DNA of 64,000 nucleotides from Elusimicrobiales bacterium (GTDB lineage: Bacteria > Elusimicrobiota > Elusimicrobia > Elusimicrobiales > UBA9959). The stretch is from the NCBI GenBank assembly GCA_028688015.1, contig JAQTZB010000007.1, forward strand, positions 124,001-188,000. Direction: 5' to 3'. Each line of letters starts with the position of its first letter. Position 1 is the stretch's first letter. Positions 1 through 64,000 of this stretch are shown one piece after another. The position numbers and the translations under genes were made by a program. The notes beneath the pieces are model-generated. The model searched no databases, had not been told where the DNA came from, and saw only the letters and a program-made list of their open reading frames with translations.

Positions 1-800
1 TCGTAGAAGCCCAGCGGCTTGAGGAAGCTTATGCGCTTGTCCAGGCCCTTAACACCGAGCTCTTCGAGCTTCTTGCGGGTGCGCGGGTGCGTGGAGACTA
101 TGACCGGCATGCTGTACTTCTTCGCCAGCGCGTTCAGCGAGTCCAGCAGGTTGCGGAAATTCTCGGGGCTGTCTATGTTCTCCTCGCGGTGCGTGCTCAC
201 CACGAAATAGGCGGTCTCTTTCAGCTTAAGCCGCTTCAGCACGTCGGACTTGAGGATCTTCGGCATGTAATAGGCCAGCACTTCCTTCATGGGCGAGCCG
301 GTCTTTATCACGGTCTCGGGGCGCAGCCCCTCGCTTACCAGGTAGCGCCGGGCGTGCTCGGTCAGCGTCATGTTGATGTCGCTTAAATGGTCCACCACCT
401 TGCGGTTGAGCTCCTCGGGCACCCGCTGGTCGAAGGAGCGGTTGCCGGCCTCCATGTGGAACACCGGGATCTTGCGGCGCTTGGCCGCCATCACGGACAG
501 GCAGCTGTTGGTGTCGCCGTAGAGCAGCACGGCGTCGGGCCGCTCCTTCTCCATCACGGCGTCGGCCTTGGCTATGATATTGCCGATAGTCTCGCCCAGC
601 GTCTTGCCGACGGAGTCCAGGAAGTAGTCCGGCTTGCGGATGCCGAGCTCTTTGAAGAAGATCTCGTTGAGCTCGTAGTCGTAGTTCTGGCCCGTGTGCA
701 CGATCACGTGCTTCAGGTGTTGCTCGGCCTCGTGCATCACGCGGCTCAGTTTTATGATCTCAGGCCGCGTCCCGACGATGGTCATTAATTTCAAAGGCAT
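1..800 (-). CDS. wecB: UDP-N-acetylglucosamine 2-epimerase family, 3' end cut by window edge
   Basis: This gene is missing from the ORF track because its stop lies outside the window. I read it from the minus strand. The protein opens with MPLKLMTIVGTRPEIIKLS, followed by HTGQNYDYELNE and later LYGDTNS, HMEAGNRS and STHREENI, which are hallmarks of the non-hydrolysing UDP-GlcNAc 2-epimerase fold (GT-B like, cytoplasmic). About 266 of an expected 370-380 codons are present. In the FnlC/WbjD/WbvD subgroup the enzyme inverts C2 of a UDP-2-acetamido-2,6-dideoxy-L-sugar. The two genes just upstream, a FnlA-like dehydratase and an RmlD-like reductase, make that role likelier than WecB-type ManNAc synthesis. 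The ATG is 28 nt after the upstream stop. Family assignment is firm and substrate is inferred from context. Confidence 0.93.
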   Translation of the reverse strand, partial: MPLKLMTIVGTRPEIIKLSRVMHEAEQHLKHVIVHTGQNYDYELNEIFFKELGIRKPDYFLDSVGKTLGETIGNIIAKADAVMEKERPDAVLLYGDTNSCLSVMAAKRRKIPVFHMEAGNRSFDQRVPEELNRKVVDHLSDINMTLTEHARRYLVSEGLRPETVIKTGSPMKEVLAYYMPKILKSDVLKRLKLKETAYFVVSTHREENIDSPENFRNLLDSLNALAKKYSMPVIVSTHPRTRKKLEELGVKGLDKRISFLKPLGFY

Positions 801-828
801 AGGTTCTCCCGGTTTCCCGACGCGCTCG

Positions 829-1842
829 CTACTTCAGCTCCGCCCGCACCTCGGGCAGCTTCAGCAGCATTTCCTTCACTTGCTTCACGTTCAGGCGCTC
901 GGTGTTGTGCGAGGTATAATCCTCCAGCAGCGCCTCTTTCTTGTCTCCCTCGGTGAAATACTTGTTGTAGTTCAGGTCGCGGCTGTCCATGTTCACCCGG
1001 AAGTAGTCCCCCATGTCCTGGGCGCGGCGGAGCTCCTCGGTAGTGACCAACGTCTCGTAGATCTTCTCGCCGTGGCGGATGCCGATGGTCTTCACGGGCA
1101 CGTCCGACTTGAACAGGTCCTTGAGCGCCTGGGCCAGGTCGGCCACCGTGCAGGCCGGGGCCTTCCGTACGAAAATATCCCCCTGCCCGGCGTGCTTGAA
1201 GGCGAAGAGCACCAGTTTTATCGCCTCGGGCAGCGGCAGCAGGAAGCGCGTCATGTTCGGGTCGGTGACGGTGATCGGCTTGCCGGCCTTGATCTGCTTG
1301 ATGAACAGCGGGATCACCGAGCCGCGCGAGCACATCACGTTGCCGTAGCGCACGCAGGACACGGTGGTGTCCTTCTCCCCCAGCCCGCGGCACGCGGCCT
1401 GGGCCACCTTCTCCATCAGGGCCTTGGTCATGCCCATCGCGTTCACCGGGTAGACGGCCTTGTCGGTGCCCAGGCAGACCACGCTCTCCACCTTGTGTGC
1501 TATCGCGGACTCCACCACGTTGTGGCTGCCCAAAATATTGGTCATCACGGCCTGGATCGGGAAGAACTCGCAGGAGGGCACCTGCTTGAGCGCCGCGGCG
1601 TGGAACACCAGGTCCACGCCCTTCATCGCAGCATCCACGCTGTCGCGCTCGCGCACGTCGCCTATGTAGAACTTTACCTTCGGGTTATTGAGCTCTATGC
1701 GCATGTGCTCCTGCTTCAGCTCGTCGCGGCTGAAGATGCGCACCTCTTTGTACTCTTTGTCGAGGATAGTGTCGAGCAGCTCGTGGCCGAAAGAGCCGGT
1801 TCCGCCGGTGATCAGGAGGGTCTTGTTCTTCAGGTTGGGCAT
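829..1842 (-). CDS. fnlA: UDP-GlcNAc 4,6-dehydratase/5-epimerase, FnlA/WbjB/CapE type
   Basis: A 337-residue extended SDR. The nucleotide-binding motif GGTGSFG is near residue 13. The family replaces the usual YxxxK with an MxxxK arrangement, and NAMGMTKALMEK fits this. LGTDKAVYPVNAMG, RYGNVMCSRGSVIP and TRFLLPLPEA match the soluble FnlA/WbjB/CapE group rather than PseB. These enzymes convert UDP-GlcNAc to a 4-keto-6-deoxy-L-hexosamine by dehydration and epimerisation. The gene sits 9 nt after the reductase gene and is followed by the 2-epimerase, which completes a three-gene UDP-L-FucNAc/UDP-L-QuiNAc set. It could in principle also feed the PseC-like enzyme further upstream, but sequence and position favour the local pathway. 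Confidence 0.92.
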   Translation of the reverse strand: MPNLKNKTLLITGGTGSFGHELLDTILDKEYKEVRIFSRDELKQEHMRIELNNPKVKFYIGDVRERDSVDAAMKGVDLVFHAAALKQVPSCEFFPIQAVMTNILGSHNVVESAIAHKVESVVCLGTDKAVYPVNAMGMTKALMEKVAQAACRGLGEKDTTVSCVRYGNVMCSRGSVIPLFIKQIKAGKPITVTDPNMTRFLLPLPEAIKLVLFAFKHAGQGDIFVRKAPACTVADLAQALKDLFKSDVPVKTIGIRHGEKIYETLVTTEELRRAQDMGDYFRVNMDSRDLNYNKYFTEGDKKEALLEDYTSHNTERLNVKQVKEMLLKLPEVRAELK

Positions 1843-1851
1843 TGTTTTCCT

Positions 1852-2745
1852 TTACTTGCGCCAGGTTTCGTACGGGGTGGCGTCCGCGGCCATTTCGGCC
1901 ATCATCTGTTTCCACGGCGGGCAGGCGAAGCCCGCGGCCGCCGCGAAGCGCTCCCCTTTCAGGTCGCGCCGCATCTCAAAACTGTCGTCGGGCTCTATCT
2001 CGGTGTCCAGTTTGTAAGCATCCTTCATCAGGCGCAGCAGGTCGTACTTAGAGACGGTCTCGCTGGAGACGTGGTAGAGTCCGTTCAAGCCCGGGCGCTT
2101 GTCGGCCAGGACCCAGGCCAGCGCAGCCAGGCGGTTGGTGGTCAGACCGGTGAACAGCGCCCGCGTGTAGCCCTTCACCTTTTTCCCCTGCTGGGCCAAA
2201 AACCATTCCAGCAGCTCGGGCCCGCCGAAGATCTCGCGGCCTATGAAAGAGGAGCGCAGCGTCAGCGCGAACGGCGCCGACACGTCGCCCAGCGCCTTGG
2301 TGACGCCGTACAGGTCGCGCGCGTCGGGCAGGTCCTCTTCGGTGTAGGCGCCCTTCTTCCCGTCGAAAACGCACACCGTGCTGAAGTGCAGCAGGCGGGC
2401 CCCGGCGCGGGCGCACCAGTCGGCCAGGCGGTGCGGCAGCAGCGCGTTGATGGAGATGGCTGAATTCTTGTCCTGGGCTTCCTTGCTGCGCAGCGTGACT
2501 CCGGCGCAGTTTATGACCAGGGAGGGTTTGACTTCGGAGAGTACTCGGTCCAGGGCGCCGAAATCGCGCAGGTCCAGTTTGTCGGCCACGTTGGGCCCGG
2601 AGAAGAGGCCGCAGCGGGCGTAGAAGGCGCGGTCCTTGCGGAGGGTTACCCAGGCGTTGGGCAGCCGGGCGGAGAAGTACTGCCAGAGCTTGTGCCCCAG
2701 CGTGCCGCCGCCGCCCAGTATAAGTACGCGTGTGTCTTTGTCCAC
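1852..2745 (-). CDS. RmlD-like NAD(P)-dependent 4-keto sugar reductase
   Basis: A 297-residue SDR with a glycine-rich motif ILGGGGTLG near the N-terminus, an active-site region HFSTVCVFDG and a YGVTK catalytic pair, as in the RmlD_sub_bind family. Such enzymes reduce the C4 keto group of 6-deoxy-4-keto nucleotide sugars. Its place directly before the FnlA-like and 2-epimerase genes suggests it reduces the UDP-L-4-keto intermediate. In L-FucNAc pathways this step is done by a longer CapF/FnlB protein with a C-terminal cupin. This short RmlD-like version resembles WbvR, used for UDP-L-RhaNAc/L-QuiNAc. It could alternatively act as the missing RmlD for the rml genes at 43-46 kb, but those are far away and in a different operon. 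Confidence 0.85.
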   Translation of the reverse strand: MDKDTRVLILGGGGTLGHKLWQYFSARLPNAWVTLRKDRAFYARCGLFSGPNVADKLDLRDFGALDRVLSEVKPSLVINCAGVTLRSKEAQDKNSAISINALLPHRLADWCARAGARLLHFSTVCVFDGKKGAYTEEDLPDARDLYGVTKALGDVSAPFALTLRSSFIGREIFGGPELLEWFLAQQGKKVKGYTRALFTGLTTNRLAALAWVLADKRPGLNGLYHVSSETVSKYDLLRLMKDAYKLDTEIEPDDSFEMRRDLKGERFAAAAGFACPPWKQMMAEMAADATPYETWRK

Positions 2746-2804
2746 TTTTCGCCCTATAAACCCGCTTATCTATAAATTGTAGTAAAAAAGCCGCTCCGCC
2801 CGCT

Positions 2805-5800
2805 TCAGGCACGGCGGGCCAGCCGGCCGAACAGCTCCAGCGTCCTGTCGGCGGCGTACTCCCAGCTGAACTGTTTCGAGCGTTCAAAAGCGGCGGCCGA
2901 GGCCGCCTCGCGGCGCCCCCCGCTCCAGGCCCGCAGCTCGGCTATCCGCGCCGCCAGCGCCGCAGCGTGGCCCGGCAGGTAATATAGCGCGGTGTCCCCA
3001 AAAAATTCCGGCAGCGGAGGATTCTGCGCCGCTATCGTGACCGCGCCGGCGGCCAGGGCCTCCAGCGCCGTATTAGGGCCGGCCTCGATGCGGCTGGTCA
3101 TGATGAAAGCCTCGGCGTTGGCGTAGCACCAGGCCAGCTCGCCCTCGGAAAGCCCCTTTACCCAGCGCACCCGCGGGCCCAGGCCCTTGCGCTCTATCTC
3201 TCCGCGCAGCTCTCGCGCGTAGCCCTCCATTTGGGGCCGCGCTGAGGCGCAGACCACCAGGTTAGCGTCCTGCGCGCCGGGCAGCTGCATCGCGCCAAGG
3301 ATATCCTCCAGGCCGCGGTAGCGCTCAAGCGAGCCGATAGTCCAGAAGAACTTATCCCAGCCCTTCTCGGCCAGCGCGGCCGGCCTGGCAAGCTGTCCTT
3401 CCGCCGGGTCCGCGCCGGGGTAGATGACCGAAATCTTGGCGGCCGGGATCTTCCACTCCGAAGTGAGAAAACCGCGCACGAACTTGGAAGTCACTATGAT
3501 ATGGTCCGACTTCACCATTGCCTTTTTAGCGTGGTAGCGCTGCACCAAGTGCCTGAACTTTTCCGATAGCGATCCGGCCTCGTAGTTGCTGGCCATCGGC
3601 GCCATGTTGACCAGCATGCTGATGAAAGGCTTGCCCGGATAGCTGAAATACCGCTCCAGCGGGGCGAAGACCACGTCGGGAGAGAAGCCATCCAGCCGCC
3701 CGCGCAGGCCCGGGTCCCTCGCACCGAACAGCGGCGAGAACGGCCGGCACTCCGCGAACTCGGTGCGCCGCAGACCGGCAAACCAGTCCGGTGCCGCTAC
3801 ACTTGCGGGAGCCGCGCAGAGGGCCCGCAACGCAGGCAGTTTTTTCTCGAACAGCGGCAACAGGCGGACCAAATACTTTTTATAGCCGCCGCTTATCCCG
3901 CCGCCCGTCAGGTTCAGGATGGCCAGCCGCAGGTCAGCCGGGCCCGGGACAACGTCCGGCGGGAGCGCCGGGATTTCCCGCAGCCGCGTCAGCAGCGCGC
4001 CCCACAGGAAGAAAGTCAGGATGCCCGGGTAGGGCTGGCGCAGGCCTACCTTCAGCGAATTGTCTACGAGGACCAGGAACAGGACCGCCAGGGCCAGGCC
4101 CAGCAGGTCGTGGTCGGAGCGCAGCTCCCCCCGCCTGCGCCAGAGCCCCCGCAGCGTATAGGCGAGCAGCGCCAGCAGGGGCAGGAAAGGCAGCAGGCCG
4201 AAATTATAGACGAAGTCCAGCGCGTAGTTGTGCGCGCTGGGGAACTGCGCCCGCGGCGGCGGCGCCTGGTGCCCCCACAGCGCCGTGCGGCCATCGGCGG
4301 CTATCGCCCCGGAGTAAACCTTCCAGTAGCGCAGACGGTCGTCGAGGTTGGGCAGCTTCTCCCGCAGCGACAGCGAAGCGAACTCCGGTTTGAGAAAAGT
4401 GAACTTGTCGCGCAGCGCTTCGGAGCCGGCCAGCTGGTAGAAGGCCAGGCCGGCGGCGGCCACGCCCAGCGCGGCCAGCGCGGCCAGGGGCTTGCGCGCC
4501 TCCCGGCGCGAGACCGCGGCAAAGACCAGCGGCCCCAGCAGGCTCAAGCCCAGGCCGCCCATCGAGGCGGCCAGCACCGAGTAGAGCGGCATCGTGACGG
4601 CCATGACCAGCAGCAGCGGGCGCCAGGCGCGCTCGCCGTACAGCGAGAACAGCCCGGTCACGTAGACAGCCGCGAGGATCACCGGCACGTACTGCAGGTG
4701 CTGGTAGACGCTGAAGGCGTAAAGGTACGGGGTCAGGCGTTCCGTGTGCTGGAGGAAGGTGAAGAGAAGCTGCGCGGACGACACCGCGAAGACCGTACCC
4801 AAAAAAACCTTGCGGTAGAGTTTCTGGGCCCCGCCCGGGGCCGCGGCCTGCCCCACGACGAGGCCGAGGAAGGGCAGGATGAACTGCACCATCAGCATGA
4901 TCTTCTGCATCGAGCCGGAGATCGCGCCGCCGGCCGAGAAGATCACCGAGACGAACATCAGCGTGAAGACGGAGAAGATGGTCAACAGCGAATACAGGGC
5001 GCCGCGGCAGGCCCCGAAGACCGCGGCCCCGGCGAAGCAGCCCAGGATCGCGGCCGGCAGCGGCAGGTCTTTGAAGACGCCCAGCGTGTCGAAGTACGGC
5101 TGGCGCGTCGGGTCCACGAAGAGGCCGTGCCCCGGCTGGAAGAACACCGGCGCGACCAGCAGCAGCGCCACCGTAAAATTAAAAGCGGCCAGGCGGCTGC
5201 CGCCGCCGGTGGCCGAGGCCTCGCCGTAGGCTTCCGCCTTCGCGCCCAGGTAGAACAGCAGCGCCAGCGCCGAGTTCCAGAGATAGAGGTAGAGGAAAAC
5301 CTTTTCCCCGGCGAGCGCGTAGCCCAGCAGGGCCGAGCCGATGATGGCCACGTTCATCAGCACGTCAGGCCCGAACAGGTCGTTCACCCCTTCGGCCTGC
5401 AGCAGCCGCAGGCGTATTTTCTGGGCCTGCAGCATGAGCACTCCGCCCGCCAGCGACGCCCCGGCCGCGCCGGCGAAGAACAGTGATTTGCCGGTGGCCT
5501 CGAACCAGGTCCAGCCCCACGCGTAAACGGCGAACAGCGCGGCGCCCGCCGCCAGCTGCAGCCCGGCCGCCCAGGTCAGCCAGCGCGCGAAGGCCGGCTT
5601 CTGGCCGCGCCGCTCGCCCAGCAGCACGGTGGGACCGAACACGCCGGCGTACAGCGAGCTAGACAGCGCGCCTATCGCGAAAGCCGTGTAGAGGTCTCCG
5701 GCCGCCTCCCTGCCCGCCAGCTGCAGCAGGATCAGGCGGAAGATATAGGCGGCTATGCCGATGATGGCGGTAGAACCGAAATTGGGCGTGAACTCCCCCC

Positions 5801-6356
5801 ACGGGAAGGCGCCCGACGCCGGCGCGGCCAGCGTTTTGCGTATAAACCCGGCGGCCAGCGGCAGCGGGCTCACGGCCCACACGAACAGCGCGTAGGGCGC
5901 GGCGGCGGGCAGCAGCGCGATGGCCAAGGGCAACAGGCCCAGCAGCGCCCCCTGCTGCAGCACGTAGTTGCGCGCCAGGCGGGCGTCGCCGGCGTACTCG
6001 CCGGCGCTGAGCTGCACTTCGCTCAGCCATTCGCAGCCGCGGCGCAGGATCACGGCGGCCGCGGCCAGCGCCGCGGCCGAACCGAGCCCGGCGGAGAGGT
6101 AATAAGCCAGCAAGGACAGCGGCAGCAGCAGGCCCAGGCGCGACAGCAGCGCCGCGCGGGCTATGCCGCCGTCGGAGGAGCGCAGCACCAGGTTGCGGAC
6201 GTTGGCGGAGAAGGCGTAAAAGAGGGCCAGCGTAGCCGACTGGGCTATGCCGATATCGGCTGCCAGGGCCATCTTGCCGGTCAGGCCGCAGAAGATCAGC
6301 AGCGCCGTGACGGCGTAGGTATTTAGCGCGAAGGCGGCAGGGTAGGAAAAGTTCAT
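2805..6356 (-). CDS. Three-domain fusion: flippase-like + O-antigen ligase/polymerase-like + GT4 glycosyltransferase
   Basis: One uninterrupted reading frame of 1183 codons. Residues 1-385 form a polytopic region of the polysaccharide-transporter (Wzx/MATE-like) type. Residues 390-795 form a second polytopic region with the O-antigen ligase/Wzy signature near 705-725 (FPSAHNYALDFVYNFGLLPF). Residues 808-1183 are a GT-B glycosyltransferase of family GT4, opening LAILNLTGGGISGGYKKYL and carrying the donor-site motif EAGPNTALEALAAG. I chose the ATG of MNFSYP over the track start 25 codons earlier: it leaves a 32 nt gap after the Wzz-like gene and has GGAG about 11 nt upstream. The protein could export, join or polymerise, and glycosylate lipid-linked units at the inner membrane. 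The flippase assignment is the weakest of the three. The fusion itself is directly visible. Confidence 0.85.
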   Translation of the reverse strand: MNFSYPAAFALNTYAVTALLIFCGLTGKMALAADIGIAQSATLALFYAFSANVRNLVLRSSDGGIARAALLSRLGLLLPLSLLAYYLSAGLGSAAALAAAAVILRRGCEWLSEVQLSAGEYAGDARLARNYVLQQGALLGLLPLAIALLPAAAPYALFVWAVSPLPLAAGFIRKTLAAPASGAFPWGEFTPNFGSTAIIGIAAYIFRLILLQLAGREAAGDLYTAFAIGALSSSLYAGVFGPTVLLGERRGQKPAFARWLTWAAGLQLAAGAALFAVYAWGWTWFEATGKSLFFAGAAGASLAGGVLMLQAQKIRLRLLQAEGVNDLFGPDVLMNVAIIGSALLGYALAGEKVFLYLYLWNSALALLFYLGAKAEAYGEASATGGGSRLAAFNFTVALLLVAPVFFQPGHGLFVDPTRQPYFDTLGVFKDLPLPAAILGCFAGAAVFGACRGALYSLLTIFSVFTLMFVSVIFSAGGAISGSMQKIMLMVQFILPFLGLVVGQAAAPGGAQKLYRKVFLGTVFAVSSAQLLFTFLQHTERLTPYLYAFSVYQHLQYVPVILAAVYVTGLFSLYGERAWRPLLLVMAVTMPLYSVLAASMGGLGLSLLGPLVFAAVSRREARKPLAALAALGVAAAGLAFYQLAGSEALRDKFTFLKPEFASLSLREKLPNLDDRLRYWKVYSGAIAADGRTALWGHQAPPPRAQFPSAHNYALDFVYNFGLLPFLPLLALLAYTLRGLWRRRGELRSDHDLLGLALAVLFLVLVDNSLKVGLRQPYPGILTFFLWGALLTRLREIPALPPDVVPGPADLRLAILNLTGGGISGGYKKYLVRLLPLFEKKLPALRALCAAPASVAAPDWFAGLRRTEFAECRPFSPLFGARDPGLRGRLDGFSPDVVFAPLERYFSYPGKPFISMLVNMAPMASNYEAGSLSEKFRHLVQRYHAKKAMVKSDHIIVTSKFVRGFLTSEWKIPAAKISVIYPGADPAEGQLARPAALAEKGWDKFFWTIGSLERYRGLEDILGAMQLPGAQDANLVVCASARPQMEGYARELRGEIERKGLGPRVRWVKGLSEGELAWCYANAEAFIMTSRIEAGPNTALEALAAGAVTIAAQNPPLPEFFGDTALYYLPGHAAALAARIAELRAWSGGRREAASAAAFERSKQFSWEYAADRTLELFGRLARRA

Positions 6357-6388
6357 CGCGAGTGGCGCTCCGCCGTAAGGCGGGCCGC

Positions 6389-7183
6389 TTAGAAGAGCGC
6401 GGGCGCGCCGTGCCGCCAGGCCTCCATCCAAAGCACCGCGACCAGGGCCGTCACCGCGCCCAGGAAGCAGAACAGGGCTATTATCATGGCGCGGTTGAAG
6501 AGCGTGGCCGCCCTGGTTATCTTCGGGGGAGCCGTGACCTCGGCCCGGCCCAGGTTATGCAGCTCGCGCCCGGCCTTGAGCGCCTCGGCGCCGGACCAGC
6601 CGGAGACCGAGCGCGCGAACTCCTTCAGCCCGTCTGCGGAGGAAGCCGGCGCGGCGGCCAGCCGTCCCGCGGAAGAGGAAAGGCGGCGCAGCTCGGCCAG
6701 CCGCAGCTCGCCTATGCGCAGCGCCTCCGCCACGGCCGCGTTATTTTCGACCACCAGCGCCTCGGCGGTGGCCGCGGCCAGTTTTACCGCGCCCTCCTCT
6801 GAGTAGGCGCGCCCGGAGATCTGCAGCGTGCGGGATTCCCCGACGCGCATGAAGGTGACCGTCTGCCGCCACAGGGAAGCGTCCAGCCGGCCGCTGCCGG
6901 CGTACAGCCCGGCGCCCGGCTCGGTGCCGCGCAGGGTCGCCAGCACCCGCTCGTTCACCTCGTCTATGGATTCAGGCCCGCCGCCCGGCGGCAGGTAGGC
7001 CGTCTTTATCACGCAGTCCACCGACAGCGGCGTGCCGATGGTGAGAGATACCCAGGTCCCGGCGGCGGCGAACAGCGCCAGCACCGCCGCAAAAAAGCCG
7101 CGCCGCCGCAAAAGCAGGCGGGCCGCGCCGCCCAGGGTAATCTCGCGCGAGTACAGGTTGCCTTCCGGCTTAAGCTCCGTCAT
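6389..7183 (-). CDS. Wzz-like chain-length determinant/polysaccharide co-polymerase
   Basis: A 264-residue protein with the two-helix topology of the Wzz family: a transmembrane segment near residues 28-50 and another near 228-252, with an Ala/Glu/Arg-rich region between that should be periplasmic and partly coiled-coil (for example RIGELRLAELRRLSSS). The product would set polymer length by working with a Wzy-type polymerase. It is translationally coupled to the upstream membrane protein through an ATGA overlap and directly precedes the flippase/ligase/GT4 fusion, its likely partner. It is shorter than classical Wzz (about 320 residues) and lacks a tyrosine-kinase domain. Sequence similarity is low, as is normal for the family, so the call rests on topology and context. 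Confidence 0.72.
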   Translation of the reverse strand: MTELKPEGNLYSREITLGGAARLLLRRRGFFAAVLALFAAAGTWVSLTIGTPLSVDCVIKTAYLPPGGGPESIDEVNERVLATLRGTEPGAGLYAGSGRLDASLWRQTVTFMRVGESRTLQISGRAYSEEGAVKLAAATAEALVVENNAAVAEALRIGELRLAELRRLSSSAGRLAAAPASSADGLKEFARSVSGWSGAEALKAGRELHNLGRAEVTAPPKITRAATLFNRAMIIALFCFLGAVTALVAVLWMEAWRHGAPALF

Positions 7184-8271
7184 GCCGCTTCCTCCGTCGC
7201 CGGCGGCAGCGCCGGGGCTGAAAATTTATCGTAGGCCACATACACCGCCAGCAGGAAAAGCAGGGGCAGCACCGGGAACAGGTAGCGGGAATGTATGATC
7301 GGGTTCATGAGCAGCACCAGCAGGTAGGCCGTCACGGCCGCCACCGGCGCCTTCGCCCTGCCGGCGGCGTAGACATGAACGTTTACCGCCAGGTAGGCCA
7401 GTAGCGGCAGGGCCGCCACCAAGGCTATGGTCGACGGGAAATCCCTGAATTTGTAGAGGTCTATTATGCCGTTCTGCAGGAAAGCGCCGGAGAAAAGCAG
7501 GTCCTTGAGGTACTGCAGCAGGCGCGCGGGATTGAGCACCAGCGAGCCCAGCAGGAACTCGCGGTTAAGCCAGAAATTGGCCTGAGAGGTACCCCATTTC
7601 CAATGGCTTGGTTCAAAACCACCCACAAATTTAGCGACTAGCCCCCCGCCAAGCGACAACACGACATAGGATAGGAAGGCTCGTTTAATAAAACCTCGCC
7701 CGATGGTTAAAAACAGCAGCGCCGCCCCGAAGAGCACCAGCTGCAGGCGCAGCAGCCCGGCCAGCGGCACTAACAGCAGGAACGGCAGCCAACTCCTGCG
7801 GGCGGCGAAATAAGTCAGGGCCAGCACCGCCAGCAGCGAGAAAGACTCCTTGTTTATCAGCTGGGAGAAATACACGGTCGCCGGGTTCAGGAACAGCAGC
7901 GCCGCGTAGAAAAGCGGCAGCCCCAGCGCGCCCAGCAACCGCAGGCAGAAAAAGAAACACAAGGCGAACACCGCGTTGTTGACCATGAAAGCGGTGAGTT
8001 TAAAATTGTCGCCGGCCAGCTTTTTCAGCAGCAGGTAGAAGGCCGAGATGCCGGCGTTGTTGTTATAGCCGAATTCGTAAACCCCGGTCTCCATCCGGTA
8101 GATGGCGTTCACGTATTCCTGGTGGTCTTCGTGCAGGGTCTCGAAGGTCACCTGCAGCAGGCGGCTGCCCGGCCCCGTAGAAAAGAGGCGGTAATACCCG
8201 ATGTTGACGCCCAGGAAGACCAGGTAAACGCCCAGGAAGAACAGGGCGAGGCGGCCGCGTTCTCTGTTCAC
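7180..8271 (-). CDS. Polytopic membrane protein, probable GT-C-type glycosyltransferase or polymerase
   Basis: The track ORF starts far upstream in a shadow frame. I start at a GTG giving MNRERGRLALFFLGVYL, because it overlaps the stop of the GT2 gene as GTGA and has GGAGG 6 nt upstream. The 363-residue protein has about 9-10 hydrophobic segments. YRMETGVYEFGYNNNAG sits in the first loop, NPATVYFSQLINKESF in the middle, and HSRYLFPVLPLLFLLA near the end. The last two patterns recur in GT-C transferases that use polyprenyl-phosphate sugars, but no catalytic motif decides between that and a Wzy polymerase. A stretch of about 120 bp in the middle has clearly lower GC than its surroundings. Confidence 0.6.
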   Translation of the reverse strand: MNRERGRLALFFLGVYLVFLGVNIGYYRLFSTGPGSRLLQVTFETLHEDHQEYVNAIYRMETGVYEFGYNNNAGISAFYLLLKKLAGDNFKLTAFMVNNAVFALCFFFCLRLLGALGLPLFYAALLFLNPATVYFSQLINKESFSLLAVLALTYFAARRSWLPFLLLVPLAGLLRLQLVLFGAALLFLTIGRGFIKRAFLSYVVLSLGGGLVAKFVGGFEPSHWKWGTSQANFWLNREFLLGSLVLNPARLLQYLKDLLFSGAFLQNGIIDLYKFRDFPSTIALVAALPLLAYLAVNVHVYAAGRAKAPVAAVTAYLLVLLMNPIIHSRYLFPVLPLLFLLAVYVAYDKFSAPALPPATEEAA

Positions 8272-9077
8272 TCGCTCCTCCCGGGCAGCCTCGCGGCCAG
8301 TTCGGCCCGGACCGCGGCGGCGAAGGACAGGCAGGCCGCGGCAACGAAGCGGGCAGGGCCAGCGGCGAGGTAATGGCGGCGGGCCAGCAGCAGCTCGCGC
8401 CGGAAACGCCGCCAACTGCCGGCGGAAGCGGCGCCGGGGTGGACGCGGTACAGGAACAGCGCGCGGTCGGAGGAGCAAACCACCTCTCCGGTCTGCGCCA
8501 GGCGCAGCCATAGGTCGCTGTCTTCTATGGCTACCAACTCACGCTCCTCGGAAAAGCCGCCGGCAGCCAGCAGCGCGCTCCTGCGCGCCAGCACTCCGGA
8601 GCAGGCGATAAAATGCTTCAGGTAAAGCCGTCCGAACACCCGGCCGGACACGCAGCCCGAGGGCCGCGGATAAATGGCCTCGGACGCCGTATCGCCGGTC
8701 AAAGTCTTGAACCTGGAATACGCCAGCACCGCGCCAGGCGCGGCGCGCAGGGCCTCCAGCTGGCGCTCAAGTTTCTCGGGCTGCCAGATATCGTCGGAAT
8801 CCACGAAAGCGGCATATTCCCCGGCCGCGTTCTTCAGGCCCAGGTTGCGCGAGGCCGCTATGATGCCGCCATTCGCTATTTTCAGAACGCGCAGCCTGGG
8901 ATCCTTTATGGCGGCCAAAACCTCGTCGGTGCCGTCGGCAGACTGGTTATCCACCACTATCAGTTCCAGGTCCCCGGCGGTCTGCTCCAGCACGGATTCC
9001 ACCGCCCGCCCGATGTAGCGGGCGTGGTTGTAGGAAGGCATTATTACCGAGACCAGCGGGGCTTTCTGTTGCGTCAT
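8268..9077 (-). CDS. Family 2 glycosyltransferase
   Basis: A 269-residue GT-A enzyme. The N-terminus VSVIMPSYNHARYIGRAVES, the nucleotide-binding aspartate in VVDNQSADGTDE and the metal-binding DSDD motif (AAFVDSDDIWQPEK, near residue 95) are all present. This is a typical GT2 that moves one sugar from a nucleotide donor to a lipid-linked acceptor on the cytoplasmic side. A C-terminal amphipathic/hydrophobic stretch (ARFVAAACLSFAAAV) may bind the membrane. The gene is joined to both neighbours by 4 nt overlaps (ATGA with the SDR gene before it, GTGA with the membrane protein after it), so it belongs to the same operon. Donor and acceptor cannot be read from sequence. Confidence 0.9.
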   Translation of the reverse strand: MTQQKAPLVSVIMPSYNHARYIGRAVESVLEQTAGDLELIVVDNQSADGTDEVLAAIKDPRLRVLKIANGGIIAASRNLGLKNAAGEYAAFVDSDDIWQPEKLERQLEALRAAPGAVLAYSRFKTLTGDTASEAIYPRPSGCVSGRVFGRLYLKHFIACSGVLARRSALLAAGGFSEERELVAIEDSDLWLRLAQTGEVVCSSDRALFLYRVHPGAASAGSWRRFRRELLLARRHYLAAGPARFVAAACLSFAAAVRAELAARLPGRSE

Positions 9078-10030
9078 CTAAATTGTTCGCAGAGGGTCAG
9101 CGTCTTCTCTATCTCGGCGTCCATGCTGCCTGCCGGAGTAAACCCGGCCGCTTTAAGTTTGTCGATTACATAGTTCACGGGCTTGGGCTGCGCCGCGCCT
9201 GTCGCGGCCGGGCCCGTAGTAATCGCGCCCGGTTTTCTGCCGTATTTGGCTTCGTAGACCTTTTCCACCCGGCGCGCGGCGTCCAGGATGGACAGGGAAG
9301 TCCCGCTGCCCAGGTTATACAGTCCATCCCCCCACTCCTCCGGGATGTCGAAGAGGAAATAGCGCACGGCCTCGGCCGCGTCGGAGAGGGTTATGAAATC
9401 CCGGTGTTGCGTGCCGGCGGACTTCAGCGTTATGGCGCCCGCCGTCTGCAGCTGGCGGCACAGGTCGTTGAACACCAGCGTCCAGGCGTTGACGTCCTTG
9501 TCCATAGGGCAGCCGAAACTGTTGGACATGCGGAAGATCAGCGTCTTCATGCCTTTATAGGCCCGGAAGTAGCTGACCCAATCCTCGGCGGCGCGGTGCG
9601 TGGTGCCGTATGGATGCGCGGGCATGGCCGGTGTGGCTTCGCTGATCGTGTCCCCGGCGGCGGGGCCGTAGACATGGAAGGTCGAAAAATAAATGCAGCG
9701 CTGCGTACCGGCGGCGGCCGCCGCTTCCAGGACATTGTAAGTCCCCTTGGTGTTAACCTCGGCCGCCAGCTCCGGGTCCCTGGCGCACTGCGCGTCGTTG
9801 AGCGCGGCCAGGTGGATGACCGCGTCGGCCTTGGTTTCGGCGAAAGCCGCCGCCAGCGAGCGTTTGTCCAGCACGTCTATCGGCAGGACCTTGAACTTTT
9901 CCGCCCAGGCGGGCAGGGCGCCTTTCACCGGCAGGTCGGCCAGCAGCACGCGGCAGTCCGGCTGGCGGCCCAGCCGCTCGGCCAGCCGCCCGCCCACGTA
10001 CCCCAGCCCGCCGGTAATCAGGACGTTCAT
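9074..10030 (-). CDS. NAD-dependent epimerase/dehydratase (extended SDR)
   Basis: The true start is the ATG of MNVLITGGLGYVGGRL. The track ORF extends into the frame shadow of the cupin gene. The 318-residue protein has the Rossmann motif GGLGYVGG, an active-site serine/threonine in YFSTFHVYG and the catalytic tyrosine in HPYGTTHRAAEDW. In this motif the usual YxxxK lysine is a histidine. FRMSNSFG and YNLGSG are as in other sugar-nucleotide SDRs. It overlaps the stop of the RmlC-like cupin gene as ATGA and the GT2 gene as ATGA. Its pairing with that cupin suggests a two-step conversion, 3,5-epimerisation then reduction or epimerisation, on a 4-keto nucleotide sugar. The exact product is unknown. 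Confidence 0.82.
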   Translation of the reverse strand: MNVLITGGLGYVGGRLAERLGRQPDCRVLLADLPVKGALPAWAEKFKVLPIDVLDKRSLAAAFAETKADAVIHLAALNDAQCARDPELAAEVNTKGTYNVLEAAAAAGTQRCIYFSTFHVYGPAAGDTISEATPAMPAHPYGTTHRAAEDWVSYFRAYKGMKTLIFRMSNSFGCPMDKDVNAWTLVFNDLCRQLQTAGAITLKSAGTQHRDFITLSDAAEAVRYFLFDIPEEWGDGLYNLGSGTSLSILDAARRVEKVYEAKYGRKPGAITTGPAATGAAQPKPVNYVIDKLKAAGFTPAGSMDAEIEKTLTLCEQFR

Positions 10031-10476
10031 TTGTGTTTGAGCGCCCAGTCGTAGGGGATCTTCTTGTCGAAAGGGTCCAACCGGTCTATCTCGCCGGGAG
10101 AATGCGGTACGGAAGAGCAGTTGGCCACTATCGCGGTCTCCGTGCCCATGCCCTTGAAGCCGTTCCACACCATGGGCGGGATCTTTACCAGCGCGTAGTT
10201 CTCGGCGCCCAGGAAGATCTCCTGCAGCTCGCCCTTGGTCTTGGAGCCGGGCCGGTCGTCGTAGAGCACCAGCTTTATCATGCCGCTGACCACGGCGTAG
10301 TTCAGCGTCATCTCCTTGTGGATGTGCCAGCCCTTGATGGCGCCGGGGTACACGGTGGAGAAATAGATCTCGCCGAACTTCTCGAACTCCGGCGAGTCGC
10401 AGCGCAGCATGTGCATTATCGTGCCGCGCTCGTCGGGGATCTTCTTCAGGGGTATTATCTTGACTCCGTCTATCAT
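10027..10476 (-). CDS. dTDP-4-dehydrorhamnose 3,5-epimerase-related cupin
   Basis: A 149-residue cupin related to RmlC but of the short group: PDERGTIMHML at the N-terminus, GWHIHKEMTLNYAVVSG carrying the conserved histidines, IPPMVWNGFKG, and HSPGEIDRLDPF near the C-terminus. RmlC enzymes epimerise C3 and/or C5 of 4-keto-6-deoxy nucleotide sugars. This shorter group is common in O-antigen loci, and the nucleotide carrier is often not TDP. The gene is followed with a 4 nt overlap by the SDR, its probable partner enzyme. The start ATG lies 14 nt after the stop of the GT4 gene, with GGAGG about 5 nt upstream. Confidence 0.84.
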   Translation of the reverse strand: MIDGVKIIPLKKIPDERGTIMHMLRCDSPEFEKFGEIYFSTVYPGAIKGWHIHKEMTLNYAVVSGMIKLVLYDDRPGSKTKGELQEIFLGAENYALVKIPPMVWNGFKGMGTETAIVANCSSVPHSPGEIDRLDPFDKKIPYDWALKHK

Positions 10477-10490
10477 GGTTCCTCCGTTGT

Positions 10491-11726
10491 CTAGGCGGCC
10501 AGCAGGCCGCGGTACAGTTCTCTGTAGCGCTCCGCCGCCCGGCCGCAGGTAAATTCAGCTTCGAAGCGCGCTTTGCCGGCCAGGCCCAGTGCCTCTCGGC
10601 GCCCGGGGTTCGCGGCCAGGTCCGCAATAGCCGCGCCCAGGGCCTCCGCGTCGCCTGGCGGCACCAGCAGCCCGGTGCTACCGTCCTCTATCTGTTCCGG
10701 CACGCCGGCCACGCGCGTGCCTATCACCGGCTTGCCCAGGCTCATGGCCTCCAGCACTACGTTCGGGAAATCTTCCATCCCGGTCGAGGACAGCGCAAAA
10801 ATATCGAAGGCATTCATCAGGTCGAAAATATTCTCCTGCCTGCCCAGGAATTTCACCTCGCCGCCGACGCCCAGCCCGGCGGCCAGTTCTTCCAGGGCGG
10901 CGCGCTCCGGGCCCAGGCCTTCTATCAGCAAAGCCAGTTTTACTCCCGGCAGCCGCGCCCTGGCGGCGGCCAGCGCCTCTACCAGGTAGCGGTGGCCTTT
11001 GCGCGGGTCCAGCAGGGCCACGTTCCCTATCACCACCGCGCCGGCCGGCACGCCCAGCCGCTCGCGCACCGCGGCGGGGGCGTCCTTCAGCGCCCGCGGC
11101 GCTACGCCGTTGGGCATACTCCGGGCCTTTCCCGGCGGCAGCTGCAGGGTCGCCGCGAGTTTCTCACCTGCGTAGGCGGAGCCGGTGACAAAGACCGAGA
11201 CCCGGACGGCCACCGCTCTGTCCAGCGGCCGCTCCAGCCGGCGCGACAGGCGGTCGTAAGGCACGGCGATATTGTTCACCACGAACACCACCGCCCTGGC
11301 CCCTGCCAGTCTCGCCGCGAACACGGCCGTCAGGCAGGAATACGCTCCGGGGTAGCCGCCGTCGTTGATATGCACTATGTCCGGCCTGAAGCGCCTGAAT
11401 TTAAAGAACAGCACCGGCAGCGCCAGCAGCGCGAAAAAATATTTAAGAGCGGTCACCAGGCCCAGCGCCCGCATGACCTTGCCCAGTGGGCCTAGGGCCG
11501 CCGCAAGGTCGTCGGCGAAAAAGACAAGCGCCGGCTCCCGCTGCACGCCGCCTTCCAGCCGCGCGGCCGCCCCTTCCTCGTATTTGCGGCAGCCCCTGTA
11601 AACCAGCAGCGTCTCAAAATCCCGCTTTATCTCCGCGCTGTTGAGCAGCCCCGCCACCATGTTCTCGCACCCGGCGAAAAAAGGGCAGTCGGTATAAAAG
11701 AGCAGGCGGGGCTTAGTTTCCGGCAT
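10491..11726 (-). CDS. Family 4 glycosyltransferase (GT-B)
   Basis: A 411-residue protein with two Rossmann-like halves. The N-terminal half contains an amphipathic/hydrophobic segment (LKYFFALLALPVLFFKF) that probably binds the membrane, and PDIVHINDGGYPG. The C-terminal half has VIGNVALLDPRKGHRYLVEAL and the GT4 donor motif FALSSTGMEDFPNVVLEAMSLGKPVIGT. It should add a sugar with retention of anomeric configuration to a lipid-linked oligosaccharide in the cytoplasm. The start overlaps the upstream SDR gene by 14 nt. No feature identifies its donor or acceptor. Confidence 0.9.
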   Translation of the reverse strand: MPETKPRLLFYTDCPFFAGCENMVAGLLNSAEIKRDFETLLVYRGCRKYEEGAAARLEGGVQREPALVFFADDLAAALGPLGKVMRALGLVTALKYFFALLALPVLFFKFRRFRPDIVHINDGGYPGAYSCLTAVFAARLAGARAVVFVVNNIAVPYDRLSRRLERPLDRAVAVRVSVFVTGSAYAGEKLAATLQLPPGKARSMPNGVAPRALKDAPAAVRERLGVPAGAVVIGNVALLDPRKGHRYLVEALAAARARLPGVKLALLIEGLGPERAALEELAAGLGVGGEVKFLGRQENIFDLMNAFDIFALSSTGMEDFPNVVLEAMSLGKPVIGTRVAGVPEQIEDGSTGLLVPPGDAEALGAAIADLAANPGRREALGLAGKARFEAEFTCGRAAERYRELYRGLLAA

Positions 11727-12633
11727 TCTTGTAGCTCGCCGCCGTCAGTTTAAGGCCTTCGGCCAGGCCGGTGCGCGGCCGCCAGCCTAAAAGTTTTTTA
11801 GCCCGCGCCGTAGACGCGTAGTATTTCATTATCTCCGCGGGCCGGTAAGGCTTCGCGCCTATCTCCAGCAGCGGCGCCCCGCCCAGCAGACGCGCAGCCA
11901 GCCGGGCCATGTCCTTTATCTTCACCGGCCGGCCGGAGCCTATGTTGACGACCTGCCCGGCGGCGGCTTTAGCCAGTCCGGCCCGCAGGTACGCCTCTAC
12001 CAGGTCGTCGACAAAAACAAAATCCCGCGTCTGCCCGCCGGGCGTCATCCTGAACTGGCGGCCCTCCAGCAGGGACCTCAGCAGCTCCGGCAGGAACATC
12101 GTCGGCGGCTGGCCCGGCCCGTAGGCCAGCGTCGGGCGCAGCACCGTCACCGGCACCCCGTGCGCCCGGTGGTAGAACAGCGCCAGCTGCGTGGCGCAGG
12201 CCTTGGAAAAAGAATAAGGACTAACCGGGTCTTCAGTCTGCGCCTCGCGGTAAGGCGCCGGGCCGCGCCCGTATTCCTCCGCCGTGCCGGAAAACACGAC
12301 GGCGCGGCAGCCGCGCTCCTTCAGCGCCTCCAGCAGGTTGCGGGCGCCCTGCAGGTTGGTCTCCAGCATTCGCCCCAGCAGGGCCGGGGACGGGTCGCGG
12401 TCGGTTAGGGCCGCCAGGTGGAAAATTATTTCAGGCTTCGTTTTGGCGACGGCGGCCTTAACCGCCCTCTCGTCGGACAGGTCGCATTTCAGCGCGCCCG
12501 CGCCTCCCGCCCTGGCGTCGAGGCAAAAAACCTTCGCCCCCTTCTCCCGCAGGGCGGCGCACAGGCGCGCGCCTATGAAGCCGGCCCCGCCGGTCACCAG
12601 CACGCGCGCGCCGCGGTAGGAGGAAAACTTCAT
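11713..12633 (-). CDS. NAD-dependent epimerase/dehydratase (extended SDR)
   Basis: A 306-residue SDR with [12 protein letters not shown] at the N-terminus, FSGTAEEYG around the active-site Ser/Thr, the catalytic YSFSK, RPTLAYGPGQ, and a C-terminal substrate-binding region (VVNIGSGRPVKIKDMA). It acts on a nucleotide-linked hexose as a 4-epimerase, 4-reductase or 4,6-dehydratase; the sequence resembles the GDP-4-keto-6-deoxy-mannose reductase and GalE-like groups but does not settle which. It follows the small methyltransferase gene with a 4 nt overlap. Three SDR genes lie within this 6 kb, which suggests a multi-step conversion starting from the LegB-like dehydratase and the nucleotidyltransferase upstream. 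Confidence 0.83.
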   Translation of the reverse strand: MKFSSYRGARVLVTGGAGFIGARLCAALREKGAKVFCLDARAGGAGALKCDLSDERAVKAAVAKTKPEIIFHLAALTDRDPSPALLGRMLETNLQGARNLLEALKERGCRAVVFSGTAEEYGRGPAPYREAQTEDPVSPYSFSKACATQLALFYHRAHGVPVTVLRPTLAYGPGQPPTMFLPELLRSLLEGRQFRMTPGGQTRDFVFVDDLVEAYLRAGLAKAAAGQVVNIGSGRPVKIKDMARLAARLLGGAPLLEIGAKPYRPAEIMKYYASTARAKKLLGWRPRTGLAEGLKLTAASYKNAGN

Positions 12634-13169
12634 TTACCGTCCTTCACGGTCTCGAGGTAGAAGGTCAGCGTGTTCAGCGGCAGCAGCGCAGACAGGCGCG
12701 TTTCGTAAAACACCGGCTTCCAGTTTGCCAGCTTGGCGGCCAGGCGCTCCAGCAAGGTGCCGGGGTAGTCCTCGTCGAAGACCGCCCTCTTAACGCGGAA
12801 GCGCGCCCGGGAGTACTTGTAGAACTTGCTGAAGTCGCTGCCCGGGTCGAAATAGTCGAAGCTGCGGCAGGTGAAGAAATGCCGGTGCGTCGGGTCTATG
12901 AAGGCGTAGACGCTGCGGAAGAACGGCACTATGATCTTCAGCTCGGCGCCCGGCGCCGTGATGCGGTGCAGCTCTTCCATGACCTTCAGCAGGTCGTCGA
13001 GGTGCTCCACCACGTTGTCGGCCTTCACCGCCGTGAACTCGCCGTCCTTGAAAGGGTACGGGAACTTATTAAGGTCGTGCACGACGTCGGCGTCGGTGTC
13101 GGGCGAGATGTCCACGCCTACCGAGCCCGGCAATTTGCGCTTACCGCAGCCGAAATCGAGTGTTTTCAT
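12630..13169 (-). CDS. Class I SAM-dependent methyltransferase
   Basis: A 179-residue protein opening MKTLDFGCGKRKLPGSVGVD, a clear SAM-binding motif I, followed by VKADNVVEHLDDLLKVMEEL and APGAELKIIVPF, as in methyltransferase_11-type proteins. HRHFFTCRSFDYFDPGSDF lies in the substrate region. It is compact, with no membrane segment, and should methylate a sugar (O- or C-methylation) in the cytoplasm or act on the glycan end. It overlaps the next SDR gene by 4 nt and is separated from the preceding SDR gene by only 2 nt. Sugar and position of methylation are unknown. Confidence 0.85.
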   Translation of the reverse strand: MKTLDFGCGKRKLPGSVGVDISPDTDADVVHDLNKFPYPFKDGEFTAVKADNVVEHLDDLLKVMEELHRITAPGAELKIIVPFFRSVYAFIDPTHRHFFTCRSFDYFDPGSDFSKFYKYSRARFRVKRAVFDEDYPGTLLERLAAKLANWKPVFYETRLSALLPLNTLTFYLETVKDGK

Positions 13170-13171
13170 AA

Positions 13172-14059
13172 TTATCGCCGCGCCTTCAGCGCGTTGAACT
13201 TCCGCGTATCCGCGTAAATCCTGTCCACGTCCAGCCGCCCGGCCTTGCCGGGCAGCGATTCTACTGCCGAGAAAGGCACGCCGGCCCCGGCCAGCAGGTT
13301 CCGCAGCAGCGTCCGCATGCGCACCGGCCGCCCGCTGCCCACATTGTAGACCTCTCCCGCCCGCCCGCGGGCCATCACGGTCTGCAGGGCCGCCGCGGCT
13401 TCGCCGGCCGGCAGGTAATCCCGCCAGGAATCCAGCCGCCCCACCGTGATCTTCTTCGTTTCCCCCCGCTTATAGGCGTCCAGCTGCCGCGCCACCCGGC
13501 CGGGGAACAGGGCCTCGCTCAGGCCGGGACCGGTCAGGTTGAAAACGCGGGCCACTACTATGTCCGCCCCGTAGACCCGGTGGACGAACTCGCACAGGCG
13601 CGTCTGCAGCGTCTTGGCGAAGCCGTAAAAGTTAACCGGCCGCAGCGGCGCCGTCTCCGGCACCGGGTTTTTGGCCGGGGCGCCGTATTCGGCGGCACTG
13701 CCCACCAGCAGCACGCGGCACTTCAGCCCCAGCTCGCGCACCGCGTCCAGAAGGTTCTTGGCCGGCAGGAAATTGCCGCGGTAATTTACGCCGTAATCCC
13801 CGGAGAAGACGCCGGCCAGGTGGTAGATCTCCGACGGCGCGGCCGCGGCGAGCAGCCGCTTCACCGCTTTCGGGTTTGTCAGGTCGCAGGCGCGGCACGG
13901 CAGGCCGTCCACCACGCCCGCGCGCAGGTCCGTAAGCACGGGGCTCCCCCCGCTGTCGCGCAGCAGCCCGGCCAGCGCCCGCCCCAAAAAACCGGCGGCG
14001 CCAGTCACCAGCACGCGCTTAAATGCCGATCTTTTTGCGGATCGTCTTGAAGTTCTCAT
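13172..14059 (-). CDS. NAD-dependent epimerase/dehydratase, GDP-4-keto-6-deoxy-mannose reductase-like
   Basis: A 295-residue SDR. After a basic N-terminal tail come VLVTGAAGFLGRALA, IYHLAGVFSGDYG, VGSAAEYGAP and the catalytic YGFAK, then VFNLTGPGL and YNVGSGRPVRMRTLL. The overall pattern is closest to the Rmd-like reductases that make GDP-D-rhamnose or GDP-6-deoxy-talose from the Gmd product. The start shown overlaps the upstream nucleotidyltransferase gene by 41 nt. A GTG 15 codons later, just after that stop, would remove the overlap but has no good ribosome-binding site. Two Gmd-like genes lie about 18 kb upstream and could supply its substrate. Confidence 0.78.
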   Translation of the reverse strand: MRTSRRSAKRSAFKRVLVTGAAGFLGRALAGLLRDSGGSPVLTDLRAGVVDGLPCRACDLTNPKAVKRLLAAAAPSEIYHLAGVFSGDYGVNYRGNFLPAKNLLDAVRELGLKCRVLLVGSAAEYGAPAKNPVPETAPLRPVNFYGFAKTLQTRLCEFVHRVYGADIVVARVFNLTGPGLSEALFPGRVARQLDAYKRGETKKITVGRLDSWRDYLPAGEAAAALQTVMARGRAGEVYNVGSGRPVRMRTLLRNLLAGAGVPFSAVESLPGKAGRLDVDRIYADTRKFNALKARR

Positions 14060-14726
14060 TGCAGTAATCGTAATCCTCGGGCCGGCCTATATCCAGCCAG
14101 AACCCCTTGAAGGGCCGCGCCTTGTAGCCCGCGCCGGCCTTGATGCCGTCGAGCATCAACTGGTCGAAGCCGTAGGGCTTGCCCTTCGGCAGCGCCCGCA
14201 CCACGGAGCGGTTCAGGCAGTAGATGCCCATGCTCACGTCGAAGGCCAGCTCCGGCTTCTCGGTAAACTCCACGATGCTGCCGGCCTTGTCGTATTTCAG
14301 CACGCCGAAATCTATCTTCGAAGTGCGGTTGAAAGTGGTCACGCTGACTTTATTGCCCGCACGCGCGTGCCAGTCGTAGAACTTGCGGTAATCCAGGTCG
14401 CACAGGATGTCGCCGTTCATCACCAGGAAGTTCTCCGGCAGGTCCTTAATGAGCGTCAGCGGTCCTATCGTGCCCAGCGGCTTGTCCTCGGTGGAATAGG
14501 TCAGCTTCACGCCCCACTTGCTGCCGTCGCCGAAGAAAGCCATCATCAGCTCGGCCAAGTGGTTCACCGTGATCGTGATATTCTTAAAGCCGGCGCGGGC
14601 CAGCTGGCGGATGACCACTTCCAGGATGCTCATCTCGTCGCCCACCGGCACCAGCGGCTTGGGGATCAGCGTCGTGTACGGCTTAAGCCGGGTGCCTTTG
14701 CCGCCGGCCAGTATTATCGCGCGCAT
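14019..14726 (-). CDS. Sugar-1-phosphate nucleotidyltransferase
   Basis: A 235-residue GT-A-like nucleotidyltransferase. The signature LAGGKGTRLKPYTTLIPKP binds the nucleotide and phosphate, FLVMNGDILCDL carries the metal-binding aspartate, and FWLDIGRPEDY closes the active site. It activates a sugar 1-phosphate with an NTP. This compact type is related to RfbA, to heptose guanylyltransferases and to nucleotidyltransferases found beside LegB-type dehydratases. It starts 8 nt after a LegB-like gene. That neighbour suggests the two act in sequence, activating a hexosamine or hexose 1-phosphate and then dehydrating it. The nucleotide specificity cannot be read from sequence. Confidence 0.88.
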   Translation of the reverse strand: MRAIILAGGKGTRLKPYTTLIPKPLVPVGDEMSILEVVIRQLARAGFKNITITVNHLAELMMAFFGDGSKWGVKLTYSTEDKPLGTIGPLTLIKDLPENFLVMNGDILCDLDYRKFYDWHARAGNKVSVTTFNRTSKIDFGVLKYDKAGSIVEFTEKPELAFDVSMGIYCLNRSVVRALPKGKPYGFDQLMLDGIKAGAGYKARPFKGFWLDIGRPEDYDYCNENFKTIRKKIGI

Positions 14727-14734
14727 GGTTTCTC

Positions 14735-15733
14735 CTAAAGGTTGTAGATGTCGCTCTTGTACCGCGCCAAGTTCTCAGGCCGGCGGAACCACGCCACGGT
14801 CTCGGCCATGCCCTGGTCGAAGGTATGTTCCGGCTTCCAGCCGGTCAGGCGCCGCAGTTTGCGGCTGTCGCCCAGCAGGCGCTCCACCTCGGACTTGGCC
14901 GGGCGCACGCGCTGCTTGTCCCCCGTCAGCTTTGCCGCCGGGTTGATCAGCGCTATCAGCTTCTTCACCACATTGCCGACGGAGATCTCCTTGCCGGTGG
15001 CTATGTTGATCTCCTGCCCCGCCGCCTTGTCGCATTTGGCTATAGCGGCGAAGCCCTTTGCGGTATCCTTCACGTAGACGAAGTCGCGCGTCGGGGCCAG
15101 CGAGCCCAGCTTCAGCTTCTTCTCGCCGCAGAGCAGCTGCGTTATGATCGTGGGGATTACCGCGCGGGCCGACTGCCGCGGGCCGAAGGTATTGAAGGGG
15201 CGCACTATCGTGACCGGCAGGTTGAAGCTGCGGTAGAAGGACTCGGCCAGGCGGTCGGCGCCTATCTTGGTGGCGCTGTAGGGCGACTGGCCCTGGAACG
15301 GGTGCTCCTCGTCTATGGGCACGTAGCGCGCGGTACCGTACACCTCCGACGTGGAGGTGACCAGCACCTTCTTCGTCTTCAGGTCACGCGCCGCCTGCAG
15401 GATGTTCAGCGTGCCCTTGATATTGGTATCCACGTAAGAGTCGGGCGAGTGGTAGGAGAATGGAATGGCTATCAGCGCGGCCAGGTGGAACACCACGTCG
15501 CACCCTTCCACAGCGCGGCGCACGCCGTTGGGGTCGCGAATGTCTCCGGCGAACACCTCCAGCCGGGCCCGGGTCTCTTTGGGCAGCGTATCCAGCCAGC
15601 CCCAGGAGTTGAAAGAGTTGTAATAGACGAAGGCCTTGACCTTGCAGCCTTCGGCCAGCAGTTCCTCTACTAGGTGGCTGCCGATGAAGCCGTCTGCGCC
15701 CGTCACCAGCACTTTTTTTCCGCGGAGGTTCAT
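14735..15733 (-). CDS. legB: LegB-like NAD-dependent 4,6-dehydratase
   Basis: A 332-residue extended SDR with VTGADGFIGSHLVEELL, AFVYYNSFNSWGWLDTL, IAIPFSYHSPDSYVDTNIKG, STSEVYGTARYVPI, YSATK and FGPRQSARAVIPTIITQLL. These strings are diagnostic of the LegB family, which removes water from a nucleotide-linked N-acetylglucosamine to give the 4-keto-6-deoxy product, the first step to legionaminic acid and related sugars. LegC, LegG and LegH relatives are not seen next to it, so it may serve another sugar here. It heads the leftmost operon: a 110 nt AT-rich gap with a GC-rich hairpin separates it from the gene before. Confidence 0.9.
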   Translation of the reverse strand: MNLRGKKVLVTGADGFIGSHLVEELLAEGCKVKAFVYYNSFNSWGWLDTLPKETRARLEVFAGDIRDPNGVRRAVEGCDVVFHLAALIAIPFSYHSPDSYVDTNIKGTLNILQAARDLKTKKVLVTSTSEVYGTARYVPIDEEHPFQGQSPYSATKIGADRLAESFYRSFNLPVTIVRPFNTFGPRQSARAVIPTIITQLLCGEKKLKLGSLAPTRDFVYVKDTAKGFAAIAKCDKAAGQEINIATGKEISVGNVVKKLIALINPAAKLTGDKQRVRPAKSEVERLLGDSRKLRRLTGWKPEHTFDQGMAETVAWFRRPENLARYKSDIYNL

Positions 15734-15769
15734 GTTGTCCCCTGTCCCAAAATATTACAAAACGACCCC

Positions 15770-15785
15770 GGCCGGTCGCCCGGCC
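15770..15785 (-). terminator. GC-rich hairpin in the gap before the LegB-like gene; terminator or leader structure
   Basis: Between the membrane-protein gene and the LegB-like gene lies a 6 bp perfect stem, GGCCGG/CCGGCC with a 4 nt loop, flanked on both sides by AT-rich DNA. An alternative fold (CGACC/GGTCG) is followed by TTTTGTAATATTTT on the minus strand, as an intrinsic terminator would be. It may end the operon to the right or sit in the leader of the operon to the left. Confidence 0.35.
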
Positions 15786-15842
15786 TTATAAATAACATAT
15801 ATTTTATCAAATAATGGCAGAACTGCGGGACAAGAGGAGCAG

Positions 15843-17630
15843 CTAGAATTGGCGGCGGAAAAAGCGTGGCGCCGAGGAAAGCCAGCCAAACCCCAGCGAA
15901 GACTTGGGCATCGGAAACTCATAGCGCACCTTGCGTTTGAATACCAGGACGTTCTCGTTTTCGGAATGTATGATATAGCGGCCCCCAGGAAACGACAACT
16001 CCTTCCTGAGCAGGGCAACGGCCTCCGCCGACACGGGGGCTTTCTGCCACGAAGAGGTCTGGATACCACGGCTCAACAGAGCCGGAAAACTGGCTGCCGG
16101 AGTTTCGCTGATATTAAGCATTGAGTTATCAGGCCACTTTAGATCAGCGGGCCTGACTGCCGGCGCGAGGTCGAACAGCGCCGCCAGCGCGTTCTTCTGG
16201 ACTACCACGAAATCCGCCCGGTCGTAATAGCTGGGGAACCGCCAAATGTCGCTGCGGTCGACAAAAAAGCCTTCCACGGTCCTGTTAGTCCAGTAGACAA
16301 CGCTGTGGTCCTTCGGAATCGCGCGGACTGCGGCTATCGTATCGCGGTTGCTCGCTATTACGCCGGAACTGTTCTCAACAGTGTAACGGTAAGCCGAAAA
16401 GATCCTGACCCTCGGTTTGATCCCGGTCCGGCTTTGGGAGAAATCCGTCCCGGTATCTATGGCCATAGACGGCAACGCGTACAGGCCTAACCAAAAAACG
16501 TAAAAGAAAAGCGGCAGCGCCAGCAGGCGGCGCACGGGCACGAACGCTCCCTGTTCTTCCTCGCCGGAAGAAAGCAGCACGGCGGCGGCGATAAGCAGCA
16601 TGGTAAATACAGGCATAGGGTGATGCCCGCCGCCGTTCACAAAAGTTATGAACCAGTGCGCCGACGGGGCGACGAGGACCAGCGCCAGGGCCATTTTAAG
16701 CGCCCCGCCCCTGGGCTTTCCGGCCAGCAGCATCGATATCGCCAACACGGCGCCGGTCAGGCCCGCGTAATACCCGACGTCGGTGGGGTTTATCGAGGCC
16801 TCGCCGCTGAAAACCTTGCCTAGGCGCACCACAACATCCGCCGGCACCTTGTGAGAAGTTAACATGTCAAGTTTGAAGATGGGGTGAAGCACGAACGCGG
16901 AGAGGCCCGTATAAAAGGCCGCCAGCGCCGCAGCCGCCAGCGGAAAGAATTTCCGACCCGAAAAAAAAGCCAGGCAGCCGGCGTAGCCAAGCATAAAGAG
17001 AGCCGCGTCCTCCGAAACCAGCAGCAGCAGGAGGGCGACGGCGGTGAACGCCGGCCGGTTTTCCTTCAGGAAAGCGTAGTGCAGCGCCAAAATAATGACG
17101 CCCTGGTACAGCGGGAACAGGCATTTGTAAGTGATGAGGCCGATGAACCACGGCGAAAAAAGAACGGCGAGCAGGGCCGCGTAGCTGTACCAGAACCTGC
17201 GCGGTCCGTAGTGCCTGAGGATCAGGAACAGGAACAGCGGATAGCCCAGCACGTTGAAAGCGATTACCGTCGAGTAAAGAGTAAGGAGGCCGGGGGAGAT
17301 TTTGTACGGCAGCGATAACAGATAGGGAGTCAGGTTCAGGTGCATGGCCAACTGGTTGGCGTAAGGGTAGAGATTACCAGCCACCCCGTCTCCGGAAAAG
17401 TAGTAAAGAGAAGTCTGCAGCGGCCGGTCCGAAACGAAGTTATAGAAGGCCTGGTGCACCCAGGAGACGTCGCCCCAGGAAAAATCCGTCAGCGTAGTCC
17501 CGAGAAAAGCGTAAAAAGCCGACAGGTAATACACGAAGTAGGCGGCGAAGCAACCCAGCACAAAAAAAACAGTCCATTCTCCTCCCGGCCGCCGCAGCCG
17601 CGCCTGGATCCAGCCAGACAGTTTCAGCAT
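15843..17630 (-). CDS. Polytopic membrane protein, DUF2079-like
   Basis: A 595-residue protein with about 11 hydrophobic segments in the first 400 residues and a soluble C-terminal part of about 180 residues. SWVHQAFYNFVSDRPLQTSL, the acidic LLLLVSEDAALFMLGYAG motif and PMPVFTMLLIAAAVLL match the DUF2079 pattern, a family related to GT-C transferases with a conserved acidic pair in a membrane loop. The C-terminal part (NRDTIAAVRAIPKDHSVVYW) looks like the extracytoplasmic domain of that group. It is the last gene of the operon and starts at the base after the flippase stop. It may be a transferase using a lipid-linked sugar, but catalysis is unproven. Two runs of eight A/T bases lie within it. 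Confidence 0.7.
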   Translation of the reverse strand: MLKLSGWIQARLRRPGGEWTVFFVLGCFAAYFVYYLSAFYAFLGTTLTDFSWGDVSWVHQAFYNFVSDRPLQTSLYYFSGDGVAGNLYPYANQLAMHLNLTPYLLSLPYKISPGLLTLYSTVIAFNVLGYPLFLFLILRHYGPRRFWYSYAALLAVLFSPWFIGLITYKCLFPLYQGVIILALHYAFLKENRPAFTAVALLLLLVSEDAALFMLGYAGCLAFFSGRKFFPLAAAALAAFYTGLSAFVLHPIFKLDMLTSHKVPADVVVRLGKVFSGEASINPTDVGYYAGLTGAVLAISMLLAGKPRGGALKMALALVLVAPSAHWFITFVNGGGHHPMPVFTMLLIAAAVLLSSGEEEQGAFVPVRRLLALPLFFYVFWLGLYALPSMAIDTGTDFSQSRTGIKPRVRIFSAYRYTVENSSGVIASNRDTIAAVRAIPKDHSVVYWTNRTVEGFFVDRSDIWRFPSYYDRADFVVVQKNALAALFDLAPAVRPADLKWPDNSMLNISETPAASFPALLSRGIQTSSWQKAPVSAEAVALLRKELSFPGGRYIIHSENENVLVFKRKVRYEFPMPKSSLGFGWLSSAPRFFRRQF

Positions 17631-19148
17631 TTAGTCCTTACCCCCGCGCTTCAGATAGGCCAGCAGTTCTTCCCGGCTCAGGCCCGCCAGCCAGGGCATA
17701 GCCCGCAACGCGGCTCCCGCCCCCCCGGCGTAAAGAAGGGCGGAGAGCAGAAACGAAGGCAGCGCGCCGCCGCCCACCAGCCCCTGGAAAACGCCCTCCG
17801 CCAGGAATTTAACGGCGGCTCCCAGCCCGACGGCAAGCGCCAGCCCGGCCGCCTGGTAAAACCACTCGTAGTCCCAACCGCAGTTTTTGGCGATGACCCA
17901 CAGGATGAGGTTGACTGAAACTATGTTGACCAGGACCATCTTAAGAGCCAGGCCGATAGCGCCCAGTCCCAGGCCGGGCACGGCCCACGCTGGAGGAGCC
18001 AGCAGGAAGTAGGCGGCGGGAAAGCTGAACAGCATTACCGCCAGCGAAATATAGAAATACTGCCGCGTTTTCTCCACGGCCAGCAGCAAGGTGGTGGCTA
18101 TCTGGCCGAGGGCCTGGTGCACAGGGTACAGGAACATCAGGGCCAGCACCGACACGGCCGAGGCGTAGTTCCCCCCCAGAAACACCCGGACGATCTCTCC
18201 GCTCCACGGGATGAGGAAGCCTGAAAGCAGCGCTCCGAAGAAGTATAGGCTCCGGGAAACCTTCCTGAAGAGCCGCTCAACCCGCGCCATGTCCTTGCGC
18301 CGGACGGCTTCGGCGGTCTCCTTCCAAAAGATGTTCAGGATCGAAGCCGTCGCCAGCACACTGATGGACGCGAACTGATAGGAAACCTGGTAGAAGCCCT
18401 GCTGTATCGCCCCCCCGAAACGCTGCAGCATCCATTTGTCGGCAAAATCGTAAAGAAAAGCGGCCACCGAAAGCAGCGCCAGCGGCGCACAATAGTCGCG
18501 GTACTTTTTCAGCATCCCGGAAAGGGTCTCGCGGCCCTCCTCCTCGCCAGCCTCCGACGGGCCCAGCACCTTGAACGCCGCCATTACAGCCGCTATGTAC
18601 TGCGCGATCAGAAGCAGCAGGACAGCCCGGATGGAAAGGGCGGCTAGCGCCGTAAGCGCGTAAGCGCCGGCGAGATAGACCACGGCCAGCGCCAGGTTCA
18701 GGACCTGCACGCGGATAGTCTTACGGGAGGCCTCGCCGATCTGGTTCACGGTTTGCCAAAGCTGCTGCTGCAGGAAAGACGCTGTGAAGGCCAGCAGGAT
18801 AAGGGCGCGGTGCTCCCCTACCCAGGCCTGCCGCACTAGGGCGTCCGGGAGCAGCAGCGCCACGGCGGTGGCGGTAGCCACGAACTGAGCGGCAAGCCAG
18901 GCCAGATAGAACGAGTAGTACCGCAGCGGGCGCTTGGCCTGCGAGATGAAGGTGTAGAAGGCGTTGGAGGTGCCCAGGTCCAGCAGCGACTTTATAGAGA
19001 CGAAACTGCCCAGGAGGAACATCAGGCGGCCATAGTCCTCGGGCCCCAGGCCCCTGGCTACCAGCAGCCCAGCCAGGAAACTCATCCCGGCGCGAAGCGC
19101 GTTGGAGGCCAGGGACACGGCAAAGCGTTTTTTAACGGAGGCGGGCAT
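17631..19148 (-). CDS. Oligosaccharide flippase, Wzx/MATE-like
   Basis: A 505-residue membrane protein with 12-14 predicted helices. The N-terminal pattern SLASNALRAGMSFLAGLLVARGLGPEDYGRL is typical of the polysaccharide-transporter family (Polysacc_synt), which flips undecaprenyl-diphosphate-linked repeat units across the inner membrane. Soluble linkers such as GPSEAGEEEGRETL separate the two halves, followed by a YQVSYQFASISVLATASILN helix. Its length is normal for Wzx. It follows the GT-B-like gene by 12 nt and precedes the DUF2079-like gene with no gap. It is one of two separate flippase genes in the window, apart from the flippase-like domain in the large fusion. Confidence 0.9.
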   Translation of the reverse strand: MPASVKKRFAVSLASNALRAGMSFLAGLLVARGLGPEDYGRLMFLLGSFVSIKSLLDLGTSNAFYTFISQAKRPLRYYSFYLAWLAAQFVATATAVALLLPDALVRQAWVGEHRALILLAFTASFLQQQLWQTVNQIGEASRKTIRVQVLNLALAVVYLAGAYALTALAALSIRAVLLLLIAQYIAAVMAAFKVLGPSEAGEEEGRETLSGMLKKYRDYCAPLALLSVAAFLYDFADKWMLQRFGGAIQQGFYQVSYQFASISVLATASILNIFWKETAEAVRRKDMARVERLFRKVSRSLYFFGALLSGFLIPWSGEIVRVFLGGNYASAVSVLALMFLYPVHQALGQIATTLLLAVEKTRQYFYISLAVMLFSFPAAYFLLAPPAWAVPGLGLGAIGLALKMVLVNIVSVNLILWVIAKNCGWDYEWFYQAAGLALAVGLGAAVKFLAEGVFQGLVGGGALPSFLLSALLYAGGAGAALRAMPWLAGLSREELLAYLKRGGKD

Positions 19149-19160
19149 GTTGCCTGCGGG

Positions 19161-20444
19161 CTATTCCGCGCCTCCGCTCAAGGCCGTCAGCACGGACGGG
19201 AGAGAGAAAGGCGTCTTCAGGTAGCGCGCCAGTACCGCCGTGGCCACCGCTTTTTTACCGGCGATTAACTGCGCGAGCTCGGCTGGCGCGCCCGCGCAGG
19301 GTACGCCGGGCTCAGAGCCGTCGAAAGGCGGCACCAAAGGGTAGTTGGTGAGGTCGCGGCCGTTCGCGGCTGGCTCGTAAACCAAGTAGTTGACGCCGGC
19401 CAGCAAGGCCTCGACAAAAACCGTGGAAGTCGGCCCTACCACCAGCGTGGCCCGCTTCAGGGAGGCGGCCAGGGGCGCTGAGTCGAAGGAATAGAATTCG
19501 CCTCCGACAAAGCCTTTATACCACGCGGCGGATTCCGAGGGGTGCAGGCGTAGGCGGGCGCGCTTTACCCCGGCGTCCTCCAGCCCCTTGCGCACGGAAT
19601 ACAGGTACAGCGGCAGGTTGCCGCGGTCGCTGAGGATCTCCTCCCCGCTATGCTGCGCGCCATTCATGGATTTGGATATCACCAACACGTCCGCAGTTGA
19701 AAAGCGCGGTTCCAACGGCGGCGGCGCGGCAGGGCCGGGGCGGCCTGTTACGAAAATTTTCTCCCCCGGTACGCCGGCCTGCACGTAAAGTTCCTTTATA
19801 CGCTCGCCCCAGACCAGCAGGTAATTGGCCCGGTTGTCGTCTTTTGCATTATAGCGGCCCGGAAGCCCGTGCAAGGCGACGAACGACGGGCGGCCAAGTT
19901 CGCGGAAGGCCGCTATCGCGCAGCGCTCGAAGAAAGGCATATCGAAAGGCACCACCAGGGCGGCGTAGCCGCGCCGGCGGTAGAACTCGCGAAGCCCGGT
20001 CCGGAAGGCCGCGACCCGCGCTTGAAAGGCCGGGGAGAGCAGCGTCTTGAAGTCCGCCTGGTCAAAGGATCGTTTAAGGAAATCTATCTGCCGGTAAAGT
20101 TTAGCGTCTCCCAGTTCGGCAGGGGACAGGGTCCAGGGCGCCCCTTGTGCGACGAAACCAGCCTCCTCCAGCGCGGTGTTCAGGTTGAAATACGCGTTAG
20201 AGGAGATCTTTTCCAGCCCGGCCCGGCCCGGCCGGGAGCTGGGTTTGAGCCGCGCCGCGGCGCCGCGCACCAGCGTCTTGAGGCCGCGGTACTTTCGCTC
20301 CAGGTAAGCTCGCTCCTGCGGGTAGGCGAACTGCGCCCCGTAGTAATAGAGGCGTTTGTCCAGTTCAAATTTGAGCGCGTCGGCCAGCTCAGGGTCCATC
20401 CCCCCCTCTTCCTTCAGCCAGCGGGGCAGGTAAAAAGTTTCCAT
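19161..20444 (-). CDS. Unassigned GT-B-like protein, possible nonulosonic-acid or capsule transferase
   Basis: A 427-residue soluble protein I cannot place firmly. The N-terminal 130 residues are helical and charged. The middle has ALHGLPGRYNAKDDNRANYLLVWG, then LYVQAGVPGEKIFVTGRPG. The C-terminal half has RLRLHPSESAAWYKGF and VVGPTSTVFVEALLAGVNYL. A histidine-containing HP motif followed by a G-P-x-S-T stretch, with a serine/threonine before a helix, is seen in GT-B enzymes such as polysialyl- and CDP-glycerol-type transferases. It overlaps the class III aminotransferase gene by one base and follows the pseudaminic-like cassette. A transferase for that cassette's product is a reasonable inference, not something the sequence proves. 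Confidence 0.5.
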   Translation of the reverse strand: METFYLPRWLKEEGGMDPELADALKFELDKRLYYYGAQFAYPQERAYLERKYRGLKTLVRGAAARLKPSSRPGRAGLEKISSNAYFNLNTALEEAGFVAQGAPWTLSPAELGDAKLYRQIDFLKRSFDQADFKTLLSPAFQARVAAFRTGLREFYRRRGYAALVVPFDMPFFERCAIAAFRELGRPSFVALHGLPGRYNAKDDNRANYLLVWGERIKELYVQAGVPGEKIFVTGRPGPAAPPPLEPRFSTADVLVISKSMNGAQHSGEEILSDRGNLPLYLYSVRKGLEDAGVKRARLRLHPSESAAWYKGFVGGEFYSFDSAPLAASLKRATLVVGPTSTVFVEALLAGVNYLVYEPAANGRDLTNYPLVPPFDGSEPGVPCAGAPAELAQLIAGKKAVATAVLARYLKTPFSLPSVLTALSGGAE

Positions 20445-21763
20445 CAGTTGAACTTGCGGAACACCGGCTTAACGGGATCCCCGACGAGCAGGTCCTTGTA
20501 GGTCCCGGCTTTTATCGCTTTCTTGTAGGTTTTGAAGATCTTTTGGAATATCCGTATCGTCTTACTCAGTTCCTTCTCGCCGTGGGCCAGGCTGAACACG
20601 AAAGAGCCGCGGAATAACAGCCCGTTCTTAACCGCCTCCTGCATGACCAAGGTCTTGAATCCGTCGCTGAGCTGCTTCTCCGCGTCCCGGAAAAGCATCA
20701 GCAGCCAGCACGGATGCCCTTTCACGGTGATATACTCGGACAGGCCGGCGGCCTTTATGCCGTCCTCCAGCCCCTTGCGCAGCGTCTCGCCCATCTTGAT
20801 GTTGCGCTCTACCAAGTTGTTCTCTTTGACGGCCTTGATGGTGGCCATCGCGGCCGCCAGCGAATGAGTCTCCGCGCCGTGCGTCGTGGAGATCAGGAAC
20901 ACGCGCTCTTTATCGTGGTCGATGCCGCCCAGGTTCATGATGTCTCTCTTGCCGGCCAGCATGCAGCAAGAGAAGCCGTTGGCCACGCCCTTGCCCCAGG
21001 TGGTCAGGTCGGCCTGCACGCCCAGCGCGGCGTGCGCGCCCGGGTAGCCCAGGCGGAAGCCGGTGATCATCTCGTCGAGGATGAACACCGTTCCGTTCTT
21101 CTTGCAGAGGTCGCGCAGCTTGTGCAGAAAATTGTCCTGCGGGGAGTCGAATTCCATCGGCTCCAGAATCAGGCCCGCTATCTGCCCGGGGTACTTGGCA
21201 AAGAGCTCCTCGGCGGACTTGATGTCGTTGTAGCGGAAGGTCAGCGACAGGTCCGCCACCTCCTGCGGCACGCCGGCGTTGTTGGGCTTCTTGCCTATGT
21301 ACCAGTCGTCGTAGGAGAAGAAGCCGTGGTCGGAGCAGTAGGCTATGTACTTGCGCCCGGTATAGGCGCGCGCCAGTTTCAGCGCGGCCGTCGTCACCGT
21401 CGAGCCGTTCTTTGCGAACTTCACCATCTCGGCGCCCGGCACCTGGCTGATGAAATACTCGGCCAGCTCGCTCTCTATCGGCGAGGGGCACTGGAAGTTG
21501 CTGCCTTTCAGCAGCTCGGCCCGCACGGCGTCCAGCACCGGCTTATAGGCGTGGCCCAGGTTCACCGAGGTCAGGCCCATGGCCCAGTCCAGATATTTGT
21601 TGCCGTCCACGTCCCAGACGTAGCAGCCTTTACCGCGCTCTATCAGTTTGGGCCCCAGCTTGGGCGACTGGTCCAGGCCCTTGCTGTAGGTATGCCCTCC
21701 GCCCGGAATAAGTTCCTGGGCGCGCGCTATCATCTTGTCGGACTTTTCGAAGTTGGTTATCAT
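20444..21763 (-). CDS. Class III PLP aminotransferase, glutamate-1-semialdehyde aminomutase-like
   Basis: A 439-residue fold-type I PLP enzyme. The N-terminal ELIPGGGHTYSKGLDQSP and DVDGNKYLDWAMGL, the cofactor region FAKNGSTVTTAALKLARAYT, FILDEMITGFRLGYPGAH, and the Schiff-base lysine in TTWGKGVANGFS are all present. It resembles HemL, but HemL would be out of place here. Similar enzymes recur in flagellin and LPS glycosylation clusters next to NeuB-family synthases and SpsF-like cytidylyltransferases, where they probably aminate a sugar or a side chain. It sits between an aldo/keto reductase gene and the GT-B-like gene and has no role in the classical pseudaminic pathway. Confidence 0.87.
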   Translation of the reverse strand: MITNFEKSDKMIARAQELIPGGGHTYSKGLDQSPKLGPKLIERGKGCYVWDVDGNKYLDWAMGLTSVNLGHAYKPVLDAVRAELLKGSNFQCPSPIESELAEYFISQVPGAEMVKFAKNGSTVTTAALKLARAYTGRKYIAYCSDHGFFSYDDWYIGKKPNNAGVPQEVADLSLTFRYNDIKSAEELFAKYPGQIAGLILEPMEFDSPQDNFLHKLRDLCKKNGTVFILDEMITGFRLGYPGAHAALGVQADLTTWGKGVANGFSCCMLAGKRDIMNLGGIDHDKERVFLISTTHGAETHSLAAAMATIKAVKENNLVERNIKMGETLRKGLEDGIKAAGLSEYITVKGHPCWLLMLFRDAEKQLSDGFKTLVMQEAVKNGLLFRGSFVFSLAHGEKELSKTIRIFQKIFKTYKKAIKAGTYKDLLVGDPVKPVFRKFN

Positions 21764-21773
21764 GGTCTCCTCG

Positions 21774-22661
21774 CTATTTCTTCCAGTTCTGCGGCAGTAT
21801 TAAATTCTCGTCGGTCTCGGCCAGGCCCCCCAGCGCGGCCTGCAGGCCGGGCAGTTCCCCGCCGGGAAGCGACGCCAGCCCCTCTAAGTTATCCTTAAGC
21901 GCCGGCAGGCCGTCCACGCCTATCACCACCCGGTCCACCAGCGGATTGGCCAGCGCGAAGCCCGCGCAGACCGCGGCCGCCGTCCAGTCGCGAGAGGCGG
22001 CATAAGCCCGTATCATTTCCACCTTTGGGGCCGCCCGCCGCAGCCCCTCGGGGATGGTGGCGGCGTTCATCAGCAGCAGCCCCTGCAGGAAGACGGAGCG
22101 CACGTGTATCTCCACACCCGCCGCCTTCAGCGCCGGGAACACGCGCTCGAAGCGCCTGTCCAGCAGGCTGTACGGCACCTGCACTAAATCGAAATCGATC
22201 TTGGCGGCCAGCAGCCGCTCGGCCTGCTCCGGGTGGTACAGCGAGAACCCTGTTTTTTGCGTCAGGCCGCTCCGGCGGCACTCCAGCAGGCCCTCGTAGC
22301 GGCCCGGCTGCGCCAGGTACTCGTCGTAAGAATGCAGGAGCACGCCGTAGAAGCGGCCCACGCCGGCGCGGTCAGCCGAAGCGCGCAGGGCCGCAGTAGC
22401 GTCCGCGCCGGGCACATCCTTGAGCTTTGTGACCACGCGGAAACTGCCGGGCGCCGCCTTCAGGTAAGCGCCAATGGCGGCCTCGCTGCCGCCGTAGGCC
22501 TGCGCCGTGTCCAGCAGGTCCACGCCCGCCGCCCGCGCCAGTTCTAAAATTTCCAGCACCTCGGCCTGCCCCACCTGGCCGCGCGTGTTGGAAACGCCGT
22601 AAGCCAGGCCGAACTGCACCGTGCCGAGGGCGAGCTTCTTTATTTTTTCAGATGCGCCCAT
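21774..22661 (-). CDS. Aldo/keto reductase
   Basis: A 295-residue TIM-barrel oxidoreductase: LALGTVQFGLAYGVSN at the N-terminus, the catalytic-site DLLDTAQAYGGSEAAIG with Asp and Tyr, LLHSYDEYL, and a C-terminal NADPH-binding region (RVVIGVDGLPAL). The family reduces carbonyls using NADPH. A subgroup is found in surface-glycan clusters with NeuB synthases, SpsF and a HemL-like aminotransferase, as here. The gene overlaps the upstream PseI-like gene by 22 nt, so they are co-translated. A role in reducing a side chain or a precursor aldehyde of the nonulosonic acid is inferred from context only. Confidence 0.88.
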   Translation of the reverse strand: MGASEKIKKLALGTVQFGLAYGVSNTRGQVGQAEVLEILELARAAGVDLLDTAQAYGGSEAAIGAYLKAAPGSFRVVTKLKDVPGADATAALRASADRAGVGRFYGVLLHSYDEYLAQPGRYEGLLECRRSGLTQKTGFSLYHPEQAERLLAAKIDFDLVQVPYSLLDRRFERVFPALKAAGVEIHVRSVFLQGLLLMNAATIPEGLRRAAPKVEMIRAYAASRDWTAAAVCAGFALANPLVDRVVIGVDGLPALKDNLEGLASLPGGELPGLQAALGGLAETDENLILPQNWKK

Positions 22662-23701
22662 GTTAGAGGTGTACCCCGGCTTATTTTCCCGGCAGCGCGC
22701 CTGCCAATCACCTTAGGCAGGTTTTTAGGGGGCAGACCATAGGCCGGCCTGATAGACCGGACGTTCTCGTCTGTGAAAATTTCCCCTTTTATGATGTCGG
22801 CTACAGCAAACAGCGACCGCTTGAAATCCATGTTGCGCGCAGAGCGCGGGCCCGGAGTATAGGTTACCTTACCAAGCGCCTTCTCTATGACCCTGATGGA
22901 GTCGACCAAGCGTCTGAACTCTGCCGGCTCCGTAGAGAAAGGAGCGTCCGGTCCCTTATGCTTGCGGCTGAGAATGAAGTGCTTCTCAATAATCTTGCCG
23001 CCCAGAGCCACCGCCGCGCACGCCGCCTCGGTCCCTAGCGTATGGTCAGACAGGCCAGGAGTAACGCGGAAGCGTTTGGCCATGTCGGGGATTGTAAGCA
23101 GGTTGGATTCTTCCGGCAGGGCGGGATAGGCAGATACGCATTTGAGAAGCGCCAACCGCCGATTGCCGGCGCGGCGGCAGGCCGCAGCGGCATCGCGAAC
23201 CTCCGCCTCGTCGGAAAGCCCGGTCGAGATAAGCATCGGGCGCCCCTTAGAAGCCGCGTACGCTATCAGAGGCGTGTCGTTGGCCTCGAAGGAGGCAATC
23301 TTAGTCACCGGCGGGTCGAACCGTTCCAGAAAATCCACCGCCGTCCTGTCGAACGGGGTAGAAAAGCACAGCACGCCGCATTTCTGAGCCGTGGAGAACA
23401 GTTGATCGTGCCACTCCCACGGCGTGTAGGCTTTCTTGTACAGAGCGAACAGTGTTTGCCCGTCCCAGAGCGTCCCCTGGTTTATCACGAACGGGGGCCG
23501 GCCGCAGTCTATAGTCATAGTCTCCGCGGTATACGTCTGGAGCTTAACGGCGTCCGCCCCGGAGTCGGCAGCAGCCCTAATAGTATCCTTCGCGCGCGCC
23601 AGACTGCCGTTGTGATTGGCGGACAGTTCAGCTATTATGAACGCCTTGCCCGTATAGCCGGGGCTGAATAGTTTCGCTACGTCGCGTCTTGTGAATCCCA
23701 T
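22640..23701 (-). CDS. pseI: Pseudaminic acid synthase (NeuB family)
   Basis: A 353-residue NeuB-family enzyme: FIIAELSANHNGSLARAKDT, DAVKLQTYTAETMTID, NQGTLWDGQTLFALYKKAYTPWEWH, CFSTPFDRTAVDFLE, KCVSAYPALPEESNL, GLSDHTLG and VIEKHFILSRKHKGPDAPFS in the TIM barrel (residues 15-285), then a SAF-like domain (from about 295) as in sialic-acid synthases. The GTLWDG and AYTPWEWH strings are characteristic of PseI rather than NeuB or LegI. It condenses phosphoenolpyruvate with a 6-deoxy di-N-acylated hexose to give a nine-carbon acid. The substrate should come from PseC plus an acyltransferase; only PseC and a formyltransferase are present, so an N-formyl product is possible. Confidence 0.93.
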   Translation of the reverse strand: MGFTRRDVAKLFSPGYTGKAFIIAELSANHNGSLARAKDTIRAAADSGADAVKLQTYTAETMTIDCGRPPFVINQGTLWDGQTLFALYKKAYTPWEWHDQLFSTAQKCGVLCFSTPFDRTAVDFLERFDPPVTKIASFEANDTPLIAYAASKGRPMLISTGLSDEAEVRDAAAACRRAGNRRLALLKCVSAYPALPEESNLLTIPDMAKRFRVTPGLSDHTLGTEAACAAVALGGKIIEKHFILSRKHKGPDAPFSTEPAEFRRLVDSIRVIEKALGKVTYTPGPRSARNMDFKRSLFAVADIIKGEIFTDENVRSIRPAYGLPPKNLPKVIGRRAAGKISRGTPLTWAHLKK

Positions 23702-23711
23702 AGTTTACCCG

Positions 23712-24485
23712 TCAGACCGACTTCGGAGCCCAGATGTGCAGCGTCTCCGGGCCCAGGCCCTCAATCGGCGCCACGCCGGCCAGTGCCAGTTTGACCGCCA
23801 GTTTGTTGATCGGCGCGTCGTATTTCGGCTGACCCGAGGAGAGTCCGGCGTTGAAGACGCGGGAGATAAAGTAATACAAGCTCTCGAAATCCACCTTGCG
23901 CTCCAGGGTGAACTTTCCGGCCAAGTCGGACACAAATCCCTCGGTCAGGTACTCGTTGAACTCTTTCACAGTTATGGCCGGCAGGCCGAGGGTATTGCGG
24001 ATATCGTTGACGCGCTGCAGCGGCTCTATAAAGCACTCGATCATCAGGTACCTGCCGCCCGGCTTTAGAATTTCCAGTATATTGTCGGCAGCAGTATACT
24101 TACCGCGGCCCTTTGTATTGATCAGCAGGCGTTTGGAGATAACAGTGTCGAACTTTCTCCTTGCCCCGAAGGCGAAGGCACCCGGCGCGGTAGCGTCGGC
24201 AACGGCAAACTCGGCGTTGCCGATCTTGCGCCTCGCCGCCTCCTCCCGGGCACTGGCGACCATATTTTCAGAAAAGTCCATACCGAAGAAGCGCGCCCCC
24301 GGCAGTTTCTCGGCGAAATGCAGTATCAGCCGCCCGTTGCCGCATCCCACGTCGCAAATATCCGTATTGTCACGCAGGAGGCCCATCAGCAGGCTGTGCT
24401 CCAGTTCCTCTTCCATCAGGTCGAAATTCACCGCCGACATGCCGCCTTTGAACTGCTTGGCCTGGTTCTCCCAAAACTCTTTCAT
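23712..24485 (-). CDS. Class I SAM-dependent methyltransferase
   Basis: A 257-residue methyltransferase. NTDICDVGCGNGRLILHFAE is motif I, GARFFGMDFSENMVASARE is motif II, and ILEKPGG-type ILEILKPGGRYLMIE is the post-II motif. The C-terminal part (GLPAITVKEFNEYLTEGF, VFNAGLSSGQPKYD) looks like a substrate lid. It lies inside the pseudaminic-like cassette, coupled by a 4 nt overlap to the PIG-L gene before it and 10 nt before the PseI-like gene. O-methylation of the nonulosonic acid or of its acyl group is the simplest reading, but other acceptors cannot be ruled out. Confidence 0.87.
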   Translation of the reverse strand: MKEFWENQAKQFKGGMSAVNFDLMEEELEHSLLMGLLRDNTDICDVGCGNGRLILHFAEKLPGARFFGMDFSENMVASAREEAARRKIGNAEFAVADATAPGAFAFGARRKFDTVISKRLLINTKGRGKYTAADNILEILKPGGRYLMIECFIEPLQRVNDIRNTLGLPAITVKEFNEYLTEGFVSDLAGKFTLERKVDFESLYYFISRVFNAGLSSGQPKYDAPINKLAVKLALAGVAPIEGLGPETLHIWAPKSV

Positions 24486-25183
24486 TTTGCCTCCCGGCTG
24501 TTATTCTCGCGCACAAGTTCGAAAGCTTCCGCCTGCCCCAATCCCGTCCGGATACCGTGGTATTCGGCCAGGTTACGTATGGCGCGCAGCGACCGAGGAT
24601 GCGGGTACGCGCGCAACTCGCTCTTATAAAGGCGCATCGCGGCAACCTTCTTTCCCAGCGTGCCGCTTACTTCGTAAAAAACGTTCGGCGCGAACGACGA
24701 AGGATAATTCCATTCAGTGGACGACAGCACCTCGAACGAGAGTACGCGGCGCACGGTTTCCCCCTCCATCGGCCGCGTAGCCGTCAGCACCGCGTCGTAG
24801 GTCCTCTTATGGTCCACGTTCAGGTCGTTCCTGTGATGGGTAAAGATCAGCGAAGGCTTAAACTCGCGCTTGGCCCGGTCCACTATCTTGACAATGTCCA
24901 GCAAGTCCACACTGTCGAAGCGGTTATCCGGGAGCTCCGCCCCGAAGACCCTGCTCACCCCTATCTCGCGGTTGGCCAGGTCTCTACAGCGGCGCAGACC
25001 CTCAAGCTCCCTGCTGCATTTTTCAGGCTCGCGCTCATCCCCCCGGGAAGTCACGCCCTCGCCCAGGATCAGCGTGGCGGCGGTCCACCCCTCCCGCACA
25101 AAGCGGGCCACGGTGGCCCCGCAGCCCAGTATCTCATCGTCGGGATGAGCCGCCACTACCAGCAATCTTTTATTTTCTTTCAT
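24482..25183 (-). CDS. PIG-L family N-deacetylase
   Basis: A 233-residue LmbE/PIG-L protein. The zinc-binding AHPDDEILGCGAT is at residue 13, LPDNRFD in the middle, and the third ligand is in THHRNDLNVDHKRTYDAV. This family hydrolyses N-acetyl groups from sugars such as GlcNAc. It overlaps both neighbours by 4-14 nt and sits directly after the formyltransferase gene. An N-deacetylase next to an N-formyltransferase suggests acetyl groups are replaced by formyl (or other acyl) groups on a cassette intermediate. That order of reaction is an inference. All metal-binding residues appear present, so the enzyme should be active. Confidence 0.9.
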   Translation of the reverse strand: MKENKRLLVVAAHPDDEILGCGATVARFVREGWTAATLILGEGVTSRGDEREPEKCSRELEGLRRCRDLANREIGVSRVFGAELPDNRFDSVDLLDIVKIVDRAKREFKPSLIFTHHRNDLNVDHKRTYDAVLTATRPMEGETVRRVLSFEVLSSTEWNYPSSFAPNVFYEVSGTLGKKVAAMRLYKSELRAYPHPRSLRAIRNLAEYHGIRTGLGQAEAFELVRENNSREAK

Positions 25184-25874
25184 CTTTCTTCACCTCAAAA
25201 ACCCCGCGTACTATGTCGCCGTCCTTCACGGCCCGGCGGAACTCGAATCGGAATCCGCCGGCGGAGAGGAAGGCCGCGGGGTAGCCCTCTCCGTCAAGCA
25301 TGCGGATAAAATCGTACAACGCGGCCGGCGTTTCCAGGCCGGCCACGGCGATATCACTATCGCGCGGCTTCCGCCTGGAGAACAGCACCGGGCGCCCGCG
25401 CTGCGGCTTCGGGGCCGGCTGCCGGCGCAGCAGTTCCGGGATCATCTCGTTAAAAACCACGCCCGAGGCGGCCGATAGCATTTCGTCGGCGCTGCCATCG
25501 GACAGGTCCAGCGGGCGCTTAAAATATACCGGGCCAGTGTCGGCCCCATTGCCGGCCCTGAGGGCCGAGACCTTGGTCCGGCGTATGCCGCGGGCCAGCA
25601 GGTTCTGCAGCGGGCTGCCGCCGCGGCCAAAAGGCAGGTCGGTCATATGAAACACCACGCATTCGTGCGTCGAGTAGATCTCTTCGGGGATCATCCAGGA
25701 CCAGTGCGGAAAGAACACATAGCGCGGGGCCAGCCTCTCCAGCATCCTGGCCGTCAGGCTGGCCGGTTTTGAGACTATCCGCACCCGCCATTTTCCCGCC
25801 AGTTTTTTGCGCAACGCTCGCGCATTGCTCAGATTCCACCGCTTTATCGTCGCTATCACTATGGTGCGCATCAA
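25170..25874 (-). CDS. Formyltransferase-fold enzyme in the pseudaminic-like cassette
   Basis: A 234-residue protein of the formyl_trans_N fold (as in methionyl-tRNA and UDP-sugar formyltransferases). FHMTDLPFGRGGSPLQNLL aligns with the Fmt loop NIHPSLLPxYRG, and GADTGPVYFKRPLDL aligns with the catalytic aspartate segment DTG. His and Asp are kept, but the usual catalytic Asn two residues before the His appears to be valine. The N-terminal residues 1-100 would bind 10-formyl-tetrahydrofolate; the last 60 residues (MLDGEGYPAAFLSAGG) resemble the C-terminal domain of sugar formyltransferases. It would formylate an amino sugar made by the PseC-like enzyme, taking the place of PseH. I am sure of the fold, less of the acyl donor. 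Confidence 0.82.
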   Translation of the reverse strand: MMRTIVIATIKRWNLSNARALRKKLAGKWRVRIVSKPASLTARMLERLAPRYVFFPHWSWMIPEEIYSTHECVVFHMTDLPFGRGGSPLQNLLARGIRRTKVSALRAGNGADTGPVYFKRPLDLSDGSADEMLSAASGVVFNEMIPELLRRQPAPKPQRGRPVLFSRRKPRDSDIAVAGLETPAALYDFIRMLDGEGYPAAFLSAGGFRFEFRRAVKDGDIVRGVFEVKKDERK

Positions 25875-26647
25875 GGCCGCCCTCCAGCCACCAGCCCGGC
25901 CATGAACCTTACGTCCCCGGCAAAATCGTCCAGGCGGTCCGGGTAATTCTTTTCCGTCTCCAAAGTGATCCTCGCCCCGGCGGGGATCAGTTTCACTAAA
26001 CGCGCGAAATCGTAGCTGCCCTTGCCCAGGTGCAGGTGGCTATCCATCGTCCCGTCCTGGTCGCCGTCAGAGATATGAAAAAGCTGCGGTCCCAGCGCAA
26101 AAAAAGCCGCCAGCCCGGCCCACTTATCCGTCTTCACCGCATTAGCCGCGGCTATCGCGTGCCCGGTGTCGAGGCAGAAGCCGGCGCCGGAAAAATTCAG
26201 TATTGCCTTTATCCCTTCCGGAGAATATCCGGCACAGACCGCCCCGGGCACGATACCGAGGTAGGGCTTGTTCTCAACCAGCACCCTGCCGTCAGCAAGG
26301 CCTTTCAACTGGACGGCGGCTTCCTCGTCGCTTCCGTTGACTCCGGGATGGAAGATTACCTTCGGGGCCTTCAATCCGTCCGCGAAGCGGAATGCCTCCG
26401 CGGCCAGAACTTTATTCTGCTTACGGGCCGCAGGATCGGCCAAATTCAGACCTGCCATAGTGTGAGGCGCGTGGATAACGAACGGGATCCCCCGCTCCGC
26501 CAAGGCTTTCCAGGTCCCAAGGGTCCCATAGCTGCCGGGCACAGCGAAGAGCTCCAGGTAATGATAGATTCCGCGTCCAAAAAGCTCGACGGCGCTGTTC
26601 GCGTAGCCGGCGTTCGTAGACCAGAGTTTAAGGCCGTATTCGAACAT
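25871..26647 (-). CDS. Sugar phosphate isomerase/epimerase-like TIM barrel
   Basis: A 258-residue protein of the AP endonuclease 2/xylose isomerase-like superfamily: FEYGLKLWSTNAGY at the start, FVIHAPHTMAGLNLADP, VIFHPGVNG, RVLVENKPYLG, GFCLDTGHAIAAAN, LFHISDGDQDGTMDSHLHLGKG and ITLETEKNY. The histidines, glutamates and aspartate that bind the divalent metal are visible. The family isomerises or epimerises sugars, but no catalytic role in nonulosonic acid pathways is established for it. It overlaps the formyltransferase gene by 4 nt and shares one base with the SpsF-like gene, so it is clearly part of the cassette. Confidence 0.85.
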   Translation of the reverse strand: MFEYGLKLWSTNAGYANSAVELFGRGIYHYLELFAVPGSYGTLGTWKALAERGIPFVIHAPHTMAGLNLADPAARKQNKVLAAEAFRFADGLKAPKVIFHPGVNGSDEEAAVQLKGLADGRVLVENKPYLGIVPGAVCAGYSPEGIKAILNFSGAGFCLDTGHAIAAANAVKTDKWAGLAAFFALGPQLFHISDGDQDGTMDSHLHLGKGSYDFARLVKLIPAGARITLETEKNYPDRLDDFAGDVRFMAGLVAGGRP

Positions 26648-27492
26648 TAGCGTTTCTTTCCCGCCTTGGCCGCCAGCAGGGCGGCGGCACGGTGGAGTTC
26701 CTGCAGTTTCAAAACTCTCAGCGCCTCGCGAACCTCGTCGCTCTGCGTAGCTGTCACTTTTTTAGCTGCGCTGCGGCGGTTGATCTCTTCCAGCCAGGGC
26801 TTTCGGAGAAAGAGGTCCATAACCTCGGCGAAGCCGAAGGTCCCGCCCCGCGCGTAAAGGTTGTCGTAGACAGCACAGAGCAGCAGGTAATCGTCCGGAG
26901 TGTCCAGCGTCACCCGCAGGTCGGGCCGCCTCTGCCCGGCCGGCGCCTGCAGCGAGGCTATCTTAAATTCCGCCGGGCGGCTCCTTATGTAAAACGTTAC
27001 GTGCTCGCGCTCCGGCCGGGTCCGACCTTGCCGGTGGGCTCTTTGCAGAGCAGCGAACGAAAAGACCTCGGCATCAAAGCCGTCCGGGTAGGTCAGTTTA
27101 ACCACATTTGCCGTGTAATCAGCGCCGCGCCGCGCGTGCAGGCGCAGCAGGCTGTCCACCAGCGCGGGGTCCGCGCACGGGCAGTCGCTGGTGATGCGTA
27201 CTACTGTATCAAGTCGGTACTTTCCGGCGGCGCCGTAATATCGCGCCAGGACGTCTTCCCTGGAGCCCCTGAAAGTTTTTGCGCCCGCCTTCCGGGCCAG
27301 CCTCACCACGAGGTCATCGTCCCGGCCCGTAGTTGTAGCCACTATAACCTCGTCGGCCAGGCTGCACTTTTTCATGCGGCGGACCACCTGTTCAAGCACC
27401 GTTATCCCGCCGCCGTAGGGCAGTTCCTTCGCCACCTTGCCCGGCAGGCGAGTGGACGACATCCTGGCCTGTATTATAACGCCTGTTTTCAT
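26647..27492 (-). CDS. SpsF-like cytidylyltransferase, likely CMP-nonulosonate synthetase
   Basis: A 281-residue protein with a CMP-sugar synthetase fold in residues 1-235: VIIQARMSSTRLPGKVAKEL at the N-terminus, EVIVATTTGRDDDLVVRLA, RGSREDVLARYYGAA, TVVRITSDCPCADPAL and REHVTFYIRSRP. These match the SpsF/acylneuraminate cytidylyltransferase family. The last 45 residues are a helical Lys/Ala-rich extension. It should activate the nine-carbon acid made by the PseI-like enzyme with CTP, filling the role of PseF. The gene starts 2 nt after the PseC-like stop. A narrow alternative is activation of a different keto acid. Confidence 0.86.
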   Translation of the reverse strand: MKTGVIIQARMSSTRLPGKVAKELPYGGGITVLEQVVRRMKKCSLADEVIVATTTGRDDDLVVRLARKAGAKTFRGSREDVLARYYGAAGKYRLDTVVRITSDCPCADPALVDSLLRLHARRGADYTANVVKLTYPDGFDAEVFSFAALQRAHRQGRTRPEREHVTFYIRSRPAEFKIASLQAPAGQRRPDLRVTLDTPDDYLLLCAVYDNLYARGGTFGFAEVMDLFLRKPWLEEINRRSAAKKVTATQSDEVREALRVLKLQELHRAAALLAAKAGKKR

Positions 27493-27494
27493 TT

Positions 27495-28637
27495 TCAGGA
27501 GAGAACCTTTTTCAGGTTCTTCAGCACGTGGGCAACTTCCTCGTCGGTCATGCGCGGATACAGCGGCAGGCTGAGAGCCTGGTCGTAATACTTCTCAGAA
27601 TTAGGCAGGTCCCCCTTACGGTATCCGAACTCCTTGCGGTAATACGGCTGCAAGTGCACCGGGATATAGTGTACCTGAGTGCCGATGTTCACCTTCAAGA
27701 GAGTCTCTATCACCCATTTCCGGCTCTTCCCAAGCGCCTTAAAATCTATCAGCGACACGTACAGGTGAAAGGCGGAGAAGACGTCCGGGCGTTCGTACGG
27801 CAGCGTCAGGACCGGCAGGCCGGCCAGTTCCTTGTTGTAGCGGGCCACTATCTCCCGGCGGCGCTTTATGAACGCGCCCAGCTTGCCCAGCTGGCTGATG
27901 CCCAGCGCGCAATGGATGTCGGTCAGGCGGTAATTGAAGCCGAGGCGCTGCACCTCGTAGTACCACGGGCCCGGCTTGTTAGGGATGTCGCGCACCACGC
28001 CGCAGATGCGCATGGACTTCAAGCGCTCGTAAAGCTCTTTGCTGTTGGTGGTAATGGCCCCGCCTTCGCCGGAGGTGATGGTCTTCACCGGATGGAACGA
28101 GAACACGGTCATGTCGGAATGCTTGCAGGCGCCTACCGGGCTGCCGTCCTCGTACTTAGAGCCGATGGCGTGTGCGGCGTCCTCGATGATGTGGATCTTC
28201 TTGCCGGCCAGCGCCCGTATCTTGGCCGTCTCGCACGGCTGTCCGGCGAAATGCACCGGGATGATCACGCGGGTCTTTTTGGTGATGCGTTTCTTCAGGT
28301 CCTCCGGAAAAATGTTGAAGGTGCGCGGGTCTATGTCAGCCAGCACCGGTTTGAGACCACTGTAGATAAAGGCGTTGGACGAGGCCACGAAGGTATTCGT
28401 CGAGGTTATGCCCTCCATGCCCTTCTCTATCTCCAGCGCCATCACGGCCAGGTGCAGCGCGGCCGTGCCGTTGGCCAGGCAGACGCAGTACTTTGCGCCG
28501 GTTAGTTCGCAAATCTTCCGCTCGAACTCTTCGGCCACGGGCCCCTGGGTTATCAGGTCGCCTTTCAGCACCCTTGCTACAGCCGCCACGTCGGAGTCGT
28601 CTATCCATTGGGAGCCGTAAGGTATTTGTCTTCTCAT
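27495..28637 (-). CDS. pseC: PseC-like UDP-4-amino-4,6-dideoxy-N-acetyl-beta-L-altrosamine transaminase
   Basis: The ATG giving MRRQIPYGSQWIDDSD is the real start; the track ORF adds an upstream shadow. The 380-residue DegT/DnrJ/EryC1 protein has VLKGDLITQGPVAEEFE, CLANGTAALHLAVMAL, DAAHAIGSKYEDG, and the PLP lysine in FSFHPVKTITSGEGGA. YEVQRLGFNYRLTDIHCALG and the C-terminal VHYIPVHLQPYYRKEFGY also fit PseC. PseC transaminates the 4-keto product of PseB. No PseB is seen next to it, and the only soluble inverting dehydratase in the window is the FnlA-like enzyme near 1.3 kb. It starts 29 nt after the CDP-glucose dehydratase gene and heads the pseudaminic-like cassette. Confidence 0.92.
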   Translation of the reverse strand: MRRQIPYGSQWIDDSDVAAVARVLKGDLITQGPVAEEFERKICELTGAKYCVCLANGTAALHLAVMALEIEKGMEGITSTNTFVASSNAFIYSGLKPVLADIDPRTFNIFPEDLKKRITKKTRVIIPVHFAGQPCETAKIRALAGKKIHIIEDAAHAIGSKYEDGSPVGACKHSDMTVFSFHPVKTITSGEGGAITTNSKELYERLKSMRICGVVRDIPNKPGPWYYEVQRLGFNYRLTDIHCALGISQLGKLGAFIKRRREIVARYNKELAGLPVLTLPYERPDVFSAFHLYVSLIDFKALGKSRKWVIETLLKVNIGTQVHYIPVHLQPYYRKEFGYRKGDLPNSEKYYDQALSLPLYPRMTDEEVAHVLKNLKKVLS

Positions 28638-28666
28638 ATAGGTTGTGTATCCTTTCGATCCATCTG

Positions 28667-29728
28667 CTAACGTAAATATTCCGTTATCTGGGCGCGGCAC
28701 ACCGGCAGCATATCGCCGCCGGCGGCGTAGGCGCGGGTCCACGCTATGATCTTGTCTATGGCCTGGCCTATGTGCCAGCGCGGGGCCCAGCCCAGCTCGC
28801 GGCGGGCCTTGGCGGAATCCAGCTTGAGGTAATGCGCCTCGTGCGGGTGCCGGCCTTTGTCTAGGTCGTAGCCCGGCGCTTCCGGCCAGCGGCCGAACAT
28901 GCGCTTCACTATCCACTCCACGTCCCTGGCGTCGCCGGCGTCGGGGCCGAAGTTCCAGGCCTCGGCGTACTTCGGCCCGTGCGTATAAAGTTTCTCGGCC
29001 AGCAGCAGGTAGCCCGACAGCGGCTCCAGCACGTGCTGCCACGGGCGGATGGCGCGCGGCGAGCGGATCTGCACCTTCTCTCCCCGCAGCGCGGCGCGGA
29101 TGATGTCGGGGATCAGCCGGTCGGCGGCCCAGTCGCCGCCGCCTATCACGTTGCCGGCGCGGGCGCTGGCCAGAGCCACGCCGTGCTTCTTGAAATCCTT
29201 CGGGTTAAAAAAAGAGTTGCGGTAGGCCGCGGTCACCAGCTCGGAGCAGCCTTTCGACGAGGAATAGGGGTCGTAGCCGCCCATGGGCTCGTCTTCGCGG
29301 AAGGCGCGGTTGTGCTCGCGGTTCTCGTAGCACTTGTCGGTAGTGACGTTAACCACGGCCTTCACGCCTTTGGCGGCGCGGACCGCCTCGAATAAATTCA
29401 CCACGCCCATCACATTGGTCTCGTAGGTCTCGGCGGGGTTCTTGTAGGATTCGCGCACCAGCGGCTGCGCGGCCATGTGTATCACTATCTCGGGCTTCGC
29501 GGCCAGCAGGGCCCGCTTCAGCTTCGCGCCGTCGCGCACGTCGCCGATTACGGACTTCATGCGCTTGTCCAGCCGGCACAGCTCGAACAGGCTCGGCCTG
29601 GTCGGGGGCTTTAAAGCGTAGCCCGTTACCTTCGCGCCCAGCGCGTCCAGCCAGACGGACAGCCACGCGCCCTTGAAGCCGGTGTGCCCCGTCAGGAAAA
29701 CTCTTTTGCCTTTCCAGGAATTCGTCAT
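28667..29728 (-). CDS. rfbG: CDP-glucose 4,6-dehydratase
   Basis: I start at the ATG of [20 protein letters not shown], which shares one base with the stop of the upstream gene (TAATG). The 353-residue SDR has the CDP-glucose dehydratase signature HTGFKGAWLSVWLDALGA, HMAAQPLVRESYKNP, NVTTDKCYENRE, the catalytic YSSSK, and RAGNVIGGGDWA, with IRPWQHVLEPLSGY downstream. It converts CDP-glucose to CDP-4-keto-6-deoxyglucose, the entry to 3,6-dideoxyhexoses. The next enzyme of that route, RfbH, is not in the window, and a PseC-like transaminase follows instead. The end product is therefore uncertain. Confidence 0.96.
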   Translation of the reverse strand: MTNSWKGKRVFLTGHTGFKGAWLSVWLDALGAKVTGYALKPPTRPSLFELCRLDKRMKSVIGDVRDGAKLKRALLAAKPEIVIHMAAQPLVRESYKNPAETYETNVMGVVNLFEAVRAAKGVKAVVNVTTDKCYENREHNRAFREDEPMGGYDPYSSSKGCSELVTAAYRNSFFNPKDFKKHGVALASARAGNVIGGGDWAADRLIPDIIRAALRGEKVQIRSPRAIRPWQHVLEPLSGYLLLAEKLYTHGPKYAEAWNFGPDAGDARDVEWIVKRMFGRWPEAPGYDLDKGRHPHEAHYLKLDSAKARRELGWAPRWHIGQAIDKIIAWTRAYAAGGDMLPVCRAQITEYLR

Positions 29729-30504
29729 TATTTCCAGGTCTTCCAGGGCGCTTTGCCGGACGCCCACATATCCTCAAGCTCGCGCTTGTCGCGCAGCGTG
29801 TCCATGCACTTCCAGAAGCCGGAATGCTTGTAGGCCGACAGTTTCCCGGCCGTCGCCAGCTTCTCCAGGGGTTTGCGTTCCCAGACAACAGAATCGTCCT
29901 CGTCGATATATTTAAAGATCCCTGGCTCAAGCACGAAGAACCCGCCGTTTATCCACGCGCCGTCGCCGTGCGGCTTTTCTTTGAACTCGTGCACTTTCCC
30001 CGCCTTGTCAAACTCCACCGCGCCGAAGCGCCCGGCGGGCTGCACTATGGTCATGGTGGCCAGGCCGCGCCGCGCCTTATGAAAAGCCACCAGTTTCTTC
30101 AGGTCCACGTCGGCCACGCCGTCGCCGTAGGTAAGCATGAAGGGCTTGCCGCCCAGATATTTCTCCACGCGCTTGATGCGCCCGCCGGTCATGGTGTGAG
30201 CCCCGGTGTCCACCAGCGTCACCTTCCAGGGCTCGGCCTTGCCGTGGTGAACTTCCATGCAGTTCTTCTTCATGTCTATGGTCACGTCGGCCTGGTGCAG
30301 AAAGTAGTTGGCGAAATATTCCTTGATCAGGTAGCCTTTGTAGCCCAGGCACAGCACGAAGTCGTTGAAGCCGTGCTGCGAGTAGCCCTTCAGGATGTGC
30401 CAGAGGATCGGCTTGTCGCCTATTTCGGCCATCGGCTTGGGCCGCACGTCGGTCTCTTCGCTCAACCGCGTTCCCATCCCGCCCGCAAGTATGACTACTT
30501 TCAT
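29728..30504 (-). CDS. rfbF: Glucose-1-phosphate cytidylyltransferase
   Basis: A 258-residue nucleotidyltransferase: [76 protein letters not shown] and [15 protein letters not shown]. These match RfbF, which makes CDP-glucose from glucose 1-phosphate and CTP. Length is normal for the family. It shares one base with rfbG, and its start is 12 nt after the ManC stop, placing CDP-glucose supply in the same transcript as GDP-mannose supply. Confidence 0.96.
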
Positions 30505-30516
30505 GTTTGTCTCCGG

Positions 30517-31914
30517 TTATTTCTTATCGCTGCGCCCGTATTTGTCTTCCAGACGCACAATGTCGTCCTCGCCCACGTACTCGCCGTTCTGCACCTCTAT
30601 CATTTCCAGCGGCACCTTGCCAGGGTTCTCCAGGCGGTGCTCGGTGCCCTGCGGCACGTAGGTGCTCTCGTTCTCATGCACCAGCGTGGTGGTCTCGCCC
30701 AGGGTCACCCGGGCGGTGCCCTTCACGATTATCCAATGCTCGCTGCGGTGGTAATGCAGCTGGTGGCTAACTTTCTGGCCGGGTTTCAGAACTATGCGCT
30801 TTATTTTGTAGCGGGGGCCTTCCTCCAGCACCACAAAGTAGCCCCAGGGCCGGTAGGTGGTAAGATGCTCTACCACTTCCTTGCGGCGGCGCTCCTTGAG
30901 CTGCTCCACCACTTCCTTCACGCGCTGGGCCTGGCCGCGCCGCGCTATCAGCAGGGCGTCGGTGGTGTCTATGATTATCAGGTCCTTCAGGCCTATCGTC
31001 GAGATAAGGCGCTTCTCGCCCAGCACTATGGTGCGCTTGGTATCCAGGGCCAGGACGTCCCCCACCTTCACGTTGCCGTCGGAATCCGGCTTTATCACCT
31101 CGGGCAGCGAATCCCAGGAGCCCACGTCGGACCAGAGCAGGTCTATGGGGAGCACCGCGGCTTTCTTGGACTTCTCCATGACGGCGTAGTCTATGGAGAT
31201 GCTCGGCATGTTCTTGAAATCGGCGGTCATCTTCGCCACGGTCTGCGGCATCTTGCGGCTGATCTCGGGCGCGTAGGCCTTGAACTCGGCCAGCATGGTC
31301 TCCAGGGTAAAGGCGAACATGCCCGAGTTCCAGTAATAGGCCCCGTCCCTCACGTATTTCTCTGCGGTTTTTCCGTCGGGCTTCTCGGCGAATTTCGCCA
31401 CTCTGAATACCCCGCCGCCGGCCGTGCCGCCCTTCTTGATATAACCGTAACCGGTCTCGGGCCGGTCGGGCTTAACGCCGAAGGTCACTATGCTGCCGGC
31501 CTTCGCGGCCGCCTCGGCCTGCCTGGCGTACTTGGCGAACTTGCTCACCGGCTCTATAATATGGTCCGACGGGCAAATGAAGATCACCTCGTCCTTGCGG
31601 CTGTGCAGCTTCTCCAGGCAGTAGCGCATCACCAGTGCTATAGCGGGCGCGGTATTGCGCCCCACCGGCTCCAGGATCACGTTGCCCTCCAGCTCCGGGG
31701 ACACGGCCTTCAGGTCTTCCTGCACGTGGAAGCGGTAGTCCTCGTTGGTAATGACGAAGATATCCTTCAGCGGCAGCACCGCCGCCAGGCGCTCCACCGT
31801 CTGGCACAGCAGCGACTTGCCGCCGTTGAGCTTTATGAACTGCTTGGGCATGCCGTAGCGCGACAGCGGCCATAGCCGCGTACCGGACCCGCCCGCGAGG
31901 ATGATAGCTTTCAT
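30517..31914 (-). CDS. manC: Mannose-1-phosphate guanylyltransferase/mannose-6-phosphate isomerase
   Basis: The ATG giving MKAIILAGGSGTRLWPLSRYGMPKQF overlaps the Gmd-like stop as ATGA; the track ORF extends upstream as a shadow. The 465-residue protein has a guanylyltransferase domain (residues 1-335; PVGRNTAPAIALVMRY, CPSDHIIEP, FGVKPDRPETGYGYIKKG, FAEKPDGKTAEKYV, WNSGMFAF) and a C-terminal cupin isomerase domain (RPWGYFVVLEEGPRYKIKRI, LHYHRSEHWIIVKGTARV, PQGTEHRLENPGKVPLEMIEVQ). It makes GDP-mannose for the two Gmd-like enzymes encoded just upstream. ManB (phosphomannomutase) is not seen in the window. Confidence 0.96.
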   Translation of the reverse strand: MKAIILAGGSGTRLWPLSRYGMPKQFIKLNGGKSLLCQTVERLAAVLPLKDIFVITNEDYRFHVQEDLKAVSPELEGNVILEPVGRNTAPAIALVMRYCLEKLHSRKDEVIFICPSDHIIEPVSKFAKYARQAEAAAKAGSIVTFGVKPDRPETGYGYIKKGGTAGGGVFRVAKFAEKPDGKTAEKYVRDGAYYWNSGMFAFTLETMLAEFKAYAPEISRKMPQTVAKMTADFKNMPSISIDYAVMEKSKKAAVLPIDLLWSDVGSWDSLPEVIKPDSDGNVKVGDVLALDTKRTIVLGEKRLISTIGLKDLIIIDTTDALLIARRGQAQRVKEVVEQLKERRRKEVVEHLTTYRPWGYFVVLEEGPRYKIKRIVLKPGQKVSHQLHYHRSEHWIIVKGTARVTLGETTTLVHENESTYVPQGTEHRLENPGKVPLEMIEVQNGEYVGEDDIVRLEDKYGRSDKK

Positions 31915-32939
31915 AGTTTCACCTTCTTGCCTTCCAGCCGCCGCAGTTCGGCGTCCATCATGAGGGCGGCCAGGTCTGAGAATTTCGTCTTCGCCTGCCA
32001 GCCCAGCACCTTCAGGGCCTTGGAGGCGTCGCCCACCAGCTCTTTCACGTCGGCGGGGCGGTAGAACTCTTTGGAGATCTCCACGCGGACCTTGCCGGTT
32101 TTGACGTCCACGCCCTTCTCGGCCAGGCCCTTGCCGCGCCACTCCAGCTTTATGCCGGCGGCGGCGAAGGCCGTGCGGATGAACTCGCGGACGGTGTGCA
32201 CCTCGCCTGTGGCGAGGATATAGTCGTCGGCCTTAGGCTGCTGCAGCGTCAGCCACATGCCCTCCACGTACTCTTTGGCGTAGCCCCAGTCGCGCAGCGC
32301 GTCCAGGTTGCCCACGGCCACTTTGTCCTGCAGCCCCTTCTTGATGCGGGCTATGGCGGTGGTGATCTTGCGCGTCACGAACTCCTCGCCGCGCAGCGGG
32401 CTCTCGTGGTTGAACAGGATGCCGTTGCAGGCGTACAGGCCCTGGGCCTGGCGGTAGTTCACCGTCAGCCAGTGGGCGTACAGTTTGCTCACGGCGTAGG
32501 GGCTGCGCGGGTGAAAATCGGTGGTCTCGTTCTTCTGCGCGCTGCCCGTGCTGCCGAACAGCTCCGCCGTGCTGGCCTGGAAGAACCGGGCCTTGGGGCA
32601 GGTCTTGCGCACTGATTCCAGCAGGCGCGCCACGCCCACGGCGTTGATCTCCGCCGTCAGCACCGGCTGCGCGAACGACACCAGCACGAAGCTCTGCGCC
32701 GCGAAGTTGTAGATCTCGTCGGGCCGCACCTTCTCCAGCGCGTCCGTGATGTTGGTGGGCTCCAGCAGGTCCAGGTCTATCTCTTTCACCTGCCGCTCTA
32801 TGCCCAGCTCTTTCAGGCGCCACAGGCCGGCGTCGCCGGCGCGGTCCGCGCCGTACACGTCGTAACCCTTCTCCAGCAGCAGGCGGCTGAGGTAGGCGCC
32901 GTCCTGGCCGCGGTAGCCGGTTATCAAAGCTTTTTTCAT
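31911..32939 (-). CDS. GDP-mannose 4,6-dehydratase paralogue
   Basis: A 342-residue SDR of the Gmd family: [73 protein letters not shown] and WGYAKEYVEGMWL. The [17 protein letters not shown] string is typical of Gmd. It is shorter and more divergent than its neighbour: TGYRGQDG replaces TGITGQDG and the nucleotide-binding RRRS loop is absent (ADRAGDAGLW there). It may be a second dehydratase on GDP-mannose or a GDP-heptose, or a reductase of the Rmd type. The start shares one base with the Gmd stop (TGATG). Substrate is uncertain. Confidence 0.86.
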   Translation of the reverse strand: MKKALITGYRGQDGAYLSRLLLEKGYDVYGADRAGDAGLWRLKELGIERQVKEIDLDLLEPTNITDALEKVRPDEIYNFAAQSFVLVSFAQPVLTAEINAVGVARLLESVRKTCPKARFFQASTAELFGSTGSAQKNETTDFHPRSPYAVSKLYAHWLTVNYRQAQGLYACNGILFNHESPLRGEEFVTRKITTAIARIKKGLQDKVAVGNLDALRDWGYAKEYVEGMWLTLQQPKADDYILATGEVHTVREFIRTAFAAAGIKLEWRGKGLAEKGVDVKTGKVRVEISKEFYRPADVKELVGDASKALKVLGWQAKTKFSDLAALMMDAELRRLEGKKVKL

Positions 32940-34042
32940 CAGCAGCTCTTTATCCCGCCCAGGCCGGCCTTCTTCAGCACGGCCTCGCTGCGCGCCAGCG
33001 CCAGGTCGGCGGCGGCCATCTCGCGCACCAGCTGTTCAAAAGAGGTCTCGGGCTTCCAGCCCAGCACGCGCCGCGCCTTGGCCGGGTTGCCCAGCAGCGT
33101 CTCCACCTCGGCCGGGCGGTAGAACTTCGGGTCCACGCGCACTATCACGTCGCCCTTCTTCAGCGGCGTCTCCAGCCCGGCGGGCGGCTGTACCGCCTTC
33201 ACGTAGCCGGTCTCGGCGGGGCCCTTGCCCTTCCAGCCCACGGTTATGCCCACCTCGGCCGCGGCCAGCTCTATGAATTTGCGCACGGAATACTGCTTGC
33301 CCGTCGCTATCACGAAATCCTCGGGCTTGCTCTGCTGCAGGATCAGCCACATCGCCTGCACGTAGTCGCGGGCGTGGCCCCAGTCGCGCAGGGCGTTCAT
33401 GTTGCCCATGTACAGGCAGTCCTGCGCGCCCAGCAGGATGCGCCCCAGGGCGCGCGTTATCTTGCGCGTAACGAACTCGTCTCCGCGCACTGGGCTCTCG
33501 TGGTTGAATAAAATGCCGTTGGCCGCGAACATGCCGTAGGACTCGCGGTAGTTCACGGTGATCCAGAAGCCGTACATCTTGGCCACGCCGTAGGGGCTGC
33601 GCGGGTGGAAGGGCGTGGTCTCGCTCTGCGGGATCTCGCGCACCTTGCCGTACAGCTCGGAGGTGGAGGCCTGGTAAACGCGCGTTTTTTTGGCCAGGCC
33701 CAGCAGGCGCACGCATTCCAGCAGGCGCATGGTGCCCAGCCCGTCGCAGTCGGCCGTGTACTCCGGCTCGTCGAAGCTCACCGCCACGTGGCTCTGCGCG
33801 CCGAGGTTGTAGATCTCGTCGGGCTTGATCTGCGCCAGCAGGCGCGCCAGGTTGGTGCTGTCGGTCAGGTCGCCGAAGTGGAGCTTCAGGCGCGGGTGCT
33901 TTACCAGGTGCGCTATGCGCGCCATGTTGAACGAGGCCGAGCGGCGGCGGACGCCGTGCACCTCGTAGCCCTTGCCCAGCAGCAGCTCCGCCAGGTAAGA
34001 CCCGTCCTGCCCGGTAATACCGGTTATCAAAGCTTTTTTCAC
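32939..34042 (-). CDS. gmd: GDP-mannose 4,6-dehydratase
   Basis: I start at a GTG giving [22 protein letters not shown]; the track start 20 codons earlier lies in the promoter/terminator region. GGAGGG is present 3-4 nt upstream, a tight spacing. The 367-residue SDR has [65 protein letters not shown] and [17 protein letters not shown]. These are all diagnostic of Gmd, which converts GDP-mannose to GDP-4-keto-6-deoxymannose. Fucose, rhamnose, perosamine or colitose routes can follow; the Rmd-like SDR near 13.6 kb is one candidate partner. This is the first gene of the operon. Confidence 0.95.
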
Positions 34043-34075
34043 AGTCCCTCCGGAAAACGGCCTTATAATATAGAT

Positions 34076-34084
34076 ATTATAGCA
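34076..34084 (-). promoter_or_regulatory. Candidate extended -10 promoter for the gmd operon
   Basis: On the minus strand TGCTATAAT lies directly after the U-tract of the upstream terminator and about 35 nt before the gmd GTG start. That is a full extended -10 element. No good -35 is found at the usual spacing, where CGGTGC lies inside the terminator stem. Confidence 0.45.
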
Positions 34085-34119
34085 AAAGCAAAAGGCCGGC
34101 ACCGTTCCCGGTACCGGCC
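34084..34119 (-). terminator. Intrinsic terminator after the gmhA-like gene
   Basis: On the minus strand GGCCGGTACC and GGTGCCGGCC form a 10 bp stem with one G-U pair and a 6 nt loop (GGGAAC), followed by TTTTGCTTTT. It closes the operon that ends with the SIS isomerase gene and separates it from the gmd operon. Confidence 0.82.
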
Positions 34120-34139
34120 CTCGGCCCGCCAGGGGCGGT

Positions 34140-34715
34140 TTACTTCTTCTTCATCCCTATAACGTGGTCCACCACCGCGTGGCACAGCGCGGAGTGCGCC
34201 GTCTCCACGACGCCGTAGTTGGCCGACGGCACGTAGAAATTGAGCTTGCCCAGCGCGCGCAGCGGGTTGTCCGGCGTAAAGCCGCTCAGCGTCACCAGCG
34301 CGCAGCCTTTCTTCAGGGCGGCTTCGGCCGCTTTGAGGATGTTGGGCGACCGGCCCGAACTGCTGATGGCCACCAGCACGTCGCCCCTCTCGGCGTAAGA
34401 CGCCACCGGCGCGGCATAGACGTTCTCGTAGCCCAGGTCGTTGGCCAGGCAGGTCAGCAGCGACGGGTCGCTGAAACACAGCGTCTTCACGCCGCCGTTC
34501 TTCCACAGGTCGGCCGCCATGTGCCCCGCTATCGAGGCGCTGCCGCCGTTGCCTATGTAGAGCACCTTGCCGCCGGCGGCGGCGCAGCGCGCCACCTCGT
34601 CGTAAAAAGCCGCCACGCCGGCGGCCGCGCCGGCTTCTTTGCCGTCCACGGCGCAGACCGCGTCCGTTAAACCTTTTGCCGCCAGCTCCAGGAACGCCTT
34701 CGCGAAATCTTTCAT
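34140..34715 (-). CDS. gmhA: SIS-domain phosphoheptose isomerase-like protein
   Basis: A 191-residue SIS protein: [78 protein letters not shown], and an end segment [17 protein letters not shown], as in GmhA. GmhA isomerises sedoheptulose 7-phosphate to D-glycero-D-manno-heptose 7-phosphate. With an HldE-like protein in the same operon, a heptose route is plausible, but GmhB and HldD are not seen. It overlaps the E1 beta gene by 4 nt and ends the operon just before a strong terminator. It could instead isomerise another ketose phosphate. Confidence 0.85.
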
Positions 34716-35764
34716 TTCCCCTCCGCCCTGTAGTTCACAAGTTCCCGCGCCCCGGCCTTGATCTCGGCCAGGCCGGGGTAGAAAGCTTTCTCCAGCTCGG
34801 GCGCGGCCGGCGTGGGCACGTCGGGCAGCCCCACGCGCCGCACCGGCGCCTTCAGGTACTGAAAACCTTTTTCGCAGACCTGCGCCGCTATCTCCGCGGA
34901 GATCCCGGTCATCACGCCGCCGGCGTCCGCCACCAGCAGCCGCCCGGTCTTTTTCACCGACGCCAGGATGGCTTCGGTATCCAGCGGCTTTATGGTGCGC
35001 GGGTCCAGCACCTCGGCGCTGATGCCTTCCGCCTCCAGCTCGCGCGCGGCTTTCACCGCCTCGTAGACCATCAGCGACACGGCCACTATGGTCACGTCGG
35101 TGCCGGTCTTGCGGACCACGGCCTGGCCGAACGGGACTTTGTACTGCTCTTCGGGCGCGTAACCTTTGAATTCGTAAAGCCAGCGGTGCTCGCAGAACAT
35201 CACAGGCCCCCCCTCGTCGACGGCGGCCAGCAGCAGCCCCTTGGCGTCGTAGGGCGTGGCGGGCACGGCCACTTTAAGACCCGGGAACTGCGTGAACAGC
35301 CCGTGCAGCGCCTGCGAATGCTGCGCGGCCGAGCCCCAGCCGCGCCCGATTATAGAGCGGATCACCAGCGGGCAGGTCACCTGGCCGCCGGTCATGTAGC
35401 GCCACTTGGCCGCGTGGTTGGCTATCTGGTCCAGGCACATCGGCAGGAAATCCATGCGCATGTGAATGAAGATGGGCCGCAGCCCGCACATGGCCGAGCC
35501 CGCGGCTATGCCGGTCAGGCCGTTCTCGGCGATGGGGGTGTCCATCACGCGTTCATGGCCGAACTCTTTGGCCAGGCCCAGCGTAGACCCGAACACCCCG
35601 CCCGGATCGTCTATGCCTTCGCCCAGCAGGTACACTTCGGGCCGCGTGGCCAGCAATTGCCGCTGCGCCTCCAGCAGGGCGGCGCGGTAAGTGATGTTGC
35701 GCAGGCCGTCCTTGGAGGCGTTCTCCAGGTCCGCTTTATCTATCAGCACCTTGGTCCAGGGCAT
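34712..35764 (-). CDS. TPP-dependent dehydrogenase/transketolase-like E1 beta subunit
   Basis: A 350-residue protein of the pyruvate/acetoin dehydrogenase E1 beta type: ITYRAALLEAQRQLL, VYLLGEGIDDPGGVFGSTLGLAKEFG, RVMDTPIAENGLTGIAAGSAM, GRGWGSAAQHSQALHGLF, VAVPATPYDAKGLLL in the pyrimidine-binding half, then the C-terminal transketolase domain (VVRKTGTDVTIVAV, EAEGISAEVLDPRTIKPLD). With the alpha subunit encoded just upstream (1 nt overlap) it forms a TPP-dependent decarboxylase/acyl transferase. No E2 lipoyl or E3 gene is near, so the normal dehydrogenase complex is unlikely. An acyl or two-carbon transfer to a sugar is possible but unproven. Confidence 0.9.
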   Translation of the reverse strand: MPWTKVLIDKADLENASKDGLRNITYRAALLEAQRQLLATRPEVYLLGEGIDDPGGVFGSTLGLAKEFGHERVMDTPIAENGLTGIAAGSAMCGLRPIFIHMRMDFLPMCLDQIANHAAKWRYMTGGQVTCPLVIRSIIGRGWGSAAQHSQALHGLFTQFPGLKVAVPATPYDAKGLLLAAVDEGGPVMFCEHRWLYEFKGYAPEEQYKVPFGQAVVRKTGTDVTIVAVSLMVYEAVKAARELEAEGISAEVLDPRTIKPLDTEAILASVKKTGRLLVADAGGVMTGISAEIAAQVCEKGFQYLKAPVRRVGLPDVPTPAAPELEKAFYPGLAEIKAGARELVNYRAEGK

Positions 35765-36729
35765 CAGTACACGTCCTTAAAAAGTTCGGCGGCGTCCGGC
35801 GGCGGGGCGGTCTTGGCGGCGGCCCACGCGGCCTCTATCTCGGCGTCTATGCCGGCCTTCACCCCTGCCAGCGCGTCGGCGTCCAGCGCGCCCGCGCCCC
35901 GCAGTTTTTTTATGTAATTCTCTACGGGGCAGCGCGGCAGCCACTCGTCCAGCTCGGCCTTGGGGCGGCAGCCTTTCTCCCAGTCGCAGTCGGGGCCCAC
36001 GTGGCCCTTCCACCTGTACGTCGGGAACTCCAAAAAGTACGGCCCCGCGCCGGAGCGCACGTGCGCCACGGCCTCGCCGGCGGCGGCCCACACGGCCTCC
36101 ACGTCGTTGCCGTCGGCCAGCGCGGCAGGTATGGCGAAGCCCGCCGCCCGCTTGGAGATCACGCCCTCGGCGTGGCGGGCCCGCTGATGGGAGTTGGTAG
36201 CGTAAAAATTATTCTCGCAGACGAACAGCACCGGCAGCTTTTTGAGCGAGGCGAAGTTAAGCGTCTCCTGCAGCACGCCCTCGTCGCTGGCCCCGTCCCC
36301 GAAGTAGCTGACCGCTATGCGGTCTTCGCCTTTAAGCTTGGCCGCCAGGGCCGCGCCGGCGCCCAGCGGTATGCTGCCCCCTACTATGGCGGAGGTGCCC
36401 AGGCAGCCCACGGCGGTATCCACGAAGTGCATGGACCCGCCCTTGCCCTTGGCGCAGCCCGCGGCGCGGCCGTAGAGCTCGGCCACTATGGGGGCCATGG
36501 CCGCGCCCTTGCCCAGGTAATGGCCGTGGTTGCGGTGCGTGCTGAAAACGTAATCCTCCCGGCGTAAATGCTGGGAAACCCCGGCCGCCACGGCCTCCTG
36601 GCCTATGTAGAGGTGCACCGGCGTCTTCATCTGCTGCGCCGGGTACTCCGCCACTATCTTTTCTTCGAAGAGCCGCGCGCGCAGCATCTTGCGCAACAGC
36701 TCCAGGCGGGTTTCGTTGGTAAGCGTCAT
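35764..36729 (-). CDS. TPP-dependent dehydrogenase E1 alpha subunit
   Basis: A 321-residue protein of the E1 dehydrogenase family: RARLFEEKIVAEYPAQQM, HLYIGQEAVAAGVSQHLR, VFSTHRNHGHYLGKG, GRAAGCAKGKGGSMHFVD, and the TPP-binding motif GDGASDEGVLQETLNFASL running to CENNFYATNSH (GDG then NN about 30 residues later). It binds TPP together with the beta subunit. The pair resembles acetoin or 2-oxoacid dehydrogenase E1 but sits in a glycan operon without E2/E3, between a radical SAM gene and a SIS isomerase gene. The reaction cannot be assigned. It is firmly an E1 alpha by motif. Confidence 0.92.
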   Translation of the reverse strand: MTLTNETRLELLRKMLRARLFEEKIVAEYPAQQMKTPVHLYIGQEAVAAGVSQHLRREDYVFSTHRNHGHYLGKGAAMAPIVAELYGRAAGCAKGKGGSMHFVDTAVGCLGTSAIVGGSIPLGAGAALAAKLKGEDRIAVSYFGDGASDEGVLQETLNFASLKKLPVLFVCENNFYATNSHQRARHAEGVISKRAAGFAIPAALADGNDVEAVWAAAGEAVAHVRSGAGPYFLEFPTYRWKGHVGPDCDWEKGCRPKAELDEWLPRCPVENYIKKLRGAGALDADALAGVKAGIDAEIEAAWAAAKTAPPPDAAELFKDVY

Positions 36730-37790
36730 ATAAAGTTAGCGTGCTCGCCGGGGTTCTTGAGCTCCCAGAGGTAGCGGTTCACCTCGTCCATGCGGCAGTT
36801 CACGCGGCAGCGGCTGGCGTCCATGCACGCCACGTACTTCAGCGATTTCCGGCGCTTCTCCCCCTCCCAGATCTTCTTGAAGGTAGAGTCATTGATATTG
36901 CCGTAGCGGAATTTCTCGTTCTGCAGGTACATGCTGCAGCCCCAGACATTCCCTCCGGCGTCGATGTAGGTCCAGAACGGCAGCGCCAGGCAGCGGGTGT
37001 AAGGCCGGCGGCCCTCGTCCCACTTCTTCATGGTGTTCATACGGAAGACTACTGAGAAGCCCGGGCGGTTGAGCTTCTCCAGCTCCGCGCCCAATTTCTC
37101 AAAATCGGCGTACTTGATGTCCTTGTACTTATCAGTCACGCTCAGCGGGTGCTGGGAATACGGTTTCACTACGAGGTAATCCATCCCGGCATCGCGCGCT
37201 TTGCGCGCCAAATCCGCGGCCTCGTGCGAGTTCTCGGGCAGCAGCACCATCTGCATGCCCAGCGCGCATTTATAGCCCTTCTTCTTCCTGAGCGCGGCGG
37301 CGTAGCCCATGTGTTCGAACACCCGGCCGAAGTCCCCCGGGTTGCAGCGGTGGATCTGCCCGTAGGTGCCAGGCGTGCCGCCGTTGATGCTCACCTTGAT
37401 CCAGCTCGTAGTCGGCAGGATCTTGTCCACTATGGCCGGCTTCATCAGCGCGGCGTTGGTGGTAAAAGAGGTATCGACACCGCACTTGTTGGCCCAGACG
37501 GAGATCTCGGCCATGTCAGGGTGCAGGAACGGCTCTCCCTCGCCGGCGAACATGGCGCTCTTGAGGCCCAGCTTGCCCAGCTCCTTCAGCCGGGTCTTTA
37601 AAACCTTAGTGTTTAGGAAGCGCGGCTTGTACTCCATGAAGTCCAGCGCGCAGTAGGTGCAGCGGTGGTTGCAGGCGCCCGACGGCGAGATCTCGGCGTA
37701 AATGGGGTAGATGTTCTTGCCCGCCAGCCAGTCGGCAGCGCGCGCGGGGTGGTAGATCAGCTTGTGCGAGTCTATGCGGTACTTGTCCAT
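36726..37790 (-). CDS. Radical SAM protein with SPASM-like C-terminal domain
   Basis: A 354-residue protein. The 4Fe-4S/SAM motif SGACNHRCTYCALDF (CxxxCxxC) is near residue 40. MFAGEGEPFLHPDMAEI is the GGEP-like SAM contact, and WIKVSINGGTPGTYGQIH is a later barrel strand. The C-terminal part has further cysteines, CLALPFWTYIDAGGNVWGC and CMDASRCRVNC, consistent with a SPASM domain holding an auxiliary cluster. The enzyme could dehydrate, epimerise or rearrange a sugar or nucleotide by a radical mechanism, but nothing in the sequence shows the substrate. It overlaps the E1 alpha gene by 4 nt and the GT fusion gene by 1 nt. Confidence 0.9.
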   Translation of the reverse strand: MDKYRIDSHKLIYHPARAADWLAGKNIYPIYAEISPSGACNHRCTYCALDFMEYKPRFLNTKVLKTRLKELGKLGLKSAMFAGEGEPFLHPDMAEISVWANKCGVDTSFTTNAALMKPAIVDKILPTTSWIKVSINGGTPGTYGQIHRCNPGDFGRVFEHMGYAAALRKKKGYKCALGMQMVLLPENSHEAADLARKARDAGMDYLVVKPYSQHPLSVTDKYKDIKYADFEKLGAELEKLNRPGFSVVFRMNTMKKWDEGRRPYTRCLALPFWTYIDAGGNVWGCSMYLQNEKFRYGNINDSTFKKIWEGEKRRKSLKYVACMDASRCRVNCRMDEVNRYLWELKNPGEHANFI

Positions 37791-39781
37791 CAGCAGAACC
37801 TCTTAAGCACGTCGCCCAGCCGGGTGGCCGTCTGGTACAGCAAATTCAACACCAACAGCGCGGCGGCCAGCGCCGCGGCGCCCAGCGGGCCCCGCAGCGC
37901 GGCGGCGCGCCGCGCCTTCAGGTCGGCTATGGCCCCGGGCAGCAGCGCGGCGCCGTGCCCGGCCAGCATGAGCAGCGCCGGTATGAACGGCAGGCGCTTG
38001 CGCCCCTCGGCGCAGAAAAGCGTGACAAAAACCCCTACGAAGACCGCTATCACGGCCAGCAGCCCGGCGCCGTTCCTGTCCTTCCAGGCGTGGGCCGCGC
38101 CCAGGCAGGCCAGCAGGAAGGCCAGCATGTTCGTCAGCAGCGCCAGCACGAACATGGTCCCGCGCGCCGGGTAAGGGTGCAGGTAAAAGCCGAAGGCCGT
38201 GCCGAAGGTGAGGTGCTTGGACAGCTTCAAAAAGAACAGCTGCGCTTCCCGCCCCGGGTTCTCGCGGATGAAGGCCAGCGCTTTTTCCAGCGCCAGCCGG
38301 CTGCGCTCGGCGGGCTTTATTGCCGGGTCCCGGTAAAAAGCGCCGTACGGGGTGTCCATCACGTCGAAGTCCGGCCCCCCGTCGGCGTAGGGGTTATGGC
38401 CTATGAAGATGGTATCGGCCCAGGTGGGCTCCAGCACCGACGGGGATTCCTGGGCGTAGCGGTTGCGCAGGCTCCACGGCGCAATGACCAGCGCGGTCAC
38501 ACCGGCGAACAGCAGGGCCTTGGGCAGCCAGCGGCCCTCGGCCCGCCTGTGCCAGAACCAGAACAGGAAAGCCGGCAGGCCTATGATAAAGACCGCCTTG
38601 GTCAGGCAGGCCAGCCCCATAAAAAGTCCGGCCAGCCCGGCGCGGCGCCCCTTTATCACGAAGTACATCGCCCCCGTGAAGAAGAACAGCCCCAGCGTCT
38701 CGGCCAGCATCACGCTGCAGTACCAGATAAAATCCACGTAGAAGGCGGCCAGCAGCAGCGCCAGGAAGCCCGCCTTGCGCCCGAAGGCCTCCCGCGCGCC
38801 CAGGTAGATGACCAGGCAGGTCCCCGTAGACAGGACGGCGTTCACCAGGTTCATCAGCACATAGCTGTTGCCGAAAACCCTGGTCACCCCCGCCAGCAGC
38901 AGCGGGAACAGCGGCGTCCAATGGGCCTGGTAGGGCTGGCCCGCGGCCAGCGCCAGCCGGGCCTGGTCCCAGACCTCCATGTCGCACCACGGCAGCACCT
39001 TAACGTTGAGCACGTAAACGGCGCGCAGCGCGAAGGCCAGCCCCAGCAGCCACCAGGCCGCCCGCGGCACGCCCTTCTCTTCGGAGCAGCACTCCACGTC
39101 CCAGTACAGCCGCGCCACCGCGCTGAACACGCTCCAGACGTTCTTGGGGCGCAGCGCGCTGGAATGGCCGTGCTGCCGGCTGCGGATGCGCATGCCGGTC
39201 TCTATGTAGGTGCGGCCCTCCTTCAGCAGGCGGGCCAGGATCTCCGCCTGGTAGGCGAAGCCGTCCGTCGTCATTTTAACTTTGGAGAGCAGGTCGCGCC
39301 GGTGCACCACGGGGCCGTTGTAGTAGCGCAGCGAGCGCCCGAACAGAAAATTCATTATGGCGGTGAACCCGCCGGACAGCCCGCGGCGCAGCCAGGAGCG
39401 CTCTTCGGAGTTGGTATGGTAGGGCAGCACCATGTCGGCCGAGCCCACCCTGGAGAAGATGTCGCGCACGGACTCTTCCACGATCTCGTTGTCTCCGGGG
39501 ATCAGCCCGACGTGGTCCATGACCGCCAGGCGCGCGCCCAGGCGGTAATTGTAGCCGAAGCCCTTATTGACGGGGTTGTGCGTAACTTTAACGTGCGGGT
39601 CGGCGGCGGCCAGTTTGTCGGCCAGCGCGCCGGTACCGTCGGAGCTGCAGTCGTCTATAACCAGGATCTCGTAGTCCGCGAAAAATTCCTCAGCCGCGGC
39701 TTTTATAGAGGCCACCGCGCCTTCCAGGTTGCCGGCCTCGTTGTAGGCCGGCACTATCACGGAGATGGAGGACTTCTTCAT
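37790..39781 (-). CDS. GT2 glycosyltransferase fused to GT-C-type membrane transferase
   Basis: A 663-residue fusion. Residues 1-235 are a GT2 domain of the dolichol/undecaprenyl-phosphate sugar synthase type: ISVIVPAYNEAGNLEGAVAS, LVIDDCSSDGTGALADKL, the DxN-like GLIPGDNEIV, and FAYQAEILARLLKEG. Residues 245-650 hold about 11 membrane helices with an ArnT/PMT-like pattern: WCDMEVWDQARLALAAGQPY with acidic residues in the first loop, NVKVLP, MLAETLGLFFFTGAMYFVIK and APWSLRNRY. The first domain would charge a lipid phosphate with a sugar and the second would transfer that sugar on the outer face. The single frame shows no internal break. Confidence 0.87.
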   Translation of the reverse strand: MKKSSISVIVPAYNEAGNLEGAVASIKAAAEEFFADYEILVIDDCSSDGTGALADKLAAADPHVKVTHNPVNKGFGYNYRLGARLAVMDHVGLIPGDNEIVEESVRDIFSRVGSADMVLPYHTNSEERSWLRRGLSGGFTAIMNFLFGRSLRYYNGPVVHRRDLLSKVKMTTDGFAYQAEILARLLKEGRTYIETGMRIRSRQHGHSSALRPKNVWSVFSAVARLYWDVECCSEEKGVPRAAWWLLGLAFALRAVYVLNVKVLPWCDMEVWDQARLALAAGQPYQAHWTPLFPLLLAGVTRVFGNSYVLMNLVNAVLSTGTCLVIYLGAREAFGRKAGFLALLLAAFYVDFIWYCSVMLAETLGLFFFTGAMYFVIKGRRAGLAGLFMGLACLTKAVFIIGLPAFLFWFWHRRAEGRWLPKALLFAGVTALVIAPWSLRNRYAQESPSVLEPTWADTIFIGHNPYADGGPDFDVMDTPYGAFYRDPAIKPAERSRLALEKALAFIRENPGREAQLFFLKLSKHLTFGTAFGFYLHPYPARGTMFVLALLTNMLAFLLACLGAAHAWKDRNGAGLLAVIAVFVGVFVTLFCAEGRKRLPFIPALLMLAGHGAALLPGAIADLKARRAAALRGPLGAAALAAALLVLNLLYQTATRLGDVLKRFC

Positions 39782-39784
39782 CGT

Positions 39785-41314
39785 TTACTTCAGCACCGTC
39801 GTGACGAATTTGTACAGCGGCACCGGCTCTATGGACGAGCGGTTGCACACTATGCTCACCTTCATGGCCCCGGCCAGGTTGCCCACCAGGCCAACCACGT
39901 CCATGGGCAGCCCGGCGGCCGCCAGCGGCGCGCTGACGCTCAGGAAGGCGTCGCCCGCGCCCACGCGGTCCACTATCTTGTCGGAGAAGATCGGGATCTC
40001 GGTAAAGCCGGTGGCTTTATCGTAGGTCACGGCGCCCAGGTGGCCGCGCGTAACGGCCACCTTGCCGCAGTTCATGCCGCCGGCAATGCGCTCTATGGCG
40101 GCGCGGATGTCGCCGTACTTGTCGCGCGCGGCGTAGCGCATCTCGGGCTCGTCTATGCAGATGTAGTCGGCCTTGGGATACTTGGTGATGAGGTTGTAGC
40201 CCAGGTTGGCGGAGTTGGTCTGCGTGTTCACCGCCAGGAAGCGCGCCTTGCGGCATAGCACTTCCACTATCTTGTCGTCTATGAAGCCGTGGCCGAAGTC
40301 GCTCACCAGCACCATGTCGTACTGCGGCACCGCGTCCTCCAGGTAGCCGCACACCTGCCCGCTCACGTCGGCGGGCAGCGGGTAGTCGTTGAAGAACTGA
40401 ACCTCGAAGAGCTTGTTGAGGAAGGCCGGGTCCACGAAGCGCCGCTTGGTCACCGTGGGCGCGTCGTGGCGGGTGAACAGCTCGGGCGAGATGTTGGGCT
40501 TGAGCCGCGACAGCACGTAGTCGCGCTTGTCGTCCTCGGCACCCAGGCAGGTCACCACCTTGGCCTCTTTTACGAAGCCCGCCGTGTGGTTGGCGCAGGC
40601 CAGCACGCCGCCGGCGAAAGTCTCCTGGCTGACGTACTTGGTGCAGATGATGTTTTCCTTGGGCGACTTGCCCAGGCCGCGGCAGTAGTGGTACTCGTCT
40701 ATGATGGTGTCGCCTATCACCAGCACCTTCATGCCGCCCAGGCCCTTCATGGCGTCTATCACGCCCGAGGCGGGGTGCCTGGCCTTGAAGCCGGCCAGGA
40801 ACTCCTTGGTCTGCGGCGGGAACACGGAGAAGAAATTATTGAGCAGCTCGGTGGAGCTGAAGGTCACCTCGTCGGTGAAGTGCAGGCGGCCGCCCCACTT
40901 CTCCACGGCCTCGCGCTCGTGCACTATGCCGCCGGTGATGTCCTGCTCGGGCGCGGCGTAGTCGGAGCCCTTAACATACAGCCCCGGCTTTACCAAATTT
41001 ATGGCCTCTACCGCCGTGGGCCAGCCGTTGATGGCCACGTAGTCCACGCAGGTCAGCGCCGCCAGCGACTCGGCGCGCAGATGCTCGTTGAAGACTGGCC
41101 GGCCGGGGCCCTTGTTCACAAAGCGGTCCGGCGTCAGCGTCACCACCAGCACGTCGGCGGCCTTGCGGGCGGCCTCCAAATGCTTGATATGGCCCGGGTG
41201 CATCAGGTCAAAGACGCCGTGGCACTGAGCCACTACCTTGCCTTTCTTCTTGAGCGCCGCTGACTTCTCGGCCAGGTCGGCTATGGGGATGATCTTGTGT
41301 ATGTTCGTCGACAT
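39785..41314 (-). CDS. HldE-like bifunctional protein with reversed domain order (nucleotidyltransferase-kinase)
   Basis: A 509-residue protein. Residues 1-165 are a cytidylyltransferase-like domain: GKVVAQCHGVFDLMHPGHIKHLE with the HxGH motif, VVTLTPDRFVNKGPGRPVF, VDYVAINGWPTAVEAIN and KGSDY. Residues 190-505 are a PfkB-family kinase: VLVIGDTIIDEYHYCRGLGKSPKENI, FAGGVLACANHTAGF, VSDFGHGFIDDKIVEVL and the catalytic DRVGAGDAFLS. E. coli HldE has the kinase first and the adenylyltransferase second, so the order is swapped. It should phosphorylate and nucleotidylate a heptose or related sugar. A GmhA-like isomerase is in the same operon. Confidence 0.88.
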   Translation of the reverse strand: MSTNIHKIIPIADLAEKSAALKKKGKVVAQCHGVFDLMHPGHIKHLEAARKAADVLVVTLTPDRFVNKGPGRPVFNEHLRAESLAALTCVDYVAINGWPTAVEAINLVKPGLYVKGSDYAAPEQDITGGIVHEREAVEKWGGRLHFTDEVTFSSTELLNNFFSVFPPQTKEFLAGFKARHPASGVIDAMKGLGGMKVLVIGDTIIDEYHYCRGLGKSPKENIICTKYVSQETFAGGVLACANHTAGFVKEAKVVTCLGAEDDKRDYVLSRLKPNISPELFTRHDAPTVTKRRFVDPAFLNKLFEVQFFNDYPLPADVSGQVCGYLEDAVPQYDMVLVSDFGHGFIDDKIVEVLCRKARFLAVNTQTNSANLGYNLITKYPKADYICIDEPEMRYAARDKYGDIRAAIERIAGGMNCGKVAVTRGHLGAVTYDKATGFTEIPIFSDKIVDRVGAGDAFLSVSAPLAAAGLPMDVVGLVGNLAGAMKVSIVCNRSSIEPVPLYKFVTTVLK

Positions 41315-41329
41315 TATCGCTCCGCGCCG

Positions 41330-42328
41330 CTACTTGGACGGCGCCAGGTACTTGAACCAGTCCTTGGTAGCGTCGGCTATGTTCTCCGGCGTCCAAACGG
41401 GGGCCTGGCGCCAGTAGTCTATGTTCTTGAGGATTTCCTTCACGCCGTCTTCCAGCGACACCTTGGGCGCCCAGTTAAGGACGCGGCGTATCTTGGCGGT
41501 GTCGGCGTAGGTGCAGTCCGGCTCGCCGGGCCGCTTGGGGATATAGGTAACGGGCCCGCCCAGCAGCTCCACCAGGCGGTTCACGCTGTAGGTGCCGCCC
41601 GAGCCCACGTTGAAGATCTCGTTGTGCACCGGGGATTCGGAGGCGGTGTAAAAAGCGTCGGCCACGTCGGTGACGTAGGTAAAGTCGCGGGTCTGGCTGC
41701 CGTCGCCCACCACGGTGTAGGGCTTGCCGGCCAGCTTCTGCGCCAGGAACACGCCAAACACGGCCCCGTAGGTGCCGCTGGTGCGCGAGCGCGTGCCGTA
41801 CACGTTGAACAGCCGCAGCGCGGTGACGGGGATCTTGTACACCTGCCCCCAGTGCAGGGCGGTCTGCTCGCCCAGCCACTTGGTGAGCGCGTAGGGGTAC
41901 TGCGGGCGGATCTCGGCGGTCTCTTTGGTGGGAAATTCGTCGGGGATGCCGTAGCACGAGGAGGAGGCGGTATAGACAACCTTCTTAACGCCGCACAGGC
42001 GGGCGGCTTCCAGCACGCACATGGTGCCGTTAACATTGGAGCGGTAATATTCCACTGGGTTCACTATGGAAGGGACGATATCGGCCAGCGCGGCCAGGTG
42101 GTAAACGCGGTCGGCCCCGGCAAAGAGCTGCTGCAGGGCGGGCAGGTCGTTGATGTCCTGCCGGACCACGGTTAAATTGGGATTACCGGCGTGATGCTTA
42201 AGGTTGTCGGGGCGGCCGGTGGAGAAATTGTCCACCACCGTGACCTGGTGCCCCTCTTTCAGGAGCCGGTCCGTGACATGGCTGCCAATGAAGCCAGCCC
42301 CCCCCGTAACAATGCTGCGTATCGGCAT
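41330..42328 (-). CDS. NAD-dependent sugar epimerase, GalE-like SDR
   Basis: A 332-residue extended [101 protein letters not shown] and [12 protein letters not shown]. It belongs to the UDP-glucose 4-epimerase/UDP-glucuronate-epimerase-like group; the first gene of its operon, it starts 68 nt after the hydrolase stop and lies about 20 nt from the hairpin of a terminator. It could epimerise a UDP-hexose for the GT2/GT-C fusion, or act on the ADP/CDP-heptose made by the HldE-like protein in the way HldD does. Sequence alone does not choose between them. Confidence 0.86.
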
Positions 42329-42349
42329 GCCCTTACTATATTAATAAAT

Positions 42350-42375
42350 ATAGGCCGCCCAAAAGAGCGGCCTAT
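42350..42375 (-). terminator. Intrinsic terminator of the rml/hydrolase operon
   Basis: ATAGGCCGC and GCGGCCTAT form a 9 bp perfect stem with an 8 nt loop, followed on the minus strand by ATTTATTAATATAG. A second small hairpin (CCCG/CGGG) precedes it at 42381-42394. It separates the hydrolase gene from the epimerase gene, which starts only about 20 nt further on. Confidence 0.72.
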
Positions 42376-42395
42376 CTGCACCCGCAAAAACGGGC

Positions 42396-43142
42396 CTAAA
42401 ATTCCAGTTCCAACCCGTCCTTGGCGGCGCGGGCGCCGGGGTAGACGCCGCGGGCTATCTTCAGCGCCCGCGCGCGCAGGTCGGCCCGGTGGTAACGCTC
42501 GGCCGAGAAATGCGTCATGACGAACTTTTTGGCCCCCGCCTCGGCGGCCAGGCGGCCGGCGGTCTCGGGGTTGAAATGCGGCCAGCCGGGGTTGGTTTCG
42601 CCGGGGGCGTGGGCGCATTCGGTTATCAGCAGGTCCGCGCCCCGCGCCAGCTCCAGCGCGTTGGGGCAGTAGCCGGTATCTGTAACATAAGTTACACTCT
42701 TGCCGCCCAACTCCAGGCGCAGCCCCAGCACCGGGTCCGCGTGCACCAGCGGCAAGGTCTTCACTTTAAACGGGAGTTTTCTCGCTTCCGCCGGCAGCTC
42801 AAGGATCTTCACCGGGTAATGCAGCTGGGAGAGCGGCACCGTGAACGGCTTGTTTACAAAGCGCTCCAGTATGCGGCGGGTCCCCTTCTGGCCGCAGATG
42901 GTCAGCGGGCCGGTGCGCTTGCGGAACTTCACCAGCGTGTGCAGCCCGGAGATATGGTCTATGTGGAAATGGCTGAGAAACAGGAACGCCGGCTTTGCCC
43001 CGTCGGAGTACTGGTCGAACTTGTAGATGCCGGTGCCGGCGTCCAGCAGAATGTCCCAGCGCGGCGTCTTGATGAGCGCGCACACCGTATTGCCGGTGCC
43101 GGTGTCGTACCAGCCGTTGGTGCCCAGGAAGACGGCTTTCAT
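42396..43142 (-). CDS. Metallo-beta-lactamase-fold hydrolase, RNase Z-like
   Basis: The ATG giving [19 protein letters not shown] overlaps the rfbB stop as ATGA; the longer track ORF is a shadow. The 248-residue protein has the MBL metal motif [17 protein letters not shown] (HxHxDH), a third histidine in [29 protein letters not shown] and [10 protein letters not shown]. These suit the RNase Z/phosphodiesterase-like branch of the fold. It is the last gene of the operon with rfbC, rfbA and rfbB. A glycan role is unknown: it might hydrolyse a phosphodiester, a cyclic nucleotide or a nucleotide-sugar by-product. All metal ligands are visible, so it is likely active. Confidence 0.88.
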
Positions 43143-44212
43143 CTGTTGTAATTCTTCCTCAGCCATTTGCGGTAGGCGCCGCTCTGCACGTGCAGCACCC
43201 AGCCGCCGTTGGCCAGGTACCATTTCACGGTGCGCTCCAGGCCCTCTTTGAAGGTCACCGACGGGCGCCAGCCCAGCTCGCGGCGGATCTTAGAAAAGTC
43301 TATAGCGTAGCGGCGGTCGTGGCCGGGGCGGTCTTTCACGTAGGTTATCAGCCCGGCGTAGGCCTTGCCGGCCAGCGCGGGGTTGGCCGCCGCCGGGGCG
43401 TATTTTTCAAGCGCGGCGCAGATGCCTTTCACCACGTCGATATTCTTCATCTCGCAGTTGCCGCCCACGTTGTAGGTCTCGCCGGGGCGGCCCCGCTTCA
43501 TCACGCGCCAGATGGCGGCGCAGTGGTCCTCCACGTAAAGCCAGTCGCGCACCTGCAGGCCGTCGCCGTAAACCGGCAGTGGCTTGCCGGCCAGCGCATT
43601 CAGGATAACCAGGGGAATGAGCTTCTCGGGGAAATGAAAGGGCCCGTAATTATTGGAGCAGTTGCTGATGGTGACCGGCAGGCCGTAGGTGTGGTGGTAG
43701 GCCATCACCAAATGGTCCGAAGACGCCTTGCTCGCCGAGTAAGGGCTGCGCGGGTCGTAGGGCGTGGTCTCTTTGAACTTGCCGGTGCGGCCCAGCGAGC
43801 CGTAGACCTCGTCGGTGGAGATGTGGTGAAAGCGCGCGTCCTTGCGCCCGCCCCAGGCCTGCCGCGCCGTCTCCAGCAGGGCGAAGGTGCCGTGGATATT
43901 GGTCTCTATGAAATCCTTGGGCCCGAAGATGGAGCGGTCCACGTGCGACTCCGCCGCGAAATGCGCCACTCCGTCGAACTTGTACTTTTTAAAAAGTTTC
44001 GCCAGCAGCTTGAAGTCGCAGATGTCGCCTTTGACAAAAGCGTAGCGGCCCTTCTGCGCGCGCGCCACGTCCAGCAGGTTCTCCGGGTTGCCGGCGTAGG
44101 TCAGCTTGTCCAGGTTCACCACGCGCCCCTTGAACCCGCCCGGGCCGAAAAGGTAGCGGATAAAGTTGCTGCCTATAAACCCCGCGCCGCCGGTGACAAG
44201 GATGTTTTTCAT
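43139..44212 (-). CDS. rfbB: dTDP-glucose 4,6-dehydratase
   Basis: A 357-residue extended [99 protein letters not shown] and [16 protein letters not shown], all diagnostic of RmlB. It makes dTDP-4-keto-6-deoxy-glucose from dTDP-glucose. The C-terminal [23 protein letters not shown] is slightly extended. Neighbouring genes supply RfbA and RfbC; RmlD is absent, so the terminal dTDP sugar may not be L-rhamnose. Confidence 0.97.
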
Positions 44213-44754
44213 AAGCCCTCGAAGCCTTTAAAGAAGGGCAGAGCGGCGTCGCGCGCGGAAAGTTTCGGCGCGGTTATCCCCCACTCTATCCCCAGGTCCG
44301 GGTCGTTCCAGCGCAGTCCGCCCTCGTCGGCGGGCGAATACTCCGCGGTGCATTTGTAAATTATTTCGGCGGTCTCGCTGAGCACCAGGAAGCCGTGGGC
44401 GAAACCCGGCGGCATATAAAGTATATGAGCGTTCTCGGCGGTGAGCTGCGCCGCGGCCCAGCGGCCGAAAGTCGGGGAACCCTTGCGCAGGTCCACCCCC
44501 ACGTCCAGTATGGCTCCGGCCGTGCAGCGCACCAGTTTGCCCTGCGCGGCGGCGCCGCGCTGGTAATGCAGGCCGCGCAGCACGCCTTGAGAGGACTTGG
44601 AGTGGTTATCCTGCACGAACTCGGCGGGAATGCCCGCCGCCGCGAAATCGCGCTTCTTGTAGGTCTCTATGAAGAAACCCCTGTCGTCGGGGAAGACGCG
44701 CGGCTTCACCAGCACCAGCCCCTCCGGATTCAGGCGCTCGAACTCGAAAGGCAT
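44209..44754 (-). CDS. rfbC: dTDP-4-dehydrorhamnose 3,5-epimerase
   Basis: A 181-residue RmlC cupin with the full set of family residues: [98 protein letters not shown] and IEWG. It epimerises C3 and C5 of dTDP-4-keto-6-deoxy-glucose. It overlaps rfbB by 4 nt and rfbA by 1 nt. A second, more divergent RmlC paralogue is encoded two genes upstream; this one is the better match to classical RmlC. Confidence 0.96.
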
Positions 44755-45629
44755 CAGTCCCCCGCCGCCACTTTGCGCAGGTATTTGCCGTAGCTGTTCT
44801 TGTCCAGCCCGGCGGCGATCTTGAGCAGGGCGGCTTTGTTTATCCAGCCCAGGTTATAGGCGATCTCCTCTATGCAGGCGATCTTAAGGCCCTGCCGCTT
44901 CTCCACGGTGGCGATGAATTCCCCCGCCTCCAGCAAACTGTCGAAGGTGCCGGTGTCCAGCCAGGCGTAGCCGCGGCCCAGCAGTTCGACGTTAAGGTCC
45001 GCGCGTTTGAGATACACCTTGTTCACGTCGGTGATCTCCAGCTCGCCGCGGGCGCTGGGCTTTATGCCTTTGGCCACCTTCACCACGTCGGCCGGATAGA
45101 AATACAGCCCGGTAACGGCGTAGTTGCTTTTGGGCGCGGCCGGCTTCTCTTCAATTGAAGTCGCTTTCCCCTCTTTGTTGAACGCCACCACGCCGTAGCG
45201 CTCGGGGTCGTTTACATAGTAGCCGAACACCGTGGCGCGGCCTTTCCGCGCGGCCCTCACCGCCCGCTTGAAAGCCTCAGGCAGGCCGTGGCCGTAGAAG
45301 ATGTTGTCTCCCAGCACCAGGCAGGCCTCGTCGCCGGCCAGGAATTCTTCGCCCAGCAGGAAAGCCTGCGCCAGGCCCTCGGGCCTGGGCTGCTCCTTAT
45401 AGGCCAGCTTCAGCCCCCAAGCCGAGCCGTCGCCGAAGATCTCGCGGAAGCGCGGCAGGTCCTTGGGCGTAGAGATTATAAGTATCTCCCGTATGCCCGC
45501 CAGCATCAGCGCCGACAGCGGGTAATAGATCATGGGCTTGTCGTAAACCGGCAGCAATTGCTTGCAGGCCACGCTGGTTATCGGGTACAGCCGCGTGCCG
45601 GCGCCGCCGGCCAAAATAATTCCTTTCAT
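44754..45629 (-). CDS. rfbA: Glucose-1-phosphate thymidylyltransferase
   Basis: A 291-residue nucleotidyltransferase: [112 protein letters not shown] and [19 protein letters not shown]. It matches RmlA across its full length. It makes dTDP-glucose from glucose 1-phosphate and dTTP. It is linked by short overlaps to the two rfbC-like genes that flank it. Confidence 0.97.
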
Positions 45630-46174
45630 AGTTTCCCCTCCAGCTCCGCCAGCAGCGGCAGCTCTGCGTCCCTAACTGACACCTTTGGCCGCGCCACCGG
45701 CCACTTTATTTTCAGCGCGGGGTCGTTCCAGCGCAGCCCGGCGTAATGCGCCGGGGAGAATTCGCGCGAGCACTTGTAAACCGCCTCGGCCCCGTCGGTA
45801 AGGGCGCAGAAGCCGTGCGCGAAGCCGGCCGGCGCGTAAAGCGTAAGCCAGTTGGCGTCGGACAGTTCAAGGCCGTAGGCCCGCCCGTAAGTGCGCGAGC
45901 CGCGCCGCAGGTCCACCGCCACGTTGTAAATGCGCCCGCGCCCGCAGCGCACCAGCCGCGCCTGGGCCGCAGGCGGCCGCTGGTAATGAAAGCCGCGTAC
46001 CACGCCGCGCCGCGACACGGAGCGGTTCTCCTGAACAAAAGTCTCGCGGATGCCGGCCTTGCGGAACTCCGAGGCCTTGTAGATCTCGGCCGCAGCCCCC
46101 CGGGCGTCGGGCCGTGCCTCCGGCCTTATCACCAGCAGCCCGGGAATACGCGTCTTTTTGAACTCGAACTTCAT
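45626..46174 (-). CDS. rfbC: Divergent dTDP-4-dehydrorhamnose 3,5-epimerase paralogue
   Basis: A 182-residue RmlC-family cupin: [81 protein letters not shown] and [20 protein letters not shown]. The fold and the His of RGFHYQ are kept. Some usual residues differ: DDRGFF is [12 protein letters not shown] is QARLVR, DNHS is ENRS. It may epimerise only C3 or C5, giving another 6-deoxyhexose, as paralogues do in fucofuranose or 6-deoxy-talose pathways. It is the first gene of the rml operon, about 20 nt after a strong terminator. Confidence 0.9.
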
Positions 46175-46194
46175 GCGAATAATAATATATAAAA

Positions 46195-46223
46195 AAACAG
46201 GCCGCTTTGAGGGCGGCCTGTTT
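46195..46223 (-). terminator. Intrinsic terminator of the FecR-domain gene
   Basis: An 11 bp perfect stem, AAACAGGCCGC with GCGGCCTGTTT, and a 7 nt loop, followed on the minus strand by TTTTTTTATATATTATT. It lies between the fecR-like stop and the start of the rml operon, only 20 nt before the next ATG. Confidence 0.9.
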
Positions 46224-46243
46224 CTTTGCGGCTAAGGGGCCGC

Positions 46244-47116
46244 TTAAGGGTTGGAGGCGCTGACCTCTCCGCTTTCCTGCACCACTTCGGTGGGGATGAC
46301 GGTGGTGACCGGCTCCACTATAACGGGGGCCACGGGCTCCTCCACGACGGCCTCTTCTACCGGCGCGGCAGCGGCGGCGGCGGCTTCTTCGGCGGCCTTC
46401 TTCTCGGCCTCGGCCTTTTCGGCGGCGGCCTTGGCGGCGGCAGCCGCGGCGGCCTCTTCTTTGGCCTTGGCGTCCATTATGGGCTTCTCGGCCTTTATCT
46501 CTTCCTTCTCTTCTTTGATCTTGCTGGGCTCGCTGGGAGCCTTCACGCCGGCGGGCAGGGCCACCGGCTCGGCGGCGCCCTCGGCCTGCGTAACCTGCAC
46601 GCGCTGGTTGGGCTGCACGTCAATGGTGCGGTTGCGGTTGTCGGCTATCTGTATGGAGCCGCTGAACAGGTCCCAGGTGGTCTGGCCGGCCTCGCTCACT
46701 TCCACGCCGAACACCGTGCCGCGCACGGCGCAGACGGCGCTGGGGGTGCGCACGGTGAAGCCGCGGCCTATGAACTTGCGTATCCAGGCCTGCATCTTGC
46801 CGCGGGCCACTTCCACCACGTTGCCCTCTGGGGCCACGGCGGACACCACAAAGGTGGTCTCTTCGCCCAGGCGCACTTTGGCGCCGTACTTTATGTAAAT
46901 CTCGGCCTTGCTCTTGGGGCCGGTCTTAACCTGGTCGCCGACCTCAAGCATGAACGGCGCCTGCACGGCCACCCACACGGCGGTGTCCTTCTTGAGGTAC
47001 TCCACATTGCCCTTGGCCGTAAAGATCTTGGCCGTAAAATTCTCCACCGGCGCGGCGTCGGCCGCCCAGCCCTGGGTACCGAAAGCCATCATGCAGAACG
47101 CGAGTATATATTTCAT
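46244..47116 (-). CDS. Secreted FecR-domain protein with Ala/Glu/Lys-rich tail
   Basis: The ATG giving MKYILAFCMMAFGTQGWAADA fits a Sec signal peptide of about 18 residues, and GGAG lies 6-7 nt upstream; the track start is too early. Residues 25-190 contain a FecR-like domain: AKIFTAKGNVEYLKKDTAVW, MLEVGDQVKTGPKSKAEI, VRLGEETTFVV, AWIRKFIGRGFTVRTPSAVCAVRGTVFG and SGSIQIADN. This is the free-standing periplasmic or surface FecR type, not the TonB-linked sigma regulator. Residues 195-250 are very rich in Ala, Glu and Lys and probably form a long helix, followed by a Pro/Val/Glu-rich end. It is transcribed alone from a visible promoter. Confidence 0.84.
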   Translation of the reverse strand: MKYILAFCMMAFGTQGWAADAAPVENFTAKIFTAKGNVEYLKKDTAVWVAVQAPFMLEVGDQVKTGPKSKAEIYIKYGAKVRLGEETTFVVSAVAPEGNVVEVARGKMQAWIRKFIGRGFTVRTPSAVCAVRGTVFGVEVSEAGQTTWDLFSGSIQIADNRNRTIDVQPNQRVQVTQAEGAAEPVALPAGVKAPSEPSKIKEEKEEIKAEKPIMDAKAKEEAAAAAAAKAAAEKAEAEKKAAEEAAAAAAAPVEEAVVEEPVAPVIVEPVTTVIPTEVVQESGEVSASNP

Positions 47117-47152
47117 AATTCTCCTGTTTTCCCCGCCCTTAACCCCGCCTAA

Positions 47153-47180
47153 ATAATACAAACTTTCCGCCAAAAAACAA
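47153..47180 (-). promoter_or_regulatory. Promoter of the FecR-domain gene
   Basis: On the minus strand TTGTTT, a 16 nt spacer and TATTAT form a sigma-70-like promoter about 37 nt before the ATG. The short leader contains AGGAG near the start codon. Confidence 0.55.
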
Positions 47181-47209
47181 AGATGCGTTTAGTTACACTA
47201 ACCCTGCGC

Positions 47210-47458
47210 TCACCGCGCTATGTGGTGAAGCACGTGCGCTATGAAAGCCTGGTAGGGAACCCCGGCCTTGCTGGCTTTAGCTTTTATCCGGTCCAGGTCG
47301 ATGCTGTTGATACGGATGTGCAAGATGGCGTCCTTGCGCTTGCGGGCCAAGGCGGCAAGGAATTCCCGCTCCTGCTGCGGCGTTACCGGCACGTACTTAC
47401 CCGCCAGGAGGTCCTTTTCCGTCTTGCGTTCCGACCCGGTCAACTTAACTCTCTTCAT
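47210..47458 (-). CDS. brnA: Antitoxin of a BrnT/BrnA-like type II pair
   Basis: An 82-residue protein: LTGSERKTEKDLLAGKYVPV at the N-terminus and a ribbon-helix-helix-like core DAILHIRINSIDLDRIKAKASKAGVPYQAFIAHVLHHIA. This pattern (short basic leader, IRIN strand, DLDRIKxKA helix, PYQAFI helix) is common in CopG/BrnA-type antitoxins. It would bind the toxin encoded just upstream and repress the shared promoter. Its start overlaps the toxin stop by 4 nt, the normal arrangement for this family, where the toxin gene comes first. Confidence 0.8.
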   Translation of the reverse strand: MKRVKLTGSERKTEKDLLAGKYVPVTPQQEREFLAALARKRKDAILHIRINSIDLDRIKAKASKAGVPYQAFIAHVLHHIAR

Positions 47459-47709
47459 GGCAGCTCACCTCTCTTCAACTTCTCTGTATACTTTCTGCTC
47501 GGGAACAAGGTCTTCAAGAACCACTCTTTCCCGTCATAAACGCACGGCGCCACCCACACATACCCGTCAACCTTTATCAAGAATAGCCATTGCCCTGCCC
47601 GTTTAGGGTGGCGTAGAAGGCGCAGATACTCCCCCTGCACCGCCTCCTCAAACGACATTCCCCTTTCGCGCTTCAGCCATGCGCTCTTTTCCTCATCCCA
47701 GCGGATCAT
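47455..47709 (-). CDS. brnT: BrnT-like toxin
   Basis: The track starts at a TTG; I use the ATG four codons later (MIRWDEEKSAWLKRERGMSFEEAV), preceded by GGAGGGGG. The 84-residue protein has the WDEEKSAWLKRERGMSFEEA pattern at the N-terminus and WVAPCVYDGKEWFLKTLFPSRKYTEKL, like BrnT-type RelE-superfamily ribonuclease toxins. It would cleave mRNA when released from its antitoxin. A near-consensus promoter lies directly upstream. It and the antitoxin gene form an isolated module between a degraded DUF1016 gene and the FecR gene. Confidence 0.78.
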   Translation of the reverse strand: MIRWDEEKSAWLKRERGMSFEEAVQGEYLRLLRHPKRAGQWLFLIKVDGYVWVAPCVYDGKEWFLKTLFPSRKYTEKLKRGELP

Positions 47710-47722
47710 CGCCCCCTCCAAT

Positions 47723-47750
47723 ATTGTAACACAAATGTATTAACAGTCAA
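47723..47750 (-). promoter_or_regulatory. Promoter of the toxin-antitoxin operon
   Basis: TTGACT and TACAAT with a 16 nt spacer on the minus strand, close to consensus. The predicted start site is only about 7 nt before the toxin ATG and falls within the ribosome-binding sequence, so the leader is very short. Confidence 0.72.
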
Positions 47751-47760
47751 GACCTTTACG

Positions 47761-48156
47761 CTATTTATTGCCTACGCTGCAAACAACACAAAAGGCTCCC
47801 GCCCTCTCCCAATAAGTGCGAGCCTCTTTATGCGCCCAGGCAATTTCTCGCACCAATGGTGCGAGTTTTACATTTTGCGCATATTTTTCGTACAAAAGCC
47901 GCATACGCCACAAATTCGATGTGGAAAACCCCCGGATTCCGGGAAATTCCGTACGCAGGTCCACGGCAAGTTTTTCCACAATAGATCTCCCCCAGGTATC
48001 TCCCTTCTGTCTTTCAGAGATGATCCGCCCTATATCCCAATAAAGACCCACCAGCTCTTTATTCACGGCGCGCAGCGCGGAATACTGAGCAGCACGCACA
48101 CGCCCCTTTATCTCCGCCAGGAGCACCCTGTAATCCTTGACAACATCTTTAGTCAT
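47761..48156 (-). pseudogene. Truncated DUF1016 (YhcG-type) nuclease gene, N-terminal domain only
   Basis: The ATG giving MTKDVVKDYRVLLAEIKGRV starts a 131-residue frame. Residues 1-107 match the DUF1016 N-terminal domain: AVNKELVGLYWDIGRIISERQKGDTWGRSIVEKLAVDLRTEFP, GFSTSNLWRMRLLYEKY and LAPLVREIAWAH. Full proteins are about 330-370 residues with a C-terminal PDDEXK nuclease domain. Here the match stops after REIAWAH and an unrelated tail (YWERAGAFCVVC) runs to the stop, with no nuclease domain downstream. I call it a remnant. A stand-alone N-terminal domain gene is a less likely alternative. Confidence 0.75.
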
Positions 48157-48192
48157 AAAACCCCCTATCCCCACCTATAGCCTAGCAGACGC

Positions 48193-48214
48193 TGCCGACA
48201 AGGGGCTGTCGGCA
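48193..48214. repeat. Short perfect inverted repeat without U-tract
   Basis: TGCCGACA and TGTCGGCA form an 8 bp stem around AGGGGC, just upstream of the DUF1016 remnant and 16 nt from the terminator of the pglF-like gene. Neither strand has a T-run after it, so it is not an ordinary terminator. It may be an operator or a structural scar. Confidence 0.4.
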
Positions 48215-48230
48215 AGCGGAACAAATAAAA

Positions 48231-48252
48231 AGGCCCCTCAGTCGAGGGGCCT
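48231..48252 (-). terminator. Intrinsic terminator of the long O-unit operon
   Basis: AGGCCCCTC and GAGGGGCCT form a 9 bp perfect stem with a 4 nt loop, followed on the minus strand by TTTTTATTTG. It lies 24 nt after the stop of the pglF-like gene and ends the large operon entering from the right. Confidence 0.9.
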
Positions 48253-48275
48253 GTTGCCGCGCGCGGGCAGCGGGG

Positions 48276-50171
48276 TCAGTCTTTAGGCTCCGGCTTGTGG
48301 GCGGGGTGGTGGGCGCCCGCCTTTTTGCGGGGCCAGCCCGTGTAGGCCGGGATGAACTCTTTTATCTTGGCCAGCATCGGCTCAATGTCGGGCAGCGCGG
48401 CCAGCTGCTGCAGCTCGTCGCGGTGGGCGTCGGTCAGGCCGGCGCCGGCCTCGGCGGGGACGGCCGCAAAGATCTCGTTATGCCCCGTATCCTTGCGGAT
48501 GTCGCCCGCGCGGAACAGCTCCTCGTACATTTTCTCGCCGGGCTTCAGGCCGGTGAATTTTATCTCTATGTCCTTGTCCGGCACCAGGCCGTTAAGCACT
48601 ATCATGTTGCGGGCCAGGTCCACTATCTTTACCGGCTCGCCCATGTTGAGCACAAAGATCTCCCCGCCCTCGCCCATGGCGGCCGCGTTAAGCACCAGCG
48701 ACACGGCCTCCTCGGTGGTCATGAAGTAGCGTATCACCTCGGGGTCGGTAACGGTAACCGGCCCGCCGGCGAGGATCTGCTCCTGAAAGATCTTGACCAC
48801 GCTGCCGCTGCTGCCCAGCACATTGCCAAAGCGCACCGACATGAACTTGGTGCCGCTTTTGCCGTGCAGCGAGCTTAAGGCCATTTCGCCCAGGCGCTTG
48901 CTGGCGCCCATAACGCTGGTGGGGCGCACGGCCTTGTCCGTGGAAATATTGAGAAAGCGCTCGGTGTTGTAGGCCGCGGCGGTGCGCGCCAGTATGTAGG
49001 TGCCCAGGGTATTGTTCTTTACCGCCTCCTGGGGATTGTCCTCCATAAGGCCCACGTGCTTGTGCGCGGCCGCGTGCAGCACCCAGGCGGGCTTGTACAG
49101 CTCAAAGAGGTTCTTAAGCAGGCTCTCGTCGCGGATGTCGCCGGGCACGCTTACTATAACGCCGCCGTAGCCCTTCTCTTTAAGCTCTTTGTCTATGTAG
49201 AACAGCGCGGTGTTGTGGTTCTCAAGCAGTATCACGCGCGCTGGCTTGAGCGCGCATACCTGGCGGGCCAGCTCGCCGCCTATGGTGCCGCCGGCGCCGG
49301 TGACCAGAATGGTTTTGCCTTTAACGCCGCTCTTTACCAGCCCCATGTTAATGTCCACAATGCGGCGGTGCATAAGGTCGGTTACGTCTATTTTGCGGAT
49401 GTCGGGCGTAAGGCGGGTTTTGCTGATGAGCTCGTTCATGGTGGGCAAGGTCTTGAACTCCACCTTGCGCGGGTTGCCGGCGGCGGCGTAAACGCCCATG
49501 ATGTCGGTGATGATCTTGCCGCGGCTGTGGTTTACGGCTACAAGCACCTCGTCCACTTCTTTGCGCTTGATGACGTCGGCTATTTTGTCGCGCCCGCCCA
49601 GCACCGGCACGCCGTGGATGCTGCGGCCGTGCTTAAGGGCGTTGTCGTCCAAGAAGCCCACCACGCGGCGCCCGCCGGGGTTACGCTGAATGTCGCGCAG
49701 CACTACCTCGCCCAGGTCGCCCGCGCCAAAGATGAGCATGCGGGAGGGGTTCTCCCCCTCGGTCTTATAGCGAATATGTCGCGTTGCGCGGATGGCGAAG
49801 CGTATACCTCCGACGAATATGAAAGATATGAAAGGGCTGATGATTAGGACCGAACGCGGGAAGTGCGCGTGCTGAAAAAACAGCACAATAGCCATAATGA
49901 ATACCTGGCTTGCGAGTATCCCTTTTAAAACTGCAGTCAAATCAGCCATGCTGGCATAGCGCCAGATGCCGTTATAGAGACCAAAATAGTAGAAAGCGGC
50001 CAACCGGAGAACGACAAAAATCGGCCAAGTGCTCAAAAGATTATTAATTTCAAGTGGAGGTATCCTGAATTCAAATCTTAAGAGGAAAGCGAGAAGATAC
50101 GCGACCGAAATCGCGACAGCATCAAACAACAAGACCACAAGTTTACTGTGTTCTTCCAATTTCCTGTGCAT
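48276..50171 (-). CDS. pglF: Membrane-bound UDP-GlcNAc 4,6-dehydratase, PglF/CapD/WbpM type
   Basis: A 631-residue protein with four N-terminal helices (residues 10-130), a first Rossmann segment (MLIFGAGDLGEVVLRDIQ) and a C-terminal SDR domain from about 285: TILVTGAGGTIGGELARQ, HAAAHKHVGLMEDNPQEAVKNN, NISTDKAVRPTSVMGASKRLGE, RFGNVLGSSGSVV and MTTEEAVSLVL. These enzymes give UDP-2-acetamido-4-keto-2,6-dideoxy-D-glucose, the first intermediate of bacillosamine or QuiNAc-type sugars. The PglE-, PglD- and PglC-like genes come just before it. Base composition changes inside this gene: the 5' third, coding the membrane part, is AT-richer, while the 3' part matches the GC-rich DNA to the left. Confidence 0.93.
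   Translation of the reverse strand: MHRKLEEHSKLVVLLFDAVAISVAYLLAFLLRFEFRIPPLEINNLLSTWPIFVVLRLAAFYYFGLYNGIWRYASMADLTAVLKGILASQVFIMAIVLFFQHAHFPRSVLIISPFISFIFVGGIRFAIRATRHIRYKTEGENPSRMLIFGAGDLGEVVLRDIQRNPGGRRVVGFLDDNALKHGRSIHGVPVLGGRDKIADVIKRKEVDEVLVAVNHSRGKIITDIMGVYAAAGNPRKVEFKTLPTMNELISKTRLTPDIRKIDVTDLMHRRIVDINMGLVKSGVKGKTILVTGAGGTIGGELARQVCALKPARVILLENHNTALFYIDKELKEKGYGGVIVSVPGDIRDESLLKNLFELYKPAWVLHAAAHKHVGLMEDNPQEAVKNNTLGTYILARTAAAYNTERFLNISTDKAVRPTSVMGASKRLGEMALSSLHGKSGTKFMSVRFGNVLGSSGSVVKIFQEQILAGGPVTVTDPEVIRYFMTTEEAVSLVLNAAAMGEGGEIFVLNMGEPVKIVDLARNMIVLNGLVPDKDIEIKFTGLKPGEKMYEELFRAGDIRKDTGHNEIFAAVPAEAGAGLTDAHRDELQQLAALPDIEPMLAKIKEFIPAYTGWPRKKAGAHHPAHKPEPKD
49750..49850. other. Base-composition junction inside the pglF-like gene
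   Basis: To the left of this interval the DNA is strongly GC-rich with G/C third codon positions. To the right, through to the window end, the same strand and coding direction become markedly AT-richer with many A/T third positions. The change falls in the linker between the membrane part and the first Rossmann segment of the dehydratase and does not break the reading frame. Confidence 0.75.
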
Positions 50172-50258
50172 ATGTACCTAGTATCCCAAAATGCGAGGGG
50201 CATTTCAATGTGATTTTAGATACCCCCAACGACAAAGACGATAGCCCATCCCTCACCC

Positions 50259-51398
50259 TTAGGAAACCTGCTTAAGGAGAGACTTAATACATGAACATGT
50301 CCTGTGTATATCCTGAGATGTCATTGCTGTGCCGGACGGGAGACAGAGCCCAGTCGCAAACAATTCTTCAGACACGGCACCACCAACAATTCGGCAACCT
50401 TTAAAAACCGGCTGCATATGCATCGGTTTCCAGAGAGGACGCGATTCAATATTAATTCGCTCCAGCGCCAACCTCACATTTTCCGGAGTGGTTTTAGTAA
50501 TAACTGGGTCAAGAGTCATAACAGTCAACCACCGGTTACAACATGCCCAATCAGGCTCCGGCATAAAGCCTACCCCAGGAATGCAGGAAAGGGATTTTTT
50601 ATACTCCTCAAATATTTGTCTCCGTCTCTTTACCCTAGACTGGAGCACTGCCAACTGCCCTAGCCCTATAGCGGCAGAAATATTGCTTAGGCGATAGTTG
50701 TATCCGATCGTATTATGCTGGTAATACGGGAATCTCTCCCTGGCTTGTTCTGCGAGGAACTTGGCATCCAAAATCAAGTCTCGATCGTCCGAGGCCAACA
50801 TCCCCCCACCTGAAGTTGTAATTATTTTATTCCCATTGAAGGAATACACTGCCGCTCCGGCTCCCTTTCCAGCAAAACGACCTTTATACTTTGCCCCCAC
50901 CGCCTCACAAGAGTCTGATATATACACAGCCCCATACTTATCACATAATTCGGCTGCTATATCCACGTCAGCAGGTTGTCCATAAATATCAGCGGTAATG
51001 ACCGCTTTCACCCTTCTCCCGGCTTTAGTTCTTGATTTCAATTCACACTCCAATAGGTTCATGTCCATATTCCACGAAACCTTATCGGAATCGATAAAGA
51101 CAGGTTTTGCCCCCAAAAATATTATTGGACTGACTCCGCCCAAGAATGTAAGCGATTGACAAAGAACCGCATCACCTTTTGAAACGCCAAGGTGCCGTAA
51201 TGCCAGATGCAACGCAGCAGTTCCAGACGCGACAGCAGCACAGAACTTAAACCCAGAAACATGCGAGAACATGTCCTCGAATTCTTTCACCTGAGGCCCC
51301 GCAGGAGCAATATAATTACTGTCAAATGCTCTCTTTACACAGCGCAACTCGTTCCCACTCATATGCGGTGGCGATAAAAATATCCGTTTATTTTTCAT
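50259..51398 (-). CDS. pglE: PglE-like UDP-4-keto-6-deoxy-GlcNAc aminotransferase (DegT family)
   Basis: The ATG giving MKNKRIFLSPPHMSGNELR is the real start; the track ORF has 63 shadow codons. The 379-residue PLP enzyme has FDSNYIAPAGPQVKEFE, AVASGTAALHLALRHLG, ADIYGQPADVD, ISDSCEAVGAKYKGR, the Schiff-base lysine in YSFNGNKIITTSGGGML, and NTIGYNYRLSNISAAIGLGQL. IAPxGPxxxxFE and SFNGNKIIT are typical of PglE/LegC-like aminotransferases acting at C4. It would aminate the PglF product. It lies between the PglD-like and PglF-like genes, which is a consistent order. Confidence 0.9.
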   Translation of the reverse strand: MKNKRIFLSPPHMSGNELRCVKRAFDSNYIAPAGPQVKEFEDMFSHVSGFKFCAAVASGTAALHLALRHLGVSKGDAVLCQSLTFLGGVSPIIFLGAKPVFIDSDKVSWNMDMNLLECELKSRTKAGRRVKAVITADIYGQPADVDIAAELCDKYGAVYISDSCEAVGAKYKGRFAGKGAGAAVYSFNGNKIITTSGGGMLASDDRDLILDAKFLAEQARERFPYYQHNTIGYNYRLSNISAAIGLGQLAVLQSRVKRRRQIFEEYKKSLSCIPGVGFMPEPDWACCNRWLTVMTLDPVITKTTPENVRLALERINIESRPLWKPMHMQPVFKGCRIVGGAVSEELFATGLCLPSGTAMTSQDIHRTCSCIKSLLKQVS

Positions 51399-51415
51399 GT
51401 TAAGCCTATATAGAG

Positions 51416-52051
51416 TTACTTCCCAATCTTTTTCGCTGGTGTTCCTACGGCGACACAATTTGGGGAGATATCCGACAATACGGTAGCCCCTGCCCCGATA
51501 ATACTCCCCTCCCCCACAGTAAGATTTGGCGCGATTGTAACGCCAGCGCCAACAAACGCCAAATCCCCGACCTTCACTGCGCCGCATAGGACTGTGCCCG
51601 GAGCCAGATGAACTCCTGCGCCGATTACACAGTCATGGTCAATACTGGAACGGGAGTTTACAATCACATTCTCGGAAATTATAGAGTCGGAATTTATTAT
51701 TCCACCGGCCATGACCACCGTTCCTGCCCCAAGCCTGACTCCCCTAGCAATCTGTGCTGACGGGTGTACCGCAGTAATCAGACCAAAACCAGTAGATTGC
51801 AACCACTTGGCTATCTGACACCTCGATCGATTATCCCCGATTGCTACGATTCCGCGTTTAACTTCAGAATTAATCAACTTTTCTCTCGCCCCTAGTACGG
51901 GATATCCATAAATAGTTTTCCCAAGAAGTCCAGGGTCATCATCTATCAATCCGAAGACAGAATACTCCCCCTGACGTTCCAAAACGTCAATAATGACTTT
52001 TGCATGCCCGCTGGCTCCAAACACAAAAACGGATTCTTTTATTTTCTTCAT
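51416..52051 (-). CDS. pglD: PglD/NeuD-like sugar O/N-acetyltransferase
   Basis: A 211-residue protein. Residues 1-85 are a Rossmann-like substrate domain (VFVFGASGHAKVIIDVLER, FGLIDDDPGLLGKTIYGYPV, VAIGDNRSRCQIAKWL). The rest is a left-handed beta-helix of hexapeptide repeats (GAGTVVMAGGIINSDSIISENVIVNS, SSIDHDCVIGAGVHLAPG) with the catalytic His in the DHDC turn. PglD acetylates the C4 amine of the PglE product to give UDP-di-N-acetylbacillosamine. The gene overlaps the PglC-like gene by 4 nt and precedes the PglE-like gene by 17 nt, as in known pgl clusters. Confidence 0.92.
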   Translation of the reverse strand: MKKIKESVFVFGASGHAKVIIDVLERQGEYSVFGLIDDDPGLLGKTIYGYPVLGAREKLINSEVKRGIVAIGDNRSRCQIAKWLQSTGFGLITAVHPSAQIARGVRLGAGTVVMAGGIINSDSIISENVIVNSRSSIDHDCVIGAGVHLAPGTVLCGAVKVGDLAFVGAGVTIAPNLTVGEGSIIGAGATVLSDISPNCVAVGTPAKKIGK

Positions 52052-52647
52052 ACTATTTTCTTGTTACCTGCGAATTTTGCCATGGTTACATGCCCGTCTT
52101 GGTGAATTCCTTCCTTTACGAAAACTTTTTTAACTGTTCTCGCAAGGATTAGCATGTCCAGCCAAAAAGTCCGATTATTGACGTACCAGACATCAAATTT
52201 CAGTTTCTCCTCCCAGGAAATGGCATTTCTACCATTAATCTGGGCCCAACCCGTAATCCCTGGGCGAAGATTATGACGCAAGGATTGTTCTTCAGAATAC
52301 AGCGGCAGATACTCCATTAGAAGTGGCCGAGGCCCAACTAGGCTCATTTCACATTTTATTACATTCAATAATTCCGGAAGTTCATCAAGACTATAACTGC
52401 GCAGAAACTGTCCGAAACTGGTAAGTCGCTTTTCGTCAGGCAGCAGATTCCCTTCCGCGTCAACCGCTCTAGTCATTGTTCGAAACTTATAAATTCTGAA
52501 GGGCCTTCCATTTAGCCCCGGCCGCAATTGCTGAAATATTACCGGGGCACCGAGTTTAATCCTGATCAATAAAAACAATACTATCAGGATCGGGCTCAGA
52601 GAAATGAGCGCAAAAAGAGAAGCCGTTACATCAAATAGACATTTCAT
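52048..52647 (-). CDS. pglC: PglC-like initiating phosphoglycosyl transferase
   Basis: A 199-residue bacterial sugar transferase with one N-terminal reentrant/membrane helix (VTASLFALISLSPILIVLFLLI), GAPVIFQQLRPGLNGRPFRIYKFRTMTRAVD with the acidic catalytic pair nearby, LRSYSLDELPELLNVIKCEMSLVGPRPLLMEYLPLY and RPGITGWAQINGRNAISWEEKL. Monotopic phosphoglycosyl transferases of this size load the first sugar phosphate onto undecaprenyl phosphate. Size and neighbours match PglC, which uses UDP-di-N-acetylbacillosamine. It is the only initiating transferase I can find in the window. Confidence 0.95.
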   Translation of the reverse strand: MKCLFDVTASLFALISLSPILIVLFLLIRIKLGAPVIFQQLRPGLNGRPFRIYKFRTMTRAVDAEGNLLPDEKRLTSFGQFLRSYSLDELPELLNVIKCEMSLVGPRPLLMEYLPLYSEEQSLRHNLRPGITGWAQINGRNAISWEEKLKFDVWYVNNRTFWLDMLILARTVKKVFVKEGIHQDGHVTMAKFAGNKKIV

Positions 52648-52662
52648 CCAGCGGCACCCGAA

Positions 52663-53811
52663 TCAACTGCGAGGAAGGCTCATTAGGATTTGACCATAGA
52701 ACGCGATTAAGGACTCAGTAACAGCTTTTTGAGAATACTTAGCAATTGCACGGTTTCGTGCGACGTCTCCCATCTGCCGCCTCAGACCAGGGGCATCAAG
52801 CATTTTTGTCATGGCGGCAAGCATTGAACACACGTTCCCGACATTGTATAGGCAGCCGGTCTCCCCGTCCGCTACTGCGTCAATTATCCCATATATCCTT
52901 GATGCTATCGAGGGTATTCCACAAGCAGCTGCCTCTATAATAACGTTCCCGAACCCTTCCCGATAACTTGGAAGGCAAAACACGTCTGCTGCCGCCATAT
53001 ATTCTTCAGGAGCATCCACAAAATCTGTAAAGACAACTCGATCAACACATCCCCCGCATATTTTTTTTACTATCGGGGTCAGATTCTCCTCGTCGGGGCC
53101 AATAAGCATCAACCAAATGTCAGGATGTTCCGCACTCAACCGAGAGAATGCCTTCGCAAGGTCCAACAATCCTTTATCTTTTTTAAATCTGCCGACATAT
53201 ATAAAGACGAAATCACTTGCCGGGATACCGTGCAGGCACCTTACAGCCTGAGCTGCGACTGAATTTGGTTTAAACCTCTTCGCATCCACTCCACTGATAG
53301 AGCCGTTTGCAAGCACACGAGATTTATCTTTAGAGACAACGCCCTCTCTGATCAAGAATTCGCGTTGAGAGGCGCTATCTGCGAGGATATGTGTTGAGGA
53401 ATAAACCAACACCTTATCGAGCGCTTTGAAGAAGTATCGACGCAGTCCCACACAAGTAGCCCAAATCTGCCCAGTAAAAGTATGAACCCTTACCGGCACA
53501 CCGCACAACTTGCCGGCGATCATAGAAAGCAGTCCGGCCTTAGGTGTAACTGAATGGATGATTACGAATCGTTCCCGACAGAAAACACGAATCAAGGAGA
53601 AAAGGGCAACCAAGTCATTTACCAACGAAACCTCACGTTGTATAGGGACAGCGATCATCTTACACTCAATGCGGAAACGGGAAAGAAAGTGAAGGTCCGT
53701 AGTATTAGCGACAACGTAAAGTTCGTATGACCGTGACAGTTCGCGGATATGATTCAGCAAAAAAGCCTGAATTGTCTGTTTACTGGAAACTATAAAGCAA
53801 ACTTTTTTCAT
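52663..53811 (-). CDS. Family 4 glycosyltransferase, PglA-like
   Basis: A 382-residue GT-B enzyme: KKVCFIVSSKQTIQAFLLNHI, FVIIHSVTPKAGLLSMIAG, VRVHTFTGQIWATCVGLRRYFFKALDK, ILADSASQREFLI, VFIYVGRFKKDKGLLDLAKAF and the donor motif LPSYREGFGNVIIEAAACGIPSIAS. HSVTPKAG and HTFTGQIWA are typical of the PglA/WbnH-like group that adds the second sugar to an undecaprenyl-diphosphate-linked bacillosamine or similar primer. It stands 15 nt before the PglC-like gene. The donor is not identified. Confidence 0.88.
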   Translation of the reverse strand: MKKVCFIVSSKQTIQAFLLNHIRELSRSYELYVVANTTDLHFLSRFRIECKMIAVPIQREVSLVNDLVALFSLIRVFCRERFVIIHSVTPKAGLLSMIAGKLCGVPVRVHTFTGQIWATCVGLRRYFFKALDKVLVYSSTHILADSASQREFLIREGVVSKDKSRVLANGSISGVDAKRFKPNSVAAQAVRCLHGIPASDFVFIYVGRFKKDKGLLDLAKAFSRLSAEHPDIWLMLIGPDEENLTPIVKKICGGCVDRVVFTDFVDAPEEYMAAADVFCLPSYREGFGNVIIEAAACGIPSIASRIYGIIDAVADGETGCLYNVGNVCSMLAAMTKMLDAPGLRRQMGDVARNRAIAKYSQKAVTESLIAFYGQILMSLPRS

Positions 53812-53844
53812 TCGTCGGCTAAAGTAGGCGGCTTAACATTCAAA

Positions 53845-54603
53845 CTATTTACTTGAAAAGAATAACACTTTCAACATTGCCAGCAATGTTCCGAGCCAAT
53901 ACATGAGGGATTTGCGCCATAGTGCCTCCCGAAGCAATAGGCCCGCCATCGTTACATAAGCCTCCCTCGATCCTCTTGCCTGACCTGGGTGGAGCCGGTA
54001 TTGTAACAATGGTTCCTTAAGATTTGCGAAACGGACTGATGGGTCCCGGCTTAATCTAATCCACAAATCGTAATCCTGGGAATATCGCCCATACTCATAA
54101 CCGCGATGGTGCAAAACGATATCCCTTCGGAACATTACACTAGGATGAGAAAACGGGTTACGGAATGGGAGTGAGCCCCGTATCTCAGAGTTTGTGAGCA
54201 ACGGGGTTGTTACTCTTCGAGTGCCCCCATTCCCAAAACATTCAACCGCCGTCCCAAGAACTGCGGTATCAGGATACTCAATAAAATGCTGAAGTTGACG
54301 TTCTAGACGTGTTGGGGCACTTACGTCGTCACTATCCATCCTTGCCACCAATGAGGCGCCGGTCTGCGTCATGCCGAAGTTCAAATTGTACGAGAGAAGG
54401 GAGATTGCAGTTCTGAAAGCTTTTATTCTTGAATCACGATAGCCAGCAATGATTTCCCAAGTCCTATCAGTAGACCCACCGTTTTCAACAACGATAAACT
54501 CAAAGTCTTTATATGTCTGATTCAGGACGCTTTCGATTGCTTCAGAAATATGTGCCTCCGAATTATGAGCACACATTAGTACTGCTAGAGTTGGTGTTTT
54601 CAT
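53845..54603 (-). CDS. Family 2 glycosyltransferase
   Basis: A 252-residue GT-A enzyme: LAVLMCAHNSEAHISEAIESVLNQTYKDFEFIVVENGG at the N-terminus, ARMDSDDVSAPTRLERQLQ with the DSDD metal motif, VLGTAVECFGNG, FSHPSVMFRRDIVL and SQDYDLWIRLSRDP near the catalytic base. A final helix (MYWLGTLLAMLKVLFF) may tether it to the membrane. It belongs to the low-GC O-unit cluster, 13 nt after the CgeB-like gene. Its specific sugar is unknown. Confidence 0.92.
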   Translation of the reverse strand: MKTPTLAVLMCAHNSEAHISEAIESVLNQTYKDFEFIVVENGGSTDRTWEIIAGYRDSRIKAFRTAISLLSYNLNFGMTQTGASLVARMDSDDVSAPTRLERQLQHFIEYPDTAVLGTAVECFGNGGTRRVTTPLLTNSEIRGSLPFRNPFSHPSVMFRRDIVLHHRGYEYGRYSQDYDLWIRLSRDPSVRFANLKEPLLQYRLHPGQARGSREAYVTMAGLLLREALWRKSLMYWLGTLLAMLKVLFFSSK

Positions 54604-54616
54604 AAGCAGAATGCTA

Positions 54617-55621
54617 TTACACTAGCGAGGAGAAAATCCCCTTAAATCTATGCGTATACATATGCTCCCGGTACACTCTGTCATAGGCCGCACGGGCTAG
54701 CTGCCGGAAAGAATCCGGGGAACTCTCGCAAAACCGCAGAATTTGAATTAGTTCGTCCTCGTCACGCCAGAACAGTATTTCCTTTCCCGGGACAAAATAC
54801 CGTGACACGGCAGGGATAGGTTTCGTAGCCACCACACACCCCATCGAAGCGGTTTCAAAAACGCGAGCTTTTATCTGCAGATTATTCCGATCTGACGAGG
54901 TCGGTTCATCTATAGAAATCCATGAATTCTGATAGGCCTCCACCATTTCATCTTCAGGTATCGGACCTTTGCGCGTATCGTGAATATAGACTAAATCCTT
55001 AAACTCCGCTTTAACTCTATCAAAGAGTGCCGCTCGCTGATTATACATCCGGCCCACAAAACAAGCTAGATATTTGCGTTGTTCACGAAAAGGAAGAGCT
55101 TCTATTCCAGCCCATTGGGACAGAAAAACCTTTGAATCCAGTTCTTTATAGGCCTGAACCGCTGGCTCAAAAGTAGTCACATTTAAATCAAATTCGCGGG
55201 CGATATGCCGAGAAAGCACTTCGAACTGCATATCGTCATCAGTATACCAGTTAAGGAGTGTATACCCATCCTTGCGCAGATCAAAATACCCCTTTGGTAT
55301 CTCCTGTAGTCTTTGGAAAACAGAAACAACAATTCCTGCCCCCGTAGCAGAGCAATCTCGGACCCCCTTGACGATACGATTGATATCCTCCAACGGAATA
55401 AAACTTACATTCCGGGAAATCTCCCTAAGCCCAGGAATGAAACGTTTATACTCAAACCCGTTAAAATTAAATCGTGAACCATATTCCCACCTATTGCAGA
55501 CCAGAACCACGTTTTTCTGCGTTCCGGCGGGATTGGCGAAACACTCTCGCTGCGGAGGCGAAAAAAGATTGAGGGCGCGCCCCGCTTTATTTCGGAGTGT
55601 ATTTACTAGGGTATTCAACAT
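54617..55621 (-). CDS. CgeB-like glycosyltransferase
   Basis: A 334-residue protein of the CgeB/glycosyl_transferase_1_2 type: VVLVCNRWEYGSRFNFNGFEYKRFI, LLNWYTDDDMQFEVLSRHIAREFD, VFLSQWAGIEALP, RKYLACFVGRMYNQRAALFD, LQIKARVFETASMGCVVATKPI and FVPGKEILFWRDEDELIQIL. KxRxFExxSxGG-like and FxxGKEI strings mark the C-terminal GT-B half in this group. It should use a nucleotide sugar in the cytoplasm. Found between a GT2 gene and a methyltransferase gene with spacings of 6-13 nt. No donor can be inferred. Confidence 0.82.
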   Translation of the reverse strand: MLNTLVNTLRNKAGRALNLFSPPQRECFANPAGTQKNVVLVCNRWEYGSRFNFNGFEYKRFIPGLREISRNVSFIPLEDINRIVKGVRDCSATGAGIVVSVFQRLQEIPKGYFDLRKDGYTLLNWYTDDDMQFEVLSRHIAREFDLNVTTFEPAVQAYKELDSKVFLSQWAGIEALPFREQRKYLACFVGRMYNQRAALFDRVKAEFKDLVYIHDTRKGPIPEDEMVEAYQNSWISIDEPTSSDRNNLQIKARVFETASMGCVVATKPIPAVSRYFVPGKEILFWRDEDELIQILRFCESSPDSFRQLARAAYDRVYREHMYTHRFKGIFSSLV

Positions 55622-55627
55622 ATGTGT

Positions 55628-56350
55628 CTAGCACTTAACGGCACGAACGTGATATCCGATCGTAATATCCGGAGTCTCAATTAATCTGTCAAGAAGGGAA
55701 CAGATAATCGGCATCAGCAACACCAAGACAATCCCCGAGACAACCTCAACGGGAAACAATGCCCATCGTCTCAGGGATTTGAAACCCCCATGGTGAAAAA
55801 GTATGATATGCGCTCGCTGACATTCCTGTGCGAAATAGCGAAAGAACCCTCCATTCTGGTCAATCTTGATATCAACAAAACCAGCCTCCTTCAGGAATCT
55901 CTCATAGAAGTACCGAGTATATCCGCCGAAATAGTGATACGGTGCCTGATGAAGGAATGATCCCAACGGAGCAGTCAGAATCAGCACACCGCCTGACTTT
56001 AGCAGCCGGCCCATTTCACGCAATGCCAGGACTGGTTCTGGGACATGCTCCAACACTTCCGTACACAGTATTGCATCGAAACAAGCGTCCTTCTCCGGGA
56101 TGTGGCAGATATCGGAAACATAATCCAGGCGGCCATATCCCCCCTCAGCCAAATCCCTATCTTTTAACATTGAAAAGTCTTGAGATTTGTATACCAGATG
56201 AGCGCAATCCTCCCGATAAGGTTGTCCGCCAGCCCCCACATCCAGGATAACCGAGCCCTGAGTAATTTCGTTAATCTTTTCTTTAACCCATTTCTCACGC
56301 ATAGCCACATTTTGAAACAATTTTTGGTTAAGAATTCGCTTCAGTTTCAT
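55628..56350 (-). CDS. Class I SAM-dependent methyltransferase with C-terminal membrane helix
   Basis: I start at MKLKRILNQKLFQNVAMREKW, whose ATG overlaps the asnB-like stop as ATGA. The 240-residue protein has SVILDVGAGGQPYREDCAHLVYKSQDF (motif I), FDAILCTEVLEHVPEPVLALREM and LKSGGVLILTAPLGSFLHQAPYHYFGGYTRYF. The C-terminal segment VEVVSGIVLVLLMPIICSLLDRLI is hydrophobic enough to anchor it. EVLEHVPEP and APYHYFGGYTRYF are typical of methyltransferase_11-type enzymes in O-antigen clusters. It may methylate a sugar or cap the growing chain. Confidence 0.86.
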   Translation of the reverse strand: MKLKRILNQKLFQNVAMREKWVKEKINEITQGSVILDVGAGGQPYREDCAHLVYKSQDFSMLKDRDLAEGGYGRLDYVSDICHIPEKDACFDAILCTEVLEHVPEPVLALREMGRLLKSGGVLILTAPLGSFLHQAPYHYFGGYTRYFYERFLKEAGFVDIKIDQNGGFFRYFAQECQRAHIILFHHGGFKSLRRWALFPVEVVSGIVLVLLMPIICSLLDRLIETPDITIGYHVRAVKC

Positions 56351-58221
56351 ATTTCTACCTTGTAACGCCTGCTCCACAGTTGAAAAATCGCCAACGCAAA
56401 TAGCCGCTGAGGGTTAGAGTCCCCACAGAATTGACGGCGCAATAATAACGAGACAGCTTCCTTATCGAATGCCCCCACCCCAGTTCCGCTCACCACGTCA
56501 CGCAAATAATTGCCAAAATCCCCTCGAATCCACCTCGCCAAAGGAACTGAAAATCCCTGTTTTCGGGATACATCCAAATCTTTTGGCAATAGTTCCTTAG
56601 CCAAGTGCCGCAATATTATTTTACGCCTAAAAAGTGTCGCTTTAAATTTATCAGGAACTTTGGAGAAAGCAAACTCGATTACCCTATAATCAAGGAACGG
56701 AGCTCTCATTTCCAAAGAAGCAAGCATGGCTGCTCTATCCGTTTTCACCAATATGTTGTCCACTAGATATGAAAGAAAATCAGTCTTAAGTGCTTTTCTC
56801 AGCGTCCCGATCTCCCCATCCCCTAGCATAATCTTGTACTCCTCAGGTGCACCTAGGCTATGGATTGGGACTTCGCCAAAAGGCGCCATCAGCTTTCTTC
56901 TCCAAGCTTTGTTAAAAAGCAGATTGACTTGGGAAATACCACAAAAATCCGCTGATGCGGCCGCAATCGCATAATTCCGGCCTTTCACCCCCAACGGCAG
57001 GCGTTCCGCAATTGGCATCAGCACTTTGCGCCGTATTTGCGAAGGCAATAGCCTATGCAATTGGGAAATCAGCTGCAAATAGCTGTAATATGGATAACCT
57101 CCAAATAGTTCATCTCCACCATCCCCACCTATAGCCACAGTGGTATGCTGCCGCATAAGTCTGGAAAGGAGGAAAGTCGGGATAATGGAATTATCAGCAA
57201 TTGGTTCATCGAACTGAGCTACTATATCCTCAAGAATTTCTGGGGATACGGGCTCTGCGACAAGATCAGAATGTACCGCTCCGCAGTGTCTCGCAACGAG
57301 TTTTGCATGTTCTGCCTCGTTGAACTTTCCATGGCCAGGAAATGATACCGTAAATGTTCTTACAGGTTTTACAGACACCCTCGCCGCGATAGCGGTTATG
57401 ATACTTGAGTCCACGCCGCCGCTCAACATAATCCCCACTGGGACATCAGCCACCAACTGGCGGCGAACCGAATCAGAAAGCAGGGAAGTCAATTCCTTGG
57501 TCAATTCTGGCAACCCTGAGGAGTTGTAGCCCGATATCTCCGGAGGAGCCCAGTAGCGTTGGACAGTCATCGTTGAGGTTGACAAATCATATCGCAGCGC
57601 ATGTCCAGGGAGAAGTTTAAAAACCCCTTGCAGGATACATCTCTCGCCTGGGACATACCCATATGAAAGATAAAAGTTCAGAGAGTCAAGATTAACCTTT
57701 CGACTAAACCCAGGATCGGCCATCAGGGCCTTCAACTCGGATGCGAAAGCGAAATTGCCACCTGCGCAGGAGTAAAACAGTGGTTTCTCTCCTGCTCGGT
57801 CTCTTGCAAGAAATAATTTCCGCCCGGGAATATCGTAAATGCAGAATGAGAACATCCCGTTAATCCGCTTGAGACACCCTTCCCCCCATTCAAGATACGC
57901 ATTAAGGACCACTTCGGTATCACTGCTGCTATCAAATGAATACCCTTTTCCCCTCAGCTCCTCCCGCAACTCCTCAAAATTATATATTTCACCATTCAGA
58001 ACTATTACGGCACGTCCAGAAACGGCTGTCATCGGTTGATATCCCTTAGGGGAAAGGTCGAGAATCGCCAATCTACGGTGTCCAAAACCCACCCTTCCGT
58101 TTTCGGATATCCAATGGCCAGTGCTGTCCGGGCCACGATGACGCAAGGCGTCACGCATGCGGCAAAGCAGCGACGGGTCTACCTTACCAGAATTATTGAC
58201 AAGTCCGAGAATACCGCACAT
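56347..58221 (-). CDS. asnB: Asparagine synthetase-like glutamine amidotransferase
   Basis: A 624-residue AsnB-type protein. The Ntn glutaminase domain begins at Cys2 (MCGILGLVNNSG), with ALRHRGPDSTGHW and FGHRRLAILDLSPKGYQPM. The synthetase domain has VADVPVGIMLSGGVDSSII (PP-loop), FDEPIADNSIIPTF, VAIGGDGGDELFGGYPYY and FLSYLVDNILVKTDRAAMLASLEMRAPFLD. It can make an amide from glutamine, ATP and a carboxylate. In O-antigen clusters such proteins often amidate uronic acid residues rather than aspartate. No UDP-sugar dehydrogenase is seen in the window, so the acid would come from elsewhere. Confidence 0.93.
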   Translation of the reverse strand: MCGILGLVNNSGKVDPSLLCRMRDALRHRGPDSTGHWISENGRVGFGHRRLAILDLSPKGYQPMTAVSGRAVIVLNGEIYNFEELREELRGKGYSFDSSSDTEVVLNAYLEWGEGCLKRINGMFSFCIYDIPGRKLFLARDRAGEKPLFYSCAGGNFAFASELKALMADPGFSRKVNLDSLNFYLSYGYVPGERCILQGVFKLLPGHALRYDLSTSTMTVQRYWAPPEISGYNSSGLPELTKELTSLLSDSVRRQLVADVPVGIMLSGGVDSSIITAIAARVSVKPVRTFTVSFPGHGKFNEAEHAKLVARHCGAVHSDLVAEPVSPEILEDIVAQFDEPIADNSIIPTFLLSRLMRQHTTVAIGGDGGDELFGGYPYYSYLQLISQLHRLLPSQIRRKVLMPIAERLPLGVKGRNYAIAAASADFCGISQVNLLFNKAWRRKLMAPFGEVPIHSLGAPEEYKIMLGDGEIGTLRKALKTDFLSYLVDNILVKTDRAAMLASLEMRAPFLDYRVIEFAFSKVPDKFKATLFRRKIILRHLAKELLPKDLDVSRKQGFSVPLARWIRGDFGNYLRDVVSGTGVGAFDKEAVSLLLRRQFCGDSNPQRLFALAIFQLWSRRYKVEI

Positions 58222-58279
58222 AGTTCAAAGGCCTTCCTGCACGTGGATTTCAGTCAAAGCGAGGCCAAGCATAGACCTA

Positions 58280-59053
58280 TCACAACTTCATGAAAGTAAA
58301 CACCCCTAAAGAATAGGGTATTGCACCGAGGGACGAGAAAGGAGCAGTTTCAGGGGAATATTGTTCGATACGCCCTCCGGCATGAATAGCAGTAAAAGAA
58401 CTCAAGCGAAGGGAATTCTGCCCGGCATATCGGATGATTGCCTGGGGGTCGAAGATTCTGTGCGCGTTGAATTCAACCCTGGGAATTCCAATTGGGACCG
58501 AAAGATAGAACTGCCCGCCAGGCTTCAAAAGGTCTGCCATATTCGCGAGCCCAGAAATATAACCAAGCGGAGATAACGGATCGCCATATCGCCCTAGCCC
58601 GAAATGTTCCAATGCGTGAAGACAGGAAAGAGAGTCACAATAGGCACGCATCTCCGGCAGAGACTTCATAAGATCGGCCCTCCGGAACACGACTCCGGGA
58701 ATTGTTGCGGAAACATTCCTAACGTCGAACACCTCTATCTCCCTAAAACTCGCGACATGGGCCACAAAGCCATCTACCCGTGAACCGATATCAACATGTT
58801 TTTGGGGGTTTGCCTCGTGAATCATCTTAGCGACAAGCAGATCTTGCCAGAAATACTCACTCCTAGTTTCCCCTCCCTCTTCATACCAATCATGCAGGCA
58901 AGGCAACAGATCGATACGTTCAGAAGAGGACATCCTAAATCGTGCCAAACTACGCAAATAGCGGAGTATGCCTAGCGGGAACATAAAAGTCTTCCGCAAA
59001 TTAATGCCGCATTGTTCGCTTAACAGAAAGTGTATTTTCCGCACAAGACTCAT
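58280..59053 (-). CDS. DUF268 family protein
   Basis: A 257-residue protein with the DUF268 signature: WQDLLVAKMIHEANPQKHVDIGSRVDGFVAHVASFREIEVFDVRN, SLSCLHALEHFGLGRYGDP and LANMADLLKPGGQFYLSVPIG. HVDIGSRVDGF resembles a SAM-binding glycine motif and LHALEHFGLGRYG is the family fingerprint, so a methyltransferase-like fold is probable, but catalysis is not shown for the family. The N-terminus (FMFPLGILRYLRSLARF) is basic and amphipathic. It lies between a GT2 gene and the asnB-like gene. Confidence 0.83.
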   Translation of the reverse strand: MSLVRKIHFLLSEQCGINLRKTFMFPLGILRYLRSLARFRMSSSERIDLLPCLHDWYEEGGETRSEYFWQDLLVAKMIHEANPQKHVDIGSRVDGFVAHVASFREIEVFDVRNVSATIPGVVFRRADLMKSLPEMRAYCDSLSCLHALEHFGLGRYGDPLSPLGYISGLANMADLLKPGGQFYLSVPIGIPRVEFNAHRIFDPQAIIRYAGQNSLRLSSFTAIHAGGRIEQYSPETAPFSSLGAIPYSLGVFTFMKL

Positions 59054-59099
59054 AAGATTCCACCCGTAAACGGCTGCGAAATATTACCACCGGCCCACC

Positions 59100-59999
59100 T
59101 CATATAACCTTCAGGAAACAGACCCTTAACATATCGTGCAGAAAGGGAAGTTTGGGAGGTCTTCCGCAATTTAAAGTTCGTACGGGGATTTCGGACATCT
59201 GGGTTAGCCTCCGCAACATAGGGGCGATAAAATACGCGCGTATGCGGACCAGGCTCCAATAGTAACCGCTCAAAAGCATCTTCCATCCCCAGTGATATCT
59301 TACACGACACAATTCCCGCTCCCTGCACTTTTCGCGCTCTATCGCATATTCAGCATAATATCTCCTGGATTTTTGCCCATCATGTTTAAGAAAAGCGCTA
59401 AACACAATAGGCAAGTACAGGCACTTGCCCTGAAGGCTATAACGCAAAAACAAGTCGTAATCAACCGCATATCGCAGTGAGGGATCGACACTCCCCGCAG
59501 AACTGAAAACTGTTTTACGCCAGAAACAGGCATCTTGCAGTGGGGTCCAGCCGCCGAAAAGCATAAAGTTCTTCAGATTGGAAACCGCGCCGGAATTATA
59601 AAATATGACTAGACCATCTTCCCCGATATACACATCGTCACCAAAAAGGAAATCGGCATCATTCCCCTGAAAACATTCCCTCGCAACATCAAGCGCCCCG
59701 GATAACAGAACGTCCCCGGAGTTGATGTAACATTGAAATTCTCCACTTGCCATCGCAAACCCTTTGCGTAACGCATCCCCATAACCAGAATCCGGTTCAC
59801 TGACCCAGCCCGTTATTCTCTTTTCGTAACTACGGATAACGTCCAACGTATCGTCAGTGGACCCACCATCAATGATGAAATACTCATCACCAGGCCGCAT
59901 ATTCGCAATTACCGATTCAATCGTAGCAGCAAGATACCGACCCATATTATAGGTCGGGGTAACAACGGAAAATCTTCCAGCAGGCTCAGACTTATTCAT
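59100..59999 (-). CDS. Family 2 glycosyltransferase
   Basis: I use the ATG giving MNKSEPAGRFSVVTPTYNMGRYL, which overlaps the Wzy stop by 8 nt; the track start is 17 codons earlier inside the wzy gene. The 299-residue enzyme has ATIESVIANMRPGDEYFIIDGGSTDDTLDVIRSYE, AMASGEFQCYINSGDVLLSGAL (in place of a strict DxD) and PLQDACFWRKTVFSSAGSVDPSLRYAVDYDLFLRYS. This form with YINSGD is common in O-antigen GT2 enzymes such as WcaA-type transferases. It is a normal, complete GT2; the sugar is unknown. Confidence 0.9.
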   Translation of the reverse strand: MNKSEPAGRFSVVTPTYNMGRYLAATIESVIANMRPGDEYFIIDGGSTDDTLDVIRSYEKRITGWVSEPDSGYGDALRKGFAMASGEFQCYINSGDVLLSGALDVARECFQGNDADFLFGDDVYIGEDGLVIFYNSGAVSNLKNFMLFGGWTPLQDACFWRKTVFSSAGSVDPSLRYAVDYDLFLRYSLQGKCLYLPIVFSAFLKHDGQKSRRYYAEYAIEREKCRERELCRVRYHWGWKMLLSGYYWSLVRIRAYFIAPMLRRLTQMSEIPVRTLNCGRPPKLPFLHDMLRVCFLKVI

Positions 60000-61185
60000 A
60001 ATCATTAACACCGCCGACAGAACGAGGCAGTAATTGTCTCTTAGGCCCATAGTATGTAATGAGCAAGAAGCATAACATCAACACGGGACCTAATCCTCCT
60101 GGGTCCATATATGGCTGAAAAAGGCCAAAGATAACCATGAAAATAATAAGAGCCCGAGAGATATTCGAGTATCGCCTCCAGAGAACCGCCAATAGTATCA
60201 GATAGGCCAAGACAAAGAACATGCCATAATCCGCCCAACTTTGTAGCAGGAAGTTGTGCGCACGCATATCCCCTCCTTTATAATCCACAATCGTTGCATT
60301 CCCTCCTGAGCCCAGCAACACATTTCCAGAAATCAATTCAATATACTGTTGGTTGATTGCCGACCTGGCATCATCGACGAAGATTTCCCGCACCCCATAC
60401 TCCGTCACAAAAGTTATCAATTGCGGAACCGATACAATTAAAACGACCGCAAAGAATTTTTTAAAATACTGCCGTTTGCTAGCTGCAAGATAATAGGTTG
60501 TAGCAGCAAAAATAGACAGCATGGTCGCACGGCTCTGGGAAAGAAGCACTCCATAAAGCAAAACAAATAAGCCCAAGAGCCAATATAGATTAAGGCGCGG
60601 CAAAATCAGTATCACCGCGATTCCGACTAATACGCCATATGCATTCTTATGTGCGGAAAAGCCGCCAAAAGAGCCATCATAACTGGAACCGAAAACATTG
60701 CGCAGTGGTGGATAGACCCAAAAAAGCAGTATAGGAATAACAGCCCAAAGGAACAATGTCCACTTCACATATTTCCCCACCCATTCGGGGAGCCTATAAT
60801 AATCGAGCACTGAAAAAAGGAATATGAATGTGAGCAAGATTCGAAATACCAAGAAACGCCCGGATGTATAGCCCCCTGACATAAAAGCTACATTCAAAAA
60901 GAACACCATCAGAAGTGTGGTCAAAAACGGGACCCGGATTACCTTTTTGCTCCCACGGAAATGGACCAAAAGGCCAAGGGTCGCAAGAATTAGATTAACC
61001 CCATTCACCACCAAATTAATATTCGTTAGAACCTGCAGATAACTCCCGTAGTTGCTAATAGGTCCGCCCGCATAGAATGGTAGTAAGGCGGGCAGGAGAT
61101 TGACCATCAGCATGCACACGAATATCGCGGAGATAGATTTGTTATTGCTCCGCCCGAAGCATGCCTGGGACTTTATCTGGTTCAT
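59992..61185 (-). CDS. O-antigen polymerase/ligase (Wzy-like)
   Basis: A 397-residue membrane protein with about 10-11 helices. Features of the Wzy_C/O-antigen ligase family are visible: FGGFSAHKNAYGVLVGIAVILI, LLSQSRATMLSIFAATTYY and, in a large extracytoplasmic loop, NVLLGSGGNATIVDYKGGDMRAHNFLLQSWADYG. The His in RAHNFLLQ and Arg in QSRAT are the usual conserved residues. In this cluster a Wzy polymerase that joins repeat units on the periplasmic side is the simplest role; a WaaL-type ligase is the alternative. It begins 3 nt after the acetyltransferase gene. Confidence 0.88.
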   Translation of the reverse strand: MNQIKSQACFGRSNNKSISAIFVCMLMVNLLPALLPFYAGGPISNYGSYLQVLTNINLVVNGVNLILATLGLLVHFRGSKKVIRVPFLTTLLMVFFLNVAFMSGGYTSGRFLVFRILLTFIFLFSVLDYYRLPEWVGKYVKWTLFLWAVIPILLFWVYPPLRNVFGSSYDGSFGGFSAHKNAYGVLVGIAVILILPRLNLYWLLGLFVLLYGVLLSQSRATMLSIFAATTYYLAASKRQYFKKFFAVVLIVSVPQLITFVTEYGVREIFVDDARSAINQQYIELISGNVLLGSGGNATIVDYKGGDMRAHNFLLQSWADYGMFFVLAYLILLAVLWRRYSNISRALIIFMVIFGLFQPYMDPGGLGPVLMLCFLLITYYGPKRQLLPRSVGGVNDYE

Positions 61186-61188
61186 ATA

Positions 61189-61905
61189 CTATTTTGCAGG
61201 TTCAGAAGGGTCGCCTACTATACTTTGAAATGTATTGAAATCCTTAAATCCAGAGGAGTTCTCCTTTATCCATGCAAAGCTCCTATTCCACCATTCAGAC
61301 TTCTGAATGACTAAAATCTGTTCTGGGGAAAATCTATAGCGTATAAGTTTGGCCGGAACACCGCCCACAATCGCATAGGCTGGGACATCTTTGGCAACAA
61401 CAGCGCCAGCAGCTATGATTGCGCCGTCCCCGACACAGATTCCATCAAGCAACAAAGCATTTGCCCCAATCCACACATCATTGCCGATTCGGACCAGTTC
61501 CCTTTCGCGAAAGAGACTCTTACTAGTGAATGTCATTCCGGCTTGCTCTGCCAATGAAAAGAAGGCCGGGTGTGTGGAGATGAAGTCTCTTGTTGGATGC
61601 AACCCAAGGCCACACTGGACATGTGGCCCGATAGAGCAGAATTTCCCAATATTTGCGTATGAAATGCTGGAATTATTGGCGATATAGGTATAATCCCCGA
61701 GTTCAACAGTGTTGACATTAACATTATCATAGAGCACGTTAGATTTACCAAACCTGCAATTACAAACTATAGCTCCAGATCCAATCCGGAGACTCTTCTT
61801 ACGCCAGACATACTCAAGATATGTGTTCTTTGCATAAGACAATCCCCAAACGAACATTGGATTACGCAAAGCGCCTCTAAGGATAGCATGAGCCATTTTT
61901 AACAT
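61189..61905 (-). CDS. CatB-like hexapeptide O-acetyltransferase
   Basis: A 238-residue acyltransferase. The left-handed beta-helix is seen as hexapeptide repeats ([43 protein letters not shown]), then [35 protein letters not shown] with the catalytic His, [51 protein letters not shown], and a C-terminal helix [25 protein letters not shown] and [11 protein letters not shown] are hallmarks of CatB-type xenobiotic/sugar acetyltransferases. It should O-acetylate a sugar of the repeat unit using acetyl-CoA. Confidence 0.9.
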
Positions 61906-61968
61906 ACGTGCCTAACGCCTTTCGGCCACATTCCAAACTGACCAAGAGTCAAACATGACTGGTTAGCA

Positions 61969-62826
61969 TCAAGTTGTTTTATTGAATAGAGAGGCATAAT
62001 CAACTTTTGGGAAAACGTCTAAATAATGATTAGGGTTTAGATTCACATTATAAATCCCAGGATGAAGTGACCTAAGATACTTATATTTGCGAAAAATATC
62101 CGCGTGCCTCCGCATCTGAAACTCGCTGTCAGCGAAGCTCAGAGTATCCTGATTTGGGCGCATCACATGTTGCGTTGCGTGATCGTAAAAGTAGACAAAC
62201 AGGCCATTAAACCAGTCATGATCAATGCCCAGTAAATAAATATTGTCATAGCCCAGAAAAATCGCCAAAGTTAACGCTAACTCGGATACCGACCCGATAC
62301 TCGGGATACGCTTGAGGTCTATTGGGACATCGAACGCACCGTTCCACGGGGAATACTCAACCCAGTGAATACGTATCCCATTGAATAAACCAGATTGTTC
62401 AATAAGGGCTTTATCGCCGAAGTGGAGGAATATCTCTGCACCGCCAATTGACTGTTCCATTTGCTTCAGCCATGTAACCAACTGTTCTCTTTCATGTATA
62501 TGGCCATGCGATTGCAACAGCGACGGCAAAACATGGTACATTGGCTTGATCCGTGAATAATCGGGATGAACAAATGTATTGCTGACACTGATAACATGTT
62601 CTCCCCGTAGTTTTAGCAAGTCATAGTTCTTCACTGAGGATCCGGCTCCTAGAATGAAACAGCGGGAGCCGGCGTGTCTGTTCCGCATGAGCTCTGGTTC
62701 TCTAAGAAGTTCCTTATCATTTGAACTCAAGGAAAGCAATTTGATCTGACTCTTCAACAGCCGAAGTTGGAATACCACACTGGGAGGAAGCACCCATTTT
62801 TCCAAGAACTGAGAAATTGGAGACAT
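61969..62826 (-). CDS. DUF115/MptE-like protein, possible glycan transferase
   Basis: A 285-residue soluble protein. After an amphipathic N-terminus (WVLPPSVVFQLRLLKSQIKLL) comes RCFILGAGSSVKNYDLLKLRGEHVISVSN, matching the nucleotide-binding GxGPSL-type start of DUF115 and GT42-like proteins, then FDVPIDLKRIPSIGSVSELALTLAIFLGYDNIYLLGIDHDWF. The SVSELAL helix and YLLGIDHD strand fit that fold. Related proteins handle sugar nucleotides or nonulosonic acids (Maf-like) or make pterins. In this operon a glycosyl or glycosyl-phosphate transferase is possible. I could not identify catalytic residues, so the role is open. Confidence 0.6.
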   Translation of the reverse strand: MSPISQFLEKWVLPPSVVFQLRLLKSQIKLLSLSSNDKELLREPELMRNRHAGSRCFILGAGSSVKNYDLLKLRGEHVISVSNTFVHPDYSRIKPMYHVLPSLLQSHGHIHEREQLVTWLKQMEQSIGGAEIFLHFGDKALIEQSGLFNGIRIHWVEYSPWNGAFDVPIDLKRIPSIGSVSELALTLAIFLGYDNIYLLGIDHDWFNGLFVYFYDHATQHVMRPNQDTLSFADSEFQMRRHADIFRKYKYLRSLHPGIYNVNLNPNHYLDVFPKVDYASLFNKTT

Positions 62827-62834
62827 AAATCGCC

Positions 62835-64000
62835 TTATAAACAGTCAGATACTGTTATGCACCGAGAATAAAGGGCCCGCAGTCTACTGTCGACCCAAGG
62901 GTCTCTCCACCAGAAGACTAATAGCGCTAATCCAGCACTTAAAAATGTAGCCGTAGCAGCCAGAGGACCCGTTACGCTTCCGGACAACATTACGAAAATT
63001 ACATACAAGCATGCATATCCTGCGGTCACTAAGGCCATCGCCCACAAAGGGAAAGCCAGCGCGATTATAGATTTTAAAGTTCTGCGGGTAAAAAAGCCCC
63101 ACAACATGACTATAAGGGTCAAGCCGGTTATGGCAAGAAAAACAAGTTGAGTCAGGGCCGGGCCAAAAATTCCGATACTGGAACCCAGGAGTTTCAGAAA
63201 AGCATAAGAAGCGGCAAAAACTGTCGCCAATAGAGCCAAGTAACTTTTAGCTCGCCCCCTTCCGATCAGCACCGAACCCGTTGTTGCAAATATCGGCACC
63301 CATGCCGCACTCATAACAACAAGAGAAACAAGCGTTCCGTTGAAACTGTATTTTTTGAATACAACCGGCAAGAAATACGGAGAGAGACAAGAAATAGTGA
63401 TAGCAATAATAGTTACCGCGACCACCATCATTACTTGAATTCGAGTAACGAACCAAAGCAGTTCGTGTTTGTCTCCCACTGTCATAGAGTAAATCCGGAT
63501 TGTGACAGGCAGACATATCGCCACAACCATTGAAGTAATGATTTGATATCCCGAATTGAGCACGCCATACATCGCAACTTCTTGAGCCGGCAATTCCAAC
63601 GCGGCATAAAATCTTCCAAGCATTAACAATGTGCCCCAAATCATAGTTGCTGCTGCCAGGACCATTCCCTCCGGGACCAGCTTCAATGCTGGCCGGGCCG
63701 TAATCCTAAGGTCGATTGCAAGGCTTTTTGGATCGCGAATATAGAAAAAGGTAGCAATCAATCCAGCCATCAGGCCAGCAAGGTATCCGGAAAACGCCCA
63801 CACGTACGCCCCGAGAACACATGCAAGCCTGACGATTGATTGGAAAATAGTTATCACTTTATATCGGCTGAATCCTCCGCGGACTGTAATCGTTTGAAGA
63901 TAAAAAGAAACCAGCGCTGTCGATGCGAGTAACGGAAAAACAATTAAAGCCACGAACAGCGAGTGAGTTTTATAATAGACGAACGATGATACAACAATCG
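62835..64000 (-). CDS. Oligosaccharide flippase (Wzx-like), 5' end outside window
   Basis: The frame is open to the window edge: the track begins at a GTG, but codons before it (reading VSSFVYYKTHSLF) continue the protein, so the true start lies beyond position 64000. At least 388 residues are present. The protein has about 11 helices, with RLACVLGAYVWAFSGYLAGLMAGL, LGRFYAALELPAQEVAMYGVLNSGYQI, LPVVFKKYSFNGTLVSLVVMSAAWVPIF and LGSSIGIFGPALTQLVFLAI, as in Wzx/MATE-type flippases that move undecaprenyl-linked repeats. It is the first complete-looking membrane gene of the low-GC O-unit cluster and is followed 8 nt later by the DUF115-like gene. Confidence 0.85.
   Translation of the reverse strand, partial: IVVSSFVYYKTHSLFVALIVFPLLASTALVSFYLQTITVRGGFSRYKVITIFQSIVRLACVLGAYVWAFSGYLAGLMAGLIATFFYIRDPKSLAIDLRITARPALKLVPEGMVLAAATMIWGTLLMLGRFYAALELPAQEVAMYGVLNSGYQIITSMVVAICLPVTIRIYSMTVGDKHELLWFVTRIQVMMVVAVTIIAITISCLSPYFLPVVFKKYSFNGTLVSLVVMSAAWVPIFATTGSVLIGRGRAKSYLALLATVFAASYAFLKLLGSSIGIFGPALTQLVFLAITGLTLIVMLWGFFTRRTLKSIIALAFPLWAMALVTAGYACLYVIFVMLSGSVTGPLAATATFLSAGLALLVFWWRDPWVDSRLRALYSRCITVSDCL

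Follow-up and report, generated by a model that had tools for sequence, protein, structure and literature searches.

The window, a 64,000-nucleotide stretch of an Elusimicrobiales genome (G000), contains a block of ten tightly packed genes on the minus strand (19161-28637) that in our assessment quite probably makes a CMP-activated pseudaminic-acid-type sugar, probably for transfer to a surface glycan, with an Endonuclease-IV-like TIM barrel protein (TIM), a formyltransferase-fold protein (FT), a PIG-L family de-N-acetylase (PIGL) and a methyltransferase (MT) doing the work of PseG and PseH. Within this set, the TIM barrel looks like a previously unrecognised substitute for PseG at the UDP-release step. 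Pfam and NCBIfam profiles located every gene named in the initial annotation, in one tightly overlapped block as it had described. PseC (27495..28637), a PLP aminotransferase predicted to form UDP-4-amino-4,6-dideoxy-L-AltNAc, scored 474.7 bits against TIGR03588 (cut-off 423.5), and the PEP-condensing synthase PseI (22640..23701) scored 469.9 against TIGR03586 (cut-off 340.25), so that both exceed their equivalog cut-offs. Between them lie an SpsF-like CMP-nonulosonate cytidylyltransferase in the predicted role of PseF (26647..27492; CTP_transf_3, PF02348), TIM (25871..26647; AP_endonuc_2, PF01261), the FT-fold protein (25170..25871; PF21553), PIG-L (24482..25183; PF02585, 84.1 bits, cut-off 28.2) and the SAM methyltransferase (23712..24485; PF13847). 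PseI is followed by an aldo/keto reductase (AKR; 21774..22661; PF00248) and a HemL-like class III aminotransferase (20444..21763; NF004856 581.1, cut-off 486), both assigned to the pathway, and by a terminal protein (19161..20444). Overlaps between adjacent genes reach 22 bp and gaps do not exceed 12 bp; the FT-fold and TIM genes share the stop/start overlap TGATG, with an alternative start, TTG, at 25874. The core of the block recurs in 80 other contigs, and its arrangement is therefore not due to chance.

None of PseB, PseG and PseH is encoded within the block. The earlier proposal of a variant route to a pseudaminic-acid-type nonulosonic acid is supported. It had seen none of the three genes; however, the window holds an inverting UDP-GlcNAc 4,6-dehydratase of the PseB/FnlA family on the minus strand, 26 kb away (829..1842; TIGR04130 474.1 and TIGR03589 325.4, both under cut-off), which is the best PseB-family match of the genome and a candidate supplier of the PseC substrate. 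The single PseG relative of the genome is diverged (64 bits to TIGR03590) and sits 2 kb beyond the window inside a second nonulosonate (NeuB) cluster, from which it could serve this block too. PseH over the cut-off was found nowhere in the genome, the top score being 25.9 bits. These relatives of PseB and PseG elsewhere in the genome tell in part against the earlier proposal, but a PseH is absent.

Comparison with sister genomes showed that the lack of PseG and PseH, previously taken as a gap, is a matter of replacement. In the same-genus genome G268 the gene order is PseC-SpsF-[PseG-GNAT fusion]-PseI-AKR-GSAT-GT, with GSAT the HemL-like aminotransferase and GT the terminal protein, and TIM-FT-PIGL-MT of the window occupies the exact place of the single PseG-PseH fusion gene, which is found likewise in a family-level relative (G223). 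Because the fusion gene stands where the window has these four genes, the PseG-PseH module was swapped for four imported ones. Identity between the window and G268 is 89% for PseC, 89% for AKR, 94% for GSAT and 80% for the terminal protein, but only 59% for PseI, and GC3 is 0.69-0.77 from SpsF through PseI versus 0.81-0.87 for PseC, AKR and GSAT. Such shifts in composition, along with the 6.9% contamination of G000 (many of the compared genomes are incomplete bins), would also agree with a decaying or chimeric cluster without a working pathway, or of an assembly or binning artefact. We regard this as very improbable, given that all frames are open and overlapping, that the flanking genes are mostly 70-96% identical to the syntenic G268 region, and that an Omnitrophota contig (L085) carries the identical gene set TIM-MT-PseI-FT-PIGL.

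TIM and PseG proved to be mutually exclusive. Among loci anchored on the FT-fold gene, PseG was present in 0/9 with TIM versus 53/73 without it (p=3.4e-5), and in those having both PseC and PseI the counts were 0/7 versus 32/37 (p=2.1e-5); SpsF and PseF, a known analogue pair, likewise exclude each other in the cassettes (p=1.5e-8). The pattern was repeated in a second phylum sampled with 384 genomes, where among genomes with PseI over cut-off PseG occurred in none of the 8 with TIM versus 50 of the 52 without (p=1.8e-8), and all 11 TIM genes of that sample are located in Pse cassettes. On the PseI tree the TIM/PseG state changed at least six times. One locus (L164) is an overlapping six-gene operon, PseB-PseC-TIM-PseF-PseH-PseI, in which five genes exceed their equivalog cut-offs and PseG is the sole absentee, and in another (L169) TIM is fused to a PseH-like GNAT, mirroring the PseG fusion of G268 and G223. 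Evidence against the replacement comes from five complete FT cassettes, most of them in candidate-phyla genomes, which lack PseG and TIM alike; in these the PseG step would be met otherwise, or the responsible gene was missed. Dependence of TIM on FT and PIG-L was rejected, since FT is missing from each of the ten new TIM loci found in the other phylum. A search for TIM on plasmids found none.

The TIM protein itself lies outside the GT-B/MurG-like PseG family (TIGR03590), and we propose it as an analogue of PseG, not a member of its family. Its structure model (pLDDT 93.6) has Endonuclease IV (Endo IV), epimerases and MbnB as PDB fold neighbours. Identity with Endo IV is about 21%, and the score of 27.8 bits compares with an NCBIfam cut-off of 244. 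The nine metal ligands of Endo IV are nevertheless matched by H59, H100, E125, D160, H163, H191, D202, H204 and E230, eight of them invariant in the TIM family and H163 kept in 8/9 members. The three-metal site is not peculiar to Endo IV, which counts against the replacement: oxidative enzymes sharing the fold (MbnB, TglH) use one as well. The initial annotation had called the protein an isomerase, and a metal-dependent sugar isomerase or epimerase that alters stereochemistry, with UDP released by the second-cluster PseG or an unspecific hydrolase, would agree with the xylose-isomerase-like Pfam fold, with the epimerases among the fold neighbours and with the PseG that G000 carries in its second cluster. 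We nevertheless judge this improbable, as PseG was absent from all 18 TIM genomes other than G000, no NeuC/LegG-type hydrolase was found in the TIM loci, the L164 operon is complete but for PseG, and the TIM-PseH fusion parallels the PseG-PseH one. Moreover, TIM keeps all nine Endo IV ligands, whereas the sugar isomerases known to share this fold have four. In our reading TIM very probably replaces PseG.

The FT-fold protein matched PDB 1zgh over its full length (profile E=6e-98) and is accompanied by PIG-L in 78/82 loci. The block is not a random assortment: Pse cassettes across many bacterial phyla and several archaeal ones carry this pair, usually next to PseG plus PseH or a second formyltransferase (FT2). 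The two proteins had been read as substitutes for missing enzymes, whereas as a rule they supplement PseB-C-G-H-I-F cassettes that are already complete. Since a GNAT or FT2 is also present in 38/44 complete FT cassettes, the FT-fold protein would normally serve the other amine, and a general role as PseH replacement was rejected. In this block it could still substitute for PseH, giving 7-N-formyl pseudaminic acid as PseJ does, which was the earlier reading; PseH is missing from the block and PseJ, by name a formyltransferase of the Pse pathway, has a solved structure (6ci2). We consider this unlikely, though deserving some weight, because its family is that of 1zgh and not of PseJ, and 6ci2 is not among its matches at E<=0.1, whereas a true PseJ relative in another locus (L059) reaches 150 bits. 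The catalytic residues point the same way: H76 and D112 are invariant among the 84 FT-fold members, but the site of the canonical catalytic Asn holds V, C or I in nearly all of them, otherwise L, G or T, and never Asn, so that the protein lacks the Asn-x-His...Asp set of sugar N-formyltransferases of the PseJ/VioF/ArnA type. With this Asn missing from every member, the N-formylated product foreseen in the initial annotation is uncertain, and N-formylation is assigned only tentatively. The genome encodes its true Met-tRNA formyltransferase separately, as a 317 aa protein in which N-x-H is present. In PIG-L the zinc motif AHPDDE is conserved (A12-H13-P14-D15-D16-E17). The methyltransferase occupies the position held elsewhere by PseH or a second formyltransferase, has relatives in four loci (L085, L086, L091 and L112), and its presence goes with the absence of GNAT/FT2 (p=5e-4).

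SpsF is fused to a GSAT or AKR domain in seven other loci (SpsF-GSAT in six, SpsF-AKR in the Vibrio locus L102), and SpsF, GSA-aminotransferase-like, AKR, PseG and formyltransferase domains are seen fused among themselves; the HemL-like aminotransferase is probably a nonulosonate pathway enzyme and not a haem gene. The terminal protein gave no family match in Pfam or NCBIfam and no PDB relative by sequence, and its structure model from three sequences (pLDDT 51) was too poor for use. It has conserved motifs RLHPSE and GPTSTVFVEAL, and its only clear orthologs are those of G268 (80%) and G223 (55%), both standing behind PseI-(AKR)-GSAT. We accept the earlier suggestion of a transferase and label it a putative CMP-nonulosonate glycosyltransferase.

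The cassette, the module swap, the fusions and the exclusion between PseG and TIM are seen in the sequences themselves, whereas each chemical step of the pathway is deduced by comparison, as follows. PseC, together with a 4,6-dehydratase that is probably the FnlA/PseB relative, would produce a UDP-4-amino-4,6-dideoxy sugar, on which the imported module would do the job of the single fusion protein of the sister genomes: PIG-L would strip the N-acetyl group inherited from UDP-GlcNAc, the FT-fold protein would attach an acyl group of another kind, such as formyl, to an amine, the methyltransferase would probably modify the other amine, the site of PseH/FT2 acylation, and TIM would free the sugar from UDP in the stead of PseG. 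PseI would condense the free sugar with PEP and SpsF would yield the CMP sugar, with AKR and the HemL-like aminotransferase introducing a further change and the terminal protein acting as transferase. More broadly, we think it reasonably likely that the TIM barrel is a widely exchanged, metal-dependent PseG analogue that releases the 2,4-diamino sugar from UDP through phosphoester chemistry, where PseG works by glycosyl hydrolysis, and that the 1zgh-family protein and PIG-L form a widespread N-acyl-exchange pair explaining 5-N-modified nonulosonic acids. If TIM is a PseG analogue, Pse pathways now annotated as incomplete are complete and a DNA-repair fold has been recruited into nucleotide-sugar chemistry; a single enzyme with a single known substrate would suffice to test this. 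The FT and PIG-L pair marks a large cassette class, probably with non-acetyl acyl groups on its sugars, a marker that would aid genome-based glycan prediction for flagella, capsules and archaeal surfaces, and it provides a way to reach 5-N-formyl nonulosonic acids of the kind made by Halorubrum.

CMP-pseudaminic acid is classically made by PseB-C-H-G-I-F in Campylobacter and Helicobacter and by FlmA-B-H-D-NeuB-FlmC in Caulobacter (PMC7591256). The block shares PseC, PseI and a cytidylyltransferase, here of the SpsF type, with this route but has TIM-FT-PIGL-MT instead of PseG and PseH, and the additional AKR and HemL-like aminotransferase. SpsF in the place of PseF, and the SpsF-AKR fusion that we found in Vibrio, have been reported for Vibrionaceae and Moritella clusters, for which PseG and PseH are listed while formyltransferase and PIG-L are unmentioned (PMC7371886). 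The Halorubrum sp. PV6 cluster is likewise a nonulosonate cluster with a predicted formyltransferase and a 5-N-formyl product, but follows the legionaminic route, with a deacetylase unmentioned (PMC6137143). The open-licence literature yielded nothing on PseG replacement, on PIG-L with pseudaminic acid or on PseJ in the text, although subscription journals may differ. PseJ (PDB 6ci2-6ci5) has the formyltransferase fold within the Pse pathway but is of another family, with a canonical N-x-H (INLHIS) where the window protein has V-x-H. PDB 1zgh is of the same family as the window protein, but its name, 'methionyl-tRNA formyltransferase', is a fold-based guess, and a plasmid-borne relative has the same label. 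Finally, TIM has the fold and metal ligands of Endonuclease IV (Nfo), but its context is sugar biosynthesis and not repair.

The block at 19161-28637 on the minus strand of the Elusimicrobiales genome G000 comprises ten genes, with neighbors overlapping or separated by gaps of at most 12 bp. Its PseC and PseI exceeded the NCBI equivalog cut-offs, and the remaining named families were confirmed by family profile searches. The initial annotation had seen no PseB, PseG or PseH; this stood for the block, and a genome-wide search of G000 for PseH returned nothing over the cut-off, but relatives of the other two were present. The genome's best PseB-family match is window gene 829-1842 (scores of 325 bits for PseB and 474 bits for FnlA, neither reaching its cut-off), which adjoins FnlB- and FnlC-like genes. 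Since FnlA and PseB form an identical first product, this gene may supply the PseC substrate. The single PseG relative in G000 (6.9% contamination; the genome bins compared are incomplete) is located just outside the window in a second nonulosonate cluster of low GC3 (L004 2305-6282, i.e., G000:C12:188305-192282), and could in principle serve the block. This cluster encodes a PIG-L protein, a WbqC-like protein, the diverged PseG, SpsF and a NeuB whose scores for the NeuB and PseI profiles (354 and 286 bits, respectively) both fall short of the cut-offs. GC3 is ~0.45-0.50 at window 50259-63953 vs 0.7-0.9 across most of the remainder, and this region is probably a recently imported surface-polysaccharide segment continuing into the second cluster. 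Downstream of the polysaccharide locus, L004 12258-13774 carries a tandem pair of near-copies encoding a 213-214 aa protein (MLYLYLDESGDLGFDF...).

In the same-genus genome G268, syntenic genes share 89% (PseC), 70% (SpsF), 59% (PseI), 89% (aldo/keto reductase, AKR), 94% (HemL-like aminotransferase, GSAT) and 80% (putative transferase, GT) identity with the window, and one PseG-GNAT fusion gene (GNAT, PseH-like acyltransferase) occupies the exact place of the window's Endo-IV-like TIM barrel (TIM), formyltransferase-fold protein (FT), PIG-L and methyltransferase (MT). The fusion is likewise present in the same-family genome G223; the TIM-FT-PIGL-MT module therefore took the place of PseG-PseH. 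Sliding identity against G268 showed that SpsF and PseI diverged along with the module, as expected if the substrate changed; GC3 decreases from SpsF through PseI.

An FT profile search of genome contigs yielded 80 contigs from Firmicutes, Proteobacteria, Bacteroidota, candidate phyla and archaea, or 82 loci counting the window and L047, which were annotated with profiles built from these same loci. PIG-L occurred in 78/82 and PseI in 72/82. The 44 loci with PseC and PseI mostly carried a PseB-like gene (39/44), SpsF or PseF (42/44), PseG or TIM (39/44), and GNAT or a second formyltransferase, FT2 (38/44); in spot checks, the six PseG and one PseH protein taken from these cassettes all passed NCBI cut-offs. 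GSAT was present in 19/44 and AKR in 16/44. In most cases, then, FT and PIG-L supplement a Pse pathway that is already complete. Domain fusions (SpsF-GSAT in six loci, SpsF-AKR, FT2-FT, PseG-FT and PseG-FT2) link these proteins to one pathway. NCBIfam NF004856 names the window's GSAT (20444-21763) glutamate-1-semialdehyde aminomutase; from the six SpsF fusions we argue that this family is a misnamed nonulosonate enzyme.

The exclusion tests take the locus as unit, although the PseI tree shows at least six switches. PseG was found in 0/9 FT-anchored loci with TIM vs 53/73 without (p = 3.4e-5). Independently, a search anchored on TIM across 384 genomes from Omnitrophota, the phylum of L085, gave 11 TIM genes, every one in a Pse cassette, the ten new ones without FT. 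Among the 60 genomes with PseI over cut-off, PseG occurred in 0/8 with TIM vs 50/52 without (p = 1.8e-8). TIM genomes other than G000 yielded no PseG, only weak 18-50 bit matches, mainly to the C-terminal half, which we infer to be MurG. The overlapping operon of L164 has the order PseB (535 bits), PseC (500), TIM, PseF (264), PseH (153) and PseI (443), all genes except TIM scoring above their equivalog cut-offs, and in L169 TIM is fused to a PseH-like GNAT, as PseG is in G268 and G223. The PseI tree needs nine changes of TIM label, at least six forced by supported branches, which argues for recurrent exchange rather than a single-clade history. PseF and SpsF are alternatives for one pathway step, and their exclusion pattern in the FT-anchored loci matches that of TIM and PseG. 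We therefore interpret TIM as a non-orthologous substitute for PseG. Five complete FT-type cassettes, mostly from candidate-phyla genomes, lack both (L060, L086, L097, L100 and L101), possibly a third solution for this step. An amidotransferase/HisH/HisF-like trio lies close to PseI in L083, L095, L098, L100 and L101.

The FT belongs to the family of PDB 1zgh and not to that of PseJ. His76 and Asp112 are invariant in 84 members, and the canonical Asn position holds V, C, I, L, G or T; G000's own Met-tRNA formyltransferase carries N-x-H. Members are named methionyl-tRNA formyltransferase (PDB 1zgh; plasmid AP017960.1 11891-12568) in a sugar biosynthesis context. As the PseC amine usually has an N-acyl enzyme of its own, PIG-L and FT would most plausibly exchange the UDP-GlcNAc-derived acetyl (future C5) for another acyl group; 5-N-formyl nonulosonates occur in Halorubrum (PMC6137143). 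The N-formylated product of the initial annotation is possible, but the missing Asn leaves it uncertain. L059 carries a PseJ-type formyltransferase (8843-9517) with GNAT, FT and PIG-L, giving three candidate N-acyl enzymes; a related gene lies upstream of FT in L096. WbqC directly adjoins FT in L077, L088, L099 and L105, and shares its cluster in L047. GNAT and FT2 were both absent from 4/5 MT cassettes vs 2/39 others (p = 5e-4; small MT sample, GNAT called at a loose threshold), and MT of L112 has PseG on one side and FT on the other, the usual GNAT/FT2 position. MT may methylate the amine otherwise acylated by PseH.

Family and PDB searches with GT (19161-20444) gave no match. Its HP and S/T motifs, conserved across three orthologs, resemble those of bacterial sialyltransferases. 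The G268 and G223 orthologs follow PseI-(AKR)-GSAT without the TIM module, which suggests that GT either accepts the altered sugar or changed together with it.

The TIM model (pLDDT 93.6) has the xylose-isomerase/Endo IV fold. Alignment to M. tuberculosis Endo IV filled nine of nine ligand positions, eight invariant among nine homologs and the ninth retained in 8/9; sugar isomerases of this fold retain four. TIM would most likely act as a three-metal phosphoesterase, splitting UDP from the sugar, although the same metal site is found in iron oxidases of the MbnB/TglH type.
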